From NCBI GenBank assembly GCA_013314775.1, contig JABUFB010000009.1, positions 62,001 to 126,000 of the forward strand: DNA of 64,000 nt. The letters run 5' to 3'. The notes below the pieces were generated by a model. That model did no database searches. It saw only the letters and a list, made by a program, of their open reading frames with translations, and was not told the origin of the DNA. The DNA comes from Armatimonadota bacterium. GTDB lineage: Bacteria; Armatimonadota; Zipacnadia; Zipacnadales; JABUFB01. Positions 1 through 64,000 of the stretch are shown piece by piece; positions within the stretch are counted from its first letter, which is position 1; every line of letters starts with the position of its first letter. The translations under genes were made by a program, and so were the position numbers.

Positions 1-2
1 CA

Positions 3-254
3 GCCACGGAAGTGCGGGGGAGCGGTCAGCAAGGAGGCTACAAGGAACGCTTCCGCGGTGTGGAATACACCGTCTCGCTCCTGCCCAAGGTACGCCTGGA
101 CATCGTGGTGCCCCAGGATAAAGCCCAGATCGTTGCCGACACCATCATGTCTGTCGCACGGACCGGCGCAGTGGGAGATGGCAAGGTCTTCGTGACGGCG
201 GTGGAAGATGCCATGCGTATCCGGACTGGCGAGCGTGGTCTGGCCGCCGTCTGA
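3..254 (+). CDS. glnB: P-II family nitrogen regulatory protein, 5' end cut off by window edge
   Basis: The reading frame enters from the window edge and gives the last 83 residues of a P-II signal protein of about 112 residues. P-II trimers sense 2-oxoglutarate and ATP/ADP and control nitrogen assimilation by binding partner proteins. Visible are the end of the T-loop with FRGVEY, whose Tyr aligns with the uridylylation site Tyr51 of E. coli GlnB, the LLPKVRLDIVVP strand, and the C-terminal signature TGAVGDGKVFV followed by RIRTGERG. The family is certain; whether it is GlnB or GlnK cannot be decided because the partner gene (often amtB or glnA) lies outside the window. Confidence 0.95.
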   Translation, partial: ATEVRGSGQQGGYKERFRGVEYTVSLLPKVRLDIVVPQDKAQIVADTIMSVARTGAVGDGKVFVTAVEDAMRIRTGERGLAAV

Positions 255-306
255 GGGAGACACTGCCGCAAGCCGGACCGACGGTTTCCCCCGACCCTCG
301 GGGGGC

Positions 307-378
307 CCGGAGCGGGGTCCTCACCGCTGGATCCCTCCTGCTCCCGCTGGCAGTCCCGGCACAGGGACCCCGCTCCGG
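307..378. terminator. 14-bp perfect inverted repeat (large hairpin) downstream of the P-II gene
   Basis: Bases 307-320 (CCGGAGCGGGGTCC) and 365-378 (GGACCCCGCTCCGG) are exact reverse complements separated by 44 bases. The structure lies in the 180-base gap between the P-II gene and the next gene. There is no T-run after it, so it may act as a Rho-dependent or processing hairpin, or as a structured leader for the downstream gene, rather than as a classical intrinsic terminator. Confidence 0.45.
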
Positions 379-435
379 AATACTCAGTGCAGCGCAAGGC
401 GCATCAATCGAGACATACCGCAAGGAGACAGTGTC

Positions 436-1125
436 ATGACCCGTACAGTTCTGATCACAGTGGCCGTATCCCTGATCGCCGCCGGAACCAGTTTCGCAAC
501 CCCCTCAACCCTGGTCTGGATCCCTTCTACCGATATTCAGGGGCTGAAGACCTGGCATTTCGGGGTGGATGATCTCATCAACTACGGCAGCCCCGAGAAG
601 ATCAAGGCCGACGCCACCGTGGTCGGTCTCACCTACGGTGTGGCTGAGGGCTTCGAGGCAGGCCTGGACGTCTTCAGCGGCATCGACGACCCCCTGTTTC
701 TCAACGGAAAGTGGTCATCCAAACCCTTCGGCAGCAATGGTGAATGGCAGGGCTCGCTGGGAGGCTACAACTTCGGCTTCGACAGCGCGACCTCGCCCGA
801 CATTCTTTATGCCCTCGTCAGCTACAAGCCCGGCAAGGACCGCTTCCACCTGGGCTACTTCATGGGCGATGATACGGTGATGGTGGACCCAATCACAGGG
901 GCCGATGAGAGCGATGGCATCCTCTTCGGCTGGGACCGGTCTTTCGGCAACAAGTGGTGGGGTGCGGTGGACTACCAGGGCGGAGACAGCACTTACGGAG
1001 CGATGAGCTTTGGGGTGGCGTATACACTTTCGGACAGCGCGTCTATCCTCGCGGGCATGAACTTCTACAACAACCCCGCGATCGACGACACGGTGACGAT
1101 TCAGTTCGACCTGAACTTCGATTGA
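436..1125 (+). CDS. Exported beta-rich protein of unknown function, possibly outer-membrane barrel-like
   Basis: This 229-residue protein starts at ATG 436 behind AAGGAGA (422-428); a frame extending further upstream lacks a ribosome site. Residues 1-22 form a clear Sec signal peptide ending TSFATP. The mature part alternates short hydrophobic and glycine/aromatic stretches (for example LYALVSYKPGKDRFHLGYFMG), as in small outer-membrane beta-barrels, but it ends FDLNFD rather than in the usual terminal Phe. I do not recognise a named family. It stands alone between the P-II gene and a hairpin pair. A periplasmic beta-sandwich is an alternative. Confidence 0.75.
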   Translation: MTRTVLITVAVSLIAAGTSFATPSTLVWIPSTDIQGLKTWHFGVDDLINYGSPEKIKADATVVGLTYGVAEGFEAGLDVFSGIDDPLFLNGKWSSKPFGSNGEWQGSLGGYNFGFDSATSPDILYALVSYKPGKDRFHLGYFMGDDTVMVDPITGADESDGILFGWDRSFGNKWWGAVDYQGGDSTYGAMSFGVAYTLSDSASILAGMNFYNNPAIDDTVTIQFDLNFD

Positions 1126-1147
1126 GGGAATGGCAAGGCGGAAAGTC

Positions 1148-1189
1148 TCGGGGCTCTGCCCCGAACCCCGCTGGGGCCACAGGCCCCAG
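1148..1189. terminator. Double hairpin between convergent genes, REP-like
   Basis: Two adjacent GC-rich hairpins sit in the 104-base gap between two converging genes: TCGGGGC/GCCCCGA with loop TCT (1148-1164) and CTGGGGCC/GGCCCCAG with loop ACA (1171-1189). No T-run follows on either strand. The pair probably blocks transcription from both sides, and its compact double-hairpin form recalls dispersed intergenic repeats of high-GC bacteria. Only one copy is seen in this window. Confidence 0.55.
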
Positions 1190-1229
1190 ACCCCGTACCT
1201 GCAGCAGCCTCCGGACATTCCGGGGGCTG

Positions 1230-2123
1230 TTACAGATTCAGGTCCGCAATCACAAGATGCTCGCCCCGCGCGTCGGGGGCCTGCGCCAGGATCTCCGGCT
1301 CTGCTCCCACTTCCGTCGGGCGCGCGAAAACCATCGACTGTCCCTGGAACTCCAGACCCGCAAGACGCCCCACCCCCATCGCCTGTATGCCGGCGACACC
1401 AAGCTCCCGGCAGCGGGCGTAGAGCCCCTCACGATTGGACGCCTGCTCACTCTCGTCCCATTCCGCCGGGTTTGCCTGGGGCGAAGCGATCACCTGAGCG
1501 CCTTTCCCGGCGAGATGGGAGATGGTTGCCGGGTTCCAGACATCCTTACAGATGGCCACCCCCACGCGGGTCTCCCCGCAGTCGAAAACGCCCAGTTCCT
1601 CCACGCCGGCGGGCTGAAGACCCAGGTCCCGGGCTTCCATATCCAGCAATTCCACTTTGCAGGAGTCTACGATCCGGCTCCCGTCCGGCCCGAAAACGCG
1701 GGACAAATTGTGCAACGGCTTTGCATCATCTTTACCACAGGGCAGTGGCAGGCTCCCGGCCACGATGTGCAGGCCACATTCTCGCGCCGCGGCGGAGAAG
1801 GCGGCATTGTAGACCTCCTCCATGCGCGCGGCCTTGCCCTGAAAGAGTACCCGGGCCGGGTGGAATCCTGGCCGGAACGCGGCACCGGCGATCTGTTTCC
1901 AGTGGCGCTGAATGAGACCCATCGCGAGGCCAGTCACTGCGGTGGCGCGGGATGCCAGGTCGTAGTCGTCCAGACAGACCAGGGGCAGCCCCACATCCTC
2001 GGGGAACACCGCCAGCACCGCCCCGGCGTCCGAGGCGCGGCGGCTCCAGTCCATCACCGAACCCGCGAAGCCCGCTTCGTCGGGCCAGAAACGCACGGCC
2101 ATCTGGACAGCAGCAACACGCAT
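1230..2123 (-). CDS. Carbon-nitrogen hydrolase (nitrilase superfamily)
   Basis: A 297-residue amidohydrolase of the nitrilase superfamily, which hydrolyses C-N bonds of amides through a Glu-Lys-Cys triad. The triad is visible as Glu42 in AVFPED, Lys156 in DSCKVEL and Cys192 in VAICKDVW; length and spacing are normal for the family. The substrate cannot be read from sequence. The start at 2123 is chosen because MRVAAVQMAV is the usual first beta strand; AGGGAG lies upstream. The gene is isolated: it converges on the upstream small exported protein and diverges from the polysaccharide group that begins at 2244. A second, more diverged nitrilase in this window (20,097) belongs to NAD synthesis. 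Confidence 0.88.
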   Translation of the reverse strand: MRVAAVQMAVRFWPDEAGFAGSVMDWSRRASDAGAVLAVFPEDVGLPLVCLDDYDLASRATAVTGLAMGLIQRHWKQIAGAAFRPGFHPARVLFQGKAARMEEVYNAAFSAAARECGLHIVAGSLPLPCGKDDAKPLHNLSRVFGPDGSRIVDSCKVELLDMEARDLGLQPAGVEELGVFDCGETRVGVAICKDVWNPATISHLAGKGAQVIASPQANPAEWDESEQASNREGLYARCRELGVAGIQAMGVGRLAGLEFQGQSMVFARPTEVGAEPEILAQAPDARGEHLVIADLNL

Positions 2124-2243
2124 GGCAGCACTCCCTGGATGACGCATCCGGTGGGGCAGGTCACGGGCTCTTCCGCGTTCAATAGTACCATACGCGCAAG
2201 TCGGAAGGTACCCGCAAATGACTTGTTTCCGGAGGACAACCTC

Positions 2244-3320
2244 ATGCCGAGGCTGTTGCGACCCGCCCTGTCGGCCACCATCGTCCTCACCGCATGCTGC
2301 GCCAGTGCCCAGTTGTACAGCGTCCAGGCGTCCTGCCCGGCCACCGTCTCGGTGCCCATTACCGGTGACAACGGGACTGTGTACCTGCGCAATGATTCCG
2401 CGCCATGGCGGCCCATCGATTTCACCCCGGCTGAGGGCCGCGTGGTCATCGCACTCGATCCGTCGCTCATGCCCAACGGCCGGGCGATGCTCCTCGTGAA
2501 CCCGCCGCCGGGCATGGACATCGATGACGCGGACTCCCCTGAACTGCTGGCCCTGCGCGTGGACGCAGCCTGGCTCGAGCCGGCCGCCGAGAGCTTCCTC
2601 GGAGCCAGCAAGACCGCCCCGCGACGCATCCTCTTCATCGCGCGCGATTCCGACAACGCCCTCGCGCCCGGAAGCGCCAAGGTCTTCCTGAATGGCCGTG
2701 AACTGTCCCGGACCCGTGTCGAGTCCCGGCCGGACGGGTCCCTGTGGGTCCGCGCGAAGCTCCCCGCGGTGGATTACGGCAGCCACGAGGTCCGGTACTG
2801 GGTGACGGACAACTCGCCGCAGCGCAACAGACTGGAGGGCATCGTGAAGTTCGCCCGCCAGGACCTGGACAACTTCGCACTGGCCGCCCACGGAACCACG
2901 ATGACCGTGGACAGCAGCTTCCCGGGCTATGAGTCAACGGCGCCGCTCCAGGACGGGAACACCACGCTGCCGGGCGATACCTTGCCGGGAACCATTACCT
3001 GGGCTTCCGCCGAAACCGACTCCCCACACTGGGTGGAGATCGACCTCGGCCGCGAGCGCACAGTGCGGGAAGTGACGGTCTACTGGGCGAACTACACGGA
3101 CCGGCTCAACACATCGCATACCGTCGAAGTGCAGGTGCCGAAGACTGACGGCTGGCGGAGTATCTACAGGTCACCCTCCACCGGCGAGGCGCCTGCGCAG
3201 CTGACGACATTCACCTTCGAGCCGGTGACCACCCGGCGCCTGCGGATCTGGCAACCCGCCGGCGGCGGGGGCATCCACCGACCCAACCTGATGTGGCTCG
3301 CGGAGGTCGAGGTACGATGA
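2244..3320 (+). CDS. Exported protein with C-terminal discoidin (F5/8 type C)-like domain
   Basis: A 358-residue secreted protein. ATG 2244 follows GGAGGA (2231-2236), and a signal peptide ending ASAQ covers residues 1-23. The last 140 residues match the discoidin/F5-8C pattern: A.....DSSFPGYES, a DG turn, then HWVEIDLGRERTVREVTVYW, a central strand, and a closing TRRLRIW...LAEVEV strand. Such domains usually bind glycans or galactose-containing polymers. The N-terminal 210 residues are unassigned beta-rich sequence. Its stop overlaps the start of the next gene (ATGA), so the two are translated together. It is probably part of a polysaccharide-utilising surface group with the LamG-like protein and pectate lyase downstream. 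Confidence 0.8.
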   Translation: MPRLLRPALSATIVLTACCASAQLYSVQASCPATVSVPITGDNGTVYLRNDSAPWRPIDFTPAEGRVVIALDPSLMPNGRAMLLVNPPPGMDIDDADSPELLALRVDAAWLEPAAESFLGASKTAPRRILFIARDSDNALAPGSAKVFLNGRELSRTRVESRPDGSLWVRAKLPAVDYGSHEVRYWVTDNSPQRNRLEGIVKFARQDLDNFALAAHGTTMTVDSSFPGYESTAPLQDGNTTLPGDTLPGTITWASAETDSPHWVEIDLGRERTVREVTVYWANYTDRLNTSHTVEVQVPKTDGWRSIYRSPSTGEAPAQLTTFTFEPVTTRRLRIWQPAGGGGIHRPNLMWLAEVEVR

Positions 3321-4543
3321 CGCTCAGCGAAGAGCAGGCCTTGTGCATTCTGCTCCTTGTCACGCTGGCCGCGCTTCTGCCGGCCTGGTGTCAGGCGGCG
3401 AGTGTACCCTCCGATGACGTACTCCTCTACTGCGAGGTGGAAAAGTTCGGGCTGGTCCGTGACCTGTCGCCCATCGAAATACCCGGCGCATCAGGTGGGC
3501 AGGCCATGCAGATGACCCGATCCACCAGCGGCGTATGGGCCGTAATGGGATTCGAGCCCGGGGAGTATACATTGCTCTTGCGCGTGTGGGCTCCGGCGGG
3601 AGACCAGGACGGCTTCTTCGTAGATATCCGCGACAAGCGCGACCGACGTGTCCCCCCGACACAGAGACGCTGGCATACCATGGCCTACAACATCACCGTG
3701 GACGCGCCTGAACAGGTCCTGCTGGCCGCGGTCGCCCAGGAACTCGGATTCGTGGTGGATCAGGTGGCGGTGGTGCGCGGGACTTTCCAGACCGACCAGG
3801 TGCGCATGGAGGACCTGCCCGGGAAGCCGGGGGAGGGCATTGCGCCCGATCCCGATGCGCTGCCCCGGATGGAGACCAGCGCGCGCCTTGCGAGCCTCCC
3901 TGTACCGGGAACTCCCCCTGCCCAGGATGTGGTCTTCGCTGAAGACTTCGAAGGCCGGTTTACCGGTGCGAAAGGCGTCACAGCGCTTGTGGATGGCCCC
4001 ACCGGCAAGGCACTCAACTTGGGCGTACCTGACGGCCGGTTCGTGGTGAGCCTGGGCGCCCTGGACCTCGGCCCCACGGGCACCGTGGAGTTCCGGGTGA
4101 AGCCCCGGGAGGCCCAGCAGTTGTGGTGGGATCAGGGCTGGCATTACCTGCTGCACCTGGAGCCTGCATCGCCGGATGGCTCCGGCGTCTCGCTGGGCCT
4201 GTACCGCCGCCCGGATGTGCAGTTGCGGCTGGAAGCGAAGTCAGCAGACGAGAAAGAGACCGAAGGTGCGAATGTGAGCACTTCGGGTCTCGACAACACC
4301 GCCTGGCACCACATCCTCGTGTCATGGGACCTCACCGGCGAGCGACAGCGTTTGTGGCTGCTGGTGGATGGCGACGGCAAGCAGGTGGAGTTCCGGCGGA
4401 AGCTGGCGCCCGGCGCATTCAGGCAGCTTGAAATTGGCAATTCGCCCGAGTCTTCCGGCCTGCCGTACTTGTTCCTTGACGGCGCCATCGACGAAGTGCG
4501 CGTTTCAAAGGAGAGCGTCGCTGGAAAGCTCGCGGCGCAGTAA
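3317..4543 (+). CDS. Exported LamG/concanavalin A-like jelly-roll protein
   Basis: A 408-residue exported protein whose ATG (3317) overlaps the stop of the preceding gene in ATGA, with GGAGG about 10 bases upstream. Residues 1-27 are a hydrophobic signal sequence. A first beta domain (about 30-160) resembles carbohydrate-binding jelly rolls (VWAVMGFEPGEYTLLLRVW). The C-terminal half is LamG/ConA-like: GPTGTVEFRVKP, then AWHHILVSWD, LWLLVDGDGKQ and the closing LFLDGAIDEVRVSKE, which is the hallmark order of that fold. It probably binds glycan. Translational coupling to the discoidin-like protein suggests they act as a pair at the cell surface. Confidence 0.82.
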   Translation: MTLSEEQALCILLLVTLAALLPAWCQAASVPSDDVLLYCEVEKFGLVRDLSPIEIPGASGGQAMQMTRSTSGVWAVMGFEPGEYTLLLRVWAPAGDQDGFFVDIRDKRDRRVPPTQRRWHTMAYNITVDAPEQVLLAAVAQELGFVVDQVAVVRGTFQTDQVRMEDLPGKPGEGIAPDPDALPRMETSARLASLPVPGTPPAQDVVFAEDFEGRFTGAKGVTALVDGPTGKALNLGVPDGRFVVSLGALDLGPTGTVEFRVKPREAQQLWWDQGWHYLLHLEPASPDGSGVSLGLYRRPDVQLRLEAKSADEKETEGANVSTSGLDNTAWHHILVSWDLTGERQRLWLLVDGDGKQVEFRRKLAPGAFRQLEIGNSPESSGLPYLFLDGAIDEVRVSKESVAGKLAAQ

Positions 4544-4584
4544 GCCGGCCGGCGACGTATGCGCGTACAAGGAAGGTGGAGACC

Positions 4585-5976
4585 ATGAGAGTTTGCATAC
4601 CGGCGGTTCTGCTGGCATCGGTTCTTTGCGCCGGGGTCTGGGGCCAGGATGACGACCTCGCTGCGCAGGCGTCGAAGGCCCTTTCGGCGGCGGTGAAGTA
4701 CCTCACGGAGACGATTGCCGTGGGTGGCGGGTACCTGGGCAGCTACAAGATCGACCTGCAGACCGGCAAGTTCGTGGACCAGTGGGGCGAAGGACACGCT
4801 ACCGCGGACCAGAACTGGATTCAGCCCCCAGGCTGCCCCAGCGTAGGCTTCTCCTTCCTGCGCGCCTGGCAGGAGACCGGGGAGCAGCAGTACCTCGACG
4901 CCGCCGTGCAAGTGGCGAACTCGCTGGTGTACGGGCAACTGGAGTGTGGCGGCTGGGACTACATCGTGGACCACAGTCCGGCCGGTGCGGTGGCCTGGTA
5001 TTACCGCCACAACCGCAACTCCCAGGACCCGAAACTCAAAGGTGGCCGCAATCAGGCGACCTTCGACGACAATGTGACCCAGCACGCTACTCGGCTCCTG
5101 ATGGCGGTGGATCTTGCGCTGGAGCAGAAGAACGCAGCAATCCACGAGGCATCATTGGCGGCAATCGAGTTCATCCTCCAGGCCCAGCTGCCCAATGGTG
5201 GCTGGCCCCAGCGATCACCCTTGAGCAGTCGCGGATACAGCCGCTACGTCACTTTCAACGACAACTCGATGGCCGACTGCATCGACGTGATGATGCGGGC
5301 CTGGGAGGCTTACGGGGACCCGCGCACCAGGGAAGCCGTGGTGAAAGCCGGTCAGTTCATCATCGACGCGCAACTCCCGGGACAACCCACCTGGGCGCAG
5401 CAGTATGACGAGGACCTCAAGCCCGCCTGGGCCAGGAAGTTCGAGCCCCCGTCGGCCTGCAGTTCTGAGTCGGTAGGCGTCATGCGCACCCTCGTCCGCA
5501 TCGCGACATTCCTGCAAGACGAGCGCTACCTCGAGCCCCTCCCCGCGGCCTTCGAGTGGTTCCGCGTCTCTGAGCTCACCGGCGCGGACAAGGGCAAGTG
5601 GGCGCGCTTCTATGAGCTCGGTACCAACAAGCCCCTGTACTTCACCCGCGACACCTACCTGCTCACCTACGACGACAGCGACTGCCCGACACATTATTCC
5701 TTCAAAGGCGCCTACAGCCCGGCCGACGTCCAGCGCGAGTATAACCGCATCATGGAGATCGGTCTTGCGGCGTATGCCGAGGAGCGCTCTCCCAAACCTT
5801 TGACCCCCCAGGCGAGGGCGGCCCTGGCGAAAAACCTGGAAGGGCGGGTCCGCCAGACCATCGACAGCCAGAGTGACCTCGGCTTCTGGGCGAAAGGCGA
5901 CATGATCGACATGAGCGTTTTCGAACGGAACATCGAGCTTCTCGCCCAGTACCTCGGCCTGGTGAGGGATCATTAG
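4585..5976 (+). CDS. Pectate lyase, polysaccharide lyase family 10
   Basis: A 463-residue secreted enzyme. ATG 4585 is preferred over GTG 4576 because GGAAGGTGGAG (4571-4581) then lies at proper distance and a clean signal peptide ending GVWGQ follows. PL10 enzymes cleave polygalacturonate by beta-elimination on an (alpha/alpha) toroid. Features of the family are visible: GGGYLGSYKID near the N-terminus, GGWPQ, FNDN (about 224-227), QLPGQPTWAQQYD (from 263) and KPAWARKFEPPS. Length is typical for a stand-alone catalytic module. It lies 41 bases behind the LamG-like gene and probably shares its transcript, pointing to plant or algal pectin as substrate. Confidence 0.85.
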   Translation: MRVCIPAVLLASVLCAGVWGQDDDLAAQASKALSAAVKYLTETIAVGGGYLGSYKIDLQTGKFVDQWGEGHATADQNWIQPPGCPSVGFSFLRAWQETGEQQYLDAAVQVANSLVYGQLECGGWDYIVDHSPAGAVAWYYRHNRNSQDPKLKGGRNQATFDDNVTQHATRLLMAVDLALEQKNAAIHEASLAAIEFILQAQLPNGGWPQRSPLSSRGYSRYVTFNDNSMADCIDVMMRAWEAYGDPRTREAVVKAGQFIIDAQLPGQPTWAQQYDEDLKPAWARKFEPPSACSSESVGVMRTLVRIATFLQDERYLEPLPAAFEWFRVSELTGADKGKWARFYELGTNKPLYFTRDTYLLTYDDSDCPTHYSFKGAYSPADVQREYNRIMEIGLAAYAEERSPKPLTPQARAALAKNLEGRVRQTIDSQSDLGFWAKGDMIDMSVFERNIELLAQYLGLVRDH

Positions 5977-6087
5977 CCAGCTTCCGGGCATTCCGGAACC
6001 ACGTCGCCGCCCCAGAGGTTATCCCAGTGGACGCGCATGTTTGCGCACCGCACCGCCGCACTCATCCCTGCAGGGGGCACCCACCCA

Positions 6088-7518
6088 ATGAACAGACTGC
6101 TGTGGCTCCTGGCCCTGGTCGTTGTCGTGACGCTCGCCACCATCGCCGGTTGCAGCAAGAAGGTCGAAGAGCCCGTCGCCATGGAACCGGACGCGACGGC
6201 TTCGACCGGCACCCAGGCTGCCGCGCCTGCGGAACCTGCAGCTGCACCAGCCGCTAGTCCCCAGCAGGCTCAACCCGCCGCGGGACAGCAGGCGCCCGCA
6301 CCGGCTCAGCCCGCTCAGACGGCAGCTGCGCCCGCACCTGCGGCACCGCAGGCGACACAGGCCGTGAAGACCAGCGGCGGAGCTGACTGGCCCAACTTCC
6401 GGGGCCCGAACCTGGACGGGATCGCCCCGGACACGGGCATCAACAAGGACTGGAAGAGCCGGCCGCCACGGGAATTGTGGCGGGTGAACATGACCGACGA
6501 CGGATACGCGGTCCCATCGGTGGCAGACGGCAAGGTCTTCGTGATTGACCACCAGGGCAGTGAGGACATTGTGCGCGCCCTCGACCTGAACAGTGGGCAG
6601 GATGTCTGGACTTTCCGGTACGCCGACACGGACCAGGCAAACTACGGCTTCGCACGTGCCGCGCCGACCTACGCCAAAGGCAGACTGTACACTCTCAGCC
6701 GCCTGGGCATGCTCCACTGCCTGGACGCGAAGACCGGCGCGAAACTCTGGGCGCTGGACATCGTCGACGAGTACGGAGGACAGCGGCCGAAGTGGGACTA
6801 CTCGGGCGCGGTGCTGGTGGACGGCGACAGACTGGTCCTCTGCCCTGGCGGGAAGACGGGCGTGGTGGCGCTGGACCGTGAGAGCGGCAAGACCCTCTGG
6901 ACCGGCGGCCTGCCCGGCGCTCCTGGCTATGCAATGGCCGTTCCGGCGAAAATCGGCGGCAAGCCCCAGTATGTGTGCTTCTCAGCCTACGGTCTGTACG
7001 CAGTGGACAAGTCGTCCGGCAAGACTCTCTGGCAGTTCCCATGGCCCACAAACGCTGATGTGAACGCGGCGACCCCGCTGGTCATCGGCGACAGTGTGTT
7101 CATCACCAGCGGCTACAGGGTAGGCTGCGGAATGGTCACGGTGGGCGGTTCCGCACCGTCCCTCGCCTGGCGGAATGCTGAGCTTCAGGCCCACTTCAAC
7201 TCCCCTGTCCTGTACAAAGGCCACATCTACGGCATCGGAGACCCCGGCGTGCTCGTATGCATCGATCCCAAAACTGGTCAGGCCCTTTGGAAGCAGCGCG
7301 GGTACGAGAAGGGCGGGATCACCGTAGTGGACGGGGTACTGATCGCGGTGAAGGGCGGCAATGGTGAGGTCACCATGGTCAACGCCGTGCCCGACGGCTT
7401 CCAGGAACTGGGCAGGATCCGGCCACTGGGCGGGCAGAGCTGGACCCCGCCGGTAGTAGCCCGCGGCAAGCTGATCATCCGCAACACCAAGGCTCTCGCC
7501 TGCCTGGACCTGATGTAA
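6088..7518 (+). CDS. Lipoprotein with PQQ-type beta-propeller
   Basis: A 476-residue lipoprotein: residues 1-22 end in the lipobox IAGC, so Cys is lipidated and the protein is membrane-anchored outside the cytoplasm. A 75-residue Ala/Pro/Gln-rich linker follows. The rest is a PQQ-like (PF13360-type) eight-bladed propeller with repeats such as DLNSGQDVWTF, DAKTGAKLWAL, DRESGKTLWTG, DKSSGKTLWQF and DPKTGQALWKQ. The start at ATG 6088 follows AGGGGGC. Such propellers are scaffolds (BamB-like) or, in environmental lineages, surface proteins; nothing here proves a redox cofactor. It follows the pectate lyase by 111 bases. Confidence 0.87.
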   Translation: MNRLLWLLALVVVVTLATIAGCSKKVEEPVAMEPDATASTGTQAAAPAEPAAAPAASPQQAQPAAGQQAPAPAQPAQTAAAPAPAAPQATQAVKTSGGADWPNFRGPNLDGIAPDTGINKDWKSRPPRELWRVNMTDDGYAVPSVADGKVFVIDHQGSEDIVRALDLNSGQDVWTFRYADTDQANYGFARAAPTYAKGRLYTLSRLGMLHCLDAKTGAKLWALDIVDEYGGQRPKWDYSGAVLVDGDRLVLCPGGKTGVVALDRESGKTLWTGGLPGAPGYAMAVPAKIGGKPQYVCFSAYGLYAVDKSSGKTLWQFPWPTNADVNAATPLVIGDSVFITSGYRVGCGMVTVGGSAPSLAWRNAELQAHFNSPVLYKGHIYGIGDPGVLVCIDPKTGQALWKQRGYEKGGITVVDGVLIAVKGGNGEVTMVNAVPDGFQELGRIRPLGGQSWTPPVVARGKLIIRNTKALACLDLM

Positions 7519-7585
7519 CCCCGCCGTGGTCCAGCAAGCCGCGCAGTCGCAGCTGCACGGCGCCTGCGCTGACAGCCGATCCTCT

Positions 7586-7617
7586 ACGGGCCTGACGGAG
7601 CCTCCCGCCAGGCCCGT
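7586..7617 (+). terminator. Hairpin downstream of the PQQ lipoprotein
   Basis: ACGGGCCTG (7586-7594) pairs perfectly with CAGGCCCGT (7609-7617), with further CGG/CCG pairing inside. A T-rich stretch (GGGCTTTTTCT) follows only after about 15 bases, so this is a weak terminator candidate. The remainder of the 409-base gap 7519-7927 holds no gene I can support; it contains the promoter noted at 7821. Confidence 0.45.
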
Positions 7618-7820
7618 TGGTTCTGTCATTGGGCTTTTTCTCGGGGCCGGAATCCCCCAGCTTCGGCCGAGGGCTATAGGCGGACGGCTTCTGCCGGAGC
7701 CTGACAGCCCACGGCACGGCTTCAACACCACGGGAACCGAACGCTGGCCGCACAAGAGGCCGGCAAGCCGCTCACGTAACCAATGCTCCTGCCTCCCACC
7801 TTTATGCACCCACGGTTTTG

Positions 7821-7829
7821 TGCTATAGT
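7821..7829 (+). promoter_or_regulatory. Extended -10 promoter for ftsK
   Basis: TGCTATAGT (7821-7829) is a good extended -10 element (TGnTATAAT with one mismatch). The -35 region 17 bases upstream (TTTATG) is poor, as is usual for extended -10 promoters. Start of transcription would be near 7836, giving a leader of about 90 bases to the chosen ftsK start. Confidence 0.45.
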
Positions 7830-7927
7830 CTCAGCATGTCGGGTTGTTCGCCGCGGTGAGCGGACGGACTGTGGGTCACCCAACCATCCATCACAGCATT
7901 GCATCACACGACTGGCGGGTGGACACC

Positions 7928-10348
7928 TTGGCGAAGGCACGCGCGGAGGAACCGCGGAGCGAGGACTCGCTCAAACGCGACGCCATCGCAATCGGTCTTG
8001 CAACACTGGGTGCGTTGGTCCTGGTCAGTCTCGTCTACCAGGGCGACGCCATGGGCCTTCTCCCCGCCCAGATATCCCTTGCATTGCGCACGGCTGTGGG
8101 TCTCGGCGCATACGCCGTGCCCGTGTGGATCTTTGTGATCGCCGGGTTCTACGGCTTCGATACGCGCCCATTCGCGGGCAGGAGGGTCCTTGTTGGTACC
8201 GCACTCCTGGTGCTGGCATTGCTTGTATTGTTGCAGCTTCGCGTCAGCGCGAACTGGCATGTGATTATGTCTGACCCCAATGATGTCCTGGCCGGGGGCG
8301 GGTACATCGGCGCGGCGCTCGCATACATCCTCCTGCGTCTTCTCGGGGTGCCTGGAGCCTACATCATCGTTGTCGGGACAGTGCTCTTAGCCGTGGTGCT
8401 TCTCAGCCAGTGCACTACTCGTGAACTCCTGTCATCACTGGGCGTCAGCGTCGCCAACGGGGGCAACTACGTGCGAGCCAAGGCCCGGGAAGTATCCCGG
8501 AGGCCCAGGGTCGTGCGACCTCCCACGCCGCCCAAGGCCCCGAAGGAGAAGAAGCCGCGCCGGCCCAGGGTGGACCTCGACGACGACGGGGCGATGCCGT
8601 CTCCCATGCCCGATCCCGAGCCGGTAGTCGCCCAGGCTGCCTCCTTGGACAGCGAAGAACCACCCGCGGCTGAAACGTCGCCGATGCCCGAGCCTCCTGC
8701 GCCGAAACGCCGGAGGGCGCGCATTCCTTCTTCATCCCGCAGGGCTCCCGAGGGCCAGCCGGCTCTCCTGCGCAACTCCGACCTGTTCGCGCTCCCATCG
8801 ATTTCCATGCTCAGCGAGGTGGACGACTGCGTGGAGAGCGCCGAAATGCGGGAGGAAGCGGCGGAGCAGATTATCAAGCTCGAAGACACCCTGGAGAGCT
8901 TCAACATCACCGCGAAGGTGACCCACTACGAGCGCGGTCCAGTTCTGACGCGGTACGAAGTGGAGCCCGAACGGGGCATCCGGGTCAATCAGGTGGTGCG
9001 TCTCGCCGACGACCTGGCGATGGCGTTGGCGGCGGTGGATGTGCGCGTCGAGGCGCCGATCCCCGGCAAGTCCGCGATCGGCATTGAAGTGCCCAACCCG
9101 ACCCGAGCGACGGTGGGCTTGCGGGCCATATTGGAGTCCGACAGCTACCAGCGTCACCCATCCAAACTCGCCTTCGCACTGGGCCGCGACATCGCCGGCA
9201 AGCCCGTGGTCGCCGACCTGGCCGCCATGCCGCACATGCTCATCGCGGGAGCAACTGGCGCGGGCAAGAGCGTCTGCCTCCACTCGCTCATCGTCAGCTT
9301 GCTCATGCGCGCCACGCCCGACGAGGTGCGCCTGATCATGGTGGACCCCAAGCGCGTTGAGCTTGCCGTATACGACGGCATCCCGCATCTCATGGCTCCT
9401 GTGGTGCACAGCGTCAAACAGGCGGCGGACGTCCTGCGCAAGGCGATCCGCGAAATGGAGAAGCGCTATGACCAGTTCGCGCTCAAGGGCGTGGTGAACC
9501 TCGCGGAGTACAATGACCTGGCTTCCATGCCCAAGGAGCACGTGGTGGACGAGTTCGACCCGCTCCCCCACGTGGTCATCATCATCGACGAGCTCGCGGA
9601 CCTGATGATGCAGGGACGGGCTGAATTCGAGTTCTCTATCTGCCGCCTCGCCCAGCTTGCGCGAGCGACTGGCATCCACCTGGTCCTGGCGACTCAGAGG
9701 CCCTCGGTCAAAGTCATCACGGGGAACATCAAGGCGAATATTCCGTCCCGCGTCGCTCTGGCGGTCGCGTCGCTGCATGACTCTCGAACGATCCTCGATG
9801 GTCAGGGCGCGGAACGCCTCATCGGCCGGGGCGATATGCTCTTTGCGCCCCTCGATGCCAGTAAGCCGCGCCGCATTCAGGGAGCGTTCGTGGAACGGCA
9901 GGACATCGAGCGCGTGGTCCGCCATCTGCGGGATCAGGGCGAGCCGCAATTCGACATCATCCCCGAGGTCCCTGAAGACGAAGAAGACTTCTCGGGCGAG
10001 ATGGAAGCCAGCGACGAACTGTTCGCCGCCGCCGCTGAATATGTCATCGCCGAGCAAGAAGCCAGCGTCTCAATGATCCAGAGGCGATTCAAGGTAGGCT
10101 ATGCCCGTGCCGGCCGCCTCATCGACATGATGGAGCGCAGGGGCATTGTCGGCCCGCACGAGGGCTCAAAACCGCGCGTTGTGCTGGTGGCCCCGAACAT
10201 GGCAGGGGCACTATTCGGAAAGCCGCCGGCTGAGCAGGACGATGACGATGAGGCCGAGGAGCTGAGCCTTCCGCCGCTGGACGACTTCACCCTCGACGAC
10301 GAGGACGATGAGGGCTGCAGCGACTCAGGGGAAAGCGACCACGGGTAG
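7928..10348 (+). CDS. ftsK: FtsK/SpoIIIE-type DNA translocase
   Basis: A septal DNA pump that clears chromosomes from the division plane by ATP hydrolysis. The 806-residue product (TTG start at 7928, GGTGG upstream; no ATG exists before the membrane segments) has four or five membrane helices in residues 15-160, a Pro/Arg/acidic linker (180-280), the alpha/beta translocase core with Walker A GATGAGKS (about 441-448) and Walker B VVIIIDELADL, LVLATQRPS, and a C-terminal winged helix (gamma, VSMIQRRFKVGYARAGRLIDMME) that in this family reads KOPS-type DNA sequences. An acidic tail ends the protein. Starts at 7844 or 7856 are possible but would add poorly protein-like sequence. Confidence 0.95.
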   Translation: MAKARAEEPRSEDSLKRDAIAIGLATLGALVLVSLVYQGDAMGLLPAQISLALRTAVGLGAYAVPVWIFVIAGFYGFDTRPFAGRRVLVGTALLVLALLVLLQLRVSANWHVIMSDPNDVLAGGGYIGAALAYILLRLLGVPGAYIIVVGTVLLAVVLLSQCTTRELLSSLGVSVANGGNYVRAKAREVSRRPRVVRPPTPPKAPKEKKPRRPRVDLDDDGAMPSPMPDPEPVVAQAASLDSEEPPAAETSPMPEPPAPKRRRARIPSSSRRAPEGQPALLRNSDLFALPSISMLSEVDDCVESAEMREEAAEQIIKLEDTLESFNITAKVTHYERGPVLTRYEVEPERGIRVNQVVRLADDLAMALAAVDVRVEAPIPGKSAIGIEVPNPTRATVGLRAILESDSYQRHPSKLAFALGRDIAGKPVVADLAAMPHMLIAGATGAGKSVCLHSLIVSLLMRATPDEVRLIMVDPKRVELAVYDGIPHLMAPVVHSVKQAADVLRKAIREMEKRYDQFALKGVVNLAEYNDLASMPKEHVVDEFDPLPHVVIIIDELADLMMQGRAEFEFSICRLAQLARATGIHLVLATQRPSVKVITGNIKANIPSRVALAVASLHDSRTILDGQGAERLIGRGDMLFAPLDASKPRRIQGAFVERQDIERVVRHLRDQGEPQFDIIPEVPEDEEDFSGEMEASDELFAAAAEYVIAEQEASVSMIQRRFKVGYARAGRLIDMMERRGIVGPHEGSKPRVVLVAPNMAGALFGKPPAEQDDDDEAEELSLPPLDDFTLDDEDDEGCSDSGESDHG

Positions 10349-10383
10349 CTTCCGGCGCAGGCGCCACCGGGCTGCCGAGCCGC

Positions 10384-10411
10384 CGGGCCAGGTGCGAACC
10401 TGGCCCGTTTT
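10384..10411 (+). terminator. Intrinsic terminator of ftsK
   Basis: A 10-bp perfect stem (10384-10393 with 10398-10407) closed by the stable GCGA tetraloop and followed by TTTT. This is a textbook Rho-independent terminator 35 bases after the ftsK stop. Confidence 0.85.
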
Positions 10412-10455
10412 CGCCGAATCACAAGACCCCAACACGGTCGTAGCGAGATGAGCAG

Positions 10456-11376
10456 ATGGCAGAGAGACCCCTGTCAAGCCGCGGCGAGGGCGCTCTTGAA
10501 AAGCCCCCCACGGAGCAGAAACAGAACACCGGCGACCTCAATGACCTCTCAGGGCGCGAATGGATCAAGCGCACCAAGTCGTGGTTCGTCTGCGATTCCC
10601 GGCGCTACTACCGAAACCGGGACACCGAACTCCACCCGGCCCGGTACCCCGAAGAGATGGTCGCCGAATTCCTGGAGTTCTTCACGAAGCCCGGGGGCTG
10701 GGTACTCGACCCCTTCTGCGGCAGCGGGGCCACGCTGGTAAGCTGCGTTGAGACCGGCCGCCGCGGTATCGGCATTGAGCTTTCGCCCCGCTACGTCCAG
10801 GTGGCACACGACAGGCTGGCAAAGCTTGCCGGTCCTGACGTGGTCCGAGTCCTCCAAGCGGACGCGCGCCAGGTTGACGATCCTGTACTCTGGGAGGGCA
10901 TCGTCGGGCCAAGCCTGTCGACCTCCGGCCTGCCCCGATTCGACTTCATCATGACATCGCCGCCCTACTGGGACATGCTTCACAAGAGCCGCGGCGGAGT
11001 AGAATCGACCCACAGGATGCGCGAGAAGAGGGGCCTGGATACCCGCTACAGCGAAAGTGAAGGCGACCTGGGGAATATTGGCGACTACGCAGAGTTCATT
11101 GAACAGCTCGGCCAGGTCTTCGACTCCTGCGCCCGGTTGCTCAAGCCGAGAAAGTACCTGGTGTGCGTTGTTCAGAACCTGCGGACGCCCGAGCAGGAAG
11201 TGAAGCCTCTGGCGTGGGACCTTGCCCGGCGAATCTCGCAGACCCTGAGCTTTCAGGGAGAGCGAATCTGGTGCCAGGACAGCAAGCCGCTGGGGATCTG
11301 GGGGTTCCCGTCGCGCTTCGTTGTGAACTACCACCATCATTATTGTCTGGTCTTCCAACGCAGGGAGCAGGACTGA
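10456..11376 (+). CDS. DNA methyltransferase of the N4-cytosine/N6-adenine type, orphan
   Basis: A 306-residue SAM-dependent DNA amino-methyltransferase. Motif I DPFCGSGATL (from residue 85) binds AdoMet and is preceded by HPARYPEEMVAEFL; the catalytic motif IV follows as TSPPYWDML (SPPY at 168-171). The SPPY form is commonest among N4-cytosine enzymes; DPPY is the N6-adenine form. Motif I lies before motif IV with no long target-recognition insert between. No restriction endonuclease, specificity subunit or other defence gene is adjacent, so it looks like an orphan methylase, between ftsK and rimO. Start 10456 is preceded by GAGATGAG. Target sequence and base cannot be read from the sequence. 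Confidence 0.85.
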   Translation: MAERPLSSRGEGALEKPPTEQKQNTGDLNDLSGREWIKRTKSWFVCDSRRYYRNRDTELHPARYPEEMVAEFLEFFTKPGGWVLDPFCGSGATLVSCVETGRRGIGIELSPRYVQVAHDRLAKLAGPDVVRVLQADARQVDDPVLWEGIVGPSLSTSGLPRFDFIMTSPPYWDMLHKSRGGVESTHRMREKRGLDTRYSESEGDLGNIGDYAEFIEQLGQVFDSCARLLKPRKYLVCVVQNLRTPEQEVKPLAWDLARRISQTLSFQGERIWCQDSKPLGIWGFPSRFVVNYHHHYCLVFQRREQD

Positions 11377-11500
11377 GCAACGGGGACAAGCGCGGGATGT
11401 GCACGGCAAACGGATTTGGGGGCCCGCCAACCAGGTGCGAGATGTCATCGCCCTGCGAATGACGAGGCCCCGCACGGACAGATGGTGGGGGCCCTCCGGT

Positions 11501-11776
11501 AGACTTCGTCCGGGAGGACCACCGGACCGAAGGTCCCACAGACCCGGGCTTCAGCCCGGGGCATCTCCGGCAGACTTCGTCCGGGAGGACCGCCGGACCG
11601 AAGGTCCCACAGACCCGAGCTTCAGCCCGGGGCATCTCCGGCAGACTTCGTCCGGGAGGACCACCGGACCGAAGGTCCCACAGACCCGGGCTTCAGCCCG
11701 GGGCATCTCCGGCAGACTTCGTCCGGGAGGACCGCCGGACCGAAGGTCCCACAGACCCGGGCTTCAGCCCGGGGGC
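11501..11776. repeat. Tandem array of four 71-bp hairpin-forming repeats
   Basis: Units start at 11501, 11572, 11643 and 11714 with an exact 71-base period; the last is cut short near 11776. Each unit begins AGACTTCGTCCGGGAGGACC and contains the palindrome CCCGGGC-TTCA-GCCCGGG plus a GGACC/GGTCC pairing. Copies are nearly identical: one site alternates A/G/A/G between successive units (just after GGACC), and unit 2 has GAGC for GGGC, which breaks its own hairpin. It fills most of the 429-base gap between the methyltransferase and rimO. It is not CRISPR: there are no spacers. It resembles tandem REP-type elements or a young satellite. Confidence 0.9.
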
Positions 11777-11805
11777 CCACGCGACTGATAACGCGGGAGA
11801 CACGC

Positions 11806-13179
11806 ATGACGCGCAGAGCAAAGGTGGCGCTGGTATCCCTGGGCTGTCCGAAAAACCTCGTGGATTCCCAGGTAATGCTCGGGATCCTCGAGGCCGCGGG
11901 CTATGAGATCGTGGACGACACTGAGGACGCAGACGTCGCGATCGTGAATACCTGCTCGTTCATCGCGCCGGCAGAGGAAGAGGCTATCGACGCCCTGCTC
12001 GACCTTGCGGACCTGAAGCAGAGCAAGCTCAAGGCGCTGATCTGCGCAGGCTGCCTTACTGAGCGTCACGGGCACGAACTGCTTGACGAGCTCGCAGAGG
12101 TGGACGCTTTCGTCGGGGTCGGGGGCATCCCGACCATCGCGCAGACGGTCGCAAGGGCACTAGCCGGCGAGCGTTTCCTCGTCGAGGCATCCCGAGACTA
12201 CCTCTACCGCGGCGAAACCCCGCGCCTTCATACAGGACGCTCCTGGCTGTCGTACCTGAAGATCGCGGACGGTTGCGACCATCAGTGCGCCTTCTGCACG
12301 ATCCCTTCAATCCGCGGCGACTACCGGAGCGTCCCCGTAGCTGACGTGGTCGCCCAGTTCGAGGAACTTGTACGCGAGGGGTTCAGCGAGGTCACGCTCA
12401 TCGGCCAGGACACGTCCGCATACGGCCGTGACCTGCAGCCGCGCGCGACACTTCTTGAGTTGCTGGACCGCCTGTGCGAAGTCGGGTATGATGGTTGGTT
12501 GCGCCTGCTATATCTCTATCCATCCCTGGTCACCGACGACTTGATTGCCCGCATCTGTTCGGGCCCGCCCTTGGTACCCTACTTCGACATCCCGCTGCAG
12601 CACGTCTCGCGCGATGTCCTGAAAGCCATGCGCAGGGCGGGCAGCGCCGAATCCTACCTGGAACTGGTGGGGCGAATCCGCAGGGCGGATCCGCGGGCCG
12701 CGATCCGCACCACCTTCATCGTCGGCCATCCTGGCGAAACGGAGCAGGACTTCGAGGCCCTGCTTGAGTTCGTCGGCACCGCGCGTCTGGACCGCGTGAC
12801 GGCTTTCGTCTACTCTCCCGAGGAGGGAACCCCCGCCGCGGAGATAGACGAGCAGGTGGATCCCCAGGTTGCGCTGGAGCGCTTCGACGAACTAATGCGG
12901 GTACAGGAGGAAGTCTCTTTGGAGATCAACCGCGGCTTCGTCGGCGAGGAGATGCGGGTGCTGCTCGAAAGCCCGGCCGACCGCCAAGACCTGTGGTTCG
13001 GGCGCACGTACCGGGATGCCCCCGATGTGGATACCCAGATCCGGGTGGACACGCGCGGTTACGCGGGGAAGCTCGAGCCCGGAGACTTCGTGCAGGTAGA
13101 GATCAAAACGGCGGAGGTCCACGACCTTCAGGGGAGAATAGTGGACATTTCGGCGCCAAACTCGGAGAAGGAGCACTGA
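11806..13179 (+). CDS. rimO: Ribosomal protein uS12 methylthiotransferase RimO
   Basis: A radical-SAM enzyme that adds a methylthio group to the conserved Asp of ribosomal protein S12 (Asp89 in E. coli numbering). The 457-residue protein has the N-terminal UPF0004 domain with its cysteines in SLGCPKN, NTCSF and CAGCL (auxiliary 4Fe-4S cluster), the radical-SAM motif CDHQCAFC (Cys157, 161, 164), GQDTSAYG and a C-terminal TRAM domain (VLLESPAD to VEIKTAEVHDLQGRIVDI). SLGCPKN and GQDTSAYGRDL distinguish RimO from MiaB. ATG 11806 follows GCGGGAGA. It is the first gene after the repeat array and is closely followed (4 bases) by the next gene. Confidence 0.96.
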   Translation: MTRRAKVALVSLGCPKNLVDSQVMLGILEAAGYEIVDDTEDADVAIVNTCSFIAPAEEEAIDALLDLADLKQSKLKALICAGCLTERHGHELLDELAEVDAFVGVGGIPTIAQTVARALAGERFLVEASRDYLYRGETPRLHTGRSWLSYLKIADGCDHQCAFCTIPSIRGDYRSVPVADVVAQFEELVREGFSEVTLIGQDTSAYGRDLQPRATLLELLDRLCEVGYDGWLRLLYLYPSLVTDDLIARICSGPPLVPYFDIPLQHVSRDVLKAMRRAGSAESYLELVGRIRRADPRAAIRTTFIVGHPGETEQDFEALLEFVGTARLDRVTAFVYSPEEGTPAAEIDEQVDPQVALERFDELMRVQEEVSLEINRGFVGEEMRVLLESPADRQDLWFGRTYRDAPDVDTQIRVDTRGYAGKLEPGDFVQVEIKTAEVHDLQGRIVDISAPNSEKEH

Positions 13180-13183
13180 CGCG

Positions 13184-15028
13184 ATGGGTACTGCCGCACA
13201 GTACGCGCGACGCCGTCTGGGTGACGCGCTGTACGAAGTGATGCTCTACCAGACCGGGCCGACACGGGCATCTTTCATTCTGCACGAATTGCCGCGCTCA
13301 TCGGGATTCACATCCACTGCGGCCCGTGAAGCGCTGGAGACCGATCCCAGGTTTGTAGAAACAGACGGGCGCTTTGATCTGGCGATCCGGGACAGAGTGT
13401 CCGGACAGAACTTCAACTCCGCCGTGGTGGCGGTACTCGAAGACCTCGGCAGACCTGCCCCCGAGGGAGCCCTCGCCGCGTTCTTCGGGGGCCTGACCCA
13501 CCGCGACGCCGACTACTACACCCAGCTCTTCCAGCGCCTGTCCGAGCGCGGAGATGTGCTGGCTGTTCTCGAGGGCCGGGTCATTCCCCTCGACTGGCTG
13601 CTTTTCCCGGACGGTGAGAATGAGGACGACGTGCTCTTCTTCTGCAACCTGGAGGGGAACGAGGAACTCCAGCTCTACCGGCCTTTCCTCTCCGACGATG
13701 CGCTGCGCGGCGAGACCCCGCTGGAGACCGCAGTGAACCTGGTGTCGGCTGCCGGCGACGAAATCAGCAACAGGATACTGGGGTTCTTCGTGTATCGCCT
13801 GCATCCGGGAGACTTCGACCCGCTCGCGCTTCTGCGCGACATGCTGGCCGACGAGCGCCTGTTCGCCGCGCCAGGGTTGCGCTGGGTGCCGGGGGATGTC
13901 CGAGAGCAGGTGGACCAGGAAGTGAGGAAGCTCAACCAGGCCGCTCGCGGGGCCGAGCCCGTGCCGGTGCTGGATGTAGACCTTGCAACCCTTCTCAATG
14001 AGCCCCTGCCCGCCGACCATCCCGGGTACTACATCGAGGACAACGACCTGACCATGATCTACCAGGTCGTCCACGAGTCCCCGGAGCCGGTGTCCATTGA
14101 GACGCTGCTTTTCGAAGTCCTGGAGCTTTTCCCGGACGATGCCGACTTCCTGCCGGCTGCCCACTCAATCTATGGTCTGCTGCATGAGGACCCCTCCATC
14201 ATTGATGTGGACCTGGTCAGGTTCGCAGGCCGCGGTGCGCTGCCGGCGTGGGTGAAAGAAGTGCCCGAGGTCCTCATCCCCCGTGTGGATTCCCCCCAGG
14301 ACGTCGTCCTGAGCCTCGAGGGACTCGACAATGGGCTCGCGGCGAAGATCCAGGACGCTTACCACGAAGATGTCATGGACGACGACGTGGTGGTCACCGC
14401 AGATATGAAGACCGTTGATGAGACAGTCTACACCCTGCCCCCACATCATCTCGAAGCAGGCACCATGCGGTTGCGAAAAATGGACCGAGGCATGTTCCGG
14501 GTGTCGGAGGCCGCCGCGCCTGCCAGGTTCATGGACACCGAGGGCAATGCGGTTGACGCATGGATCAACGCGGACACCAAACTGATCCTGGGCCTGGGCG
14601 ACCTGTACGCCAATCTCGGGGTCCAGGCGGGCGACGTTATCAGCATCACCGCGGGCGAGGAGGCTATGGAGTTCGTTGTGGAGCCTGCCGGGGAAGATGA
14701 TGCCTGGGGGCTCACTCCACAACGTCTCACCGAACTGCAGCAGATGCGCACGCAGGCGCAAGCCGAAGGCTGGTCACTGTTCAAGGCGCTCTGCGAAGTG
14801 ATGACCGCATTCCCCGATGGGATGGACTTCGAAGCCGCCTTCGGACAGGTGAACGTCATCAAGCGCGCCACGCGCCTGCAGGTGGCCTCGCTATTGAGCT
14901 ACTACCTGTGCTTCCGCCCCGCCGATGAGACGGGAGAGGCATGGATCTTCGCACCGCGCGCGGTGAACGCGGGTACGGTGCAGACCAAGAACCGCTACAT
15001 CATCAAGGACTGGGGAGCCGCCGTCTGA
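13184..15028 (+). CDS. Conserved-looking 614-aa protein of unknown function with winged-helix-like segments
   Basis: I do not recognise the family. The 614-residue acidic protein has no signal peptide or membrane segment and is probably cytoplasmic. At least two segments read like winged-helix (HARE-HTH/RNAP delta-like) modules: residues about 10-70 (LYQTGPTRASFILHELPRSS, ending DPRFVETDGRFDLA) and about 288-350 (MIYQVVHESPEPVSIETLL, ending EDPSIIDVDLVRFAGR). The part after 380 is a beta-rich region with repeated VTADMKTVDETV-like strands. ATG 13184 lies 4 bases after rimO with GGAGAAGGAG upstream, and its stop overlaps the gltX start (TGATG). Coupling to rimO and gltX hints at a role in translation or nucleic-acid binding. 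Confidence 0.85.
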   Translation: MGTAAQYARRRLGDALYEVMLYQTGPTRASFILHELPRSSGFTSTAAREALETDPRFVETDGRFDLAIRDRVSGQNFNSAVVAVLEDLGRPAPEGALAAFFGGLTHRDADYYTQLFQRLSERGDVLAVLEGRVIPLDWLLFPDGENEDDVLFFCNLEGNEELQLYRPFLSDDALRGETPLETAVNLVSAAGDEISNRILGFFVYRLHPGDFDPLALLRDMLADERLFAAPGLRWVPGDVREQVDQEVRKLNQAARGAEPVPVLDVDLATLLNEPLPADHPGYYIEDNDLTMIYQVVHESPEPVSIETLLFEVLELFPDDADFLPAAHSIYGLLHEDPSIIDVDLVRFAGRGALPAWVKEVPEVLIPRVDSPQDVVLSLEGLDNGLAAKIQDAYHEDVMDDDVVVTADMKTVDETVYTLPPHHLEAGTMRLRKMDRGMFRVSEAAAPARFMDTEGNAVDAWINADTKLILGLGDLYANLGVQAGDVISITAGEEAMEFVVEPAGEDDAWGLTPQRLTELQQMRTQAQAEGWSLFKALCEVMTAFPDGMDFEAAFGQVNVIKRATRLQVASLLSYYLCFRPADETGEAWIFAPRAVNAGTVQTKNRYIIKDWGAAV

Positions 15029-16527
15029 TGGCCAAAAAGATACGCACACGTTTCGCCCCTTCACCCACGGGCTACATGCATGTGGGTAATCTGCATACCG
15101 CACTGTTCTCGTGGCTGACTGCCCGGCACGGCGGCGGTGAGTTCCTGCTGCGGATCGAAGACACCGACGAGGTCCGCTCCACACCGGAAGCGCTCTCGGT
15201 CATCTACGAGGGCCTGCGCTGGCTGAACATGGACTGGGACGAGGGCCCCGATATCGGCGGCCCATTCGCGCCCTATGTGCAATCTGAGCGCCTGGACATC
15301 TACGCGAGTCACCTGGACAAACTAATGGCCGCTGGGATGGCGTACGAGTGCTTCTGCACCCCCGAGGAACTCGAGGAGCAGCGCACCGTCATGAAGGCCC
15401 GCGGGCTGCCCCCGAAATACACCGGCCGATGCGCCCAGCTCACCGATGCCCAGCGCCAGGCATACCGGGATGAGGGCCGCCGGCCATGCGTGCGGTTCCG
15501 GGTCAAGACAGAGGGCGCGACGGTCATCGATGACGTGATCCAGGGACGGGTGAGTTACGAGAACAATCTCATCGCAGACCCGGTGATTGTCAAAACTTCG
15601 GGCTACCCGACATTCCACTTCGCGGTGGTTGTGGATGACGCGCTGATGGAGGTCTCCCACGTCATCCGCGGCGTGGAGCACCTGCCCAATACACAGATCC
15701 ACATGCAGCTGCAGGAGGCGCTGGGCTTCCCCACGCCCGTCTACGCTCACCTGCCCATCGTCCTCGGCCAGGACAAGTCAAAGCTGTCCAAGCGTCACGG
15801 AGCGGTGGCGGTCACAGACTACGCCGAGCAAGGATACCTCCCCGAGACGATGTTCAACTTCCTCGCGCTTCTCGGCTGGTCGCCCGGCGACGAACGGGAG
15901 ATACTGGAGCGCCAGGAGATTATCGATCTATTCAGCCTCGAAAACTGCTCCAAAGCCCCAGCCGTGTTCGACCTCGGCAAAGCCGAGTGGATGAATGCTG
16001 AGTACATCAAGATCACGCCGCTGGACCGCCTGGTCAGCCTAGTACTCCCGCGCTTGCAGAGAGCGGGGCTCTTCGAGGAAGACCCGTCGCCGGAACGCCT
16101 GCAGTGGCTGGGACAGGTTATCGACCTCATGCGCGAACGCGCCCGGCTCCTGGATGTTTTTGAGACCTGGGCAAAGTACTTTTTCACCGACGACTACGAG
16201 TTCGAGGACCGCGCACGCGAAAAGTGGCTTGGTAACCCGCAGACCGCCGATACACTGCGCCCCCTGGCAGAGAAGCTGTCAGCACTCGAAGATTGGACTG
16301 CCGAGACGCTGGAGGCGGCGGTCCGCTCCCTGGCTGAAGAGCTTGGGGTCAAGGCGGGTAACGTGATCCACCCGTGCCGGGCGGCGGTATCCGGAACCAC
16401 GGTGGGCCCCAGCCTTTTCCACATGCTGGAGATTCTTCCGAGGGAGACTGTAGTATCCCGGATCCAGCGGGTCGCCGAAATGGTGGCGCGTGGAGAGCTG
16501 GCGCCGACAGGCAGCGGCGAGCATTGA
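15028..16527 (+). CDS. gltX: Glutamate--tRNA ligase
   Basis: Charges tRNA with glutamate; a class I synthetase acting in the cytoplasm. The 499-residue length is typical. Visible are the ATP site FAPSPTGYMHVGNLHTAL (HIGH-type), LRIEDTD, FHFAVVVDD, SHVIRGVEHLPNTQIHM, and the KMSKS-type loop DKSKLSKRHG (about 250-258). The C-terminal anticodon-binding region is present. ATG 15028 overlaps the stop of the 614-aa gene (TGATG), so translation is coupled. A discriminating or non-discriminating enzyme cannot be told apart here; no gatCAB gene is in the window. Confidence 0.97.
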   Translation: MAKKIRTRFAPSPTGYMHVGNLHTALFSWLTARHGGGEFLLRIEDTDEVRSTPEALSVIYEGLRWLNMDWDEGPDIGGPFAPYVQSERLDIYASHLDKLMAAGMAYECFCTPEELEEQRTVMKARGLPPKYTGRCAQLTDAQRQAYRDEGRRPCVRFRVKTEGATVIDDVIQGRVSYENNLIADPVIVKTSGYPTFHFAVVVDDALMEVSHVIRGVEHLPNTQIHMQLQEALGFPTPVYAHLPIVLGQDKSKLSKRHGAVAVTDYAEQGYLPETMFNFLALLGWSPGDEREILERQEIIDLFSLENCSKAPAVFDLGKAEWMNAEYIKITPLDRLVSLVLPRLQRAGLFEEDPSPERLQWLGQVIDLMRERARLLDVFETWAKYFFTDDYEFEDRAREKWLGNPQTADTLRPLAEKLSALEDWTAETLEAAVRSLAEELGVKAGNVIHPCRAAVSGTTVGPSLFHMLEILPRETVVSRIQRVAEMVARGELAPTGSGEH

Positions 16528-16596
16528 CCGATCGGGGGCCACGGGCCCGCGATGCAAGGCCGGCACTGCCAATGCAAAGTAGAATGGCCCGGCACC

Positions 16597-16625
16597 TTGC
16601 CCTATGAGTGGCGGAAACCTATAAT
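16597..16625 (+). promoter_or_regulatory. Sigma-70-type promoter of thiC
   Basis: TTGCCC (16597-16602) and a perfect TATAAT (16620-16625) are separated by 17 bases. Transcription would begin near 16632, about 47 bases before the TPP aptamer, which fits a riboswitch leader. Confidence 0.8.
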
Positions 16626-16678
16626 ATTGGTCTGTTCTGGCGGAATGTGGAGGTTGGGTGGCAGGATACCGCCGACTT

Positions 16679-16768
16679 GTCGCTGGGGGAGCCGACGGCT
16701 GCTGAGAAAGTGGCTTGCCCACTGACCCCAACGACCTGACCCGGGTAATGCCGGCGCAGGGAAGCGAC
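16679..16768 (+). ncRNA. TPP riboswitch aptamer (THI element)
   Basis: The leader of thiC carries the consensus thiamin-pyrophosphate aptamer: GGGGGAGC, the CTGAGAAA pyrimidine-sensing loop (from 16702), ACTGACCCC, then GACCTGACCCGGGTAATGCC and GCGCAGGGA. Outer helix P1 forms between GTCGCT (16679-16684) and AGCGAC (16763-16768). TPP binding should switch off thiC expression. Confidence 0.95.
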
Positions 16769-16799
16769 CACCGGGTGACCGCAGCGATGCGGCCATTGC

Positions 16800-16836
16800 C
16801 CGCCAGCCAAATTGTTTGGCCGGCGGTTTGCTTCTT
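16800..16836 (+). terminator. Terminator hairpin in the TPP riboswitch expression platform
   Basis: CGCCAGCCAAA (16801-16811) pairs with TTTGGCCGGCG (16815-16825) with one mismatch, loop TTG, plus an outer C-G pair, and is followed by TTTGCTTCTT. It lies between the aptamer and the ribosome site GGAGG (16857), so control is probably by transcription attenuation. An alternative antiterminator pairing was not worked out. Confidence 0.65.
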
Positions 16837-16869
16837 CCGCGCCTGCCCGGAACACGGAGGCGCACTGGT

Positions 16870-18195
16870 ATGCAGGACCCATTGAGCGCGAGCGGGGCAG
16901 CACTCGCCCCTGACGGGAACCCGGAACTTGCGGACTGGCAGAACGTGCCGGCGGGTGTCGTCGCCCGCGTGGCCAGAGACGAGCACGTATCCGAGGACTT
17001 TGTGCGCGCCGGGCTGAGAGCCGGAACCATCATCGTCATGGGCGATGAGACTGGGCGCACCAGACCACTGGGCATCGGCACGGGACTTCGGACGAAGATC
17101 AATGCGAACCTGGGGACCTCCGAAGACTACCCCAGTCTCGACGACGAGCTGCGAAAGCTGGAGGTTGCGGTCAATACCGGCGCTGACGCGGTCATGGACT
17201 TGAGCACCGGCGGAGACATCGACGGCATCCGCCGGGCGATCCGCCGCGAGTGTCCGGTGGCGCTGGGCACCGTCCCGATCTACCAGGCAGCCGCCGAAGC
17301 CGACGAGAAGTTCGGGTCTTTCAGCGAGATGACAGGCGACCTGCTGCTCGATGTCATCGAGCGCCACGCCGCTGACGGGGTGGATTTCCAGACGCTGCAT
17401 TGCGGGGTCACCCGCGAAACGGTTGCGGCGCTGGAAAGCCAGCCCCGGCTCATGGGGATCGTCAGCCGCGGGGGAAGTCTTCTGGCACGCTGGATGAAGG
17501 CCACCGGGCAGGAAAACCCGCTGTACGAGCGGTATGACGAGCTCCTGGCCATTCTGAAGCGCTACAATGTGCTGGTGAGCCTCGGCGACGGCCTGCGGCC
17601 CGGCGCACTCCAGGACGCGTCGGATCGAGGGCAAATCGCCGAAACAATCGTGTTGGGCGAACTGGTGGCGCGGGCGCGTCAGGCCGGTGTGCAGGCCTTC
17701 GTCGAGGGCCCGGGACACATGCCGATGAACCAGATCGCCGGCAATGTCATGCTGCAGAAGCGCCTGTGCCACGGTGCCCCCTTCTATGTTCTCGGACCGC
17801 TGGTCACCGACATCGCGCCAGGCTACGATCACATCACGGGGGCAATCGGCGGAGCCATCTGCGCAGCGGCCGGCGCCGATTTCCTGTGCTACGTAACTCC
17901 GGCGGAGCATCTCGGGTTGCCCACCCCGCAGGATGTGCTGGACGGGGTGATGGCTTCGCGCATCGCGGCCCACGCCGCGGACATCGTCAAGGGCATACCG
18001 GGGGCGCTCGAATGGGACGAACGCATGAGCCGGGCGCGCCGGGAGTTCGACTGGGATAAGATGGCCGAGACTGCCCTTGATCCGGGCCGTGTGCGAACGG
18101 TGCGGGGAGAGCGGGCCACGCGTGACCCGGAGGCCTGCTCAATGTGCGGCAGGTTCTGCTCCATGAAGGTCACCTCGGCCCTTGGTAAGGACTGA
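16870..18195 (+). CDS. thiC: Phosphomethylpyrimidine synthase ThiC, short form
   Basis: Converts aminoimidazole ribotide to hydroxymethylpyrimidine phosphate in thiamin synthesis using a C-terminal 4Fe-4S radical-SAM cluster. The 441-residue protein lacks the extra N-terminal domain of the long proteobacterial form. Family motifs: GTGLRTKINANLGTS, MDLSTGGDI, GTVPIYQA, GVDFQTLHCGVT, RGGSL, SLGDGLRPG, EGPGHMP, LGPLVTDIAPGYDHI. The cluster cysteines are C423, C426 and C430, i.e. CX2CX3C, one residue shorter than the CX2CX4C of classical ThiC. ATG 16870 follows GGAGG. The TPP riboswitch upstream supports thiamin synthesis rather than the related benzimidazole synthase BzaF. Confidence 0.93.
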   Translation: MQDPLSASGAALAPDGNPELADWQNVPAGVVARVARDEHVSEDFVRAGLRAGTIIVMGDETGRTRPLGIGTGLRTKINANLGTSEDYPSLDDELRKLEVAVNTGADAVMDLSTGGDIDGIRRAIRRECPVALGTVPIYQAAAEADEKFGSFSEMTGDLLLDVIERHAADGVDFQTLHCGVTRETVAALESQPRLMGIVSRGGSLLARWMKATGQENPLYERYDELLAILKRYNVLVSLGDGLRPGALQDASDRGQIAETIVLGELVARARQAGVQAFVEGPGHMPMNQIAGNVMLQKRLCHGAPFYVLGPLVTDIAPGYDHITGAIGGAICAAAGADFLCYVTPAEHLGLPTPQDVLDGVMASRIAAHAADIVKGIPGALEWDERMSRARREFDWDKMAETALDPGRVRTVRGERATRDPEACSMCGRFCSMKVTSALGKD

Positions 18196-18241
18196 CTGCG
18201 TTCCGGAACACAGCTGTCCGGGGACGCGTTGCATTGCGAAA

Positions 18242-18267
18242 ACGCCGGCCCAATTTCGCGCCGGCGT
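18242..18267 (+). terminator. Hairpin downstream of thiC
   Basis: ACGCCGGC (18242-18249) pairs perfectly with GCCGGCGT (18260-18267) around a 10-base loop, 47 bases after the thiC stop. No T-run follows, so termination strength is uncertain. Confidence 0.45.
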
Positions 18268-18358
18268 CAGTGCGCATGACAGTGGATCAACTGGACCCCA
18301 CGGTTTCCCGCCGGATAGGCCTGGCGGCGCCCCGGTCCCATGAGGAGAAAGCGCAGGC

Positions 18359-20023
18359 ATGTCGATCGTCAGGTTGCGTAAAGCGTTCCGCCGCAAAATG
18401 AAGATCGGATTCGGTAAGGCGCGCGTGCAGATGAGCCCGATGGAGCTTATCTTCTGGGCTATCGTGGCAATCTTTGTGGTCGGCGCCTACTACACTTTCG
18501 GTGCGCCCTCTGGAGGCGGCGCTGGTGGCGAACAGGGCGCCCAGCAGGCCCGCAAGGTCACCCGCACAGTCGCTACCGTCAATGGCAAGACCATCACTCG
18601 CACCGAATTCGAGCAACGGTACATCCAACAGATCTCAGACATACCCCAGGAACAGTTCCTGGGAAGCGACAGGTACGTGAAAACAAGCATCCTCGAGGGC
18701 ATGATCCAGCGCATCCTCATGCTCGACGCCGCCCGCGAGCGCGGGATCGAGGTCTCACGCCAGGACATCAACAAAAAGATTGACGAGCTCGTTCAGGAAC
18801 GCGTGGACCAGCAGTTCCCCAGCCGCAAGAGCATGGCCACCTTCCTGCGCAAGCGCCAGCAGACACTGGACCAGTACAAAGCGGAAATCCGCAAGGAACT
18901 GGCCAAGGATCCTGAGATGATCCGCGAGGCCGTTCTGTTCGAGCGCCTGGAGGAGAGCGTCAAGAATGAGGTCAAGGTCACGGATGAAGACCTCAAACAA
19001 GAGTACACAAAGGTCAAGGCGCGGCACATTCTGATCAAGCCCGACCAGCTGGAGATGATGGACGAGGCAGCTAAGGGCGACAAGGACAAGGACGCGAAGA
19101 AGAAGGATCAGAAGCCGAAGAAGGACTACGACGCCGAGGCTAAGAAGAAGGCCGAGGAGATCCTCGCGAAGCTCAAGAAAGGCGAAGATTTCGCAAAGCT
19201 TGCGAAGGCTGAATCCCACGACTTCGGCAGCGCCCAGCAGGGCGGGATGCTCCAGTCCACGCGGCCCCCGGCGCCTGGGCAACAGGCCGCTGCTCCCGAC
19301 CCTTACTTCGGGCGCGGTGAGATGGTTCCCGAGTTCGAGGAAGCCGCATTCAAGCTCAAGCCCAACGAGTTTAGCGAGCCCGTGAAAACGCAGTTCGGCT
19401 ACCACATCATTCAGACCCTGGACAAGAAAGTAGCCTACCCTGAGGATTTCGAAAAGAAGAAAGACGAGTACCGTAACCAGCTTCTTGAGAAGAAGAAGGA
19501 CGAGCACTGGCGGGAGTTCGTGGATAAGCTGCGCAAAGAGGCGAAAATAGAGATACAGGACCCGGAGCTCGCAGCCTACAAAGCGCTGGAAGAGGACAAG
19601 AAAACCGAAGGCATACAGCTTCTGTCTAGCGCGGTCGAATCCGACCCCACCAACGTCGGCGCGAAATACCAGCTCGCGACTCTCATGAAAGAAGCGGGCG
19701 AGAAGAGCAAGGCCATCGACCTCCTCAAGCAACTGGCGCAGTCTGAGCGGTCCTCCAGTAACCCGCAGATCCACATGGACCTCGCGCTTCTGCTGCTTGA
19801 GGAGAAGCTCACGGACGAGGCCATCGACGAGCTGAAAGCAGCGTCCGACTGGGCCCAGTCCTACGACTATCAGAGCATGTTCATCCACCAGCAGGCGATG
19901 GAGAAGTTCAAGGAGCTCAAGAAGCCTGAACTGGCCGCCGCCGAGCAGAAGTGGATCGACGAGTTCACCAAGTTCCAGCAGGAGCAACAGCAGCAGCAGA
20001 TGCCGATCATGCCGATGCAGTAG
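18359..20023 (+). CDS. Membrane-anchored PpiC/SurA-type peptidyl-prolyl isomerase with TPR tail
   Basis: A 554-residue foldase. A basic N-terminus and one membrane helix (about 25-47, SPMELIFWAIVAIFVVGAYY) anchor it with the bulk outside the cytoplasm. A SurA/PrsA-like chaperone region (VATVNGKTITRTEFEQRYIQQ to LAKDPEMIREAVLFERL) precedes a parvulin domain (VKARHILIKP, GEDFAKLAKAESHDFGSAQQGGML, EFEEAAFKLKPNEFSEPVKT, FGYHIIQ). The parvulin domain is split after ILIKP by a Lys/Asp-rich charged stretch. TPR-like helices (about 415-540) and a Gln-rich end follow. ATG 18359 is preceded by TGAGGAGAAA. It probably helps fold exported proteins, of which this region encodes many. Confidence 0.88.
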   Translation: MSIVRLRKAFRRKMKIGFGKARVQMSPMELIFWAIVAIFVVGAYYTFGAPSGGGAGGEQGAQQARKVTRTVATVNGKTITRTEFEQRYIQQISDIPQEQFLGSDRYVKTSILEGMIQRILMLDAARERGIEVSRQDINKKIDELVQERVDQQFPSRKSMATFLRKRQQTLDQYKAEIRKELAKDPEMIREAVLFERLEESVKNEVKVTDEDLKQEYTKVKARHILIKPDQLEMMDEAAKGDKDKDAKKKDQKPKKDYDAEAKKKAEEILAKLKKGEDFAKLAKAESHDFGSAQQGGMLQSTRPPAPGQQAAAPDPYFGRGEMVPEFEEAAFKLKPNEFSEPVKTQFGYHIIQTLDKKVAYPEDFEKKKDEYRNQLLEKKKDEHWREFVDKLRKEAKIEIQDPELAAYKALEEDKKTEGIQLLSSAVESDPTNVGAKYQLATLMKEAGEKSKAIDLLKQLAQSERSSSNPQIHMDLALLLLEEKLTDEAIDELKAASDWAQSYDYQSMFIHQQAMEKFKELKKPELAAAEQKWIDEFTKFQQEQQQQQMPIMPMQ

Positions 20024-20040
20024 CAACCCGGCAATGGTAG

Positions 20041-20075
20041 ACGGCCCGGCCGGCCATTCAAGCTGGCCGGGCCGT
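20041..20075 (+). terminator. GC-rich hairpin between the PpiC gene and the NAD synthetase pair
   Basis: ACGGCCCGGCC (20041-20051) pairs perfectly with GGCCGGGCCGT (20065-20075); inner GGCCA/TGGCC can pair alternatively. It lacks a T-run and sits just before the start of the next gene, so it could terminate upstream transcription or act on translation. Confidence 0.5.
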
Positions 20076-20096
20076 ACAGTGAAGAAGGCAGATGCC

Positions 20097-20960
20097 ATGC
20101 GCCTGACCGACCGCATCCGGGTCCGACTCGTCCAGATGGCTCCCCGCCTGGGTGACCTCGAAGCCAACATGAGGAGCCATGTTTCGGCCGCGCGCCGTGC
20201 CATTGAGGACGGGGTGGACCTCCTCATTTTCCCCGAACTATCGCTCACCGGATACTATCTGCGCGACCTGACCAGCGACATCGCTCTCACCACCCAGGCC
20301 CGCGAACTGCGGGAGTTGTCCGAGTTGAGCCAGAGCATTGCCCTCGTCGCCGGGATGGTCGAGGAAGGCCCGCGCTTCGGCCTGTTCGCATCAGCCCTGT
20401 ATTACGAGCGCGGGCACCTGGCTCATGTGCATCGCAAGGTCTATCTGCCCACCTATGGAATGTTCGACGAGGGCAGGTACCTGTCGCCCGGGAACACCGT
20501 GCGCGCCTTCGACAGCCGCTTTGGCAAAGCCGGCATACTCATCTGCGAAGACGTCTGGCACCCCATGCTGCCCTTCATCTTGGCGCAGGAGGGCATCATG
20601 TACCTGGTGGTCACCGCGAACTCACCAACGCGCGGACCGCGGCCCGAAGGCCTCGTGATCCGCCGCGTGTACGAAGAGATGCTCGCCACGTATGCCCGCC
20701 TGTTCCAGGTCTATATCTGCTTCTGCAACCGCGTCGGCTATGAAGATGGCGTCAACTTCTGGGGCGGCAGTTTTGTTGTGAGTCCGAGCGGGGAGATCAT
20801 CGCACGCGGGCCAAAGCTCGAAGCCGCCGAGGTGGACGCAGAGATTGTCCCCGGCGAGGTGCGCCGTGAGCGCATGAAGACCCCACTGGTTGGACAGGAG
20901 AACCTGGATCTCGCATTGCGCGAACTGAGGAGGATCGCCGATGACCGGCCTGGACATTGA
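20097..20960 (+). CDS. Glutamine amidohydrolase partner of NAD synthetase (nitrilase fold)
   Basis: A 287-residue nitrilase-superfamily protein with the full triad: Glu47 in FPELSLTGY, Lys114 in [14 protein letters not shown] and Cys150 in [11 protein letters not shown]. The motif set [10 protein letters not shown] plus CEDVW is that of the glutaminase domain of glutamine-dependent NAD synthetase, which supplies ammonia to the synthetase. In most bacteria this domain is fused to NadE; here it is a separate gene overlapping nadE by 20 bases, so the two products probably form a complex. ATG 20097 is chosen behind GAAGAAGG; the frame extends 63 bases upstream through the hairpin without a good start. 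Confidence 0.87.
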
Positions 20961-21762
20961 TTGCGCGCTGGTCGCAGATATCCTCACGGGATTCGTGCGG
21001 GACGAGATCACCAAGTTTGGTTTCCAGCGCGGCGTCCTGGGTATGTCGGGAGGCATCGACTCCACACTCTCCGCCTACATCGCCACGCGCGCACTGGGCA
21101 GCGAAAACGTCTTGGGCATCATCATGCCCTACAAGACAAGTAGCCCCGACAGCCAGAGGCATGCACAACTGGCCGCCGACAAGCTCGGCATCGAGACCCG
21201 GGTCATCGAGATCACCCCGCAGATCGACGCCTACTTCGACCGTTTCCCCGATGCCGATCGCATGCGCCGCGCCAACAAGATGGCGCGCGAGCGCATGACG
21301 ATCCTGTACGACCAGTCCCAGGCGGACAGCGCATTGGTCATCGGTACCAGCAATAAGACCGAGGCCTTGTTGGGATACACCACCCTGTGGGGAGACATGG
21401 CCTCCGCCGTCAACCCCATCGGCGACCTGTACAAGACCCAGGTGCGGCAGCTCGCACGCTATCTCGAGGTCCCCGAGGAGATTCTGGACAAGAAACCCAG
21501 CGCGGACCTGTGGACGGGACAGACTGATGAGGGCGAGCTTGGATTTACTTACGCCGACGTGGACAAGCTGCTCTATCGCATGGTGGACCTGCGCTGGAGC
21601 CGCGAGGAACTGGTCGATGCGGGGTTTGACTGGGACTTCATCGATCGAGTGTCGCGAATGATCCGCAATTCCCAGTACAAGCGGCGGCTGCCGCTCATCG
21701 CCAAAGTCTCCCAACGCTCCATCGACCGCGACTTCCGGTACTCGCGCGACTGGGGCCGCTGA
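20941..21762 (+). CDS. nadE: NAD(+) synthetase, synthetase subunit
   Basis: Amidates nicotinic acid adenine dinucleotide to NAD with ATP. The 273-residue protein is the stand-alone synthetase domain: ATP pyrophosphatase loop GMSGGIDST (SGGIDS at 36-41), [56 protein letters not shown] and the [18 protein letters not shown] loop all match NadE. It overlaps the upstream nitrilase-type gene by 20 bases. Whether the enzyme uses free ammonia or glutamine depends on that partner. Confidence 0.95.
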
Positions 21763-21794
21763 GCCACAGCCAGAACGCGCCGCGGGAGCAAGCT

Positions 21795-22655
21795 ATGGCC
21801 GACCCTTCCAGCTCACGCGCCGGAACTCTCTACATCGTTGCGACCCCTATCGGCAACCTGGAAGATCTGACTGCCCGCGCGCGCCGGGTCCTTGCTGAGG
21901 TGGATGTGATCGCCGCCGAGGATACCCGGCGAACGCGCGGCTTGCTGGAGCACCTCGGCCTGGACCGTCCCGTGGAGAGTTGCCACGAACACTCCGAGCG
22001 CGGAAAGGCATCGCGCATCATCACCCGGATCCTTGAGGGCCGGTCTGTTGCCTACGTGACGGATGCGGGGGTGCCGACCATCTCAGACCCGGGCAGCGTG
22101 CTGGTTGCGGAAGCCCTTGCGGCGGGCATCTCCGTGCGGCCCGTCCCCGGCCCGAGCGCGGTCACGGCGGCGCTGTCCGTCTCCGGCTTCCGCGCCGACC
22201 AGTATCTCTTCGCCGGGTACCCGCCGCGCAAGCAGTCTGAGCGCGCCCGTTTCTTCGCCGATATCCGAGACGCACAGGTTCCCGTGGTGGTCTTCGAAGC
22301 TCCTCACCGGATCCGCGAGTGCCTGCGAGACGCGCGGGAGGCGCTGGGCCTGGACCGCGAGGTGTTCGTCGGCAGGGAGATGACGAAGCATTTCGAGGAG
22401 TACATCCGCGCGCCGCTGGGGCAGTTGTGCGACCGATTCACGAGGCAGGAGCCCTTGGGCGAGTTCACGCTGGTCTTCAGCCCATCCGGGAAACAGCACA
22501 ACGACGCCGCGCAGCCCGGGGATCCGAATCGGGTCGCCGATCTCCTGGCGGCTACAAACCTGTCCACGCGGCAGGCGACGGAGATACTTGCGGCCGCGAG
22601 CGGAATGGGCAGGAACGCGGCTTACCAGGCAATCCTGGCGCGGCGGTCAGGGTGA
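21795..22655 (+). CDS. rsmI: 16S rRNA (cytidine-1402-2'-O)-methyltransferase RsmI
   Basis: Methylates the ribose of C1402 in the decoding centre of 16S rRNA. The 286-residue length and motifs LYIVATPIGNLEDLTARA, AAEDTRRTRGLLEHL, YVTDAGVPTISDPG (SAM-binding), PGPSAVTAALSVSG and FAGYPPRK are diagnostic. ATG 21795 follows GGGAGC. It ends the plus-strand run and overlaps the convergent transporter gene by 9 bases. Confidence 0.96.
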   Translation: MADPSSSRAGTLYIVATPIGNLEDLTARARRVLAEVDVIAAEDTRRTRGLLEHLGLDRPVESCHEHSERGKASRIITRILEGRSVAYVTDAGVPTISDPGSVLVAEALAAGISVRPVPGPSAVTAALSVSGFRADQYLFAGYPPRKQSERARFFADIRDAQVPVVVFEAPHRIRECLRDAREALGLDREVFVGREMTKHFEEYIRAPLGQLCDRFTRQEPLGEFTLVFSPSGKQHNDAAQPGDPNRVADLLAATNLSTRQATEILAAASGMGRNAAYQAILARRSG

Positions 22656-23204
22656 CTCGGATTCAGGCGCGTCGGCTGCAGGCAAAGGCACGCCGTCACT
22701 CTCCGGCACGGCGCCCTCCATCACCCGCCCGGCCCCTGCGGATGTTTCCGGGACGCTCACACTGTTCGGCTTGCTCCCCGCTCCCGAAACCAGCGCCAGT
22801 CCGGCGACCACCAGCAGGACCCCCACGAACTTCCCCACCGTTGGCTGTTCCTTCAGCACCAGAACCGCAAGCAGCGCGGCCACAACCGGATAAGTCGCTG
22901 TGACCGGCACCACGAGGCTGACCGGTGCGTGCTTGATGGCAACGTAATACGCCAGTTGGCCCACCAGCGCGCCGAACAGGGCGCTGCCGGCCAGGAAAGC
23001 ATAGGTCGTGGGCGGGAACGCGGTCACATGCCTCATGCGGCCGGTTGCCAGGCACAGCACGAGTACCATAAGCGTCCCAAAGACCATGCGCACGAGGACC
23101 GCTGCGAAGGGATCCGCGCCGCGCACCCCCAGCTTGTCGAAGAGCCCCGCCGCTCCCCAGGCGAACACCGCGATCAGGCAGCCCAGGGCCGCCGCTGCAT
23201 CCAT
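22647..23204 (-). CDS. Half-size EamA (DMT superfamily) transporter
   Basis: A 185-residue integral membrane protein with one EamA unit of five helices (residues about 1-143) instead of the usual two, so it presumably works as a dimer. Typical features are FAWGAAGLFDKLGVRG, a central AIKHAPVSLVVPVTATYPVVAALLAVLVLKEQ and the closing GVLLVVAGLALV. An unusual 40-residue hydrophilic Ser/Pro/Glu tail follows. Its start lies 37 bases after the sugar-kinase stop, so it may move the sugar used by that kinase, but EamA substrates range widely. Its last 9 bases overlap rsmI on the other strand. Confidence 0.88.
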   Translation of the reverse strand: MDAAAALGCLIAVFAWGAAGLFDKLGVRGADPFAAVLVRMVFGTLMVLVLCLATGRMRHVTAFPPTTYAFLAGSALFGALVGQLAYYVAIKHAPVSLVVPVTATYPVVAALLAVLVLKEQPTVGKFVGVLLVVAGLALVSGAGSKPNSVSVPETSAGAGRVMEGAVPESDGVPLPAADAPESESP

Positions 23205-23241
23205 CGCATTCCGCTCCTGTCGTCTTCACCTCGGCAATCTG

Positions 23242-24750
23242 TTACGGGATGCGGTGGACCACGTCACGCACCGCCGGCCAGATTGACCGGTAGACTTCAA
23301 AGTGCTCCGCGTATCGCTGGTGCTCAGACTCCCGCGGAGCGAAAGTCTCCTTCTCTCGTACCAGGCGCGCCAGAGCCTCTTCGATCGAACCGTACACCCC
23401 CGCTTGGACGCCGGCGAGCATCGCCGCCGCCTGGCAGCCGCTCTCGGTCACATTCAGCGTCACGCATTCGCGCCCGGTGATGTCCGCTTTGAGTTGCAGC
23501 CAGTACGGGCTCTTGCTGCCGCCACCGGTGCAGCGCAGCCGGTCCACCTCGACCCCCGCCTCGTCCAGCCCGCGAACATTCAGCGCCAGTTCATAGCAGA
23601 TGCCCTCGATCAGGCCCTTGATGAACGTCTTCCGGTCGCAGCCCAGGGTCAGCCCAACCATGACGCCCTTGGACAGCGGGTCCATGTACGGCGTGCCAGA
23701 ACCCGCGAAATACGGGACCAGGTACAAGCCGGTAGGGCCGTCCGGCAGGTCCGACAAGAGAATGTCGTACACGTCGCGGCCCTCCGCCTGGGCCTGCTGC
23801 ACCTCGGCCCGGCCGAAATTGTCCCGGAACCAGCGCAGGATTGCGCCGCTGGAGTAATTGAAGGCCAGGCTGGCATACAGATCATTGCAGACGTGGGGAT
23901 AGCAGCAATAGTTGCGGGTCCGCATGTCCTCGTTGGTCACGGGGTCTTCAAATGCCACCGTGATGCACTCCACGGTCCCCATTCCGTCCACCGCCATGCC
24001 CTCCCGGATAACCCCGGCTCCCAGCGCGTTCATTGGCTGATCGTGACCGCCCGCAACCACCAGGCAGCCCACCGGCAAACCGGTCTGGGCGCTGGCCTGC
24101 GCGGTGATCTCGCCCACACACTCGCCGGGCCGCACGGGTTCGGCGAACAGGTCGCTGGAGATGCCGGCGATGTCGAGCATCTCCTCCGACCAGCACTTGT
24201 TCACCACGTCGAAGGCCATGGTGCGGCCCGCGAGGCTCCAGTCCAGACGCGGCTCCAAGCCGAGGCGGTGCATGATCAAATCCGGCCAGAGCAGATACTT
24301 CCAGGTCTTCTCATGGATATCAGGCCGGTTCTCGCGCAGCCACATGATCTTGTTCAGCGAGAAGCTGGGATGCAGGGGCATGCCGGTGATTTCGAAGGCT
24401 CGCTTGGCGCCAAGGGTGTCGTGCCAGCGGTTGGCCTGCTCTACCGCGCGGTTGTCCGGCGAGACGATAGTGTTGTAGAGGAACTCGCCGTCCCTGCCCA
24501 CGGGCGTGAAAGCTTCCCCGAGCGCGGAGAAGGAGATGGCCTGCACCGGGTCATCGCCCGATGCCGCGCAGACGCTCTGGAGGACTTCGCAGATCGCCCG
24601 CCACATGTCATCCGGTCGCAACTCGATCATCGCCGGACCGGGGTAGACCTCGGAGTACTCGCGCGATGCGGTGGCAAGCTGTCTGCCGTCTTCATCGAAA
24701 AGAATAGCCTTGCAGTTGGTGCTGCCAATGTCCATGCCGATGAGGCTCAT
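23242..24750 (-). CDS. FGGY-family carbohydrate kinase
   Basis: A 502-residue sugar kinase of the FGGY family (xylulokinase/glycerokinase type), phosphorylating a sugar or polyol with ATP. Visible are the N-terminal phosphate loop GMDIGSTNCKAILFD, MWLRENRPDI, GGHDQPMNALGAG, and the C-terminal ADP-site pattern RCTGGGSKSPYWLQLKADITG with ESGCQAAAMLAG. Start at 24750 (ATG, GGAGG upstream) is chosen over the upstream frame because DIGST must begin the fold. Substrate cannot be fixed; the xylulokinase branch is the best guess. It lies between purB (34 bases upstream) and the EamA gene. Confidence 0.9.
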   Translation of the reverse strand: MSLIGMDIGSTNCKAILFDEDGRQLATASREYSEVYPGPAMIELRPDDMWRAICEVLQSVCAASGDDPVQAISFSALGEAFTPVGRDGEFLYNTIVSPDNRAVEQANRWHDTLGAKRAFEITGMPLHPSFSLNKIMWLRENRPDIHEKTWKYLLWPDLIMHRLGLEPRLDWSLAGRTMAFDVVNKCWSEEMLDIAGISSDLFAEPVRPGECVGEITAQASAQTGLPVGCLVVAGGHDQPMNALGAGVIREGMAVDGMGTVECITVAFEDPVTNEDMRTRNYCCYPHVCNDLYASLAFNYSSGAILRWFRDNFGRAEVQQAQAEGRDVYDILLSDLPDGPTGLYLVPYFAGSGTPYMDPLSKGVMVGLTLGCDRKTFIKGLIEGICYELALNVRGLDEAGVEVDRLRCTGGGSKSPYWLQLKADITGRECVTLNVTESGCQAAAMLAGVQAGVYGSIEEALARLVREKETFAPRESEHQRYAEHFEVYRSIWPAVRDVVHRIP

Positions 24751-24784
24751 GGTGTGCCCTCCGGGTTGGGAAATGCAGGTGCAT

Positions 24785-26188
24785 TCAGACGGATGCATTC
24801 AGGCCCAGGCGGTCGGCCCACATGCGGCAGAGCGTCTCCGTCTTCTCAACTGCCGCCCCCAGGTAAAGGGTGGTATCCCGCAGCAGCGCGCGCTGCTGGT
24901 CCGTGAATTTCGACAGGTACGGTGCGAGGTCCTGCGACTCATCCACCAACTGCCCAAGTGGTCGCCCGCTCGCCTGTGCCTCGAGGGTGAGCTTGCGCAC
25001 TGCCTCGTGTGCATCCGGGTGGCCGTACGCCGCAAGCAGAATATACGCAGGCTCGGCGGCCACCATGTCCGCGGTCATATCGAAATTCCGCTTCATCCGG
25101 TCAGCATCAGTCACCAGCTTGCCCATGATCCGCTGCAAGCGGCGGGTGGAATTGACCAGGCCCACGATGACCTCGGGCAGGAATCGCTGGGACGCGGAGT
25201 TCGTCAGATCACGCTGGTGCTCGGAGATCTGGTCAGCGTACACGGTCTGCATCCGCGCGACCATGACCTTCCACAGGCTCTTCACATTCTCAAAGTTCCA
25301 CGGGTTTCGCTTGTGGGGCATTGTTGAAGAGCCCACTTGTTCCGCCTCGAACTTCTCCCCCACCTCGGCGATCTCGGTGCGCTGCAGATGGCGCATGTCA
25401 TCAGCAATGTTCGCAAGCACCCCGAAAGCGGACACGAGCGCGTGCATATAGTCTGTCACGAACTCAGCCTCGACGATCTGGGTCGAACCAGGCGAGGGCT
25501 CCAGACCAAGCTCGGCCAGTATCTCCCGCTCAAACTCGAGCGGGTCGTCGAAGAACAAGCTGCTGGCATTGTACGCGCCCACCGCTCCGCTGATCTTCCC
25601 TCTCAGGTTGTCGGCTGCCGCGCGAATCGCCTCGATGCGCCCGCCCAGGCGGCTGACGAACTGGGCAACTGCGAAACCGAAAGTAATCGGCACCGCATGC
25701 TGTCCGTGGGTCCGGCCCATCTGCAGCGTACGGCGCTCGCGCAGGGACAGGTCGATCAGGATTTGCTCGAGCTTGAGCAGTTCCGGAATGACCGCCTCAT
25801 GAGCGCAGCGCTTCATTCTCAGGGCAAGAGCGGTGTCCTTCACGTCGAAGCTGGTGAGTGACAGGTGCACAAAGGGCTTCGCCGCGTCGCTTACCTTGTC
25901 CCTCAGACAGTTGACCATTGCCCGCGTGTCATGGTGGATGCGCTTATCTTCAGCGTGCACATCCTCCGGGTCCACGAGATCAATCGCACGGGTGATCTCG
26001 TCTGCAACCGCCTGCGAGCATACCCCGCGTCTCGCAAGCACCCGCGCGGCAGCCGCCTCAACCTCAAGCTCCGATCGGATGTAGGCACGCTCGGTCACAT
26101 ACGGTGCGAGCAACTCCACCATACGCGGATCATCGCCGTAATAGCGGTAATCCAGGGGCGATACGCAATCGAACAGCGACAGATCCAT
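24785..26188 (-). CDS. purB: Adenylosuccinate lyase
   Basis: Catalyses two fumarate-releasing steps of purine synthesis (SAICAR to AICAR, adenylosuccinate to AMP). The 467-residue protein shows the catalytic His region MGRTHGQHA (His161), the signature loop GSSTMPHKRNP (286-296) and the N-terminal RYYGD motif. ATG 26188 follows GGGAG inside the end of the preceding gene (stop at 26193), so translation is probably coupled to an exported glycoside hydrolase, an odd partner. A frame running far upstream overlaps that gene and is not real. Confidence 0.96.
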   Translation of the reverse strand: MDLSLFDCVSPLDYRYYGDDPRMVELLAPYVTERAYIRSELEVEAAAARVLARRGVCSQAVADEITRAIDLVDPEDVHAEDKRIHHDTRAMVNCLRDKVSDAAKPFVHLSLTSFDVKDTALALRMKRCAHEAVIPELLKLEQILIDLSLRERRTLQMGRTHGQHAVPITFGFAVAQFVSRLGGRIEAIRAAADNLRGKISGAVGAYNASSLFFDDPLEFEREILAELGLEPSPGSTQIVEAEFVTDYMHALVSAFGVLANIADDMRHLQRTEIAEVGEKFEAEQVGSSTMPHKRNPWNFENVKSLWKVMVARMQTVYADQISEHQRDLTNSASQRFLPEVIVGLVNSTRRLQRIMGKLVTDADRMKRNFDMTADMVAAEPAYILLAAYGHPDAHEAVRKLTLEAQASGRPLGQLVDESQDLAPYLSKFTDQQRALLRDTTLYLGAAVEKTETLCRMWADRLGLNASV

Positions 26189-26192
26189 GAAA

Positions 26193-28475
26193 TCAACTCC
26201 CACCCGCGGCAGCTGCGGGATCGATGACGACGAGAGCGGTGTCCGCGCCCCAGACGAACCGCCGGCGCGGGTCGAGAGACTTACCCGCCTGGCCCGACGC
26301 GGAGTATGGAACGGCGCGGCTGAGAGCTTCGGGCAGGCCGAGCTCGATAGACGCCCCGGGGGTGTCGCAGTAGAGTAGGTACCTCTCGCCGGAGCGCACG
26401 AGTTCGAAGCCGCCCCCTCGCATGAACACCCGGATAAGCGGCTGCGCCCCCATCCAGAAAACGGTCGGCGTGGCATCCGGCCGGCCGTCACTCACCACCG
26501 GCCCGCCGCCCACGGCATCCAGCGCCAGAATCGTCTGGGTTTTCTTCTTCAGATGAATGCGTACCTGCTGGCCGGTGTTCGCGGCATCGCTGACGTACCG
26601 GACCAGCCAGTTGCGCGAGGTGCGCCAGGGCTGGCTGTCGAGACTCTGCCATACGAAGGCCGCGTGCTCGGAGTTGCCCGCGAAGGACAGGCCGCTGCAT
26701 GCGATCTTACCGGCCAGCCGCAGATTCCCGGCGGCTCCGTTGACCTGCTGGCTTTCGACCCGCAGCAGGCCTGCGGCGCGGTCAATGACCAGCTCGCGGG
26801 TATCAGAGACACAGACCGCGTCTGGCTCCGCACGAGTGGCGGAAGACGAGGCAAACTGGTTGGCGACGCGGCTGATCCACGACAGTGCGTGTGTGTCGAC
26901 CGGAAAACGCGTCAGCGATCGTGTGAACACATCCGCCGGCCCGAAGGACAAGACTTCCGTGCGCTCCGATGTCCGTATCTGGCGCTGAAGGAACAGTCGG
27001 GCGCCAATTGAAGCCATCCCCCAGCGCGCGGGATCGTGAACAACATCGAAGTAATCGATCCTCCGCGTCGCCGGGCGAGTGTCGAAGGTGAACAGCATCA
27101 TCGCGTCCACATCGTGCAGCGCCGCATAGCAGGCGGCGTCCAGCATGCCCTCGGCACGACACGGGTTTGGCCAACACACACCCCACTCACGCACCAACAG
27201 GGGCTTGCCGTCCACACGGGCCGCGCCAAGGGTTGGCGCGAATGCGGTGGCAACCGGAGCGCTCAGCGGGCTGTTGCCCGAGAAGAACCCCGGAAGCTGC
27301 CAGGGCGTTGCGGCACGGAAATACGGGTGGTCAAAGTAATAGTTGATCGCCGTGCAGTCAAGCTCCTGGGCGACGGACCACAGGTCACCCGGCGCTCGCG
27401 GCTCCGTGACCGCCGTGACCGGGCAACGCAGCCCGTTCTCGCGCAGAAAACCGATCATCTGCCGGAAGTAGTCACGGTGTACCGCTGCGAAGAACATGTC
27501 GCGATCGACGCGCCTTGGGCCCTCCAGTTCCAGGTCTGGGCTCAGGCCCGGCATGCCCACGGACGCCCGGGATGGGTCCTCGTAGGGTTTGAGTTGCGCG
27601 CCGGGATCGGAAGCCCATGCCTGCGCAAGACGCTCCCGCGTCTGGTAACGCTGTAGAAGCCACCTTCCCCAGCGCTGGAGAAGTTGCGTGCGGTAGAAGG
27701 TGGGCAGGCGCTCCAGCCGGCGCTCCTCGTGAAAAAGCCCGTTCTCATCGCACAGTTCGACGGTCACCACCGCCGGGTCGCGCGCGTAGGACAGGCCAGT
27801 GTACGGGTTCACGTGATCGAAGAGTAGCTCCCGCGCATACTCCTGCTGCAACCGGATGAGAGTGGGGTCGAACACCGCGCAGGGCTTGGCACCGCGGCCG
27901 AGTTCACCTGCAGCCGTCACTCCCTCTGCTTCCCGGAACGTGCGGAAATCCAGCAGGTCCAGATAGACGCAGATCCCCCGCTCCTTCAGTGCGGATACCC
28001 AGTAGTCCAGGATATCCAGCCGTGTCTGGTCGATCCTCGGTGACGATCCCGCCAGACGCGCGGGAAGCAGCCCGTTCTCATCATCCACGTGATGCAGCCG
28101 GACCAGATTGAACCCTGCACGGGCGATGGCCGCGACGGCCTGATCGATGGTTTCCCGCGACTGGAATACAGAATCCTTGGCGACATTGATGCCCCAGAAT
28201 CGGGCCTGCGTGCCGTCTTCGTAGTACAGGCGGCCATCCGTACCGGCAAAGACAAACCCCCTGCGGCCGGCGGGTGGGCTGAGCAGGTCTGAGCAATCCG
28301 CGATGGAAGCGGCCGGGAACTCACTGAGATTGGGATTGAGCAGGGGGACGTCCTGAGACCCGCTCACACTATCGGCAACACAGAACCAGGCCAGGACGGC
28401 CAGCAGCATGGCCGAACGTGACCAGGTGAGAGAAGCCTTCGTCGGGTTTGCGGTGTACCGGCGCTGTGGCGTCAC
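26193..28475 (-). CDS. Exported glycoside hydrolase, GH5-like TIM barrel
   Basis: A 760-residue exported protein. GTG 28475 overlaps the preceding stop in GTGA; ATG 28409 is an alternative, and both leave the same hydrophobic signal segment (MLLAVLAWFCVADSVSGS). The N-terminal domain is a (beta/alpha)8 hydrolase of the GH5/clan A style: FWGINVAKDS, AGFNLVRLHHVDDENG, ICVYLDLLDF, a candidate acid/base Glu in VTVELCDENG, and a candidate nucleophile Glu in LLVREWGVCW. The last 250 residues are beta-rich, as in accessory domains. The polysaccharide is unknown. It is coupled to a polysaccharide deacetylase upstream and to purB downstream. Confidence 0.8.
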   Translation of the reverse strand: MTPQRRYTANPTKASLTWSRSAMLLAVLAWFCVADSVSGSQDVPLLNPNLSEFPAASIADCSDLLSPPAGRRGFVFAGTDGRLYYEDGTQARFWGINVAKDSVFQSRETIDQAVAAIARAGFNLVRLHHVDDENGLLPARLAGSSPRIDQTRLDILDYWVSALKERGICVYLDLLDFRTFREAEGVTAAGELGRGAKPCAVFDPTLIRLQQEYARELLFDHVNPYTGLSYARDPAVVTVELCDENGLFHEERRLERLPTFYRTQLLQRWGRWLLQRYQTRERLAQAWASDPGAQLKPYEDPSRASVGMPGLSPDLELEGPRRVDRDMFFAAVHRDYFRQMIGFLRENGLRCPVTAVTEPRAPGDLWSVAQELDCTAINYYFDHPYFRAATPWQLPGFFSGNSPLSAPVATAFAPTLGAARVDGKPLLVREWGVCWPNPCRAEGMLDAACYAALHDVDAMMLFTFDTRPATRRIDYFDVVHDPARWGMASIGARLFLQRQIRTSERTEVLSFGPADVFTRSLTRFPVDTHALSWISRVANQFASSSATRAEPDAVCVSDTRELVIDRAAGLLRVESQQVNGAAGNLRLAGKIACSGLSFAGNSEHAAFVWQSLDSQPWRTSRNWLVRYVSDAANTGQQVRIHLKKKTQTILALDAVGGGPVVSDGRPDATPTVFWMGAQPLIRVFMRGGGFELVRSGERYLLYCDTPGASIELGLPEALSRAVPYSASGQAGKSLDPRRRFVWGADTALVVIDPAAAAGGS

Positions 28476-30415
28476 GGGATTGCCTGTCCGCGCTCGTGTT
28501 CCGGCTTGTCCAGCCGGGCGTATGCGTTCGGGTTGCCGTTGTCGAAAGTGACAAACCTCACCCCATACTTGCGCAGGGCCGGGATCAGATGCGGGAGGGT
28601 GTCCAGAGTTTCGTCCTCGCCGTTGTGCAGCAGAATGATCCCGCCGTTCGCGCATTGCCGGGCCAGTTCGGCGGCGATGCGCTGACCGTCACGGCCCGGA
28701 AAACTGGTGATGTTCGCGGTCCAGAAGACGGTGGTGAAACCCAGGTTGCCGGCGGCCTGCCGAACTGTGTCATCGTAGTACCCGCCGGGCGGCCGGAACA
28801 GCGTGACTGTCTCTCCGCTGGCCTCGCGCAGGGCCAGCCGGCTCTTCACGAGGTCCTGCTCGCACTCGCTGAGGCTCATGTGCCGCAGACTGTAGTGGGC
28901 GTGGGAATGGCTGCCCACCGTGTGTCCTCGGCGGCGGATCTCCCGCACAAGTTCCGGATAGAGCGTAACCTGCTTGCCCACCAGAAAGAAGGTGGCCTTC
29001 ACACCCCACTTGTCCAGTTCGTCCAGGATCCACGGTGTGATCAGCGGATGCGGCCCGTCGTCGAAGGTGATTGCCACCTGCTTGCTGTTGGCCGGGGTCG
29101 TGGCGACTTCCGGCGCAGCGGCGGCGAGTTCGAGGCCCATCGCCTTGTAGGCCAGGAGCAGATCCGTGCGGAGGCCAGGGATGCGGGCGTTTCCGGCATA
29201 AGCGCTCTCGAAGCACCCTGCGGCCAGCTGGGGCTGCCCCGTGGCCATGAGGCCGTGCCCAATGAGCTGCCTCGTCGCAAGCGGTGACACGGGCGGCGCC
29301 AGCATCTGCTCCAGCAGCTCTGCAACCGCCTGCCGAACCTCTCGCTCCTCGGGACCAAGCGTCCGGTTCCCGTTCTGCACTTTCACACGCAGGCTCGTGG
29401 TGCGCACCACGCGGCCCAGGGTATCGAAGCCGTCGGCACGCATCTCACACACGCCATCATCCAGCAACCGGGTATCCACAACCACCTTGAACGGGCGAGC
29501 CGAGCTAATGCCCGCGTAGCTGTCGTCGATCCGCACGATCACGTGGTCGATGTCCAGACCGTTATCCACGCGCACTGAGACGGTGACCCGGTCGCGCAGT
29601 ATATCCCCGGACCGCGGTGTGTCGAAGGCAAAGTCACCAACGGGCGAGGGAGTACCGGATGGGCCTGTAACGGGCACAGGCGTCGGAACACGGGCAAGAG
29701 CCTGGGCAAGCTGGCTTTCATCCGCCGCGGAGTGCGCGGCCCAGTACGCCGCACGCGGCGTCCACAAGCAAGAGGGCAGGAACAGCGGCGAAGAGTAGTT
29801 GCTCAGGTTGCCCGGGACCATAGGCTCAGAGTACATGCCGGCGGCAACGGATGGGTCCCCGCGCGCCAGCAGAGCAGCAGCCAGAGCATGCCGCGCCGTG
29901 GGACTGTCCGGCACCGTGCCCAGGGCGGACCGTGCCTGCTGGATAGCCGTATCATACAGACCCAGCGCGCAGGCAGCATAGGCTTCACCCGCCAGCGCGA
30001 GAGCGGGTGAGCGGGGTGCGCTATTGACCGCGGAGCGGAAGTAGCTCATCGCCGACGCGTAATCGCTCAGCACGCACGAGGCCGAACCCGCGCCCATATG
30101 CGCACAGGCGAGCCCAGGCGCCAGTACCAGCGCATTGCGGAAGTGACGCAGCGCACCGTCAGCGTCCCCTGAGAAGAGGGCTGCCGCACCGGATCCGGCG
30201 ACCGCCTCCGCGCACAGGCGGTCCTCGGTAGCGGCCCGTTCAAAGGCGGAGGCCGCCCCCGCAAGATCTCCGGCCTGGAGCCGTGACGCGCCCTGCAGAA
30301 GGGCTTCGGAAGTACCGGCAAGCGCGGGCAGGCAAGCACACACGAGCAGCGCGATGACCGCGCGCACAATCTGGCTTCCCCGCCCTGATTCCCGGGTCTC
30401 GCAGGTCTGACTCAT
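28472..30415 (-). CDS. Exported TPR and polysaccharide deacetylase (NodB homology) protein
   Basis: A 647-residue protein with a signal peptide (to about residue 33, ACLPALAG), TPR-like helical repeats to about 195, a beta domain (FAFDTPRSGDILRDRVTVSV onward) and a C-terminal NodB deacetylase domain. Metal and catalytic motifs are AITFDDGPH (from about 447), GSHSHAHYSL (H-x-H-x-H rather than the usual HSxxHP), RPPGGYYDD, FWTANI and ILLHNG. Such enzymes remove N- or O-acetyl groups from chitin, peptidoglycan or exopolysaccharide. Its start overlaps the birA stop (ATGA) and its end overlaps the GH5-like start (GTGA). The TPR front end suggests assembly into a complex. Confidence 0.88.
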   Translation of the reverse strand: MSQTCETRESGRGSQIVRAVIALLVCACLPALAGTSEALLQGASRLQAGDLAGAASAFERAATEDRLCAEAVAGSGAAALFSGDADGALRHFRNALVLAPGLACAHMGAGSASCVLSDYASAMSYFRSAVNSAPRSPALALAGEAYAACALGLYDTAIQQARSALGTVPDSPTARHALAAALLARGDPSVAAGMYSEPMVPGNLSNYSSPLFLPSCLWTPRAAYWAAHSAADESQLAQALARVPTPVPVTGPSGTPSPVGDFAFDTPRSGDILRDRVTVSVRVDNGLDIDHVIVRIDDSYAGISSARPFKVVVDTRLLDDGVCEMRADGFDTLGRVVRTTSLRVKVQNGNRTLGPEEREVRQAVAELLEQMLAPPVSPLATRQLIGHGLMATGQPQLAAGCFESAYAGNARIPGLRTDLLLAYKAMGLELAAAAPEVATTPANSKQVAITFDDGPHPLITPWILDELDKWGVKATFFLVGKQVTLYPELVREIRRRGHTVGSHSHAHYSLRHMSLSECEQDLVKSRLALREASGETVTLFRPPGGYYDDTVRQAAGNLGFTTVFWTANITSFPGRDGQRIAAELARQCANGGIILLHNGEDETLDTLPHLIPALRKYGVRFVTFDNGNPNAYARLDKPEHERGQAIP

Positions 30416-31203
30416 CGGTGGATTCCACTGGAGAGAGACAATTCGCCCGCCGTGAAGGATCGGATGCCGGCCGCGGTCTTGATCACCAGCGCCCCTGCCT
30501 CATCAATTCCGGATGCAATGCCGGTCACTGACTCCCCGGCCACTTGCAACGTTACAGCCTGTCCGAGGACGGTGTCAAGCGTGCGCGCCCGGGCCACTAC
30601 CTGCCCGGTGCAGCCGCGTTGCAGCTCCAGGTAAACGGCGTCAAGAGCCCGCAGGATCGCCGCAAGGATCATCTCGCGCGGTGCCGCATGTTGCCAGACC
30701 TGGTCAAGCGCGATTGAGGGCAATGCGGGCGCTTCGGTCGGCGGAGCCTGGGTGACATTGATGCCAATGCCCAGGGCGAACGAACCCCCACGGCCTTCAA
30801 GGAGGATACCGCCGAGCTTTGCTGCGCCTCCATCCTGGGATGCGGACGGAACCACCAGATCGTTTGGCCATTTGGTGCGCACCGCCGCCCCGACCAGTTC
30901 GTGCAGCGCGTCGGCAGTGGCCACCCCAGCCCCGAGGCTTAGGAGTCCCGGCGCGAACTCACCGGTCCCGGGCCGCAACAACACGGAGAACAGCAGGCTC
31001 CCGCCGGGTGTGTCTTTCCACGTCCTGCCCAGGCGACCGCGGCCCGCGGATTGGCTCTCGGCACACACCACAACCCCTTCGGGCGCGCCTCCCGCGGCAA
31101 GCTCCAGGACCCGGTCGTTCGTGGAGCCGATGACTTTGTGCACCTCCAGTGAATGGCCGAGGTGCAGGCCCGCAGTCTCGAGCAGTATCTGGTCAACATC
31201 CAT
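30412..31203 (-). CDS. birA: Biotin--[acetyl-CoA-carboxylase] ligase
   Basis: Attaches biotin to biotin-dependent carboxylases. The 263-residue protein contains only the ligase and C-terminal SH3-like parts: STNDRVLEL, the biotinyl-AMP loop GRGRLGRTW (from 54), KWPNDL (111-116), GGILLEG and LGIGINV. It lacks the N-terminal helix-turn-helix of the E. coli repressor-ligase, so it should not act as a repressor. ATG 31203 is chosen; an in-frame GTG lies 9 bases earlier. It overlaps the deacetylase start by four bases. Confidence 0.93.
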   Translation of the reverse strand: MDVDQILLETAGLHLGHSLEVHKVIGSTNDRVLELAAGGAPEGVVVCAESQSAGRGRLGRTWKDTPGGSLLFSVLLRPGTGEFAPGLLSLGAGVATADALHELVGAAVRTKWPNDLVVPSASQDGGAAKLGGILLEGRGGSFALGIGINVTQAPPTEAPALPSIALDQVWQHAAPREMILAAILRALDAVYLELQRGCTGQVVARARTLDTVLGQAVTLQVAGESVTGIASGIDEAGALVIKTAAGIRSFTAGELSLSSGIHR

Positions 31204-31269
31204 GGGAATCACCGCGGGCCGCCCGATGGTGCGGGGCGGCCCGAAGAGCGAGTGACATCGTGCTACGCA

Positions 31270-32868
31270 TCACGGCCCCGCGACCGCGAAACCATCTTCG
31301 CGGACCTCCAGCCTGTAGTTACCCTCTTCGCACAGCATCCGCAGAGCCGCCTCCGCCGGAACCTCCTGGAAACGCGCGTTGATGCGCGGTCCGGCAACCT
31401 CGGGCCCGACTTTCACCGCAAGTCCGGACTGCCGTCCCACCGCAAGGAGCGCGTCGCGCACCGGCGTCTCATCGAACTCGATGGTGATGTCCGGCGACTT
31501 TCTCTCAACGTCCCCGGCTGCGTCGGCTGGAGCGGGTGTGAAGCCGGGGATTTCCACGTCCAGCCGGCCGCGAACCTCAGGCCGTTCGGATGCCACGCCG
31601 ATCCGCAGTTCCCGGGTGCCGGATTCGGTCGCAACCAGATTGAGGGCCAGCGTGGTGCGCCGCTGAGCCCGCAGCCGACCAGAATACACGACCCCTCTCG
31701 GGTCTGCATTGGTAACCTTCAGGTGCGTATCCGGTTTGACCGTAACCACCGCGCTCCCCACTTCGGACTGGGGCTCAATGACCACCGCAGCGGTCCCTGT
31801 CCGGCCGACCTCCCGGACTCTGGGGGGGATGAAAGTCATGAGGAAGCCATCAGTTACGCCGGGAATAGCGACGTCGGCTGATTTGGTTGCCATCATAGAC
31901 GGCGCTGCCAGGGGTGCGTCCGCTGTGTAAGCGGTGGCCCGTGGACCCGCAGGCATGGGAGCTCCAGGCATGGCCGGCTCCCCTCCTGCGCCACCCTTCC
32001 CGGTCGCACCGGCGAAGCCTTCACGGGCCCCAGCCACGCCGGCAGGTACGGGCAGTTCCATCGCAAAGGCGTCCGGCTCGCCGAGTTCCCGGGCCACTGA
32101 AGTGCTCAGAGCGCTGTGGCCGGCGTCCAGCAGATCCTCGAATCGCGGCGCCGATTCCTCTCGCGTGGGAACAGTCGCCGGCGCAGGGGGCCGGACGGTC
32201 TCCAAACGCGCGGTCGGTCGCGACTCAGCGCGCATCGGCCCAGTGTCTGGAACGGCACCGCGTGTCCCCGCGTCGCGCCGGGTCTTTTCACGGCCCGCAG
32301 ACGCGCGTGTTGACGCGGCAGAGGCGGAAGCGGGAGCCCCGCTCGCCTCACGGACGGGCGCTGCACCCTCAAGCTCGGCCGGCGCGCTGTCTGCTCCGGC
32401 GGCAATGCCGTCCGAATCGACTTCCTTCTCTGTAGCGGGTGCGGGAGTTGCGGCTTTCTCAGCAGGGAGAGGGCGTGAGGCCTGCGGCTGGGCCATCTGA
32501 GCACCCTTCTCCGCAGATAGCAGCGCCCCGGTCAAGTCGCCGCGGAACACCGCTACGAGCCCGAGAAGCAGGCAGGCAGCAGCAGCAAGAGCGCTGATCT
32601 GCGACCAGTTCCAGCGCCGCGCCTTCCACGATCCCGCGCCCTCGGCGGCTTCCGCATCGATTGCAGCGGAGATCCGGGCCAGCATGTCTTCTGGCGGTTG
32701 GACGCGCGGAAGCGAAGACAGCACGCTGACAGTCGCCCTGAACGCGGCAAGATCGGCCGCGCAATCCGGACACGCAGCGAGATGCGCTTCCAGTTGCTGG
32801 TGCGCATCCGCTGGAAGCGTATTGTCCAAATACTCAGTGAACCTGTCCTGCCAGTCAGCACAAGTCAT
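31270..32868 (-). CDS. Anti-sigma factor with ZAS zinc finger and a C-terminal STN-like domain
   Basis: A 532-residue membrane protein directly behind an ECF sigma gene. Residues 1-40 carry the anti-sigma zinc motif HLAACPDC (H29, C33, C36). One helix (about 86-108, ISALAAAACLLLGLVAVF) crosses the membrane. A long Ala/Pro/Glu-rich linker follows, then a beta domain (FIPPRVREVGRTGTAAVV). The last 75 residues (ITIEFDETPVRDALLAVGRQ, closing LRMLCEEGNYRLEVREDG) read like the STN domain of secretins and TonB receptors, matching the pattern of the PilQ N-terminus in this window. ATG 32868 follows AGGA. It probably holds the sigma factor until a periplasmic signal arrives. Confidence 0.85.
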   Translation of the reverse strand: MTCADWQDRFTEYLDNTLPADAHQQLEAHLAACPDCAADLAAFRATVSVLSSLPRVQPPEDMLARISAAIDAEAAEGAGSWKARRWNWSQISALAAAACLLLGLVAVFRGDLTGALLSAEKGAQMAQPQASRPLPAEKAATPAPATEKEVDSDGIAAGADSAPAELEGAAPVREASGAPASASAASTRASAGREKTRRDAGTRGAVPDTGPMRAESRPTARLETVRPPAPATVPTREESAPRFEDLLDAGHSALSTSVARELGEPDAFAMELPVPAGVAGAREGFAGATGKGGAGGEPAMPGAPMPAGPRATAYTADAPLAAPSMMATKSADVAIPGVTDGFLMTFIPPRVREVGRTGTAAVVIEPQSEVGSAVVTVKPDTHLKVTNADPRGVVYSGRLRAQRRTTLALNLVATESGTRELRIGVASERPEVRGRLDVEIPGFTPAPADAAGDVERKSPDITIEFDETPVRDALLAVGRQSGLAVKVGPEVAGPRINARFQEVPAEAALRMLCEEGNYRLEVREDGFAVAGP

Positions 32869-32934
32869 GCGGCATTCCTGAGACACGGCGTTTGCGACCG
32901 CCCGCGACAACCGCGGGGTCTGGTCCGTATGCCT

Positions 32935-32975
32935 GACGGGCCTCGTCTCTTTTGGAAACAACGGGACGGCCCGTC
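32935..32975 (-). other. Stem-loop between sigma and anti-sigma genes
   Basis: GACGGGCC (32935-32942) and GGCCCGTC (32968-32975) are perfect reverse complements around 25 bases, in the 125-base gap between the ECF sigma factor and its anti-sigma factor. It may set the ratio of the two proteins; no terminator T-run is present. Confidence 0.35.
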
Positions 32976-32993
32976 GAAGCTATGACTTAGCCC

Positions 32994-33584
32994 CTACTCG
33001 AAAAGTTCCATGTGCCCGGACAACTCTTCCTTGAGCGCATGCCGCGCGCGATTGAGCCGGGATTTCACGGTGCCCAGGGGCACCCGAAGGATTTCGCTGA
33101 TCTCCTCGTAGGACAGCCCCGACAGATCATACATTGCCAGTATCTCCCGATGCCCTCCATTCAGGCGCATAAGTGCCCGCTGCACGAGATGCTGACGCTC
33201 GCGCTGTTCCACGGACATAGCGGGGTCGGCGCGGTAATCGGGGAGTTCGCGTTCCTCAAGGGAGTCCTCGTCGTCTTCCTCAACCAGCGTAAGGCTGTTG
33301 GCGGAATGGGCATTCCGGCGCAGCTGGTCGAGGCAGACGTTGGTCACGATCCGGTACAGCCAGGTGGAAAAGCCGGCCTCACGACGGAAGCGCCCGATGG
33401 CCTTGTAGGCGCGCACGAACGCAACCTGGATGGCGTCGGCACTCAGGTCGGGATCGCCCAGCATACGGTAGGCAACATTGTACGCCAAGGAGTAGTGCTG
33501 CCTGACGAGTTCGTCGAAGGCCGCACGATCCCCGCGCTGGGCGCGCGCAATCAGCTTCGCGTCACTGTCTGCCACGGACTTCAC
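32994..33584 (-). CDS. ECF-type RNA polymerase sigma factor
   Basis: A 196-residue group 4 sigma factor. Region 2 runs FDELVRQHYSLAYNVAYRML to FSTWLYRIVTNVCLDQLRRN and region 4 is LNGGHREILAMYDLSGLSYEEI followed by LGTVKSRLNRARHALKEEL. It would direct polymerase to stress- or envelope-type promoters, held by the membrane anti-sigma factor encoded next. The start is GTG 33584, 10 bases after the PASTA-protein stop, so it lies in the same co-directional run as the pilus and shikimate genes. Linker residues between regions 2 and 4 are acidic. Confidence 0.93.
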   Translation of the reverse strand: MKSVADSDAKLIARAQRGDRAAFDELVRQHYSLAYNVAYRMLGDPDLSADAIQVAFVRAYKAIGRFRREAGFSTWLYRIVTNVCLDQLRRNAHSANSLTLVEEDDEDSLEERELPDYRADPAMSVEQRERQHLVQRALMRLNGGHREILAMYDLSGLSYEEISEILRVPLGTVKSRLNRARHALKEELSGHMELFE

Positions 33585-33594
33585 CGGACTCGGA

Positions 33595-34404
33595 TCAGAA
33601 TGTCTTTGACAGGATCTCCTTGCCCATCAACTCAACCCGCACTCGCCATCCTGAACGCACCACGATATTCACCCGCACCTCGTCCCCTGGTCTGTGGACG
33701 CGGTCGTAAGCAGGGCGTTCCTCGCCCTGATCGGTGATCACGACCGCCTGCACTCTCTGCAATGCGGGGCCTTTCGGCACGATCAGCCGAATCCGCCGGA
33801 AGTACCAGTCCGGGCCGCCGGCGACTTCGAGCTTGCCGAACTCAGGGCCGCCGCTGACCACCAGCACGACCCCTTTGCTGCGGCCGACCTTTGTGCCCGG
33901 TGCTGGATCCTGTTTGATCACGCGATCCTTGGGCTGGTCGCCCGACTGCCGTCGGATGTCCTCAATCATCAGGCCCGCGCGCTGCAGCTTCTGTTCCGCC
34001 AGATCCAGGTTCAGGCCCGTCACCGAAGGTACCCGTACCTCGCGAGGCCCCATGCTGATGACGCACTCCACGGACCGACCCCGCTTGACGCGCTTTCCCT
34101 CGTACGGTTTGGTCCGGATCACGTGGTCAGCAGGAATTGTGTCATGGTACTCCTTGCCTGACGGCTTCAGCTTCAGACCGCGCTCTGTCAGCGCTCGCTC
34201 GGCATCCGCGAGCGTCAGCCCCTGCACTCGGGGGACGTGCACTTGTTGGGGGCTGGTGCCGTAGAAGGTCATGGTCGCGAGAGCCATGACACCCGCGAAT
34301 ATGGCCAGCGTGAGAAGAATGCCGATCAATCCGCGGATAATCTCAAAGATGACCTGGGCGACGGCGCCGGCAGTTCTCATGTGAGCCCCGATCTCACCGT
34401 TCAT
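33595..34404 (-). CDS. Membrane-anchored PASTA-domain protein
   Basis: About 269 residues: a short cytoplasmic end, one membrane helix (IIRGLIGILLTLAIFAGVMALA), two PASTA domains (VHVPRVQGLTLADAERALTE and VRVPSVTGLNLDLAEQKLQR, each ending in the typical VxxG/ISMGP strand) and a unique C-terminal beta domain. PASTA domains bind peptidoglycan fragments and usually sit on Ser/Thr kinases or penicillin-binding proteins; here no kinase is attached. ATG 34404 overlaps the aroK-aroB stop region by 11 bases; ATG 34380 is an equally possible start. It may link cell-wall state to the sigma/anti-sigma pair next door. Confidence 0.87.
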   Translation of the reverse strand: MNGEIGAHMRTAGAVAQVIFEIIRGLIGILLTLAIFAGVMALATMTFYGTSPQQVHVPRVQGLTLADAERALTERGLKLKPSGKEYHDTIPADHVIRTKPYEGKRVKRGRSVECVISMGPREVRVPSVTGLNLDLAEQKLQRAGLMIEDIRRQSGDQPKDRVIKQDPAPGTKVGRSKGVVLVVSGGPEFGKLEVAGGPDWYFRRIRLIVPKGPALQRVQAVVITDQGEERPAYDRVHRPGDEVRVNIVVRSGWRVRVELMGKEILSKTF

Positions 34405-36043
34405 CGTTGGGTTGGATCGCACACTCAAGTGCTTCGGCAAGAAGGGCCGGATCAATTTCCTGCAGCAGGCGCACATTGCCGATTTGCGGCACCAGCGGAA
34501 GACGCAGCCGACCCGAAGCGATCTTCTTGTCCTGCAGGAGCGCGGATTTCGCAGATTCCACGTCCAGCGCGGGAGCGCTGACGGGGAGACCGATACGTTT
34601 CAGCAGATCCACCTGGCGCTGCGCCGTCTCTTCATCCGAGATTCCCATTCGGACCGCCAGCCACGCTTCGGCAACCATGCCGATCGCCACGGCCTCCCCG
34701 TGCCTCAGGTCCCAATCCCCGGCTGCTTTCTCCACCGCATGGCCCACCGTATGTCCGTAGTTGAGACAGGCGCGCGCCCCACGGTCCAGCGGGTCCTGTT
34801 CAACGAACTTCGCCTTTATCTGACAGTTCCGGGCCACCACATACCTCACGGCAACGTCATCAAGACCCAGGAATGCCTCCACCTGCGTCTCCAGGTATTT
34901 GAACAGCGCGGCGTCAGCGATTGCAGCATGTTTGACGACCTCGGCCAGCCCGGCGCGCAGGTCGCGTTTGGGTAGTGTCGTGAGGGTCTCCGTGTCCACC
35001 ACCACGCCACAAGGCTGGTAGAAGGCGCCAATCAGGTTCTTCCCGCGGGGGTGGTTCACGGCCACCTTGCCGCCGATGCTTGCGTCAACCTGAGCCAGGA
35101 GCGTGGTAGGCAGTTGCGCGAAGCCGATTCCGCGGCGGTACGTGGCTGCGACGAAGCCGGCCAGATCCCCCACAACTCCCCCCCCAAGAGCATAGACCAT
35201 CCCCCCCGAATCGATCCCGGCATCAATCAGCGCATCGTACAGGCGCGAGGCAACCTCGAGAGACTTCGCCTGTTCGCCTTCCGGTACGCAGACAAGCTGC
35301 GCCTCCCATCCACCTCGCGCCAGCCCTTCCAGCACGCCGTCTCCATAGAGAGCGGCCACGGGCTCCGTTGACACGACCAGGCACCGTGCGCCAGGCTTCT
35401 GAACGGGGCATAGCTTGTGTAGTGCCCGGTAAGCTCCACGCTGCACGTGAATGGAGTACTGGCCGTTCCCGGCGTTCACCGGGACTCGGAAGGAGCACTT
35501 CGCATAGAGCACTGAGCGCGGATCAGCCGCCAGCGCTTGACAGATGCCATCAAGCACCAGGTTTCGGTCATCGACATCAGAGGAGACCTGCGCATCGGCT
35601 TTCGAATAAGCTTCGGCCCGCGCGGCAAGCAGGTCTCGGACGCGCTGGAGCGGATCGTCGCACTCCAGCAGCGGCCGGTCCCCCCGGCGGCCTGTGCGGC
35701 GGATGATGGTCTCGGGGCTCGCCCGCAGGCAGATGATCGGCCCGGCTTCCCGCATGGCCTGCACGTTTTCCTCCCGCAGCATCATCCCGCCGCCGGTGGA
35801 TACCACTGCAGGCCCCCTGCTAATGGCTTTGCGCAGAGCCTCCGTCTCCAATGCCCGGAACGAATCCTCGCCGTCGCGGGCGAAGATATCCGGAATGCTT
35901 CGCCCGCTCAGTGACTCCACGATCTCGTCGGTATCAACGAAAGGCAGGGCCAGGCGGGACGCGAGACGCCGCCCGGTGGTGGTCTTCCCGGTTCCCATGA
36001 AACCCGTGAGGAATAGTGCGCGCGCAGGAGGCAGCAGGTCCAA
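34394..36043 (-). CDS. aroKB: Shikimate kinase - 3-dehydroquinate synthase fusion
   Basis: A 549-residue bifunctional enzyme of the shikimate pathway. Residues 1 to about 170 are shikimate kinase (P-loop GFMGTGKTT, VDTDEIVES, STGGGMML, RPLL); the remainder is 3-dehydroquinate synthase (GGGVVGDLAGFVAATYRRGI, LPTTLLAQVDASIGGKVAVNH, KNLIGAFYQP, LNYGHTVGHAVEKAAG). The start is TTG 36043, abutting the aroC stop (TAATTG) with GGGAGGA upstream. Fused AroK-AroB is known in some deep-branching bacteria such as Thermotoga. Steps on either side of the two activities, except AroC, are not in the window. Confidence 0.95.
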   Translation of the reverse strand: MDLLPPARALFLTGFMGTGKTTTGRRLASRLALPFVDTDEIVESLSGRSIPDIFARDGEDSFRALETEALRKAISRGPAVVSTGGGMMLREENVQAMREAGPIICLRASPETIIRRTGRRGDRPLLECDDPLQRVRDLLAARAEAYSKADAQVSSDVDDRNLVLDGICQALAADPRSVLYAKCSFRVPVNAGNGQYSIHVQRGAYRALHKLCPVQKPGARCLVVSTEPVAALYGDGVLEGLARGGWEAQLVCVPEGEQAKSLEVASRLYDALIDAGIDSGGMVYALGGGVVGDLAGFVAATYRRGIGFAQLPTTLLAQVDASIGGKVAVNHPRGKNLIGAFYQPCGVVVDTETLTTLPKRDLRAGLAEVVKHAAIADAALFKYLETQVEAFLGLDDVAVRYVVARNCQIKAKFVEQDPLDRGARACLNYGHTVGHAVEKAAGDWDLRHGEAVAIGMVAEAWLAVRMGISDEETAQRQVDLLKRIGLPVSAPALDVESAKSALLQDKKIASGRLRLPLVPQIGNVRLLQEIDPALLAEALECAIQPNDER

Positions 36044-37234
36044 TTAGCCAGCATCCTCCCGCGACCAGAACTGCCGGCGGTCCAGCCGGTACTCCTCCAA
36101 GGACCGTCTCAAGTCGTCCACATGTGAACTCCCGAACATCTCCAGCAGCGCCCGAGCCAGCTCGATGGAGACCTCTGCCTCGCCCACAACCGCCGCCGCA
36201 GGTACCGCGCAGACATCGCTGCGCTCGGAATGAGCCGGTGCTGCTCGCATGGTGTCCGTATCCACCGACTCCAGCGGTCGCGTGAGCGTGGGGATCGGCT
36301 TCATCGCTGCGCGGACGATGATGGGTTCCCCGTTGCTCATGCCGCCTTCTACGCCCCCCGCATTGTTCGTCGACCGGGCGAAGGGCCACGGGCCGTCGCC
36401 AACGGTGATTGCATCGTGTACCTGCGATCCTGGAAGTCCCGCCACGGCGAATCCCAGCCCAATTTCCACACCCTTGATCGCCGGAATGCTCATCAGGGCC
36501 GAGGCCAGGCGCGCGTCCAGTCGCCTGTCGGCGGCGACGTGGCTTCCGAGGCCCGGCGGCACGCCGATTGCGCGCACTTCGAAGACCCCGCCCAGTGTAT
36601 CCCCCGCAGTCCTGGCACGATCGATGGCGCACCGCATGGCCTGAGCGGCGGCCGCGTCGGGACAGCTCACATCCGATTCCTCGGCGGCAGCTATCGTTCG
36701 CGGGCACCAGTCGGATGGTGGGCGCCAGGACACTGGGCCAATACGGCACACAACGCTTGCGACCCTGATTCCCACCAGTGTCAACAGGGATCTGCAGATC
36801 GCTCCCACGGCGACGCGGGCCGCGGTCTCTCGGGCGCTTGACCTCTCGAGAATGTTGCGCATGTCCCGCTGGCGGTATTTGGTGGCGCCGGCAAGGTCCG
36901 CATGTCCAGGCCTTGGAACGTGAACCCTACGCCCCGAAGACCAGTTCTCCCCGGGCGTGTCGGCCGACATTTCGTCGGTCCAATTGGCCCAGTCACGATT
37001 CCGGATGATGACCGCGACAGGTCCGCCCAGCGTCTTGCCGTGGCGAACGCCCGCTGTGATCTCAGCGCGATCTGTCTCAATGCGCATGCGCCCGCCGCGG
37101 CCGTAGCCTTTCTGGCGCCGTGCCAGGTCACGGTCGATTATGTCCGCGCTTACAGGCAGCCCGGACGGCAAGCCCTCGATAAGCGCCGTGAGCTGAGGCC
37201 CGTGGGATTCCCCGGCGGTCATAGTGCGCAGCAC
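36044..37234 (-). CDS. aroC: Chorismate synthase
   Basis: Forms chorismate from EPSP with reduced FMN, the last common step of aromatic synthesis. The 396-residue protein begins VLRTMTAGESHGP, the family N-terminus, so GTG 37234 (AAAGGATT upstream) is the start rather than in-frame codons further up. Other motifs: RRQKGYGRGGRMRIE, SGRRVHVPRPGHADLAGA, RSSARETAARVAVGA, GVEIGLGF, NNAGGVEGGMSNGEPI and KPIPTL. It sits between pilQ and aroK-aroB with a 90-base gap to pilQ that holds a hairpin. Confidence 0.96.
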   Translation of the reverse strand: MLRTMTAGESHGPQLTALIEGLPSGLPVSADIIDRDLARRQKGYGRGGRMRIETDRAEITAGVRHGKTLGGPVAVIIRNRDWANWTDEMSADTPGENWSSGRRVHVPRPGHADLAGATKYRQRDMRNILERSSARETAARVAVGAICRSLLTLVGIRVASVVCRIGPVSWRPPSDWCPRTIAAAEESDVSCPDAAAAQAMRCAIDRARTAGDTLGGVFEVRAIGVPPGLGSHVAADRRLDARLASALMSIPAIKGVEIGLGFAVAGLPGSQVHDAITVGDGPWPFARSTNNAGGVEGGMSNGEPIIVRAAMKPIPTLTRPLESVDTDTMRAAPAHSERSDVCAVPAAAVVGEAEVSIELARALLEMFGSSHVDDLRRSLEEYRLDRRQFWSREDAG

Positions 37235-37260
37235 GTCCGGCAATCCTTTCCTACTATGCA

Positions 37261-37293
37261 CGAACGGCACCAGCATGCAGCTCGTGCCGTTCG
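37261..37293 (-). other. 10-bp perfect inverted repeat between pilQ and aroC
   Basis: CGAACGGCAC (37261-37270) and GTGCCGTTCG (37284-37293) are exact reverse complements around 13 bases that include the palindrome GCATGC. It lies 27 bases upstream of the aroC start, after the pilQ stop. With no T-run it is more likely an mRNA processing or stabilising hairpin separating pilus and aro messages than a full terminator. Confidence 0.5.
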
Positions 37294-37324
37294 CAATCCG
37301 GCTGACCCCACCCACATCCCGCTG

Positions 37325-39661
37325 CTACGGTGCGGGGATGTCGCGCATGATGCGCGGAGTGACGAAGATCAGAAGCTCGGAATTCTGAGTGTTGTCACGA
37401 ACTGATTTGAAGAGCTTCCCAATGATCGGGATCTCCGAAAGCAGAGGCGTGCTACGGGTGTTGTATCGCCGCTGCTTGCGGATCATGCCTCCGAGAACGA
37501 TGGTCTCCCCATCGGCCACGGTTACCTGGGTCTCGACCTCCTGCGATGCCACGATCGGTACCTGCTCGCCATTGGGGCCCACAACGACGCCCGTCTGATC
37601 TTCCATGATCGGCGTCAGGTACATCGTCACCGTGTCATCCGCATTGATGCGCGGGGTGACCTCAAGCGTCTGCTCGATGTCGACCTCATCTTCCTCGAAC
37701 TCCACGTCTCGGCGCCCAGCTTCATTGTAGGTAATGGAGGCTGAGAAGTATGGAATCGTGGTGTAGAAGGAGATGTACGCGGGCACATTGTTCTGCGTGG
37801 TCACGTGCGGCTCGTTGATGATCTGGCCACGGTTCATGTTCTCGAGGACCCCCAGAGTGGCCTCGAACTTGCCCTGCGCCCAGCGGACAACGTTATTTAC
37901 GGCCTCACCCGGAGCGAACCCGAGGTTGAAGAACTCGAGACTTCCATTGGATACGAACCAGTCGATACCGAAGGCGTTGTCTTCTGTGACGTCCACCTCA
38001 ATGAACTTGGTCGAGATCTCGACCTGTTTCACGGGCTGATCGAGGATCGCCAGCACTTCCCGAAGCTGATCGATAGCGGCTGGATCTCCGGACACCAGGA
38101 GCGAGTTTTGGGGCATGTAAGCGATGATCGATTCAACGCCCTCCGGCCGCATCCCCAGGCCCTGGCCCTGGCCGCCTCGACCACCAAACTGGGTGCCTCC
38201 CGTACTCCGACCACTGCCGCGACCACCAGTGCCGAACCCGCCCTGGGTGCCCCCTGCACCCCGGCCGAGGCCGCCGCCGAGCTCAAGTCCCTGCATCCAG
38301 AGTTCGTCCGCACCCCGGCCGCCTGCACCGGTAATCGCGTTATTGACGCCGCCTGCGCGAGCTCTGCGGCCCGGCGAATACTGGTTGCCGGGGCGCATGT
38401 AGTTCGCTTCAGCCACTGTCCCACCGAGCAAGGTGGCGAGGTATGCGGGGTCAGCGTACTTCACGGGAATAAGCGTGGTGCTGAGTTCCCGGATTTCGCC
38501 CTGCGGAGCCGACCCCGAAGGCGCCGGAGCTGCGGCAGGAGTAGCGGCCCCTGCGTAGGCGGGAGCGGCCAACTCGCCACCGGGCAACTGCGCGAACTCG
38601 TTCCCATCCGGCTTGGTTGTCTCAGGTCCGGTCGGTTCAGTAGCAGCGCCGAGTTTTGTAGCCTCTTCCCCACTTGCGGCAGGTGCAGCCGCGGACGGCC
38701 CGATCTTGGGCGGCGTCGCGGGCGCAACGGGAACCGCGGAAGCCCCCGGAGCGAGAGCGGACGCGCTTACACTCGGCGCGACCACCGCTGTTCTGCCTCC
38801 CGGAGTGATAACCGGCGCGGGACCGCCTTTGGATCGGTTCACAGGAACCGCGGGCACCGAAGGCCTACCGGCCGCCGCGATACCGAGGTGCCCTAGCGCC
38901 GACACTCCAGGCTGAAGGTTGGCGGCAGTGGCTGGGGCGGTACCTGTTGACGGTACTCGCGATGCGGCAGGAATCGAGCCCACCGACGGAACTTGGACGC
39001 GGCTGGGCGATCCTACCGGAGCCGTCACAGCGGCGACCGTCGTCATGGGAGCGGGACCAGCGGCCGGTGGCGCCGCCGGGATCGGAGCGGGAACGTATCC
39101 AGCCGCCAGCGGTGCCTGCTGAGCTGCAGGTCGGGTGATCGCAACCGGGCTCACGCAGGCCACCGGGGCCGAGGCCGGTCCAGCGCCGCTCGCAGGAGCC
39201 ACCGGTGCCATAACCTTGGTGGGCAGCGAAGCCCCGGTACGGGCCGGCACTGCAGGCTTCGGAGGTATCGTGACGGGGACCGACGCCGCGGCGCCCGCTC
39301 CGGGATTTCGGAGCAGAGCGCCCGCGGGCAGCTCCCGCGCCGTCACAATGTACCCCGAGTCTTCTTTGTACCAGAAGAGCCCGGCGCTCAGCGCGATATA
39401 GCGCAGGGCGTCTTCGACGCTAACATTGCGCAGGTTCACGCTCTCGATGGTCCCAGTGACATCCTGGCCAACCACGATGTTGACTCCCGACGCCTCTGAG
39501 AGCATTGTCATGACTTCAGAAATCGGAGCGTCCTTGATGTTCAGGTTGATAGGCGGACTGCTCGATGCAGTCTCGTCCGCCGACGCCCCGGCGCACACCA
39601 GGATCATGGCTGCGATCGATGCTGCGAGGACACCTAGGGTGTGGATGGATGGCTTGGCCAT
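37325..39661 (-). CDS. pilQ: Type IV pilus secretin PilQ
   Basis: Forms the outer-membrane ring through which the pilus passes. The 778-residue protein (ATG 39661, GGGAGGGG upstream) has a signal peptide, an STN/N0 domain (INLNIKDAPISEVMTMLSEA, about 45-115), a very long Ala/Pro/Thr-rich linker of about 280 residues, a Gly-rich stretch (GGLGRGAGGTQGGFGTGGRG) inside an N1/N3-type domain, and the secretin core with VKQVEISTKFIEVDVTED, VPAYISFYTTIPYF, LEVTPRINADDTVTMYLTPI, VADGETIVLGGMIRK and PLLSEIPIIGKLFKS...LLIFVTPRIM. These last motifs are diagnostic. It is preceded by pilM-N-O-P-like genes and an STN protein. Confidence 0.95.
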   Translation of the reverse strand: MAKPSIHTLGVLAASIAAMILVCAGASADETASSSPPINLNIKDAPISEVMTMLSEASGVNIVVGQDVTGTIESVNLRNVSVEDALRYIALSAGLFWYKEDSGYIVTARELPAGALLRNPGAGAAASVPVTIPPKPAVPARTGASLPTKVMAPVAPASGAGPASAPVACVSPVAITRPAAQQAPLAAGYVPAPIPAAPPAAGPAPMTTVAAVTAPVGSPSRVQVPSVGSIPAASRVPSTGTAPATAANLQPGVSALGHLGIAAAGRPSVPAVPVNRSKGGPAPVITPGGRTAVVAPSVSASALAPGASAVPVAPATPPKIGPSAAAPAASGEEATKLGAATEPTGPETTKPDGNEFAQLPGGELAAPAYAGAATPAAAPAPSGSAPQGEIRELSTTLIPVKYADPAYLATLLGGTVAEANYMRPGNQYSPGRRARAGGVNNAITGAGGRGADELWMQGLELGGGLGRGAGGTQGGFGTGGRGSGRSTGGTQFGGRGGQGQGLGMRPEGVESIIAYMPQNSLLVSGDPAAIDQLREVLAILDQPVKQVEISTKFIEVDVTEDNAFGIDWFVSNGSLEFFNLGFAPGEAVNNVVRWAQGKFEATLGVLENMNRGQIINEPHVTTQNNVPAYISFYTTIPYFSASITYNEAGRRDVEFEEDEVDIEQTLEVTPRINADDTVTMYLTPIMEDQTGVVVGPNGEQVPIVASQEVETQVTVADGETIVLGGMIRKQRRYNTRSTPLLSEIPIIGKLFKSVRDNTQNSELLIFVTPRIMRDIPAP

Positions 39662-39796
39662 GGGCCCCTCCCTGCGTTTCATTCTCCGACGGGTCGCCGC
39701 CGGCCGCAGTTCGTTTTGTGCGCATTTCCGGCAATCGTGAGCAGGTTCGCCCGAAGGCACCTGCGGTCCCGTCCAGCCCCCGCGCGACAGGCAAGC

Positions 39797-40597
39797 TTAG
39801 TAGTTGCTGCGGCTGCTGCTGCGACTGCTGCTTCTGCTGCTACCGTAGTCACTGCTGCCCCGGCTGCTGCCCCGGCTGCTACCACCCCGGCTGCTGCTGC
39901 CATACCCACTACTCCCGTAGCCGCTGCTGCCGTAGCCGCCACTGCTACCATATCCACCGCCGCCCTCACCACTCATGTCGTAGATCACGTCATCGGCCTG
40001 AATGGCGTAGCCCACCGTCTCCGGGCTGGCGCGGAACAGCGGGATCACGATGAAGTGCATGGGGCGCTGTTCGGGGGTCATGGTGCCCGTGGTCATGCCC
40101 AGGGTGTTGAGGCCCGTGGTGGGCGCGCCGCCTCGTCCCGGCGGCGTGCCGAAACCGCTGGTGGGGCCAGGCATCTGCATGCCGGGGATCCCTGTAGGTG
40201 CGGGACCGGCGAATCCCCCGGGGCCACCGGGCATGCCCATATCCATTCCGGGGAACTGGGCGAAGGTCAGATCTCCGCCCGGGGCTCCCGCGGCTGCTGA
40301 GATCACCCATGTGCCGTTGCGATCCTCAGCCTGAAGGCCGGCCCGCGACACGAGGGTAGCCAGCGCGCTCTCAGGCGTTGCATCCCAGAGCGTCGCGCTG
40401 ACCACGAGCGTCCCCAGCTCGGCGGGGAGAACGTAGTTGATACCGAAATTCTTCTTGAGCGTTGCCAGCGCGTCAGAAAGCGGCTTGTCCTGCCACGTGA
40501 TCGACAGGGTATCGCCTTGCCCGCCTGCCCAACTGGTCATGCTCAATATAAGCAGGAGCGCCATCGCCACGAATACACTCAGCCAACCTCTTGTCAC
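39797..40597 (-). CDS. Exported STN-domain protein with Gly-Tyr-Ser / Ser-Arg low-complexity tail
   Basis: A 266-residue protein between the PilP-like gene and pilQ. GTG 40597 follows AGAGGTGATT; a signal peptide ends SMTSWAGG. The folded part is one STN/N0-type domain (LSITWQDKPLSDALATLKKN, closing AGLQAEDRNGTWVIS), as at secretin N-termini. A Gly/Met/Pro-rich linker, a small strand region (MHFIVIPLFRASPETVGYAI) and a tail of GYGSS repeats passing into SSRGSS/SSSR repeats follow. It may be a separate N0 module or a gatekeeper/pilotin-like partner of PilQ. I know no named family with this architecture. Confidence 0.82.
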   Translation of the reverse strand: MTRGWLSVFVAMALLLILSMTSWAGGQGDTLSITWQDKPLSDALATLKKNFGINYVLPAELGTLVVSATLWDATPESALATLVSRAGLQAEDRNGTWVISAAAGAPGGDLTFAQFPGMDMGMPGGPGGFAGPAPTGIPGMQMPGPTSGFGTPPGRGGAPTTGLNTLGMTTGTMTPEQRPMHFIVIPLFRASPETVGYAIQADDVIYDMSGEGGGGYGSSGGYGSSGYGSSGYGSSSRGGSSRGSSRGSSDYGSSRSSSRSSSRSNY

Positions 40598-40646
40598 GGC
40601 AATCACCTCTATAGCGCGGAGGCAAGCCCCGCGATTGTCGCCCAAG

Positions 40647-41705
40647 CTACTGCATTGGAGCTCCAGGCATCCCGGGCATCGGCATCTCGCCCGGGCCCAT
40701 CTCTCCGCCTGGGCCCGGGGCCATCATGCCGCCACCACCGGTCGCACCAGCCCCGGCACCCGGAAGGAGATCCCGTCTCTCCCCGGGTATGATGCGTCCG
40801 GCTTCCTGTTCTTCCCGGTAATGCTCAGCCAGCGTGCGCCTGCCGTGGGACACTCGTTCCTGACGGCTCCGCGGCTCAGCGCGCTTGCGAACCCTCTCGC
40901 CAGTGACTGGATTCTGCAGTGTGACCGCATCAGGCTCGACGGAAATGACACGCCAGGTCTGCGTGCGCTCGCTGGCGCGGTCCTCCACCCGGAGTGTCTG
41001 CCCCGGCTTGAGTATTCGTGTACGCCCGGTGGGATCCTCCCAGGTGGCGAAGGCCCGCCCGGGGGCGCCGGCACCGGTGTCATCCGCCGGCCACATGATA
41101 CTGCTTATGCGCACCAGATCAGCCGTAGCGGACGGATTGGGCGGAAGTGGCTGAGGAGGTGCGGCCGGAATGGATGCCTGGGGAAGGCGCTTGACGTACC
41201 CGATCGGCAGGGCATTCCAGTCCGGTCCGTATTTGGTCGCTCGGGTCACGAACTTTTCCTCAGGTTCTGGCGTATCAAGGGGCACGAAGGGATTCGCCCG
41301 GGACGGTTCCAGGGGCGGGGCAGGTGCAGAGGTTCCGCCGCCGCCACCCCCGGGGGCAGCACCCATTCCGGGACCGCCCATTCCGGGACCACCCATTCCG
41401 GCTTCCATTCCCCCTCCAGGGGGTCCGCCTGGGCCGCCAGGCGCCATTGCGCCACCGGGAGGGCCACCAGGACCGCCCGGAGCCATCGCTCCACCCGGAG
41501 CTCCGCCCGCGCCGGGCTCGGCTGCTGGTGCCCCGCCGCTTGGGGGTGCGCCGGCATCGGCAGCACCGGCCTCATCGTCCTGCGCATACGCAACGTTCGC
41601 GGGCTGCATGCCGGGAAGCACGAACCAGAAGGCGCACACTGCAGCCACGACGAGGACGAAGATGCCCGCAGCTACTGCAGCTCTTGCCAGTTGCTCTCTG
41701 TCCAC
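40647..41705 (-). CDS. pilP: PilP-like pilus assembly protein with Gly/Pro/Met-rich linker
   Basis: A 352-residue protein in the PilP position. One N-terminal helix (about 9-32, VAAGIFVLVVAAVCAFWFVL), a 75-residue Gly/Pro/Ala/Met region with tandem GGPGGPPGG blocks, then NPFVPLDTPEPEEKF and a small beta domain (RAFATWEDPTGRTRILKPGQ, WRVISVEPDAVTLQN) that fits the periplasmic PilP fold, which binds PilNO and the secretin. A second Gly/Met/Pro tail ends the protein. Start is GTG 41705 behind GAGGAGA. Assignment rests on position and the C-terminal pattern; direct similarity to proteobacterial PilP is weak, and there is no lipobox. Confidence 0.7.
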   Translation of the reverse strand: MDREQLARAAVAAGIFVLVVAAVCAFWFVLPGMQPANVAYAQDDEAGAADAGAPPSGGAPAAEPGAGGAPGGAMAPGGPGGPPGGAMAPGGPGGPPGGGMEAGMGGPGMGGPGMGAAPGGGGGGTSAPAPPLEPSRANPFVPLDTPEPEEKFVTRATKYGPDWNALPIGYVKRLPQASIPAAPPQPLPPNPSATADLVRISSIMWPADDTGAGAPGRAFATWEDPTGRTRILKPGQTLRVEDRASERTQTWRVISVEPDAVTLQNPVTGERVRKRAEPRSRQERVSHGRRTLAEHYREEQEAGRIIPGERRDLLPGAGAGATGGGGMMAPGPGGEMGPGEMPMPGMPGAPMQ

Positions 41706-41768
41706 GGTGGCGTCTCCTCAAGACGGGTGCGTAACTGCCACTATCACAGGCCCGAACGTCAGACCGAA

Positions 41769-42746
41769 CTATTCATCTCCGCCGCCGGCGTCTCCACCGC
41801 CGCCGCCCATGTCCCCCGGTGGCGGCCCAGCTGCGCCCCCTCCGGGAGGTCCGCCAGGGCCTGCTCCTCCGGGCGGCATACCCATTTCCATGCCGCCCCC
41901 GGGAGGACCTCCTGGTCCACCCATTCCTGGAGGCCCGCCGGGGCCACCCATTCCTGGAGGCCCGCCGGGGCCACCCATGCCGGGCGCACCGCCCATGCCG
42001 CCCGCCGCTCCTCCTGCTGCAGCCCCGCCTCCTGTGTCAGGCGTCTCGCACGCGAGCCACACACTCAGAATGAGGGGGGCGACCATGATTTCGTCGTCTG
42101 GCCGGTCAAGAACCTCTCGCACCCGATCGTACAAATCCGTATCCATCATTTCCCTGAGCCGGACCAGCCCCAGATGATGGATCGTAAGGATGCGCGGGAA
42201 GTTGCGCAGTGACTTGTAGAGCCGCTCAATATCGGCGAGGGTGCCGGCAATCCACAAGGGGTTGTTTCCGCCGCCAGCCACAGTTTGTCCCCCACCGCTA
42301 GGTGCTCCCAGCGGGAACTCGATCCACGCGGTGTTGGCCGGGTAAGGCTCCATCGGAGGTTCCCAGCCGGGATGTCCCTCGATGATCACGCAACCGCTGT
42401 CTTCGACGAACTTCTCAATGAGCTGCGGCAAGTCCTCGCGCACCTCGCGCCAGAGGTTGACCATCGCGATGAGCGGGTGCCCCATAGACAGCGGGATGCT
42501 GCGCTCGTCGAGCTTCTGGGCAAGGGACTCGTGGGAAGTCTCCCATTCGCGCTTGACCTTTTCGAGGTTCTGCTCGGCCTCCTCTTTCTGGTCGGCCTTT
42601 TTCTGCTCCTCGGAAATCTGGGCCTCCACTCCGGCGATCTCAGCCTGCTTTGGCTTGACCATGAACCAGTAGCCGGCGAATGCAACACCCAGTACGAGGA
42701 TGATGCCTACAGGGCCCAGCACGAATGGCGGTATTTTCCCAAGCAT
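41769..42746 (-). CDS. pilO: PilO-like pilus alignment protein with Gly/Met/Pro tail
   Basis: A 325-residue bitopic membrane protein: helix 7-29 (PFVLGPVGIILVLGVAFAGYW), then a coiled coil (KPKQAEIAGVEAQISEEQKK onward), then the ferredoxin-like PilO core (ERSIPLSMGHPLIAMVNLWR ... GTLADIERLYKSLRNFPRIL), and a Gly/Met/Pro/Ala tail of about 65 residues. The DNA for the tail includes an exact tandem 27-base duplication (41917-41943, 41944-41970). PilO pairs with PilN to span the periplasm under the secretin. ATG 42746 follows GAGGAG. Confidence 0.82.
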   Translation of the reverse strand: MLGKIPPFVLGPVGIILVLGVAFAGYWFMVKPKQAEIAGVEAQISEEQKKADQKEEAEQNLEKVKREWETSHESLAQKLDERSIPLSMGHPLIAMVNLWREVREDLPQLIEKFVEDSGCVIIEGHPGWEPPMEPYPANTAWIEFPLGAPSGGGQTVAGGGNNPLWIAGTLADIERLYKSLRNFPRILTIHHLGLVRLREMMDTDLYDRVREVLDRPDDEIMVAPLILSVWLACETPDTGGGAAAGGAAGGMGGAPGMGGPGGPPGMGGPGGPPGMGGPGGPPGGGMEMGMPPGGAGPGGPPGGGAAGPPPGDMGGGGGDAGGGDE

Positions 42747-42856
42747 AGATGGTAACTCCTCGATACCGTCAAGCCCTGTTCTTGGGGCGGCAAGTCAGCA
42801 TTGCACTCCAGCTCAAGTCGGGACACAACCGCGCTGCGTCACAGTCCGCGTGTAGT

Positions 42857-44065
42857 CTACTCCTCGCCACCGCCCGCGTCGTCGCCGCCACCGCCACCGC
42901 CGCCGGGAGGACCGCCCGCCGGCTCTCCGCCACCCGGAGGCCCGCCTCCTCCACCGGGAGGACCGCCCGCACCCTCAGTAGGCATGCCGCCCATCGCACC
43001 GCCTGGAGGCCCACCGCCACCGGGCATGCCGCCCATGTCGCCGCCGGGCCCCATCATTCCACCGCCGCCCATGCCACCAGCGGCGCCGCCGCCACCCAAG
43101 CCAGGAGGCGAGGGGACCATGATGGGCCGGTTAAGCTGGCAAGTGATCAGCAGGTCGATCGACCCGTCAAGTCTGGGTTGGACCACGGGCGAAACCCCGC
43201 CGCCACCACCCATACCACCGCGTCCGCCCATTCCCATATCGCCACCGGGAGCTCCGGGCATGCCGCCACCAGGGCCGCCGGGCATGCCGCCACCGGGTTC
43301 GCCCGGCATTCCACCCGGCCCTCCCGCCATACCGCCGCCCATGTCACCGCCGGGCATGCCCATGCCACCCTCCATCCCCGGGGCCCCGCCCCCTCCACCA
43401 CCGCCGCCCGAGAAGTTCAGCCCCTCGATATTCATCGTCGGGATCCCGCCAAGATTGGGCAGGTTCCACTGCTGGAGTATCGCGGGCCACTTCGCAGCAA
43501 TTGCCCGGCCGGACGGTACGGTGCCGGAGATGCGTACATTGCTGATCTCCGGGCATCGAATGATATTCAGGATGAAGCGGGCGCACTCATTCGCGTTCTT
43601 GACGGTGACACCGAAGGCGCAGTCTGGGCTTCCGCCGGACGGGCCAGTCTGCTGATACAGGGCTTCCGGATCCCCGCCACCCACCAGACCACCGGCGGGA
43701 TGGGCCATGATGCCGAAGAAACGAAGCTCGGCTCCACCGTAAATGTACTCGGCAATCTCAAAGAAACGTTCCCAGTACGGATAGCCGCACTCGTCCGCCT
43801 GTCTAATGAAGCTGATCTTGTCGGCAATTGGCTGAAGGCGCCCCTGGATACCGCCGGCCTCGGCCTCCGTTGCACGGACCTCATCGGCGGCTGCCTTCAC
43901 CTTTGTGTACTCCTCCTGCAGACTGGAGAGCTTGGCCTGCAGCGTGGTGGCGTAGAAGCCCACTCCCAGGCCCGCAGCCAAGAGCAGGAGGACGATCAGT
44001 GCAAGGAGCTTCTTGTTGGTCCGGGCTCGTCGTACACCCGGGGGCAGCAGATCGATTCTTAGCAC
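42857..44065 (-). CDS. pilN: PilN-like pilus assembly protein with long Gly/Met/Pro-rich region
   Basis: A 402-residue protein. The N-terminus MLRIDLLPPGVRR is the PilN motif (INLLP-type) that docks into PilM; a membrane helix (20-42) and a coiled coil (LQAKLSSLQEEYTKVKAAAD) follow, then a ferredoxin-like domain (about 90-225). After residue 225 come two Gly/Met/Pro-rich blocks separated by an ordered strand (SPVVQPRLDGSIDLLITCQL), so the second half is mostly low complexity. Proteobacterial PilN is about 200 residues; this is twice as long. It is followed by PilO in the same operon. Confidence 0.87.
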   Translation of the reverse strand: MLRIDLLPPGVRRARTNKKLLALIVLLLLAAGLGVGFYATTLQAKLSSLQEEYTKVKAAADEVRATEAEAGGIQGRLQPIADKISFIRQADECGYPYWERFFEIAEYIYGGAELRFFGIMAHPAGGLVGGGDPEALYQQTGPSGGSPDCAFGVTVKNANECARFILNIIRCPEISNVRISGTVPSGRAIAAKWPAILQQWNLPNLGGIPTMNIEGLNFSGGGGGGGGAPGMEGGMGMPGGDMGGGMAGGPGGMPGEPGGGMPGGPGGGMPGAPGGDMGMGGRGGMGGGGGVSPVVQPRLDGSIDLLITCQLNRPIMVPSPPGLGGGGAAGGMGGGGMMGPGGDMGGMPGGGGPPGGAMGGMPTEGAGGPPGGGGGPPGGGEPAGGPPGGGGGGGDDAGGGEE

Positions 44066-44188
44066 CTTGACCCTCCCTGAGGTGGGCGAGAGACCGAACT
44101 AGCGGCTTTCGCACAGTCCTGGTTGCGCGGTTGCCGCAGGCAGTCGAGCCATTCGGGGTACACAGGGCGCGACCGCGACCAACGCACC

Positions 44189-45523
44189 CTAGCTTTCCAC
44201 CATATCGCGCAGCGCAAGCCCAACCGCGACGACCATCGTGGGGCCGATGTCGCGCAGGTACGCGCCGGGCTGCTTATTCTCATCGGTCAGAAGCTCGGCG
44301 AAGGGATCCGCGAGCTCTACCGTTACACCGGTCTCCGCTGCGATGAAGTCACCTAGACCCGGGATCACCGCTGTACCGCCCGACAGGAGAATGCGGTCGA
44401 TCTCCTCGTTGCGGTGCTGTCTGCGGTAGAAATTCAGTGACGCCTGAACCTCGCCCGCAAGATCCACGAGGGGGGTAGCGATGGCTTCGTAGACGATCTG
44501 CCGCGCGTGAAGGTCCTGCTGCGCCTGCGGGTCCGTTGGACCCTCGGCAGGAGCAGGGGCCGACGGCGCTTCTCCGATGCCGGCTTCCGACGGCAGTATG
44601 GTGTCCAGTTGCGTCGCCTCGGCTTCCGCACCAATGGCTTCGTCGGCAAATCCCGCTTCGCCCATCATGTCGGAGACTTCGAACACGGAATCGGCTTCGT
44701 CTTCGGAGTATGCTTCCCCTCTTGCCCCGGCTCCTCCTGCAGCGTAGCCGGTTTCCTCGGGGAAAACAGATTCCGACACGTCAGCCAAGGCTTTCTTGAC
44801 CTGCTCAGCCAAGGTCTCATCACCCATGAAGTTCTGGGTGATCGCCTGGGTCAGCGCGTTTCCGGCGGTGGGAATTGTGCGGACGAAGCCCAGCAAGCCT
44901 CGGCGAACCACGATAATCAAGGTGGAATTCGCGCCGATATGCACAATGGCCACTGTCTGGTCGCTGTAGGCAGATCCGCTCACTTCCACGAGTGCGCGTG
45001 ATATTGCCAGGGGTTCGACATCGATGGCCTGGGGAAGCAGCTTGGCGGAGGTCATCACGCTCACATGGGTGTTGATCATGTCCTCCTGCGCCACGGCAAT
45101 GAGGACTTCCATGTTCTGCGCGTTTGGGTCGGCATCGGGCGCGTCAACGGGCTGGTAGTCGTAGTATGTCTGCTCGATAGGAAACGGAGTCTGGCGGTCG
45201 AGTTCCCACTGGATCGCCTCATCCAGTTCCTTGCCTGACATCTTGGGGACTTCCGTGATTCTTACCACCACGGACGATGTGCCGCCGACGGATGCAATGG
45301 TGTTCTTTGTGTGAAAACCACCGGCCTTGATGAGGTCCGACACCGCACTGGTGACCGCGGCGGCATCCACGATGACGCCGTCCTCTACACTGCGCGGAGG
45401 CGTCGGCACAACAACTGGCCGGCCGAGCACTTCAATGCCCGATCCGGTCCGTTGGAGTTCAACAGCCTTGATGGTTGAACTGCCTATGTCGAGGCCCAGA
45501 ACATGGGTATAGCCCCGCGCCAT
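44189..45523 (-). CDS. pilM: Type IV pilus assembly protein PilM (actin-like ATPase)
   Basis: Cytoplasmic actin-like protein that binds the PilN N-terminus. The 444-residue protein begins MARGYTHVLGLDIGSSTIKAVELQ (phosphate loop DIGSS), with SVGGTSSVVVRITEVPKMS, LVEVSGSAYSDQTVAIVHIG and the C-terminal RILLSGGTAVIPGLGDFIAAETG. An acidic insertion of about 110 residues (roughly 245-345, SVFPEETGYAAGG to APAEGPTDPQAQQ) is absent from standard PilM. ATG 45523 follows AGGAGGAG. It heads the pilM-N-O-P-STN-Q operon behind a good promoter. Confidence 0.92.
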   Translation of the reverse strand: MARGYTHVLGLDIGSSTIKAVELQRTGSGIEVLGRPVVVPTPPRSVEDGVIVDAAAVTSAVSDLIKAGGFHTKNTIASVGGTSSVVVRITEVPKMSGKELDEAIQWELDRQTPFPIEQTYYDYQPVDAPDADPNAQNMEVLIAVAQEDMINTHVSVMTSAKLLPQAIDVEPLAISRALVEVSGSAYSDQTVAIVHIGANSTLIIVVRRGLLGFVRTIPTAGNALTQAITQNFMGDETLAEQVKKALADVSESVFPEETGYAAGGAGARGEAYSEDEADSVFEVSDMMGEAGFADEAIGAEAEATQLDTILPSEAGIGEAPSAPAPAEGPTDPQAQQDLHARQIVYEAIATPLVDLAGEVQASLNFYRRQHRNEEIDRILLSGGTAVIPGLGDFIAAETGVTVELADPFAELLTDENKQPGAYLRDIGPTMVVAVGLALRDMVES

Positions 45524-45588
45524 GCGTGGCTCCTCCTGCGTGCGGGCAATGCAAGACCGGAAGGCGCCCTGCGGCAAGCACCCGGCAA

Positions 45589-45617
45589 AGTGTACCCCAT
45601 GACAAGAATGGCGTCAA
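45589..45617 (-). promoter_or_regulatory. Sigma-70-type promoter of the pilM operon
   Basis: On the minus strand, TTGACG (complement of 45612-45617) and TACACT (complement of 45589-45594) are separated by exactly 17 bases. Transcription would begin near 45583, about 60 bases before the pilM start. Confidence 0.7.
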
Positions 45618-45665
45618 GCCGTTAGCCCACACGGGAACCGGAGTGCCTTCGGTCCCCGTTGGGGC

Positions 45666-45742
45666 GTGAACAATCTGCACCACGCGCGCCTACCCCGGCA
45701 AACTCGCTGCTGCCGTGCCAGAGACCGCGACACATTGTTCAC
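45666..45742. promoter_or_regulatory. Pair of inverted 9-mers upstream of the pilM promoter
   Basis: GTGAACAAT (45666-45674) and ATTGTTCAC (45734-45742) are exact reverse complements 59 bases apart, lying about 90 and 155 bases upstream of the predicted pilM transcription start. The A/T-rich 9-mers stand out from a GC-rich background. They could be half-sites for a regulator acting by looping. The rest of the 316-base gap (45524-45839) holds no gene. Confidence 0.35.
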
Positions 45743-45759
45743 TAGTGATAGACAGGTGA

Positions 45760-45804
45760 CGGGCCCCGGAGTTCCCAGCCATTCAGTCTCAGCCCCGGGG
45801 CCCG
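45760..45804 (-). terminator. Hairpin downstream of the 2,063-aa surface-protein gene
   Basis: CGGGCCCCGG (45760-45769) pairs perfectly with CCGGGGCCCG (45795-45804) around 25 bases, starting 36 bases beyond the end of the giant gene. There is no T-run on the minus strand, so it is a probable but not classical terminator between the minor-pilin cluster and the pilM operon. Confidence 0.5.
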
Positions 45805-45839
45805 GAAGAAATGGATCTCCCCCGCGACCCATTGTGCCG

Positions 45840-48800
45840 CTACGGGTACGGCAGATTGGGCCTGAAGCGGTCCATCGCATTGCTGGCGGCAAGCCGTTCT
45901 CGCACCAGCGACGGGAACTCGGGTGTCACAGTGCAGTAATAGATGTCCGAAGACTGCCGGACCTCTGACCCGCCATCGGAGGCATCGCGAAGGTCGTACA
46001 GCGGCCTCGGGCTGGACCAGAAGATCCAGTAGCGCCTTGCCACAAGCATGTCCGGGTTCGTCACGGGCAGTGACGGTACCCGGTAGGTTTCCTCAACCAC
46101 CCGCAGCGGGCCTTCGGAAAGGACGCTGTCGATGGGCACAATCGTCTCCTGACTCCAGCCGCCAATGGTGTGAATCTCATCCGCACTGGCGGTCTGCACG
46201 TTGCCGGCATCATCCAGATACTCGTAGTCATACTGCACACGGATCTGGCTGCCAGGCCCCAGCGGGTCACGCCGCCGCTGCCCGTCCGGATACGTCACCC
46301 AGCGATAGACGCCAAGCCAGATCGCGATCTCCCCGTTCTGCATGTCGGCGTCAAACTCGGCGCGGTGGCCGGAGTAGCTGCCCGGGGGAAGGCCGGGATA
46401 TCCGGGCAGAGCGCCCACGACCTCTTCCGGAGTGCCCGGACCGTAGAGTTCAGGCTGAGGATCGGTGGTATCTGATGGATACCGCACCACCAGGTTTCCG
46501 GCGATCGGAGGATGGTTCACCTGGATTGTCCACGACTGCATCTTCATCATGTAGCTGGTGCGTCCATAGTACGGCGCTTGGCCTGTCCCATAGCTGCGAC
46601 GCCAGAAGAGCAGAACGCGGTTGTTATGGCTTCCAAGCGGCCACGGGTAGGTGTACGAACCCGCGGGCTGGTTCCCCAGCCATGCGCCGGACTGCAGGAT
46701 CGCGGTCGGGCAATCATCATCAGCGGGACTCAGGGTGTGGCGCCACAGGAACGGTGAGTACTCGCCGGCCAGGAAAACGTCGTCGATGGTAGATGCGAGC
46801 GCGGGGAAAGAGCGGCTGAATACGGTCGCCGGGTCGTTCGGCTCCAGGGCATTGAACAAAGGTCCGGAGAACCGGACGCGCCCGAGAGTCGGGTCGATCT
46901 CCATCATCAACGGGCGCTTTTCGGCGTCAGGAAGGCCGTACGTTGCCGGATCGATCAGCTCATAGCGATCTTCCCCGTTAGGTCCGGAGGCCGGGTAATA
47001 GCGCACATTGGGCAGGCTGCCATCCTCCGGAGCCACAGGACCGGCCGGCCACTGGAGGGTGCTCAGGTCTGTGAACAGACCATCCTCCTTGTGTCTTGCG
47101 AAACGCGGAATGACACGGTAGACGCCCCGGGTCTCGTCATACTGTTCGCCCCGGGTCGGGTTTGCAGGTCCCCAGCTGATGTCGTAGTAGCTGATCTCCC
47201 AGGTGGTCCCGTGCTGACGCACACCGATGCGGAAGGATGCCCCCGGACTGCCATTGTTGATGTAATTGCTTCCGGTCACCCAGTCCAGATGGCGTGAATG
47301 GAACTCTCGACGGAGCTCGTCGGGCGTGAATTCCTCGCCCGGGCTCTCACCGGGCGAATTCGTAGCTCCGGTCCCCGGTGGCGGCCCGGGCCGGGACTCG
47401 CTGGGGTTCAGTACAGGGAGCCCTTCCGGCTGTCCGTCCATGGTCCCCGAATGAACGTACTGGAACTCCACCTTCCCGTTGTTATTCGCCCCTGTCAACA
47501 GATCATGCCGGTTGAACCGAGCCTCGTAGATGTCGAAGTTGCCAAGGTGCCGCGCATAGCCGGCGAAGAAGACCCGCAACATGGGCTGGGTCGCCGTCCC
47601 ACCTGTGCTGGTGTCGTAGACAACCGGCGGCAGATAGAGCATTGGCGCCAGGTCCTTCACCGCCTGGAACGGCCCATGCGGGGTTCTCCGCAGCGTGACC
47701 GCTGATGCCGGCGAGGGCCCGAAGGCATCAGTGTCGTACATGGTCTGCACGGTGGTCTGCGGATCGATCGCGGGAATGCTGTTATCAATCGGCAGGGCGG
47801 CCACACGGTTAGTGCCGTCCGCAAGGGCGACATGGTACATCGGGCGCTCTTGGCCCCGTACCCCGGTATGCCAGAAGGTCCAGTGCCCGGATGCGGCTCC
47901 GCCATTGGCGATGTCTCCGTCCCACAGGCCCCGCACTCCTTGAGGCTTCGCCTGTCCGGTCCAGATCAGCCCCGTGCCGGATGCATCGGAGTAGTGAATC
48001 TCCGAACGCAACGCGCCACCCACTGCGCCGGAAGACACCCACAGAGACCGGTAGCCCGCGGGATACGGGTACACATCCAACGGCCCGCTCTGTGACAGGG
48101 GGCCGCCCAGGCTGGTCAGCGGTGTCGGAGGGCCTGCAAGCCAGTCGTAGCTGCGGTTGATGCCCGAGCCCGAGACGTTCGCTCGTGCTGATACCAGGTT
48201 CATGGGAGCATCCGGCGGCGGGACGGCGTCCGGGTCTCCCGGATCCGGATCGTTGGTCATCCACATGACCTGCAACTGCTGCGGATCACCGTTCGCATCA
48301 TACATGAACAGCGCCGTCGGAGACGTGTCCACCGAATGGTAGTCGTTGTAGGGAAGACGGGACTCGGAGACCCTCAGATGGGCCTCGGCGGCCATGTAAG
48401 GCTCCAAGGCCACATCGCGGTCCGGGTCGAACACATACCGGGCGCTGGTGACATTCCCCACTCCGGGCCGCGTGAAGTCCAGCAGCCCGTTACCGTTCTG
48501 ATCCATGAAGTACAGTTGAGGCATCTCATATCGGCCCAGAAGCTGGCCGGTGCCCACGATGTTCGTGGCACCCACGTTCATGGCGCCTGCGCTTACACTC
48601 GCCCCACCCTCAGGGTTCATCACCGGCAACCACGGTGTCGCGGCATCGGCCGACAAAGGCAGCAGACCAACCGCTTCGTGGAAGATCTCCTTGAGGGACG
48701 CCGGAATCGGGTTACGCTGGTTGACCCAGCCGTAGCCCCGTTTCTTCGATGGGTCGGGTCCCCAGTCATTCTGGCCCGCATCGGCCCGGAAGAACCTGTA

Positions 48801-51800
48801 CCAGGCATCGTCTACACCGGAAACCCCCGGCGACGTCCCGTATATGCCGGGAATCGTGTTCCCATCGTTTCGCAGACTGAAGTTCCCCCAGTGGGATGTC
48901 CCCATGGGGTCCGCGCGACGACCGGCAGGTGTCCCGCCGGCATCCGCGACCGTGATGTCCGGTGTGGCGCCAGTGCCCGATGCCACGCGCCCCATGTCCG
49001 TCGCCGGACTGGACGCCACCAGTTGGGTCCGCTTCGGCACCGATAACTGGATGTCGTATGCGTCGAATTCCTCGGCCGTCAGGTCCGCGAAACCGAAATT
49101 CGGGTTCCCGGCCACGTTCGGCGCGGGGTCTACGGTGCTCAACGGCACGCCTGTCAACGGACAGGTGCCGGTTCCGGCCGCATGCACGGCGCCGGTGATT
49201 GGGCTCCATTCGTGCCCTGGACAATCGGGATTCTGGCAGTGGAACGCCAGCCCCGGTCCGGGGAGGACGGTGTTCCAGGCGGACCCGGAATCCGGGCCGA
49301 TGCCGGGCTCGGTGGCCGGGGTCGCCGTGTGATTGCTGGTGCAGATGAACACCCTGCCCTGGGCGTTGGTCACCAGGTTGTTGGTCACGTAAGCCTGCCC
49401 AGGCCGCCATCCCGGGAGCGGAGCGCCGCAGTCGGGGCACACATAGTAGGCGTCCCACTTGTCGTTATCATCGAAAACAGTCTGCAGACGCCGCAACTCC
49501 CATTTGTGCGGGTCGGTGAGGGGAGCGGCGGGATCGAAAGCCGTTGCCCGTGCTTCTGTCTGCCCATACGTCAGCGCGGTCCCGCGGTAGCCCCAGTTTG
49601 CCTCGTAATCTTGGCTGTTTCCCGGCGCCTCGCCCGGCTCAGACGCAGGCTGCCCGGGCGGGACACTCACCGTGATGTACTGGTCCGTCCCATCGTAGCC
49701 TGCAGCAGCCGAGCCCAGGCTGACCACCTTGTTGTCCAGCCCCACCGTCACCCGGGAGTCGGGGATGCTCGGCCGCAGGGACGGGAAAGCATTGATCCAG
49801 GGCACCGGATTGCCCGAGCCATCCGTGCCTATCTCGGGAACGGTCAGAGACCGAACCAACTGGGTATCTGCAGGGCTGCCGGCGGCTTCCACCGTCACGA
49901 GACCCACGCGGGGCCCCGGCGCGATGTACAGGTCCGCGGCATGGGCCGCGTCAGGCTGGCCGTGGTCGCCGTGGTACGGGCAGATCCCCGCGCCCTTGTC
50001 CTCCGGGTAGACATCCCCGTTGGCTTCCCAATACAGGTTCCAGTTAGCGCCTACTGGTGGCCGATTGTTCGCCGCGGAAATGTGCTCTCGAATGCACAGG
50101 TACCACGGTAGCCCTAGCAACCGGTCACCGGGCCGGTAGTGGTAATTGGCTTGCCACACCCCACCGTTCAGCGCGTGGACAAAACCGCTCCCGCGGTCCT
50201 GGATGTCGGTGAATTTCGCACCGCATTCGGGGCACACATAGTACCGGTCATTCTGGGTGAGCTGGTTGCGCACCACGAACTCCCGCCGCGCGCTGGTCTC
50301 ACCCGGCCGGACTACTATTCCGGTGCCATCACTGGCGCCAACCAGGAAGCGCGGATAGGTCCCCGTCAGCGTCTCGATGTTCCCGTGGTGGTCGCTGTCA
50401 TTACTGCGCGGAACATTGTAACGCGAAACCAGGAAGCGGCTCTCGATCGGCTCATATTCCGAGGCGAAACTCGGCAGACTCTGGGCCACCGCCGAGTTTG
50501 TGGGACGGTTCAGCCGATCCATGTACCATTCCGTGTCGTCGTACCAGAACGTACGGACGTTCGCGTTGACGCCGTGGATAAGTTCGATCGAGTCGAGGGC
50601 AGGAGTGTGCAGCCCCGCATCCCACGGGTTCACACCATTCTGCCAGCGCATTTGGACCTTGCCTGCCCCGACTTCCCCTGGCCTGATGGAGTATGGCGTG
50701 CCGTTCCCGGCAGCCGTCGGGTCGCCCATGACTGCATCCGTGCTGTGCACGATGCGGTCGGCGCCGAAAGTGAAATAGACCCCGCGGCGCTCCCAGGACG
50801 GCATGTCGTTCAGACCCGCTTCGCTGAGAACCGGGCTGCCGAACCCCAGAGCAGGACCATCCATGCCCATTGTCGGCGGCGGATTGGTCTTCACATTGGA
50901 GCGTGTCTGGAAGCTGATCTCCCAGACAGCGCCGGTCGCGTCGGCCGTGGGATCGGCCAGCACAGGCAGGACCAGGCGCAGTGAGCCGCTTGCTGTGACG
51001 ATGCGGATGTAGTTGACGCCCGCGGGTGCGACCCCGGGCTGTCTTTCGCTGTCAAACTCCAGCCCATAGAGCCGCGAGTAGACCCAGATCCGCCACCCGC
51101 TGATCTCGCCAGGCACCAGTGGATCCGCGGCGCGAGACACGTACCGGATGTAGTAGGCGTCCTCGTCGGCGATCTTCTGCGATCCGAGCTGGATGATGAC
51201 AGGTCGCGTGAAGACTTCCGTCCACGCGAAATTGGACCAGAGCGTCCCGATGCCTGGCTCGTTCGCAAGAGGCCAGCCCTGCGGGATGGCGATGTGCCAG
51301 TTGCGGCACTCGAAATACCGGGTACCCGCTCCCAGATCGTGCTTCACCCAGTCTCCCACGTTATACGTAGTGCCGGCGGACCAGTCGGGCACATTACTTG
51401 GCGGCAGTTCAGGCGCGTCCCCGTAATTCTGCTGGGTGTAGCGAGTGGCGTATGTCCGCGCATAGCTGACGCCGGGCGGGAAAGTGACAAAGTGAGCGCG
51501 AGTCAGGTTCGGATCTGCGGCAGGCCAGGCAAACTCAGAGTAGACCGTGCCGTTCGGCGCGTTCGAGGCGCCAGGGCGATTGGGGTGAAATGGGCGGCCA
51601 ACCACAGCGCGGAACTGGTTGGGGTCGTTGTATGTCTGGCCTCCGGTGGGAATACTGGTGTCGCGGTACGCTACGTCGCAGGAAGGCACCCCGCCTGCGC
51701 TGCGCTGGGGTGTTGCGATATCAAGTACGCGCTGCTCCAGGTCCTCAACCGGGATCAGAGTGGTGTTTGGGTGCTGGGCGGCGGGCAGGCCCAGAGGATT

Positions 51801-52031
51801 TGGGCAAGTGTAGTTGCCCGGCGGCAGCACCGCGGAGTAGCCACAGATCGGGCAAACGTAATTGCCCCGCAGTTTGCTCAGACCAAACTGGTGGGTGTCA
51901 TCCGCATAGGCGGCGCTTGCCGTATCCACGATGCTCGTGCGTACTTCGTAGGCCGGCTGCGCCATTGCAACCGACGCCGCGATGAGCGCAATACCTACCG
52001 TGAGGGGAACGATACCACTTCTCTGCCTCAT
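45840..52031 (-). CDS. Giant exported protein with CBM5/12-like and CPxCG modules, pilus-cluster associated
   Basis: A 2,063-residue exported protein; ATG 52031 follows GGAGAGGGTG and starts a Sec signal peptide ending AMAQ. The N-terminal half holds three CBM5/12-like modules (pattern W..G..Y..GD.V...G..Y.C...H...P......W), at DNA about 51,225-51,395, 50,030-50,160 and 49,280-49,420. It also has CPxCG knuckles: VCPICG (residues 60-63), VCPECG (DNA near 50,230) and VCPDCG (near 49,435). The later knuckles have matching Cys only after the carbohydrate module (ICPYHG; CQNPDCPGH and CPLTG). DQNGNGLLDF is a calcium-loop type motif. The C-terminal half is beta-rich and unassigned. It is the last gene of the minor-pilin run, so a pilus-tip or surface adhesin role is inferred. 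Confidence 0.85.
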   Translation of the reverse strand: MRQRSGIVPLTVGIALIAASVAMAQPAYEVRTSIVDTASAAYADDTHQFGLSKLRGNYVCPICGYSAVLPPGNYTCPNPLGLPAAQHPNTTLIPVEDLEQRVLDIATPQRSAGGVPSCDVAYRDTSIPTGGQTYNDPNQFRAVVGRPFHPNRPGASNAPNGTVYSEFAWPAADPNLTRAHFVTFPPGVSYARTYATRYTQQNYGDAPELPPSNVPDWSAGTTYNVGDWVKHDLGAGTRYFECRNWHIAIPQGWPLANEPGIGTLWSNFAWTEVFTRPVIIQLGSQKIADEDAYYIRYVSRAADPLVPGEISGWRIWVYSRLYGLEFDSERQPGVAPAGVNYIRIVTASGSLRLVLPVLADPTADATGAVWEISFQTRSNVKTNPPPTMGMDGPALGFGSPVLSEAGLNDMPSWERRGVYFTFGADRIVHSTDAVMGDPTAAGNGTPYSIRPGEVGAGKVQMRWQNGVNPWDAGLHTPALDSIELIHGVNANVRTFWYDDTEWYMDRLNRPTNSAVAQSLPSFASEYEPIESRFLVSRYNVPRSNDSDHHGNIETLTGTYPRFLVGASDGTGIVVRPGETSARREFVVRNQLTQNDRYYVCPECGAKFTDIQDRGSGFVHALNGGVWQANYHYRPGDRLLGLPWYLCIREHISAANNRPPVGANWNLYWEANGDVYPEDKGAGICPYHGDHGQPDAAHAADLYIAPGPRVGLVTVEAAGSPADTQLVRSLTVPEIGTDGSGNPVPWINAFPSLRPSIPDSRVTVGLDNKVVSLGSAAAGYDGTDQYITVSVPPGQPASEPGEAPGNSQDYEANWGYRGTALTYGQTEARATAFDPAAPLTDPHKWELRRLQTVFDDNDKWDAYYVCPDCGAPLPGWRPGQAYVTNNLVTNAQGRVFICTSNHTATPATEPGIGPDSGSAWNTVLPGPGLAFHCQNPDCPGHEWSPITGAVHAAGTGTCPLTGVPLSTVDPAPNVAGNPNFGFADLTAEEFDAYDIQLSVPKRTQLVASSPATDMGRVASGTGATPDITVADAGGTPAGRRADPMGTSHWGNFSLRNDGNTIPGIYGTSPGVSGVDDAWYRFFRADAGQNDWGPDPSKKRGYGWVNQRNPIPASLKEIFHEAVGLLPLSADAATPWLPVMNPEGGASVSAGAMNVGATNIVGTGQLLGRYEMPQLYFMDQNGNGLLDFTRPGVGNVTSARYVFDPDRDVALEPYMAAEAHLRVSESRLPYNDYHSVDTSPTALFMYDANGDPQQLQVMWMTNDPDPGDPDAVPPPDAPMNLVSARANVSGSGINRSYDWLAGPPTPLTSLGGPLSQSGPLDVYPYPAGYRSLWVSSGAVGGALRSEIHYSDASGTGLIWTGQAKPQGVRGLWDGDIANGGAASGHWTFWHTGVRGQERPMYHVALADGTNRVAALPIDNSIPAIDPQTTVQTMYDTDAFGPSPASAVTLRRTPHGPFQAVKDLAPMLYLPPVVYDTSTGGTATQPMLRVFFAGYARHLGNFDIYEARFNRHDLLTGANNNGKVEFQYVHSGTMDGQPEGLPVLNPSESRPGPPPGTGATNSPGESPGEEFTPDELRREFHSRHLDWVTGSNYINNGSPGASFRIGVRQHGTTWEISYYDISWGPANPTRGEQYDETRGVYRVIPRFARHKEDGLFTDLSTLQWPAGPVAPEDGSLPNVRYYPASGPNGEDRYELIDPATYGLPDAEKRPLMMEIDPTLGRVRFSGPLFNALEPNDPATVFSRSFPALASTIDDVFLAGEYSPFLWRHTLSPADDDCPTAILQSGAWLGNQPAGSYTYPWPLGSHNNRVLLFWRRSYGTGQAPYYGRTSYMMKMQSWTIQVNHPPIAGNLVVRYPSDTTDPQPELYGPGTPEEVVGALPGYPGLPPGSYSGHRAEFDADMQNGEIAIWLGVYRWVTYPDGQRRRDPLGPGSQIRVQYDYEYLDDAGNVQTASADEIHTIGGWSQETIVPIDSVLSEGPLRVVEETYRVPSLPVTNPDMLVARRYWIFWSSPRPLYDLRDASDGGSEVRQSSDIYYCTVTPEFPSLVRERLAASNAMDRFRPNLPYP

Positions 52032-52168
52032 GGGCTTCACCCTCTCCAACTGCAGCGCGCTGTCGTCTGGTCTAACCGGGCATACTGCCCTGCGACAGGC
52101 GCGTGATTCTCATCTGCAGGCCGCGCGTGCGGCCCTTGTGTCACACCCCGCTCGGGTCTCTGCCGGAT

Positions 52169-55100
52169 CTACAATCGTTCCGCGTACGAAACCATCATCA
52201 GCGGTTCCGGCCAGGCAGGTCTGCGCGGGTCCGGGATCAGGTACCGGCCAAAGGCGGCGCCCGTTGTGCGCTCTGCCCGAAGGACCTCGCTGCCGAATGC
52301 CCGTCCCCAACCACGCCAGTCCGTGTTCTGCGCGGTGAGATGATCGGGCAGCGTGGACAGGTTCGCGATCAGATAGTCGCCGTTCGCAAGCCTCTGTGCG
52401 GACGTCGGAAAGAAACTCTTCGCGAAGTTGGTTCCCGTGGGCAGAGGTATCGTTCCGACCCCCGAAGCCGTGTATGCGTTGCGGGTCCAACTCCACGTGA
52501 ACGCGAAGGTCGGGCTGATCTGGAACTCGTACACACCCATTGGGGCCGTCGGCATGGCCTGGTAACGCGAGGCCACCACCCAGACGTAAGTCGCGCTCAT
52601 TGGGTCGCCGAACAGACCGTTGCCCTCATTCACATACTGAACCTGGCGGATGTTACGGAACTCTTGCTGGTATATGGGAGTCCAGGGCGTCCAGACCCGG
52701 TTCAGTGTGGTGATTGCCGGAAGCCGCCCCAGATCGAACACTGACATGGCGTCGAAAGGCGGTTCGCCGATGTGGGCGCCCAGAACCTGCGCCCCTGGCG
52801 GGGGATTGACCCGCGCCGCGTAGAAGTTTCCGGCTCGGTCGAAACGCGGCGGCTCCACGATCAGCGGGAAATTCCAGTTCGCAGCACACGCCAGATAGCC
52901 CCACAGCTCCCCTGTGGCCGGGTCGAGAATCGGCTGCGCCTTCTGGTACTCCAGTTCGACAAACCGGACTGCCTGGTTATACGGAACAACCACGTTGCCG
53001 GTAGCGTCCACGGGCACGGATATTGGGGTGACCACGTAAGCGGACTCAACCGTGGGCGGCTCGCCCGGGTTGGCAGGCTTGCGCACGACCTCGATGATCC
53101 GCTTGTGCCCTGCGTCTGCGATGACGGTGTGCTCGTAGCGGAGACCGGCGTAATAGGTGTGGTAGCGCCAGGCGTCCGTGGGTCGATCCAGCAGCAGCTT
53201 CGCCGTGCCGCGACCCGCACCCGCGAACCACACCCGACAACCACGGTTATCCAGTTCCAGCACCTGGTTGGCGCCCGAATCCACCACGAGCCAGTTCCCA
53301 TTTTCGAGGCGGGTCACCTTAGCGATGTGTGCGAAAGGCCAAACGTCCGTGCCGTCCGCCGCTCGGCTCCCGGTCAGCACCCGCACCGGCTGTGACCCGA
53401 CGCACTCAAGAATGCGCGAACCCGAAGCGATCAGCGTGCGCTCAGTCGCCATTGACGCCAGGTACCCGGCGCCCACAGGAGAATCCGGCGCAGCCATGAT
53501 CCGCGAGCCGACGAAAGCATTGTCGCCCGCGACACAGGGCGTTGCCGAGACCACCGGCACATTCCCGGCCACATCCTGGGCCGGAGCGACCATGCGCCCA
53601 GTCACGTTCCCGGTTACCGGGTCCCACGACGCAGCCAGCAACGTCTCAGCGGGGGTCAATCCGCCCGCCGGCGGCATGAAAGCGCCATCCCAGTGGGTGC
53701 CGTAGATGTATCTTCGCTGGGCCTGGGTTGTGGGGACCGGAATCGCGGTGCCGGTCACGCCCTCAGTGCCCAGCAGAAGCGTCCTGCCGGCCAACGCAGG
53801 GGCGCACCTCGAGATGCCGAAGCCCACGGGTACCTGGTGGCGCTCTGCAGGCATGCCCAGACCGGGGTTGGGGATCGGCACAAAGCCGTTTACGTCATCG
53901 TAGCCCGCCGGAATGCCCGGAGGAGGCACCCACCCCAGCGCGTGTGGCACAAAGCCTGTATAGCCCACAATCACCTCGGTGCCCGGATCGAGGAACCAGT
54001 CCTCGACATCCATCGTCCCGTTCCCGTTCACATCGGCGAAGGCCATGCGCATGTCCAGCCAGCCGTTGGGGAGGACTTCAACGTTGCCGGCGCCGTAGTC
54101 GTAACTCACCAGTGGCTCACCGGCGAACACCCCGCTCACCGGGACCCCGTCCAGGAAATTGGGCGAGTTGGTCGGCAGCCGGACCCCGAGGCTTGCGAAA
54201 ACCGCAGGATACTGGTTCAGCTTGATAAACCCGGGCACATAGACGAAACTGTGCGCCGGGCCAAGACGGTGCAGTTCCCAGCCGCCACCCGCGGGGTAGG
54301 TGGAGTTGTCGGTGCCGTTCCACCGGGCAAGCACCACTTTCCCCGCCAGCGGATTCGGGAAGACGTCCACATTGGCGCCGGTGTCCTCAATCACGCCCGC
54401 GTCAGAGACATACTCAGGCTTGATGCGGACCACGCGCTGCTGGTAATCGATCTCGTACGCTGACGGCGGAATATCCGACGGTCCCGTGCCCAGATCTGCA
54501 AGCTCGAGAAGCTGCAGGCTCACGCTGGGCGCTGCCTTGCGTACTCCGATGGCGTCGTCAACGCCGGGCCCCAGATGCAACTCGAACCCGCTGTCGGTCT
54601 TCAGCCCCACCAGAGCGGCCCGTGCAGGTGGTGATACCGGACCGGGTCCCCCCAGGGGCGGGATCCACTGGGACACCGCGGCCGCAACCACCCCGTTGTC
54701 TTCAGTAGGTCCGGCCAGCGCGACAGTCAGGGAGTTGCGGACGCCCAGGTCCGTGGACGGGTCCGAGGCAGGCAGCACGGCCGACGGGCTCAGGCACCCG
54801 AGAACAGCCCCGTCCGCCAGGCGCACCACCGGGATGTCCGCGGGCCGCATCAGCGCGGCCTGCGGGATCACCGGCGGGTAGTTCTCGGGCTGCTCAATGG
54901 CTGCACCGGTGGGGGCGAACAGCTTGCCGTCCCGGGCCACTGCGGTCCCGGTTGTCACATCATTCCACCGGTGACGCCGCTGCCACAGGATTGGGCCGCG
55001 CATGAAGTGGCGCTCCCACTCTCCGCTGCTGTCCTGAAGCATGATCTCGCAGCCTTTGAGCAACTCGTACGGATTGTCGTCGATCATCGGCGTGAGGTAC

Positions 55101-57310
55101 CAGTTCGCCAGCATCTGGCGAACACCGGTGTCACCCACATTCACGCTGTTCAGGTGTGCAATCGGCGCCGGGAAATCAGTGTCCCACGGCAGCGCGAGGG
55201 ATACGCGGTCTTCAATGTCGCCTGCGCGTTTCGCGTGTTGCCAGGCTCCGGTCGCAGCCCGGACCAGCTTCACACCGTAGTATTCGCGGTTGATCGTGTA
55301 GCCGATGGTATTGGCATCGCCCCGTGTGGGTGTGGGCGCAAGAGCAAACTCGCTGCCCCCGGCATGGTTGTCCCACGACACCCAGCCCTCGGTAACAATC
55401 CCCGCTCCCGGAACCCAGGTGTTGCTGACAGGTGATCGCACGGTCATGATTGCATCCGCCAGAATGCCATCGGGCAGCATGACCGCCGAGGTGACAGTGG
55501 GCGCAGGGGTGGGATATGTCGGCAGTTCCGGGCCGCTGCCGGAACCCACCGCCACTATCCACAGAGGGTCATTGAAGCACGGTAGGGCACGTATCGGCTC
55601 TCCGAGGGTGCTGGCCGTTGTGCTGTCGCCGCGGTCCAGATCGGCGTCCGGGAATACCCATACCGCCCCGCTGGTGTTCACATTCCCGGTCAGATTGCCG
55701 CCAGTCTGCAGATCGATGCACCAGGCGCGCCCGAAAGTGCGGTCAACGCCATCCCCCGTTGCGTCTGGTAGGCTCGGATCGTACTCGGAGGCCGTGAAGT
55801 ACACCCACCCGTTGTTGATCACCGGGGTGGAGACATCGCAGACTCTGGACGAGCCTCGGTAGGGGTCCACCTGAAACTGCCAGCGCAGTTCACCCGTGAT
55901 GGCGCTGAAGCAGTAGACGAATCCGGGATCCCCGCCCCCTGGGTTTTCCCCGCTGGCTGAGAAGACGACCACCGGCTCGATCTCCTCTGCCTCTCGGTTC
56001 CCGTCCCCGTTGGCGTCCTGCCAGCGGTTACCAACAACCAGTCCCGACGACCGAGGCGTGGCGCCGGACGGCAGGACCTCAACTTCCCAGATCTTGTCAT
56101 AGTTCGCGCCCTGCGAGTAATCAACCCAGCCGTCATCCGGTTCCCCGTCAGGGAGGGGGCTGACCGTCCAGCCCGCCGCCCTCGGCCCGCAAAGGTCCTG
56201 TTCGGGCTCGGCGTCCAGACAGACCAGCCTCGCGATGCCGTCTGACGCGGTGCTGGTCAGCACAAGCACGCGCCCGTTGATGTGAACCGGCGAAGCGATG
56301 ACCGGGCCGAAGTTGATCGCCGCGCCCGTGGGATCCAGACGGTCCGGCGGCGGGTACTGCCACTTGCCGTCCACCGGAGCCTGTGCCACGGGGGCTCCCG
56401 GGCCGGCTCCAGCGGGTCCCACTGCCCTGTGGCCGAACATCCACGCAATCGCGTTGTAGGCAAACTTGAATGCTGGAAGCTGGTCCTGGCTGGGAGACAG
56501 GCTGGTGCCCCAGGACGCGATGATATTGCCGACATTCCCTGCGGTCACCAGGATCGCGCCGCTGCCATACGGTGCGATCATTGCACCGTGCCCCAGGGGC
56601 GCACCACCGGCGTCGAGAAGAGAGATAATCGGCCGGAAGCTCACGTCCGTCTCGTGAAGCCAGCCTCCGCCGTCGGTGAAAGGCCAGGTGACCCGGAAGT
56701 CCCCGGCGCCCAACCGGTTGACCTCCCAGTCCTCGAGCTTGAAGGGAACATTCAGCAGGTCTTCACCGACTGCGTACGCGATGCGGCGGGCCACCGCCGC
56801 CGCACTGGCTTCCACCTGGAAGGGAATCGGTTCGGGTTCGGCACCCCCGCCGCCCGTCGGTGTAACCCTCGGCGGCTGCAGGCGCGTCACGGGCCCGTCA
56901 ATCCAGAGCAGTGCACCGTTCTCCACAGCCCGGATGAGTCGCGCATCATCGGTAGCGTCCACATCGGCATCAGGACAGTAGATGACGTCAATGCCCTCGA
57001 CCGACTGAAGGCGAGACAGGTCCGCGGCCCAGTAGATGGGCATGTTCTTCGCGGCGATCCACCCGGGCGTGCCCGTGGGTGTGAGGTCCGCGGGCGCCAA
57101 GGGGTTCTCAAAGACCCAGCCATCGGGCCGAAGCGCCGCCCGGGACAGATTGTAGAAGATCAGCGAATTCCCGCCCAGAACGCAGGCCTTGATCACCCGC
57201 TGCGGGGGGGTGCTGTCAAAGCTGACGGTTCCCGCAAAGGCGGGGATGAACGCGCCGGGCAGGCACGCGATGAGTGTACAAAGGAGCAACGAGCGCCTGC
57301 TTGCTCGCAT
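52169..57310 (-). CDS. Giant exported beta-propeller protein, PilY1-like in architecture
   Basis: A 1,713-residue exported protein (ATG 57310 with GGAGG nine bases upstream; ATG 57316 is possible). A signal peptide ends AFAGT. Residues about 30-240 look like an alpha/beta domain (IKACVLGGNSLIFYNLSRAA, GIDVIYCPDADVD). Then PQQ-like blades (YCFSAITGELRWQFQVDP, TPVINNGWVYFTASEYDP) and later NHL-like blades (VTRLENGNWLVVDSGANQVL, YEHTVIADAGHKRIIEVV) build one or two propellers. Two EF-hand-type calcium loops occur: DANGDGNREAEE (DNA about 55,978-56,023) and DVNGNGTMDVED (about 53,992-54,041). PilY1 tip adhesins also combine a propeller with a calcium loop, and this gene directly follows PilW/PilX-like genes, but sequence homology to PilY1 is not shown. 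Confidence 0.83.
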   Translation of the reverse strand: MRASRRSLLLCTLIACLPGAFIPAFAGTVSFDSTPPQRVIKACVLGGNSLIFYNLSRAALRPDGWVFENPLAPADLTPTGTPGWIAAKNMPIYWAADLSRLQSVEGIDVIYCPDADVDATDDARLIRAVENGALLWIDGPVTRLQPPRVTPTGGGGAEPEPIPFQVEASAAAVARRIAYAVGEDLLNVPFKLEDWEVNRLGAGDFRVTWPFTDGGGWLHETDVSFRPIISLLDAGGAPLGHGAMIAPYGSGAILVTAGNVGNIIASWGTSLSPSQDQLPAFKFAYNAIAWMFGHRAVGPAGAGPGAPVAQAPVDGKWQYPPPDRLDPTGAAINFGPVIASPVHINGRVLVLTSTASDGIARLVCLDAEPEQDLCGPRAAGWTVSPLPDGEPDDGWVDYSQGANYDKIWEVEVLPSGATPRSSGLVVGNRWQDANGDGNREAEEIEPVVVFSASGENPGGGDPGFVYCFSAITGELRWQFQVDPYRGSSRVCDVSTPVINNGWVYFTASEYDPSLPDATGDGVDRTFGRAWCIDLQTGGNLTGNVNTSGAVWVFPDADLDRGDSTTASTLGEPIRALPCFNDPLWIVAVGSGSGPELPTYPTPAPTVTSAVMLPDGILADAIMTVRSPVSNTWVPGAGIVTEGWVSWDNHAGGSEFALAPTPTRGDANTIGYTINREYYGVKLVRAATGAWQHAKRAGDIEDRVSLALPWDTDFPAPIAHLNSVNVGDTGVRQMLANWYLTPMIDDNPYELLKGCEIMLQDSSGEWERHFMRGPILWQRRHRWNDVTTGTAVARDGKLFAPTGAAIEQPENYPPVIPQAALMRPADIPVVRLADGAVLGCLSPSAVLPASDPSTDLGVRNSLTVALAGPTEDNGVVAAAVSQWIPPLGGPGPVSPPARAALVGLKTDSGFELHLGPGVDDAIGVRKAAPSVSLQLLELADLGTGPSDIPPSAYEIDYQQRVVRIKPEYVSDAGVIEDTGANVDVFPNPLAGKVVLARWNGTDNSTYPAGGGWELHRLGPAHSFVYVPGFIKLNQYPAVFASLGVRLPTNSPNFLDGVPVSGVFAGEPLVSYDYGAGNVEVLPNGWLDMRMAFADVNGNGTMDVEDWFLDPGTEVIVGYTGFVPHALGWVPPPGIPAGYDDVNGFVPIPNPGLGMPAERHQVPVGFGISRCAPALAGRTLLLGTEGVTGTAIPVPTTQAQRRYIYGTHWDGAFMPPAGGLTPAETLLAASWDPVTGNVTGRMVAPAQDVAGNVPVVSATPCVAGDNAFVGSRIMAAPDSPVGAGYLASMATERTLIASGSRILECVGSQPVRVLTGSRAADGTDVWPFAHIAKVTRLENGNWLVVDSGANQVLELDNRGCRVWFAGAGRGTAKLLLDRPTDAWRYHTYYAGLRYEHTVIADAGHKRIIEVVRKPANPGEPPTVESAYVVTPISVPVDATGNVVVPYNQAVRFVELEYQKAQPILDPATGELWGYLACAANWNFPLIVEPPRFDRAGNFYAARVNPPPGAQVLGAHIGEPPFDAMSVFDLGRLPAITTLNRVWTPWTPIYQQEFRNIRQVQYVNEGNGLFGDPMSATYVWVVASRYQAMPTAPMGVYEFQISPTFAFTWSWTRNAYTASGVGTIPLPTGTNFAKSFFPTSAQRLANGDYLIANLSTLPDHLTAQNTDWRGWGRAFGSEVLRAERTTGAAFGRYLIPDPRRPAWPEPLMMVSYAERL

Positions 57311-57367
57311 CACCATCTACCTCCACTGGTGTGAAGCGCAACGCCAAAGCTCGGTTCAGGCGAGCGA

Positions 57368-60367
57368 CTACTGCCCTTCACCGTAGAAGATCAACTCTTC
57401 ACTCACGGGGAGACAGGGAAGCACCGGCAAATTGCCCTGGACTGTGGCCGTGGCCAGCATCTGGGGCGAGCCGGCATCGGCGTAACGTGTGTCCGCGTTC
57501 AGGGTGGTCAGCCGCAGCGCCCTGGGGTCCCTCGTGTTCCGGATGCTCTCGTCGAACTCGTAGCGGATTGTGCTCCAACCCGCTCCGATAACCGGCCAGG
57601 CCCACTTGTCGGACCATTCGCGCACCATGTCCGGCCCGGCGTGGAAGGCCTCGGTAATGCACCCGCGCACGCAGATGTCATAGTTGTACCGCAGGAACGC
57701 CCGGGCCGCATTGCCGACGTGGCGCGTATCGAAGTACCGGCCGGGGATAACAAACCAGCAACCATTCTCGGCGAAAATCGCCGCATTCACCTTAGCATGG
57801 ATCGCACCCGTAGGCTCCCCACCGGCGGTCTGCTCCACGACCTTCCAGTTCTTCAGACGGTACTCGGTCGATCCCGCGCCCAGCCCTGCATCGGACGGAT
57901 CGACCGCGGAGAGCGCCACCGCCTTGAGCTGCCCGGGCGCAAGGGTGCCCAGGGTCCCGGTCACGTCCCAGGGCATTGTGGGGTTGGCGGCAGACCACGG
58001 TTGGCTCCAGTCGGGTGCCAGGGTCTCCTCCACGTTAGCCCCTGCATACAGGCCGGGCTGCAGGAAGTAGAACTTGGCCTGGTCCAAGACCCCGCCGAAT
58101 ACGAAGCTCGACCAGCTAACGGAATTGAACACCTTCATGTTGATGGCCGCCGGGCCCGGATCGCCCGCGGAATGGATCACGGCCACCCGAATGCGGTTCC
58201 CCGCAAGCATCGGCTCGCCCAAAGTCCAGCGCATGTAAGCCGCGCCTTGGACCTCCGGGGTCATCTCCCAGTGCTGTTCGTCGTAAGCCGGGTTGAAGGG
58301 GTCGTCCGGCACGACCGAAACCTCGCCCGACGTTAGCTGCGGGGCGATGCGCGTCGCATTGAGACACACACAGTCCCGGGCGATCAGCGCAATCTTGGTG
58401 TTGAACTCGTCCGGAATCGGTGCACCGGGGGCCGGCGGCACCCCGCTGCCCACGTCTCGCCCCAGCACATCCTGCGGGCTGAGAATCTGACCGTCGATGT
58501 AGATCGTCCCACCCGACAGCACGGTCAGATTGTAATCCCGCGGATTGTTGATATTCGCGTTCCGCGGCGGAAGAACCCCGTGGATACGCACATTGCCCTC
58601 CGCGAATATCAGCTGGTTCGGGTAGGACGGATAGTCCAGGTACACCGTATACTCGCCGGAATCGATGATCCGGTTGTTGGGCGCGTCGTAGTACCGCCAG
58701 GTGCGATCAGAGCGCGTCAACCGGATGCCCGGCTCCCCGGGCCTGTGGTACGGCCACCAGACCGTATTCTGGTTGGTTGGGGGAGAGTTGGTGGCGCTCA
58801 GAGCGCCGAACTCCAGGGCTGCGTTCTCGCTGGGATAGAGGGTAACCTCAACCCCCGGCGCCGTGTAGGTGGTGTAGGTCGGGTCCCAGCCGCTGTTTTC
58901 CGCCGAGTACCGATCCGCGAAAACCTGCATCCACTCGCCCATGAGCGCATCGTAGTCGCGGGTCCCGTACCTGTCCACGAACTGCAGGTCATCTTTATTG
59001 TCCACGTAGATCCCGCGGCCGAATCCGTAGTTCCCCAGATTCACCGTGTCACCGCTGGCGAGTGTCACAATGCGCCCCGAATCGCGGGTCAGCTTGCGAT
59101 ACGCCTCGGCACGCGACTGGTCGCCACCCACTGGGCCAAACACCGTCGGCGCCTTCAAGGCCTCGGTGTAGCGTGGGTTACCCGAACCGTCGGTGCTGTT
59201 GGATCCATCCAGGATCAACCCACCGTAGGTGGTGAAGGACAAGTGGTTGCTGGGCAGCACCTGGGCCGGCGTCGTGTAGGTCCCGTCGACGTTGCGCGCG
59301 CGAACCGCCGTGGTGTACTGGGCTTCGGGTTCGGTAATGCCGTCGGCAGCAAAGATGCGGTCGGAACGCAGGTAACCGCCGGTAATCCCCAGCGGGTTCA
59401 CGCCGGGCACCTCGCTGGTCGCCGACGTGGGCTGCGGCGTGAGCGTCAGCCAGCTGCCGGAACCGTTCACGGTTCCATTGAGATTGCCACCCTCCAACTG
59501 CAGGGTCGAGTTGAAACGCATCGGTCCGAAGAAGTACTGACCAAGCCAGTCGTTCGGGTCCCAGCCGTCCCGGTCCATGTCGGCGCGGGGGTTGAACCCG
59601 AGCACTGCCGGCTGGCCCGTATTGCCCGCGTCAGTCACGTAGAGCAGGTAGTCGGTGAGTGGCAACGGCTTGTAGGCTACCAGGTAGCGGTATACCGGCG
59701 AAGTCTCGTACATCACGCCGATCGACTCGATCTTCAGCGCCGCACTCATCTCGTCGGGCACACGGTACGGATCGCTATCGGGCAACTCGTAGGGCGGGTC
59801 GGGGTCGTAAGTGACACGAACAAGGATGTGGCCCTGGCCCCCAAGCGTCGCGGCTTCCGTGGGCAGGCTGAGACCGGCCGGCGTGGTGTTTACGTCGGGA
59901 ATACGGGTGAAACCGAACCGGACGTACTCCCCGGTGGTTGCGTCAACCAGGCCGTGCCAGTTGTGTGCGCGCTCGAAGTCGCTGTAATAGTCGTCCTCGG
60001 TATCCGCGGTGGCGTCCAGCCCGTATGTTCCGTAGTCGGTACCTGCGGTGTCCATTACCGGCGGCACAGGCCAGGTGTTCGGGTCTGTGGCGACATAAGA
60101 CGCCGGGACCAAAGGCCGGAAAGGCGGTCGCCAGTCAGCGCCCACGGGGCTCTCGCTCAGATTCTGGTTGCACCAGCTGATGCCTGCTTCCGCCAGGCCC
60201 TGGGCGAGGTTGACATCCGCGCCACGGGAGGACTGCTGCTGGTTGTAGGTGACGATAGCGACGAACAGGATGCCCGTCAGCAGAATGACCATCATCAGCA
60301 GAACGGCGATGACGAGAATCTGACCTCGTCGTGGCGTCCTGCGTATTCTCCCGTTGCTTCGGTACAT
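57368..60367 (-). CDS. PilX-like minor pilin assembly protein, very long
   Basis: A 999-residue protein whose N-terminus RRGQILVIAVLLMMVILLTG followed by NLAQGLAEAGISW is the PilX_N-type pattern (basic residues, one hydrophobic helix, then the AEAG helix). Typical PilX is below 250 residues, so the 900-residue exported part is exceptional. It is beta-rich, with GNLNGTVNGSGSW, YLRSDRIFAADG and repeated Asn/Thr/Tyr-rich strands, and contains a calcium-loop motif DMDRDGWDPND (DNA about 59,547-59,581). ATG 60367 lies 93 bases after the PilW-like gene and its stop is 57 bases before the propeller gene, giving the order PilW-PilX-PilY-like known from other pilus clusters. Confidence 0.85.
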   Translation of the reverse strand: MYRSNGRIRRTPRRGQILVIAVLLMMVILLTGILFVAIVTYNQQQSSRGADVNLAQGLAEAGISWCNQNLSESPVGADWRPPFRPLVPASYVATDPNTWPVPPVMDTAGTDYGTYGLDATADTEDDYYSDFERAHNWHGLVDATTGEYVRFGFTRIPDVNTTPAGLSLPTEAATLGGQGHILVRVTYDPDPPYELPDSDPYRVPDEMSAALKIESIGVMYETSPVYRYLVAYKPLPLTDYLLYVTDAGNTGQPAVLGFNPRADMDRDGWDPNDWLGQYFFGPMRFNSTLQLEGGNLNGTVNGSGSWLTLTPQPTSATSEVPGVNPLGITGGYLRSDRIFAADGITEPEAQYTTAVRARNVDGTYTTPAQVLPSNHLSFTTYGGLILDGSNSTDGSGNPRYTEALKAPTVFGPVGGDQSRAEAYRKLTRDSGRIVTLASGDTVNLGNYGFGRGIYVDNKDDLQFVDRYGTRDYDALMGEWMQVFADRYSAENSGWDPTYTTYTAPGVEVTLYPSENAALEFGALSATNSPPTNQNTVWWPYHRPGEPGIRLTRSDRTWRYYDAPNNRIIDSGEYTVYLDYPSYPNQLIFAEGNVRIHGVLPPRNANINNPRDYNLTVLSGGTIYIDGQILSPQDVLGRDVGSGVPPAPGAPIPDEFNTKIALIARDCVCLNATRIAPQLTSGEVSVVPDDPFNPAYDEQHWEMTPEVQGAAYMRWTLGEPMLAGNRIRVAVIHSAGDPGPAAINMKVFNSVSWSSFVFGGVLDQAKFYFLQPGLYAGANVEETLAPDWSQPWSAANPTMPWDVTGTLGTLAPGQLKAVALSAVDPSDAGLGAGSTEYRLKNWKVVEQTAGGEPTGAIHAKVNAAIFAENGCWFVIPGRYFDTRHVGNAARAFLRYNYDICVRGCITEAFHAGPDMVREWSDKWAWPVIGAGWSTIRYEFDESIRNTRDPRALRLTTLNADTRYADAGSPQMLATATVQGNLPVLPCLPVSEELIFYGEGQ

Positions 60368-60460
60368 TAACTCTCGCCTCCGCCTTGTTGGGGGCCTGGC
60401 CCCGCCTGGCGACCGTCAATCGCGCTTCTGTCAATACTCGGTCCAGACCGCCGCGCGCTC

Positions 60461-62188
60461 CTACTGTCCAAAGTTGCGTATCGAGACCTGCTCGCGCATG
60501 CTGACCTCATTGGGATGGTCGCCCTCTGGAAGCACCATGCGGCCAGTCCCGTCGTCCTCCAGGTCCACATAGCGCTCCAATGTCAACGAGACGTTCTGGA
60601 TGGATCGAACCGAGTAATCGACCTTGACCATATCATTCACGAAGGGCCAGTTGCCTGCAGCATCCAGCTGTGGATCATAGGTATAGTTGCGCCGGTAGTA
60701 ATACGACACCTGAAGCTGGAAGGAACTCAGCGCGGGCGGCGTATTGCCGAAAAGCGCCCGGGACTCCGGCGATGGCGGGTCGAACCGCGAGAAACGCAGG
60801 AGCGCCGTGGTCCCCTCCGGCGTGCCGTCATTGTTGTAGTCGCGCCGCGTGAGTTGCACGTTGAACTCGTCGCCCCGAAGCGTGGCCTGATCGAAATTCT
60901 GCGTAGGCTTCAGGTCGAACTGCCGCCGTACTCCCGCAGTGTCCACCGCGACCACTTTGACCTTTACGGTGTTCGGCTGGATCAAGGCCGGGACGTTGAT
61001 GTCCACGCTCGGGTCAATGCGGTACGACGTGGGGGCTGCTGCCCGGTCCACCGGTGCCGTCGCCAGGCTGCCGGGATATACCGCTGTGAAGTCGCTCGGC
61101 ATGCTCACCGTATACCACCCGGTGGCGTTTCGCGCGGTGGAGAAGCTGATGACTTTGTAGTAAACGATATTGCCGGATGCCGGGGGCCACTCCTGGCGGG
61201 CCTGCTGGCCACAGGTCACCACTCCTCCGTCAGCCGACCAGCGAACCTGAACCGGGCGGGGCTGGGTCGTGTGGCTGTCCAAACGCGGGACGGAATAGGT
61301 ATCCGTGGCGGCGTCCCAGGCGTACAGCATCACACGCGGGTCCAGTTCGGACTGGGCCAGCGCGGCGTTGGCCAGGAACGCACCTCCAAGCGATACGCCG
61401 TCCCAGGCGCCGAACCGCGCACGGTAGACGACGCCGTTGTCAGTCTTCAGAGTCTCGCCCGACACCCTGTGGGGTTCGAAGCGTACACCGTTGAACAGGT
61501 ATACCGCCGGGCGGCCGCCTGTGTTCTCGACATACCCCGCCACGTACTCGGGATACTGGCCCGCGCCATCCACTCCGTCGGTGAAGAGGGTCGTGGTCGG
61601 GACGAACGTCGAGCCCCGCTTGGGTGTCAGCGCGTTCTCAATCACCGGCTGACCCGGGACCCAGACGCCCGAAGAGTTGAAGCTGCCCAGGGGAGAGGGC
61701 TCGTTGGGGTTCCACACGAACTCCTGGCGGTACAGTGCGAACGGATTGAACTCGTCGTAAGGCTGTCCGGGGGTCACAAGATGGACGGCGTAGCGAATGA
61801 CCTTCTGATAGCCGTTTTGACCGGTTGCCGGCCTGGGCGGGTAGTAGATCTTGCCCAGGCTGTCTCGCGCCGGTGGGTTGAAGAGGATCTGCGAGTAGTT
61901 GATGACGCGAATGTCGTCGTAGGTGCCGAGGGTGTTATCGGCGCCTGAGAACGAGTATCCGGGCGCCGGGTGAACATACACTGCTTCCCCCAGTTCTCGC
62001 CGGATCTGTTCCATGGCGTACCGGCAGGCATCCTGCATGCCCACGTTGGCCCGCCCACTGGAAACCCATTCGAGCCCCGCAATCATGGGGGCGAAAAGCA
62101 GGGCGAACAGGATCACCATGATGGCCAACGCGACCATCACTTCGATCAGGGTGAAACCTGCACACCTTCCGCCGGCGATTCTCACCAC
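60461..62188 (-). CDS. PilW-like minor pilin
   Basis: About 575 residues. The leader VVRIAGGRCAG/FTLIEVMVALAIMV has the classical prepilin peptidase site with Gly before Phe and Glu at +5, followed by the hydrophobic assembly helix. The body (to residue about 575) is beta-rich, far longer than typical PilW (about 350), and carries a possible calcium loop DYNNDGTPEG (DNA about 60,812-60,847). GTG 62188 or GTG 62185 is the likely start, behind GAAGGTGG; the frame upstream from GTG 62218 adds residues ahead of the leader. It lies between a prepilin and the PilX-like gene. Confidence 0.87.
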   Translation of the reverse strand: MVRIAGGRCAGFTLIEVMVALAIMVILFALLFAPMIAGLEWVSSGRANVGMQDACRYAMEQIRRELGEAVYVHPAPGYSFSGADNTLGTYDDIRVINYSQILFNPPARDSLGKIYYPPRPATGQNGYQKVIRYAVHLVTPGQPYDEFNPFALYRQEFVWNPNEPSPLGSFNSSGVWVPGQPVIENALTPKRGSTFVPTTTLFTDGVDGAGQYPEYVAGYVENTGGRPAVYLFNGVRFEPHRVSGETLKTDNGVVYRARFGAWDGVSLGGAFLANAALAQSELDPRVMLYAWDAATDTYSVPRLDSHTTQPRPVQVRWSADGGVVTCGQQARQEWPPASGNIVYYKVISFSTARNATGWYTVSMPSDFTAVYPGSLATAPVDRAAAPTSYRIDPSVDINVPALIQPNTVKVKVVAVDTAGVRRQFDLKPTQNFDQATLRGDEFNVQLTRRDYNNDGTPEGTTALLRFSRFDPPSPESRALFGNTPPALSSFQLQVSYYYRRNYTYDPQLDAAGNWPFVNDMVKVDYSVRSIQNVSLTLERYVDLEDDGTGRMVLPEGDHPNEVSMREQVSIRNFGQ

Positions 62189-62270
62189 ACTACCACCTTC
62201 TTCGAGACTAGCGTACACCGCTCCAACTCACCGCTCACTCGCCGTCCTCGGCCCCTTCTCCAATTGCCCA

Positions 62271-62999
62271 TCACGGCACCGGGTCGTCCGATGGCTTGAT
62301 GCGCCACGCTTCCGCCACATCCACACCATCCTGAAGAAGTGCGGCGTCCATCCGGTGCACCGAACCGTCCCAGAAGAGCACCTGGTACTGGCCCTCGCCG
62401 CCCTTTGTGATGGTCTTCGCGTGGTAGTTGCACCACGTCACAACCGTCGTATCATCAGGATGCCACTCTCGCGAAAACTCCGGGACCAAGCTTGTGCTCG
62501 GGCTCGGCGGCAAGGGCGCAAGCTGGCGCCGAACGTCCGGGTCCGCTGAGTCCCTGCGCAGGCCGCGGCTGGTCAGGTACTTGGACTGGTTATCTACCCC
62601 GTATTCCGTTGAGCCATCGCACATGGCATCGTCGTCGAGGTTCATGTAGCTGAACGAAAAGAGCGGATCGCCTGCCGGATGCTTCGAATCTGCCGGACAG
62701 TGCAGGGAACTCTCCCCCGCCAGATACCCCGTCTCGAACAGCGCCTGTAGCCCCGGTCCCAGGTAAGCGCCCGTGCCTGCGGGGTCCGGGTAGTACGGCG
62801 GCACGCATCCCTCATCCAGGACGTACATCTTCAGGGCCTGGCTGATTCGTTGCAGGCGCGTGGTGCACCGCAGGCCTTTATTGCTATTGGCCAGGTTGCG
62901 GGCGACGGGCACGGTGATGGCCACGAGCGCCGCGGCGATGCCCATGACGACCATCAGTTCAATGAGTGTGAAGGCTCGATTGCGTCGCATCCGCCTCAT
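62271..62999 (-). CDS. Type IV prepilin / pseudopilin with H...DG-type C-terminus
   Basis: A 242-residue pseudopilin. MRRMRRNRA/FTLIELMVVMGIAAALVAIT is a class III signal with Ala rather than Gly before the cleavage site and Glu at +5. The body includes LQRISQALKMYVLDEGCVPP (a GspG-like segment), paired cysteines (LHCPADS, DDDAMCDGS) and the end YHAKTITKGGEGQYQVLFWDGSVHRMD, matching the H-x-DG closing motif common in pseudopilins of environmental lineages. ATG 62999 follows GGGAG. It may be a major or minor pilin; no PilB, PilT or PilC gene lies in the window. Confidence 0.9.
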   Translation of the reverse strand: MRRMRRNRAFTLIELMVVMGIAAALVAITVPVARNLANSNKGLRCTTRLQRISQALKMYVLDEGCVPPYYPDPAGTGAYLGPGLQALFETGYLAGESSLHCPADSKHPAGDPLFSFSYMNLDDDAMCDGSTEYGVDNQSKYLTSRGLRRDSADPDVRRQLAPLPPSPSTSLVPEFSREWHPDDTTVVTWCNYHAKTITKGGEGQYQVLFWDGSVHRMDAALLQDGVDVAEAWRIKPSDDPVP

Positions 63000-63042
63000 C
63001 CCAGTCTCCCTTCGGGCGCAACTTCCAGCACGCCCCGGACGG

Positions 63043-64000
63043 CTAAATCCCAGTGTCCGGGAACATGATATTCGCCACGTCGAACCTGTTGACGCGTCCG
63101 TCCTCAGTGCGCCACCAGCCCACGATCCGCGCCGACGCACCCGTGACCTCATAGACACCCGTCACGTTTGAGTGATTGAGCACGAACCCGAACCCCAGAC
63201 CAGGGTCCCCGAGGTCGGCGATCACATGAACCTCGTTTGATACCGGAGTCGGACGGCCATCACCGGCATCATACGTGTAGTCCACCTCCACCGCCTGGTC
63301 CTCGAGGTACGCCGGGAAGTCACACAGATAGTAGTAGGTCTCGCCGGTGGCCACCTGAGTGCCGATGCGGAACCTGCGGTGCTCCCAGTTAGGCAGGTAG
63401 GCGTTCGCTGGATGGCTCAGCGACTCGACTTCGACGAACTCGGTCGGTGCCTTCTGCACCTGGATGGTGTGTTCATTCGCCGTCCGGTAATAGATGCGAA
63501 TGGGATTCCCAGCGCGACTGGTGCCCGATGCTCCGGTCACCACCGAGCTGTTCATCCAGAGCTTGCCCCGGTTGAAGTCTACTTCGGTGATGGCGCCTGT
63601 CCCGTCACTGTTGTCGTCCCAGAGCCACGTGGCTCCGTCCGTAAGATCCACCACAAGAACCCAGATATCGGCGATGTCAGTGCCATCCAGGGCATTGGTG
63701 ATCAACGGATACTCGTCACTCAGGCCGTCGAAATTCAGGTCCAGCTGGTAAGGTGGCGCGGAGGGCAGCCGCTTGTCCTCGAACATGATCTTTGCCCGGC
63801 GCGAGGTGCCCTCAGCCTGGAGGTCTTCCCGGCGCACCCGGTAGTCTATCCGCAGCTTCGTGCCGGCTGCTGTTGCCGGGAAGAACATGCTCTGCCCTGC
63901 CGTTGCATCCACCCAGCAGACCCGCCCCGAGATGCTTGCCGGCGGACCAAAGGTGCAGGCCCACGGATATCGGGCGTAGGCCCTCACACTGCCCGGGACC
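63043..64000 (-). CDS. Exported beta-rich protein, 5' end cut off by window edge
   Basis: The frame is open to the window end (VPGSVRAYARYPW...), so the N-terminus, and any prepilin leader, lies outside. The visible 318 residues are beta-strand-rich with no recognised domain. A calcium-loop motif DLNFDGLSDE (DNA about 63,709-63,743) and tyrosine-rich strands (FRIGTQVATGETYYYLCDFP, VEVDYTYDAGDG) resemble the long minor-pilin proteins downstream. It lies 43 bases before the prepilin gene and probably belongs to the same operon. Confidence 0.75.
   Translation of the reverse strand, partial: VPGSVRAYARYPWACTFGPPASISGRVCWVDATAGQSMFFPATAAGTKLRIDYRVRREDLQAEGTSRRAKIMFEDKRLPSAPPYQLDLNFDGLSDEYPLITNALDGTDIADIWVLVVDLTDGATWLWDDNSDGTGAITEVDFNRGKLWMNSSVVTGASGTSRAGNPIRIYYRTANEHTIQVQKAPTEFVEVESLSHPANAYLPNWEHRRFRIGTQVATGETYYYLCDFPAYLEDQAVEVDYTYDAGDGRPTPVSNEVHVIADLGDPGLGFGFVLNHSNVTGVYEVTGASARIVGWWRTEDGRVNRFDVANIMFPDTGI

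Follow-up and report, generated by a model that had tools for sequence, protein, structure and literature searches.

Matching Gly/Met/Pro-rich tails on PilN and PilO of a type IVa pilus operon in Armatimonadota

The window analysed here, a 64,000-nucleotide stretch of an Armatimonadota genome, carries on its minus strand an operon that we identify, on sequence, as the type IVa pilus alignment complex PilM-N-O-P-Q of this phylum. The actin-like PilM, cytoplasmic partner of PilN (44189..45577), scored 212.8 bits against TIGR01175 (cut-off 133) and adjoins pilN; a PilM profile search of the contigs of the genome returned three loci. PilN (42857..44065, 402 aa) showed an IDLLP motif near its N-terminus, a membrane helix, a coiled coil and a ferredoxin-like domain with a large insert. 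Its identification is based on the profile search, which matched M. xanthus PilN (3jc8_Na, E = 1.1e-10); Foldseek run on the PilN model gave a weak result, the best match being a PilO at E = 0.03. No match to Pfam was obtained for PilN; its LLP motif was invariant in 28 sequences. PilO (41769..42746, 325 aa), with a membrane helix and coiled coil followed by a ferredoxin-like core, matched M. xanthus PilO (3jc8_Oa, E = 9.2e-10), had 3jc8 and 2rjz PilO as top Foldseek matches and reached 17.1 bits against Pfam PilO, under the cut-off of 22. The third protein (40647..41705, 352 aa), in which a long linker joins an N-terminal membrane helix to a C-terminal beta domain, was termed PilP-like on account of its operon position, its NPF/PGD motifs and the layout of anchor, linker and beta domain. 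Profile searching gave a weak GspC match alone (3oss_C, E = 0.1), Pfam PilP did not match, and no evident lipobox was read from the sequence. The operon continues with an STN-domain protein (39797..40645, 282 aa; STN E = 0.0071, below cut-off) and the PilQ secretin (37325..39760; PF00263, E = 1.2e-40, 139.3 bits), which has a Gly/Arg/Gln loop within Secretin_N and scored 208 bits against TIGR02515, under the cut-off of that model (284.35). The plus strand opposite pilN, pilO and pilP also has open ORFs. Shadow genes on this strand were ruled out: the minus-strand frames were considered real because their cores have orthologues across the phylum and their tails show dN far below dS.

A first-pass annotation of this DNA had described three successive Gly/Met/Pro-rich pilus proteins, and PilN, PilO and PilP indeed occupy exactly 40647-44065 on the minus strand. 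Among 40 window ORFs (six known pilus-operon ORFs forced in, the remainder added by length) they were the three most Gly/Met/Pro-dense, with G+M+P counts in the best 40 residues of 39 (PilO), 36 (PilP) and 36 (PilN), followed by 28 for the STN protein, 22 for PilQ, and 21 and lower for the rest. Gene picking by GC3 minus GC2, which selected other ORFs instead of pilN, pilO and pilP, was not used for this ranking. A threshold of at least 14 G/M/P/A per 20 residues delimited blocks at residues 214-297 and 312-402 of PilN, 231-325 of PilO, and 41-137 and 310-352 of PilP. The designation of these blocks as tails on all three proteins suits PilO, whose one C-terminal tail (residues 234-325, 41772..42047) terminates in DAGGGDE and contains a 27-bp tandem repeat (41899..41993, unit GMGGPGGPP). 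It suits the others in part: PilN has two blocks, an internal one (residues 214-297, 43175..43426) forming a loop ahead of the last beta strand and a C-terminal tail (residues 321-402, 42860..43105) that terminates in DDAGGGEE, while PilP mainly has a linker from membrane anchor to folded domain (residues 41-137, 41295..41585) besides a short C-terminal tail (residues 310-352, 40650..40778). The strand separating the two PilN blocks comprises residues 303-311 in the model (43133..43159), and L311 was invariant across 28 orthologues. An internal Gly/Met/Pro linker is present in the STN protein as well, as had been noted; its C-tail (about 39800-39970) is quite different, being composed of Ser/Gly/Tyr/Arg. 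All these features lie on the minus strand.

The PilN and PilO tails are predicted to be disordered, with pLDDT mostly under 50 in the PilN C-tail and under 50 across residues 239-325 of the PilO model. Met (ATG) accounted for roughly 8% of residues in the pooled tails, and those of PilN and PilO contained nearly no aromatic and few cationic residues (Y 0.2 and 0.4%, R 2.7 and 2.5%, respectively). Low-complexity domains of the FUS-like aromatic/arginine sticker class have regular Tyr/Phe and Arg stickers; with such low Y and R percentages the PilN and PilO tails fall outside this class. The STN C-tail, unlike them, does resemble a sticker domain.

Of 291 genomes from the phylum, 233 had a PilO match. 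A Pfam PilO search missed the window's own genome; among 14 control genomes it was positive in 3, with no locus given. We read the loci of about 137 genomes, fewer than those with a PilO match, taken in order of PilO-core or PilM score and not by tails. They gave 139 entries, including second loci of two genomes (G037b and G034b), with PilN in 130, PilO in 135 and PilP passing the NPF filter in 107; near-duplicates (G036, G037b, G190, G269) were removed before counting. The comparison of orthologues that the first-pass annotation had proposed revealed that the tails co-occur throughout the phylum: C-tails of at least 30 aa were found on 116 of 124 PilN and 111 of 124 PilO from non-redundant operons, with tail starts set by a heuristic rule that misplaced a few (e.g., G209 PilN, G172 PilO). 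The tails were kept over a core GC3 range of 0.29-0.94; with the Met content, this shows that base composition is not their only source. Their style differs from one lineage to another, and many lineages have Met-poor or acidic tails. Relatives without a tail in one partner, named in the first-pass annotation as the case that would refute its proposal, do occur. In G191 the PilO tail measured 5 aa and the PilN tail 63 aa, and in G172 the PilO tail was 7 aa by the tail-start rule and the PilN tail 76 aa; G047 has a PilN without C-tail and a PilO tail of 67 aa, and several PilO tails in families f15 and f45 are about 20 aa long. All of these keep pilN adjoining pilO. Our statements on tails cover Armatimonadota; outside the phylum, the claim that proteobacterial PilN and PilO lack them was compared with chain lengths of M. 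xanthus PDB entries alone (PilN 225 aa, PilO 205 aa) and agrees with these.

We found that the PilN and PilO tails match each other within each genome beyond what relatedness and GC account for, despite the lineage-wise changes in style. In the 116 of 124 operons kept for similarity tests (tails under 20 aa excluded), the N-O composition distance was 0.080 versus 0.097 for shuffles within families, and shared 5-mers numbered 5.28 versus 3.14; neither value was reached by any of 5000 shuffles. The match was the same under four tail definitions and survived removal of the 10 genomes with high codon sharing or of the 11 PilN without LLP motif. For sister pairs, the own partner was nearer in 35 of 49 (p = 0.0002), including 17 of 19 pairs at 60-85% core identity; the 14 closest pairs (core identity at least 85%) showed no composition effect (7/14). 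Compared with GC3-matched controls, the own partner was nearer in 99 of 116, which, together with the GC3 span of the tails, ruled out GC content as the sole cause. At the level of single genomes, 5-mers common to N and O exceeded shuffled tails at p < 0.05 in 57 of 116 only. The last six residues of N and O had 1.46 versus 1.26 identical positions within families (reached by 10 of 5000 shuffles), a real but weak effect. As for charge, tails were mostly acidic in f1-f6 (exceptions in f2, f3 and f5) and near neutral in most other families; a per-family look at N-O charge complementarity gave no general pattern.

The match extends to PilP, whose linker (n = 89) resembled both N and O more closely than did any of the 3000 within-family shuffles run for each, and it does not extend along the whole operon: the PilP linker was nearer to N than to the STN tail in all 14 cases, and in all 19 comparisons N was nearer to O than to the STN tail from its own operon. 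Some motifs were confined to these genes. In three genomes MMGGSGSMMGG had exactly two occurrences each, one in PilN and the other in PilO; all five matches of PGSVRPPG fell within pilNOP of G018, with none in two sister species; in G069, G070, G072 and G018 the respective idiosyncratic motif had no further match in the genome. Elsewhere, motif matches outside pilus genes amounted to 4 of 13 in G047 and 4 of 6 in G247. In the window's genome, exported proteins outside the operon also carried similar segments, among them three lipoproteins, a CpxP-like protein, an adaptor of the HlyD type and large multi-domain proteins that are secreted; GroEL bears a GGM tail. The composition distance of a lipoprotein C-tail was 0.031 to the PilN tail and 0.023 to the PilO tail (N-O itself 0.013), and the local alignment to this C-tail was 93% identical. 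A role of such segments in the pilus only is thus not supported.

Synonymous and nonsynonymous rates, compared in G000/G001 (versus sister species), indicate that the tails are under purifying selection, with tail dN/dS of about 0.06-0.11. The respective dN and dS were 0.031 and 0.861 for the PilN internal block (residues 218-293), 0.062 and 0.564 for the PilN C-tail, 0.026 and 0.47 for the PilO C-tail, 0.031 and 0.836 for the PilP linker (residues 41-135), and 0.134 and 0.539 for the short PilP C-tail. Codon usage in the best shared segments of 36 genomes (221 of 415 codons alike versus 148.7 expected) shows two kinds of match. Some are recent DNA copies, as in G018 (23 of 24 codons alike), G057 (16 of 16) and G237 (14 of 16), and G018 has near-identical 26-bp words in all three genes pilN, pilO and pilP. 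Others keep the peptide with synonymous sites randomised: PilN and PilO of G069 have 22 identical residues in common with 6 of 17 codons alike (6.4 expected), G240 has 6 of 22 (7.1 expected), and the window PilO and a lipoprotein on another contig have 19 of 60 (17.0 expected). The proposal that the tails reflect a shared function rather than chance is strengthened in so far as co-occurrence, selective maintenance and within-genome matching together make a shared role the likelier of the two; it is weakened by the existence of one-tail lineages and of similar segments on non-pilus proteins.

The reading we prefer, tentatively and with confidence a little under even, is that the PilNO ring carries a brush of co-evolving disordered chains, with tails and PilP linker in mutual contact. 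The ring (12 subunits in a published Thermus model) would display a dense brush of like chains, which may touch each other and also the PilP linker, itself disordered, by many weak contacts of like with like. Such contacts could keep the inner-membrane ring joined to the PilP-PilQ tether, yet leave both compliant in extension and retraction. When one partner changes style the others would follow, through a mixture of DNA copying among neighbouring genes and selection acting on the peptide. The match would require no physical contact, however, if the tails were generic flexible hydrophilic extensions and PilN, PilO and PilP were homogenised by repeat slippage and by gene conversion among adjoining GC-rich repeats. 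The recent DNA copies, the overall excess of like codons, the 26-bp words of G018 and the 27-bp repeat in the window PilO are in line with such molecular drive. It fits poorly with peptide identity at random synonymous sites (G069, G240, window PilO versus lipoprotein), with a match that remains without the 10 high-codon-sharing genomes, and with the neighbouring STN tail not being drawn in, and we consider it possible, if on the unlikely side. We are more doubtful still about a further step from the brush, namely that the ring and the tether recognise each other partly through these self-similar tails, so that the two styles per operon, Gly/Met/Pro in PilN-PilO-PilP versus Ser/Gly/Tyr/Arg or Gly/Tyr/Phe in STN-PilQ, might mark two subcomplexes and serve as an address code by like-with-like affinity.

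The lipoproteins, adaptor, CpxP-like and large secreted proteins with similar segments would also agree with a genome-wide habit, in which Gly/Pro/Met-rich stretches are the lineage's default linker of exported proteins and act as passive spacers, PilN, PilO and PilP being just three of many proteins that carry them. This seems improbable to us, as the STN tail and the PilQ loop of the same operon have a different style, the motifs of G069, G070, G072 and G018 are confined to pilus genes, and the blocks of PilN and PilO form free ends or loops rather than inter-domain linkers. Far less probable is a client lining by analogy to GroEL, whereby the tails would project into the ring and line it with flexible, mildly hydrophobic chains prone to polyproline II, a lining for the handling of pilins or the pilus. 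GGM runs occur in the tails as on the GroEL of the same genome, whose kind of tail, in the passages concerned, is needed for function, with flexibility and hydrophobicity both mattering (PMC11978752), and adopts polyproline II (PMC12571646); many lineages, however, have Met-poor or acidic tails, and a lining predicts no PilN-PilO match beyond composition. Collagen-like triple helices are the least credible, and we mostly reject them: the window PilO has a run of 12 Gly-X-Y triplets, but X and Y are often Gly, sustained periodicity was not seen, and runs were longer than in shuffles at p < 0.05 in only 27 of 232 tails (mean 3.7 versus 3.1).

Low-complexity segments are commonly regarded as filler or tethers, and whether composition gives specificity is a general question. 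These operons offer a natural experiment on it: the tails of one machine in one phylum have repeatedly changed style, the partners change together, and a neighbouring operon gene keeps another style. The paired sequences suit swap, scramble and mix-and-match tests, and their synonymous sites allow selection to be told from gene conversion. The tails are thus a concrete case for asking what such disordered stretches do in bacteria; for pilus biology, they point to a phylum-wide form of PilNOP with a predicted additional disordered layer.

The operon shares gene order, folds, the IDLLP motif of PilN and the secretin with the type IVa complex PilMNOP-PilQ of M. xanthus and P. aeruginosa, and adds long conserved PilN and PilO tails, a long PilP linker and the STN-domain protein. 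Prokaryotic low-complexity regions in general are likewise Gly/Pro/Ala-rich and conserved (PMC6821194); the word pilus is absent from that survey, and its passages on these regions describe no partner-to-partner matching, whereas PilN, PilO and PilP match here. GroEL ring subunits have conserved disordered Gly/Met C-tails that, in passages of two reports, are selected for composition (PMC11978752, PMC12571646). Those tails have about 24 residues, are cytosolic and belong to one protein, whereas the Armatimonadota tails are typically about 50 residues long or longer (in the window, 85 and 92), are periplasmic and occur on two to three co-varying partners. PilN and PilO are not chaperonins, so the likeness of their Gly/Met-rich C-tails to those of GroEL is an analogy only. 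Thermus PilW, the proposed functional counterpart of PilP, is likewise long, Gly-/Pro-rich and flexible, and bridges PilQ and PilNO (PMC13039148). In the parts of that report concerned, the Gly/Pro-rich description applies to the bridging protein only, whereas here it applies to PilN and PilO too, and these match each other.

The low-complexity blocks on PilN, PilO and PilP (40647–44065) lie in a minus-strand pil operon of a 6.1 Mb armatimonadete genome (G000:C9:62001–126000), with the order pilM, pilN, pilO, pilP-like, STN protein gene, pilQ, aroC, aroK/aroB, the last two names coming from translations read by eye and not from a family search. Family searches gave clear membership for PilM and the secretin, and PilM was 95% identical in a relative (L033), an "Armatimonadetes bacterium" MAG from a named collection. 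Orthologue profiles matched the M. xanthus chains of 3jc8 for PilN (E 1.1e-10) and PilO (E 9.2e-10), thus confirming both; fold comparison also backed PilO. PilP was assigned by position and layout, its profile match being weak. PilM contains a long acidic Ala/Glu-rich insert (about 44500–44740), where alignments to relatives were often interrupted. Upstream of pilM, 45840–52049 encodes a 2069-aa exported-looking protein with zinc-ribbon and CBM_5_12 matches, and relatives such as G001 and G002 have large ORFs with similar C-termini upstream of their pilM.

The first-pass annotation had described Gly/Met/Pro-rich blocks on all three successive pilus proteins, and indeed PilN, PilO and PilP ranked first to third in Gly+Met+Pro density among 40 window ORFs. 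At a threshold of 14 of 20 residues being G/M/P/A, blocks were found at residues 214–297 and 312–402 of PilN, 231–325 of PilO, and 41–137 and 310–352 of PilP. AlphaFold returned pLDDT <50 throughout PilO 239–325 and for most residues of PilN 205–294 and 325–402. Since a confident strand (303–311) separates the two PilN blocks, the first is predicted to be a loop inserted ahead of the final strand in the ferredoxin-like domain, with a free tail formed by the second.

A profile built from cores only, and hence blind to tails, detected PilO in 233 of 291 Armatimonadota genomes (E ≤ 1e-8). We read 139 entries, 124 of which were non-redundant with complete PilN and PilO. C-terminal tails of at least 30 aa were present in 116/124 PilN and 111/124 PilO. 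Median tail lengths were 56 aa (PilN) and 49.5 aa (PilO), and the two lengths correlated (Spearman 0.53). An internal PilN stretch of at least 40 aa poor in hydrophobic residues occurred in 87/124, and at least half of the stretch was G/P/M/A in 55 of these. Tail style varied by lineage: the window's family has Gly-Met-Pro tails, family f6 acidic Met-Pro ones and f13 Met-Met-Gly, with Gly-Tyr-Pro in genome G079 and Arg-Gly in G247. In two loci from different genera, L113 (G037:C142) and L111 (G032), pilN and pilO were identical at the DNA level, probably owing to bin contamination; G037 has another pil locus.

Within a genome, the tails of PilN and PilO matched each other. Their composition distance was 0.080, compared to 0.138 in all-genome and 0.097 in within-family shuffles, and they shared 5.28 5-mers versus 0.88 and 3.14, respectively; no shuffle out of 5000 gave values as extreme. 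The match was unchanged under four tail definitions, and when either the 10 genomes in which codon sharing was high or 11 doubtful PilN sequences were left out. Set against the ten controls closest in GC3, the own partner was a better match than their median in 99/116. The PilP linker also matched both PilN and PilO (0/3000 within-family shuffles each, n = 89). Among disjoint sister pairs the own partner was closer in 35/49: the effect was absent above 85% core identity (7/14), clear at 60–85% (17/19), and below 60% the count was 11/16. The first two of these outcomes would be expected under a joint drift of styles over time.

In the 19 genomes with the whole operon, mean distances were 0.073 for PilN–PilO, 0.417 and 0.425 from these to the STN tail, 0.266 for PilN–PilQ loop and 0.201 for STN tail–PilQ loop. 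PilN was closer to PilO than to the STN tail in 19/19 and than to the PilQ loop in 18/19. PilP adjoins the STN protein, yet it grouped with PilN and PilO (P–N 0.083 versus P–STN 0.420, 14/14). One operon therefore appears to hold two style groups, an inner-membrane and an outer-membrane set, the locations being predicted from their protein families. The STN tail (39800–39970) is composed of Gly/Ser-Tyr-Gly/Ser and Arg-Gly-Ser. The last residue of the STN protein was aromatic (Y, F or W) in 11/14 genomes, which might represent a sorting or outer-membrane signal.

Some motifs were confined to these genes. MMGGSGSMMGG occurred exactly twice per genome in G069, G070 and G072, once each at the PilN and PilO end; all five PGSVRPPG matches in G018 fell within pilNOP, and the motif was absent from its sister species G015 and G024. 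For GGPPMPGG in G047, 9/13 matches lay within pilNOP and four in two other genes. The G247 motif had 2/6 matches in pilN; the other four included two genes nearly identical to each other, of which one shows an export signal. In the source genome, strict patterns (GGPGGPP, MGGPGG, GGMGG) also matched lipoproteins, an HlyD-type adaptor, secreted multi-linker proteins, a CpxP-like protein (labelled from a below-cut-off Metal_resist match) and GroEL (L239, G000:C6), whose C-terminal end GGMGGMGGMGGMM is the known chaperonin tail. The nearest non-pilus likeness was a zinc-ribbon lipoprotein (L224:502–1713, G000:C14) with a strongly PilO-like C-tail, sharing 19/60 codons with the PilO tail (17.0 expected by chance). 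At G000:C1:186–191 kb (L230–L234), large secreted protein(s) carry many GGMPGGM linkers between repeated domains.

The main rival explanation is that conversion alone makes the tails alike, flexibility being the sole selected trait. Best shared PilN–PilO segments (score ≥ 8; 36 of the genomes with both) had 221/415 codons alike versus 148.7 expected, an average that hides two regimes. Recent DNA copies, as conversion would supply, were seen in G018 (23/24 codons alike), G057 (16/16) and G237 (14/16). Old matches kept the peptide while synonymous sites were randomised: G069 retained 22 identical residues with 6/17 codons alike (6.4 expected), and G240 had 6/22 (7.1 expected). Between the window and a same-genus relative, dN/dS was 0.060/0.559 for the PilN tail and 0.017/0.576 for its core, 0.026/0.470 and 0.029/0.518 for the PilO tail and core, 0.031/0.836 for the PilP linker and 0.031/0.861 for the PilN internal block, by simple counting methods in which repeat alignment can bias dN downward. 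Other close pairs were similar, with some tails faster (G082/G083 PilO tail, 0.268/0.85). The balance of the data is towards some selection acting on the tail peptide, and contact between tails is putative.

Copying between neighbouring genes provides the match, and something then retains the peptide. A model proposed for Thermus arranges six PilNO heterodimers in a ring, which the long, Gly/Pro-rich PilW connects to PilQ (PMC13039148). A corresponding armatimonadete ring would present 12 C-tails and six PilN loops facing the PilP linkers, possibly a dense brush of like chains, where weak like-with-like contacts could let three partners evolve in one style and STN/PilQ in another. Literature searches returned no paper joining PilO and the pilus to a glycine-rich C-terminal extension, none on Armatimonadetes with glycine-rich low complexity, and none joining low complexity, disorder and interacting proteins with both concerted evolution and gene conversion. 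As far as these searches go, a match inside one genome between the low-complexity tails of different partners is undescribed.

Follow-up and report, generated by a model that had tools for sequence, protein, structure and literature searches.

A putative type IVa pilus tip section with two giant exported proteins in Armatimonadota

Among described systems, the gene cluster analyzed here most resembles the PilY1/minor pilin (FimU-PilV-PilW-PilX) tip of Pseudomonas and Myxococcus, with which it shares a minor-pilin operon, a large exported propeller protein encoded after pilX, a PilX without Glu5, and a conserved propeller part joined to a variable other part. A conserved C-terminal half with an exchanged front is the pattern described for PilY1 (PMC13190605), and the filament of known systems is capped by K/PilX subunits that have no Glu5 (PMC9934059; PMC7541494). 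The Thermus thermophilus pilin ComZ, which carries a large inserted beta-solenoid, has been argued to sit at the pilus tip and was shown to bind DNA (PMC6561018). Moreover, a glycan-binding minor pilin complex, PilA/PilB/PilC, is already known from Streptococcus sanguinis (PMC9934059), hence a sugar-binding pilus tip is not a new idea.

We analyzed a window of 64,000 nucleotides from an Armatimonadota bacterium (GCA_013314775.1, contig JABUFB010000009.1). Open reading frames for a pilin, a PilW-like protein, a PilX-like protein and two giant exported proteins (giants 1 and 2) were found in the order given by a preliminary description of this DNA, all on the minus strand, as are the other parts of the pilus locus described below. 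Its lengths of 575, 999, 1,713 and 2,063 residues also hold: 999 is exact, and the other three fit in-frame starts slightly inside the frames. Since such long frames are kept in hundreds of genomes, they are not chance ones. The N_methyl prepilin motif exceeds the Pfam cut-off in the GspG/FimU-type pilin (62271..63158, 4.7e-7; an inner Met is the probable start) and in the PilW-like minor pilin (60461..62218, 575-585 aa, 3.5e-7); the PilX-like protein (57368..60367, 999 aa), giant 1 (52169..57316, about 1713-1715 aa) and giant 2 (45840..52049, about 2063-2069 aa) follow. What the preliminary description overlooked is the continuation of the cluster on both sides. At the upstream edge lies the C-terminal part of a 579-aa PilV-like minor pilin (63043..64000; TIGR02523 PilV at 3e-6, under its cut-off), which runs past the window (L032:1044-2783), and beyond the window are a GspG-type major pilin, PilD, PilC, PilT and PilB. 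Downstream of the giants, a run from PilM to PilQ occupies positions 37325-45577, so that the whole locus reads PilB-PilT-PilC-PilD, pilins, PilV-, PilW- and PilX-like pilins, giant 1, giant 2 and PilM-PilN-PilO-possible PilP-PilQ. PilM (44189..45577) matches PilM_2 at 3.5e-53 and TIGR01175 with 213 bits (cut-off 133). The PilN-like protein with its glycine-rich C-terminus (42857..44065) is assigned by position and homologues, and PilO (41769..42746) by a weak Pfam match (0.006) and homologues at the same place. The 352-aa protein in the PilP position (40647..41705), a place shared by its homologues, gave no meaningful Pfam match and is left unassigned. The PilQ secretin (37325..39760, 811 aa) has the Secretin domain at 1e-40, and its best NCBIfam match is TIGR02515 PilQ (2.5e-61, under its cut-off). 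A short protein with a weak STN-domain match (39797..40645) precedes PilQ here, as it does in almost every locus of the phylum. Six further secretin matches occur in the same genome, four of them clustered on contig 2 (G000:C2:88904-104410, G000:C13:176262, G000:C8:156919), and presumably belong to other secretion or filament systems.

Given that this gene set surrounds the minor-pilin cluster and that PilT (TIGR01420, 512 bits, cut-off 319) and PilM pass curated thresholds, the cluster is, judged by gene content, the central section of a single, complete type IVa pilus locus, part of which lies outside the window. A secretion pseudopilus, with the giants as substrates that leave the cell or stay on its surface rather than being built into a tip, would be rather improbable in such a setting. 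The reading draws on a census that assigned a type II secretion system to Armatimonadetes (PMC6668835), on the proposal that the GspK tip contacts substrates and the designation of PilY1 as an analogue of such substrates (PMC7541494), and on the giants themselves, both of which have a signal peptide and no membrane anchor in their sequences. However, a type II system is disfavoured by the presence of PilT, well above its cut-off, and of PilM, and the fixed gene order from PilX to PilM suggests structural parts. The ATPase points the same way, as its best match is the type IV-A PilB profile TIGR02538 (639 bits, E 6e-192) and its score against the GspE profile is lower (582 bits), although both scores fall below the curated cut-offs (676 and 630, respectively). 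At its N-terminus, this PilB (L032:7929-9734) has an MshE-type c-di-GMP-binding motif that scores over the cut-off (NF053729, 64 bits vs 38), and hence extension of the pilus may be controlled by c-di-GMP.

The PilX-like protein belongs to a family of unusual size (median 1018 aa, range 780-1329). In all 48 informative aligned sequences, the type III signal peptide ends in Gly (-1) and is followed by Gln (+1; G15|Q16), and position +5 is Ile, Val, Leu or Met and never Glu (0/48). Absence of Glu5 is the mark of PilX/GspK-type (K-type) subunits, which are placed at the tip. The AF2 model built from 50 sequences (pLDDT 87.6, pTM 0.89) predicts a pilin alpha1 helix (residues 16-72, 60152..60322) and an all-beta body. 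With limits read from the strand pattern of the model, this body would comprise a beta-solenoid-like region (residues ~250-690, 58298..59620) and a jelly-roll-like region (residues ~690-870, 57758..58300). Foldseek matches are of two kinds, long beta-helix proteins (K2-2 tailspike, a phage pectate-lyase-like protein) and jelly-rolls of about 190 columns (Cry toxins, CBM11, CBM22, MAM), and are weak throughout (best E 5e-5, low TM-scores); a jelly-roll fold is, moreover, not proof of sugar binding. The family has no match in Pfam or NCBIfam, except that one distant member shows a DUF7305 trace under the threshold, and sequence profile searches of the PDB with the PilX-like protein, giant 1, giant 2 and the giant 2 C-terminus returned nothing significant. 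Among the profile searches suggested by the preliminary description, those for PilX and PilY1 likewise gave no match: PilX_N (PF14341) was silent in the whole genome (control positive in 2/14), and PilY1 (PF05567) was silent in both giants and matched in 0/31 genomes searched genome-wide, where the control was silent as well. Because neither family is matched, the PilX and PilY1 assignments are based on position, motif and predicted fold, and we file the set as a variant of the PilY1/minor-pilin tip. Besides these missing matches and the large PilX-like protein, it differs from the PilY1 system in having two giants for one PilY1, propellers of other types (PQQ/NHL, GH43/lectin-like), and PilB/T/C/D and PilM-Q in the same locus.

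The predicted helix and solenoid recall ComZ, another tip-type pilin encoded among minor pilins, in which a large beta-solenoid sits on a pilin frame. Possibly, then, the PilX-like protein is a modular DNA-uptake receptor at the tip of a competence pilus, with the solenoid or Zn-ribbon elements touching DNA. A ComEC (Competence) gene in 20/21 genomes of the order, the one studied here included, would fit this reading, but ComEC is widespread in bacteria (positive in 10/14 controls). ComZ is about half the size (554 aa), has no reported jelly-roll and no adjacent giants, was not among the listed fold matches of our model, and the PilX-like protein shows no detectable sequence match to solved structures. 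We consider the DNA-receptor role unlikely; together with the secretion role, it is the strongest rival of a PilY1-like tip.

Giant 1 occupies the position of PilY1, in an operon with minor pilins, and is a large exported protein with propeller repeats of PQQ/NHL type. Its description as a propeller protein stands on the homologues (1301-2085 aa), of which 10/13 match NHL and 8/13 match PQQ_2; the copy in the window itself has no Pfam propeller match. Its N-terminal ~300 residues look Rossmann-like, with a single DUF4350 trace (E 0.03). Profile comparison among segments of the proteins yielded a single weak resemblance, an Ig-like module that giant 1 shares with the end of giant 2.

Giant 2 combines a variable N-terminal half with a conserved C-terminal region (residues 985-2069, 45843..49097). 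The AF2 model of these 1085 residues is of moderate quality (pLDDT 70, pTM 0.79) and suggests a propeller-like part with further beta domains. The two predicted structures thus show a pilin helix, a propeller-like region and beta modules, and do not refute the preliminary description. Foldseek relates the giant 2 model to GH32/GH43 propellers and to AFL/FleA six-bladed fucose lectins with a probability of about 1, yet at E values of only ~1e-3, weaker than the matches of the PilX-like model. Absence of giant 2 from other classes was considered and rejected, as giant 1 is succeeded in those classes by a 2133-2829 aa protein, the C-terminal part of which aligns with that of giant 2 (hhalign probability 100, E 3e-42, 805 columns). 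The front half of this protein is a PQQ propeller with Golvesin_C; the front of the copy in the window consists of Zn-ribbons and three CBM5/12-like modules. In three loci (L164, L165 and L171), giant 2 is 2669-2829 aa long and the PilM-Q genes do not adjoin it. Right after the signal peptide is a Zn-ribbon-like site, C66-x2-C69...C82-P...H93 (51771..51854), whose Cys are kept in 15/15 and His in 14/15 homologues; such a putative Cys3His site is unusual in an exported protein. A second element, CPECG...CPYHG (49968..50234; A2L_zn_ribbon 9e-7 and motif scan), and a third, CPDCG...C..DC...CP (49161..49439; motif scan and weak zinc-finger matches), each have a CBM5/12-like module between their halves. 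These Zn-ribbon-like sites would count for DNA uptake.

The earlier designation of giant 2 as CBM-like is supported. Pfam CBM_5_12 matches two stretches just under its cut-off (25.8 vs 26.2 bits, E 1e-5), and a locally built CBM5/12 profile finds three copies: module 1 (residues 220-277, 51219..51392; 2e-20, PF02839 at 0.001), module 2 (residues 630-675, 50025..50162; 1e-21) and module 3 (residues 879-926, 49272..49415; 4e-22, also by PF02839). A PF02839 search of 12 whole genomes of the order gave ten matches in five genomes, all within giant 1 or giant 2, a concentration that DNA binding would leave unexplained. Most CBM5/12 scores are near or under the Pfam cut-off, which is exceeded in G002 and G021. 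The modules are found in giant 2 of the genus studied here and of G002 from its family, and in giant 1 of G003 and G021 (PF02839); with our own profile, they were also detected in giant 1 of L034, L050, L152 and L158 and in the PilV-like pilin of L158. Since module positions differ among subunits and genomes, the modules were likely inserted several times independently into parts of one putative complex. Conservation of CBM5/12 extends neither across the order nor across the phylum. As most relatives have none, it is an add-on, and the core function of the system therefore cannot be glycan binding through CBM5/12. CBM5/12-like modules occur in phage tail proteins too. The tapirins of Caldicellulosiruptor, as generally described, offer a looser parallel, being cellulose-binding exported proteins with a beta-helix core encoded beside a type IV pilus locus; they come from another phylum and have no pilin helix. 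As in S. sanguinis PilA/PilB/PilC, where modular minor pilins with a carbohydrate-binding module were modelled at the pilus tip (PMC9934059), the modules here belong to a set of putative tip proteins; there, however, the host is a monoderm and the lectin is fused to the pilin, whereas here most modules reside in giants that are exported as separate proteins, and a pilin carries them in a single case, the PilV-like protein of L158.

The preliminary description had also invoked sugar enzymes in the window. A PL10 pectate lyase and a polysaccharide deacetylase are indeed present, and the gene called GH5-like weakly matches GH42; none is linked to the pilus. The PL10 gene lies about 40 kb from the cluster, the genes after PilQ are housekeeping genes found at the same place in relatives without CBMs, and because the surrounding genes are not conserved together with the CBMs, we rejected this neighborhood as support for glycan binding. 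At 954-7518 is a separate polysaccharide cluster, in which two lectin-like proteins (F5/8 type C, LamG) accompany the PL10 enzyme and a protein with a PQQ propeller. Of the proposed polysaccharide-binding tip, the set of tip-complex genes, the restriction of CBMs to the giants in 12 genomes and the CBM-like jelly-rolls are retained, and the argument from sugar enzymes in the window is not; lineage-specific glycan binding by the tip complex is plausible.

PilX-like relatives were found in 266/291 Armatimonadota genomes (188/194 high-quality ones) and giant 1 relatives in 154/201 (117/140); giant 2 was recovered by sequence profile in 29/41 near relatives. Named genomes in the PilX-like profile scan, which is pattern-based and so says nothing on absence elsewhere, were Armatimonadota, mostly Candidatus Zipacnadia/WS1, with distant members in Fimbriimonadia, Hebobacteria and Abditibacterium, a few records without a phylum label and one labelled Bacillota. 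Neighborhoods were counted in 74 distinct PilX-like loci, using those with enough flanking sequence. Gene calls from L042, where the gene caller had picked the wrong strand, were not used in the analysis. A PilW-like gene precedes the PilX-like gene in 38/39 loci, a position after pilV/pilW, and the gene order is conserved in relatives and in other classes, where the long gene after giant 1 is mostly followed by PilM to PilQ. Homologues thus stay beside pilus genes, and the survey does not refute the preliminary description. It also bears on the reading that the giants only happen to be encoded in this operon and have some other task at the surface or in the periplasm. Some lineages have the PilX-like protein and no giants, so that giants appear dispensable for some pili of this type, but giant 1 directly follows the PilX-like gene in 37/46 loci over the whole phylum, with gaps mostly <150 bases, and we regard mere operon sharing as highly improbable. 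PilM directly follows the PilX-like gene in four of the 46 loci; these giant-free arrangements, from Hebobacteria (L095, L148, L160) and one Zipacnadia lineage (L131), are a natural deletion for comparison.

On balance, we think it probable that the cluster encodes the tip complex of a type IVa pilus whose complete locus is present in a Candidatus Zipacnadia-like Armatimonadota genome, and that in it the giants replace PilY1 and the CBMs bind polysaccharide. The PilV-, PilW- and PilX-like pilins would together prime the filament and come to lie at its tip, where the PilX-like protein, with its pilin helix, lack of Glu5 and solenoid/jelly-roll body, would cap it. Both giants, exported through Sec, would take the place of PilY1 and dock on this cap, the propeller parts serving as a platform and the variable modules pointing outward as an adhesin. 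Three CBM5/12-like modules may make this face bind polysaccharide in the present lineage; given such a face, we infer that extension, binding and PilT-driven retraction would pull the cell to glycan surfaces. The pili of Fimbriimonas have been assumed to serve attachment (PMC4072686). The missing PilX_N and PilY1 matches, weak Foldseek matches, the absence of CBMs from most relatives and the lack of giants in some lineages count against such a tip complex. More tentatively, a phylum-wide diderm type IVa tip is quite possible, in which two giant propeller proteins replace PilY1 on a pilin of ~1000 aa with a solenoid/jelly-roll body and provide an exchangeable adhesin platform, with modules inserted repeatedly in different subunits. 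The preliminary description spoke of a candidate for an undescribed system; our literature search found no published description of the PilX-like protein or the giants, and the set is apparently undescribed, albeit as a phylum-wide variant of the known minor-pilin/PilY1 tip complex with an inferred function. As far as the papers show, the phylum-wide giant set is the new part.

Few groups are known to have PilY1-minor pilin tips. If our reading is true, a much larger and different tip set conserved across a phylum would be an independent case for what a type IV pilus tip must contain, for how variable adhesin modules attach, and for how so large a complex passes the secretin. It would also suggest how bacteria that degrade polysaccharides and are mostly uncultured attach, a concrete mechanism open to testing in cultured relatives of the Fimbriimonas type.
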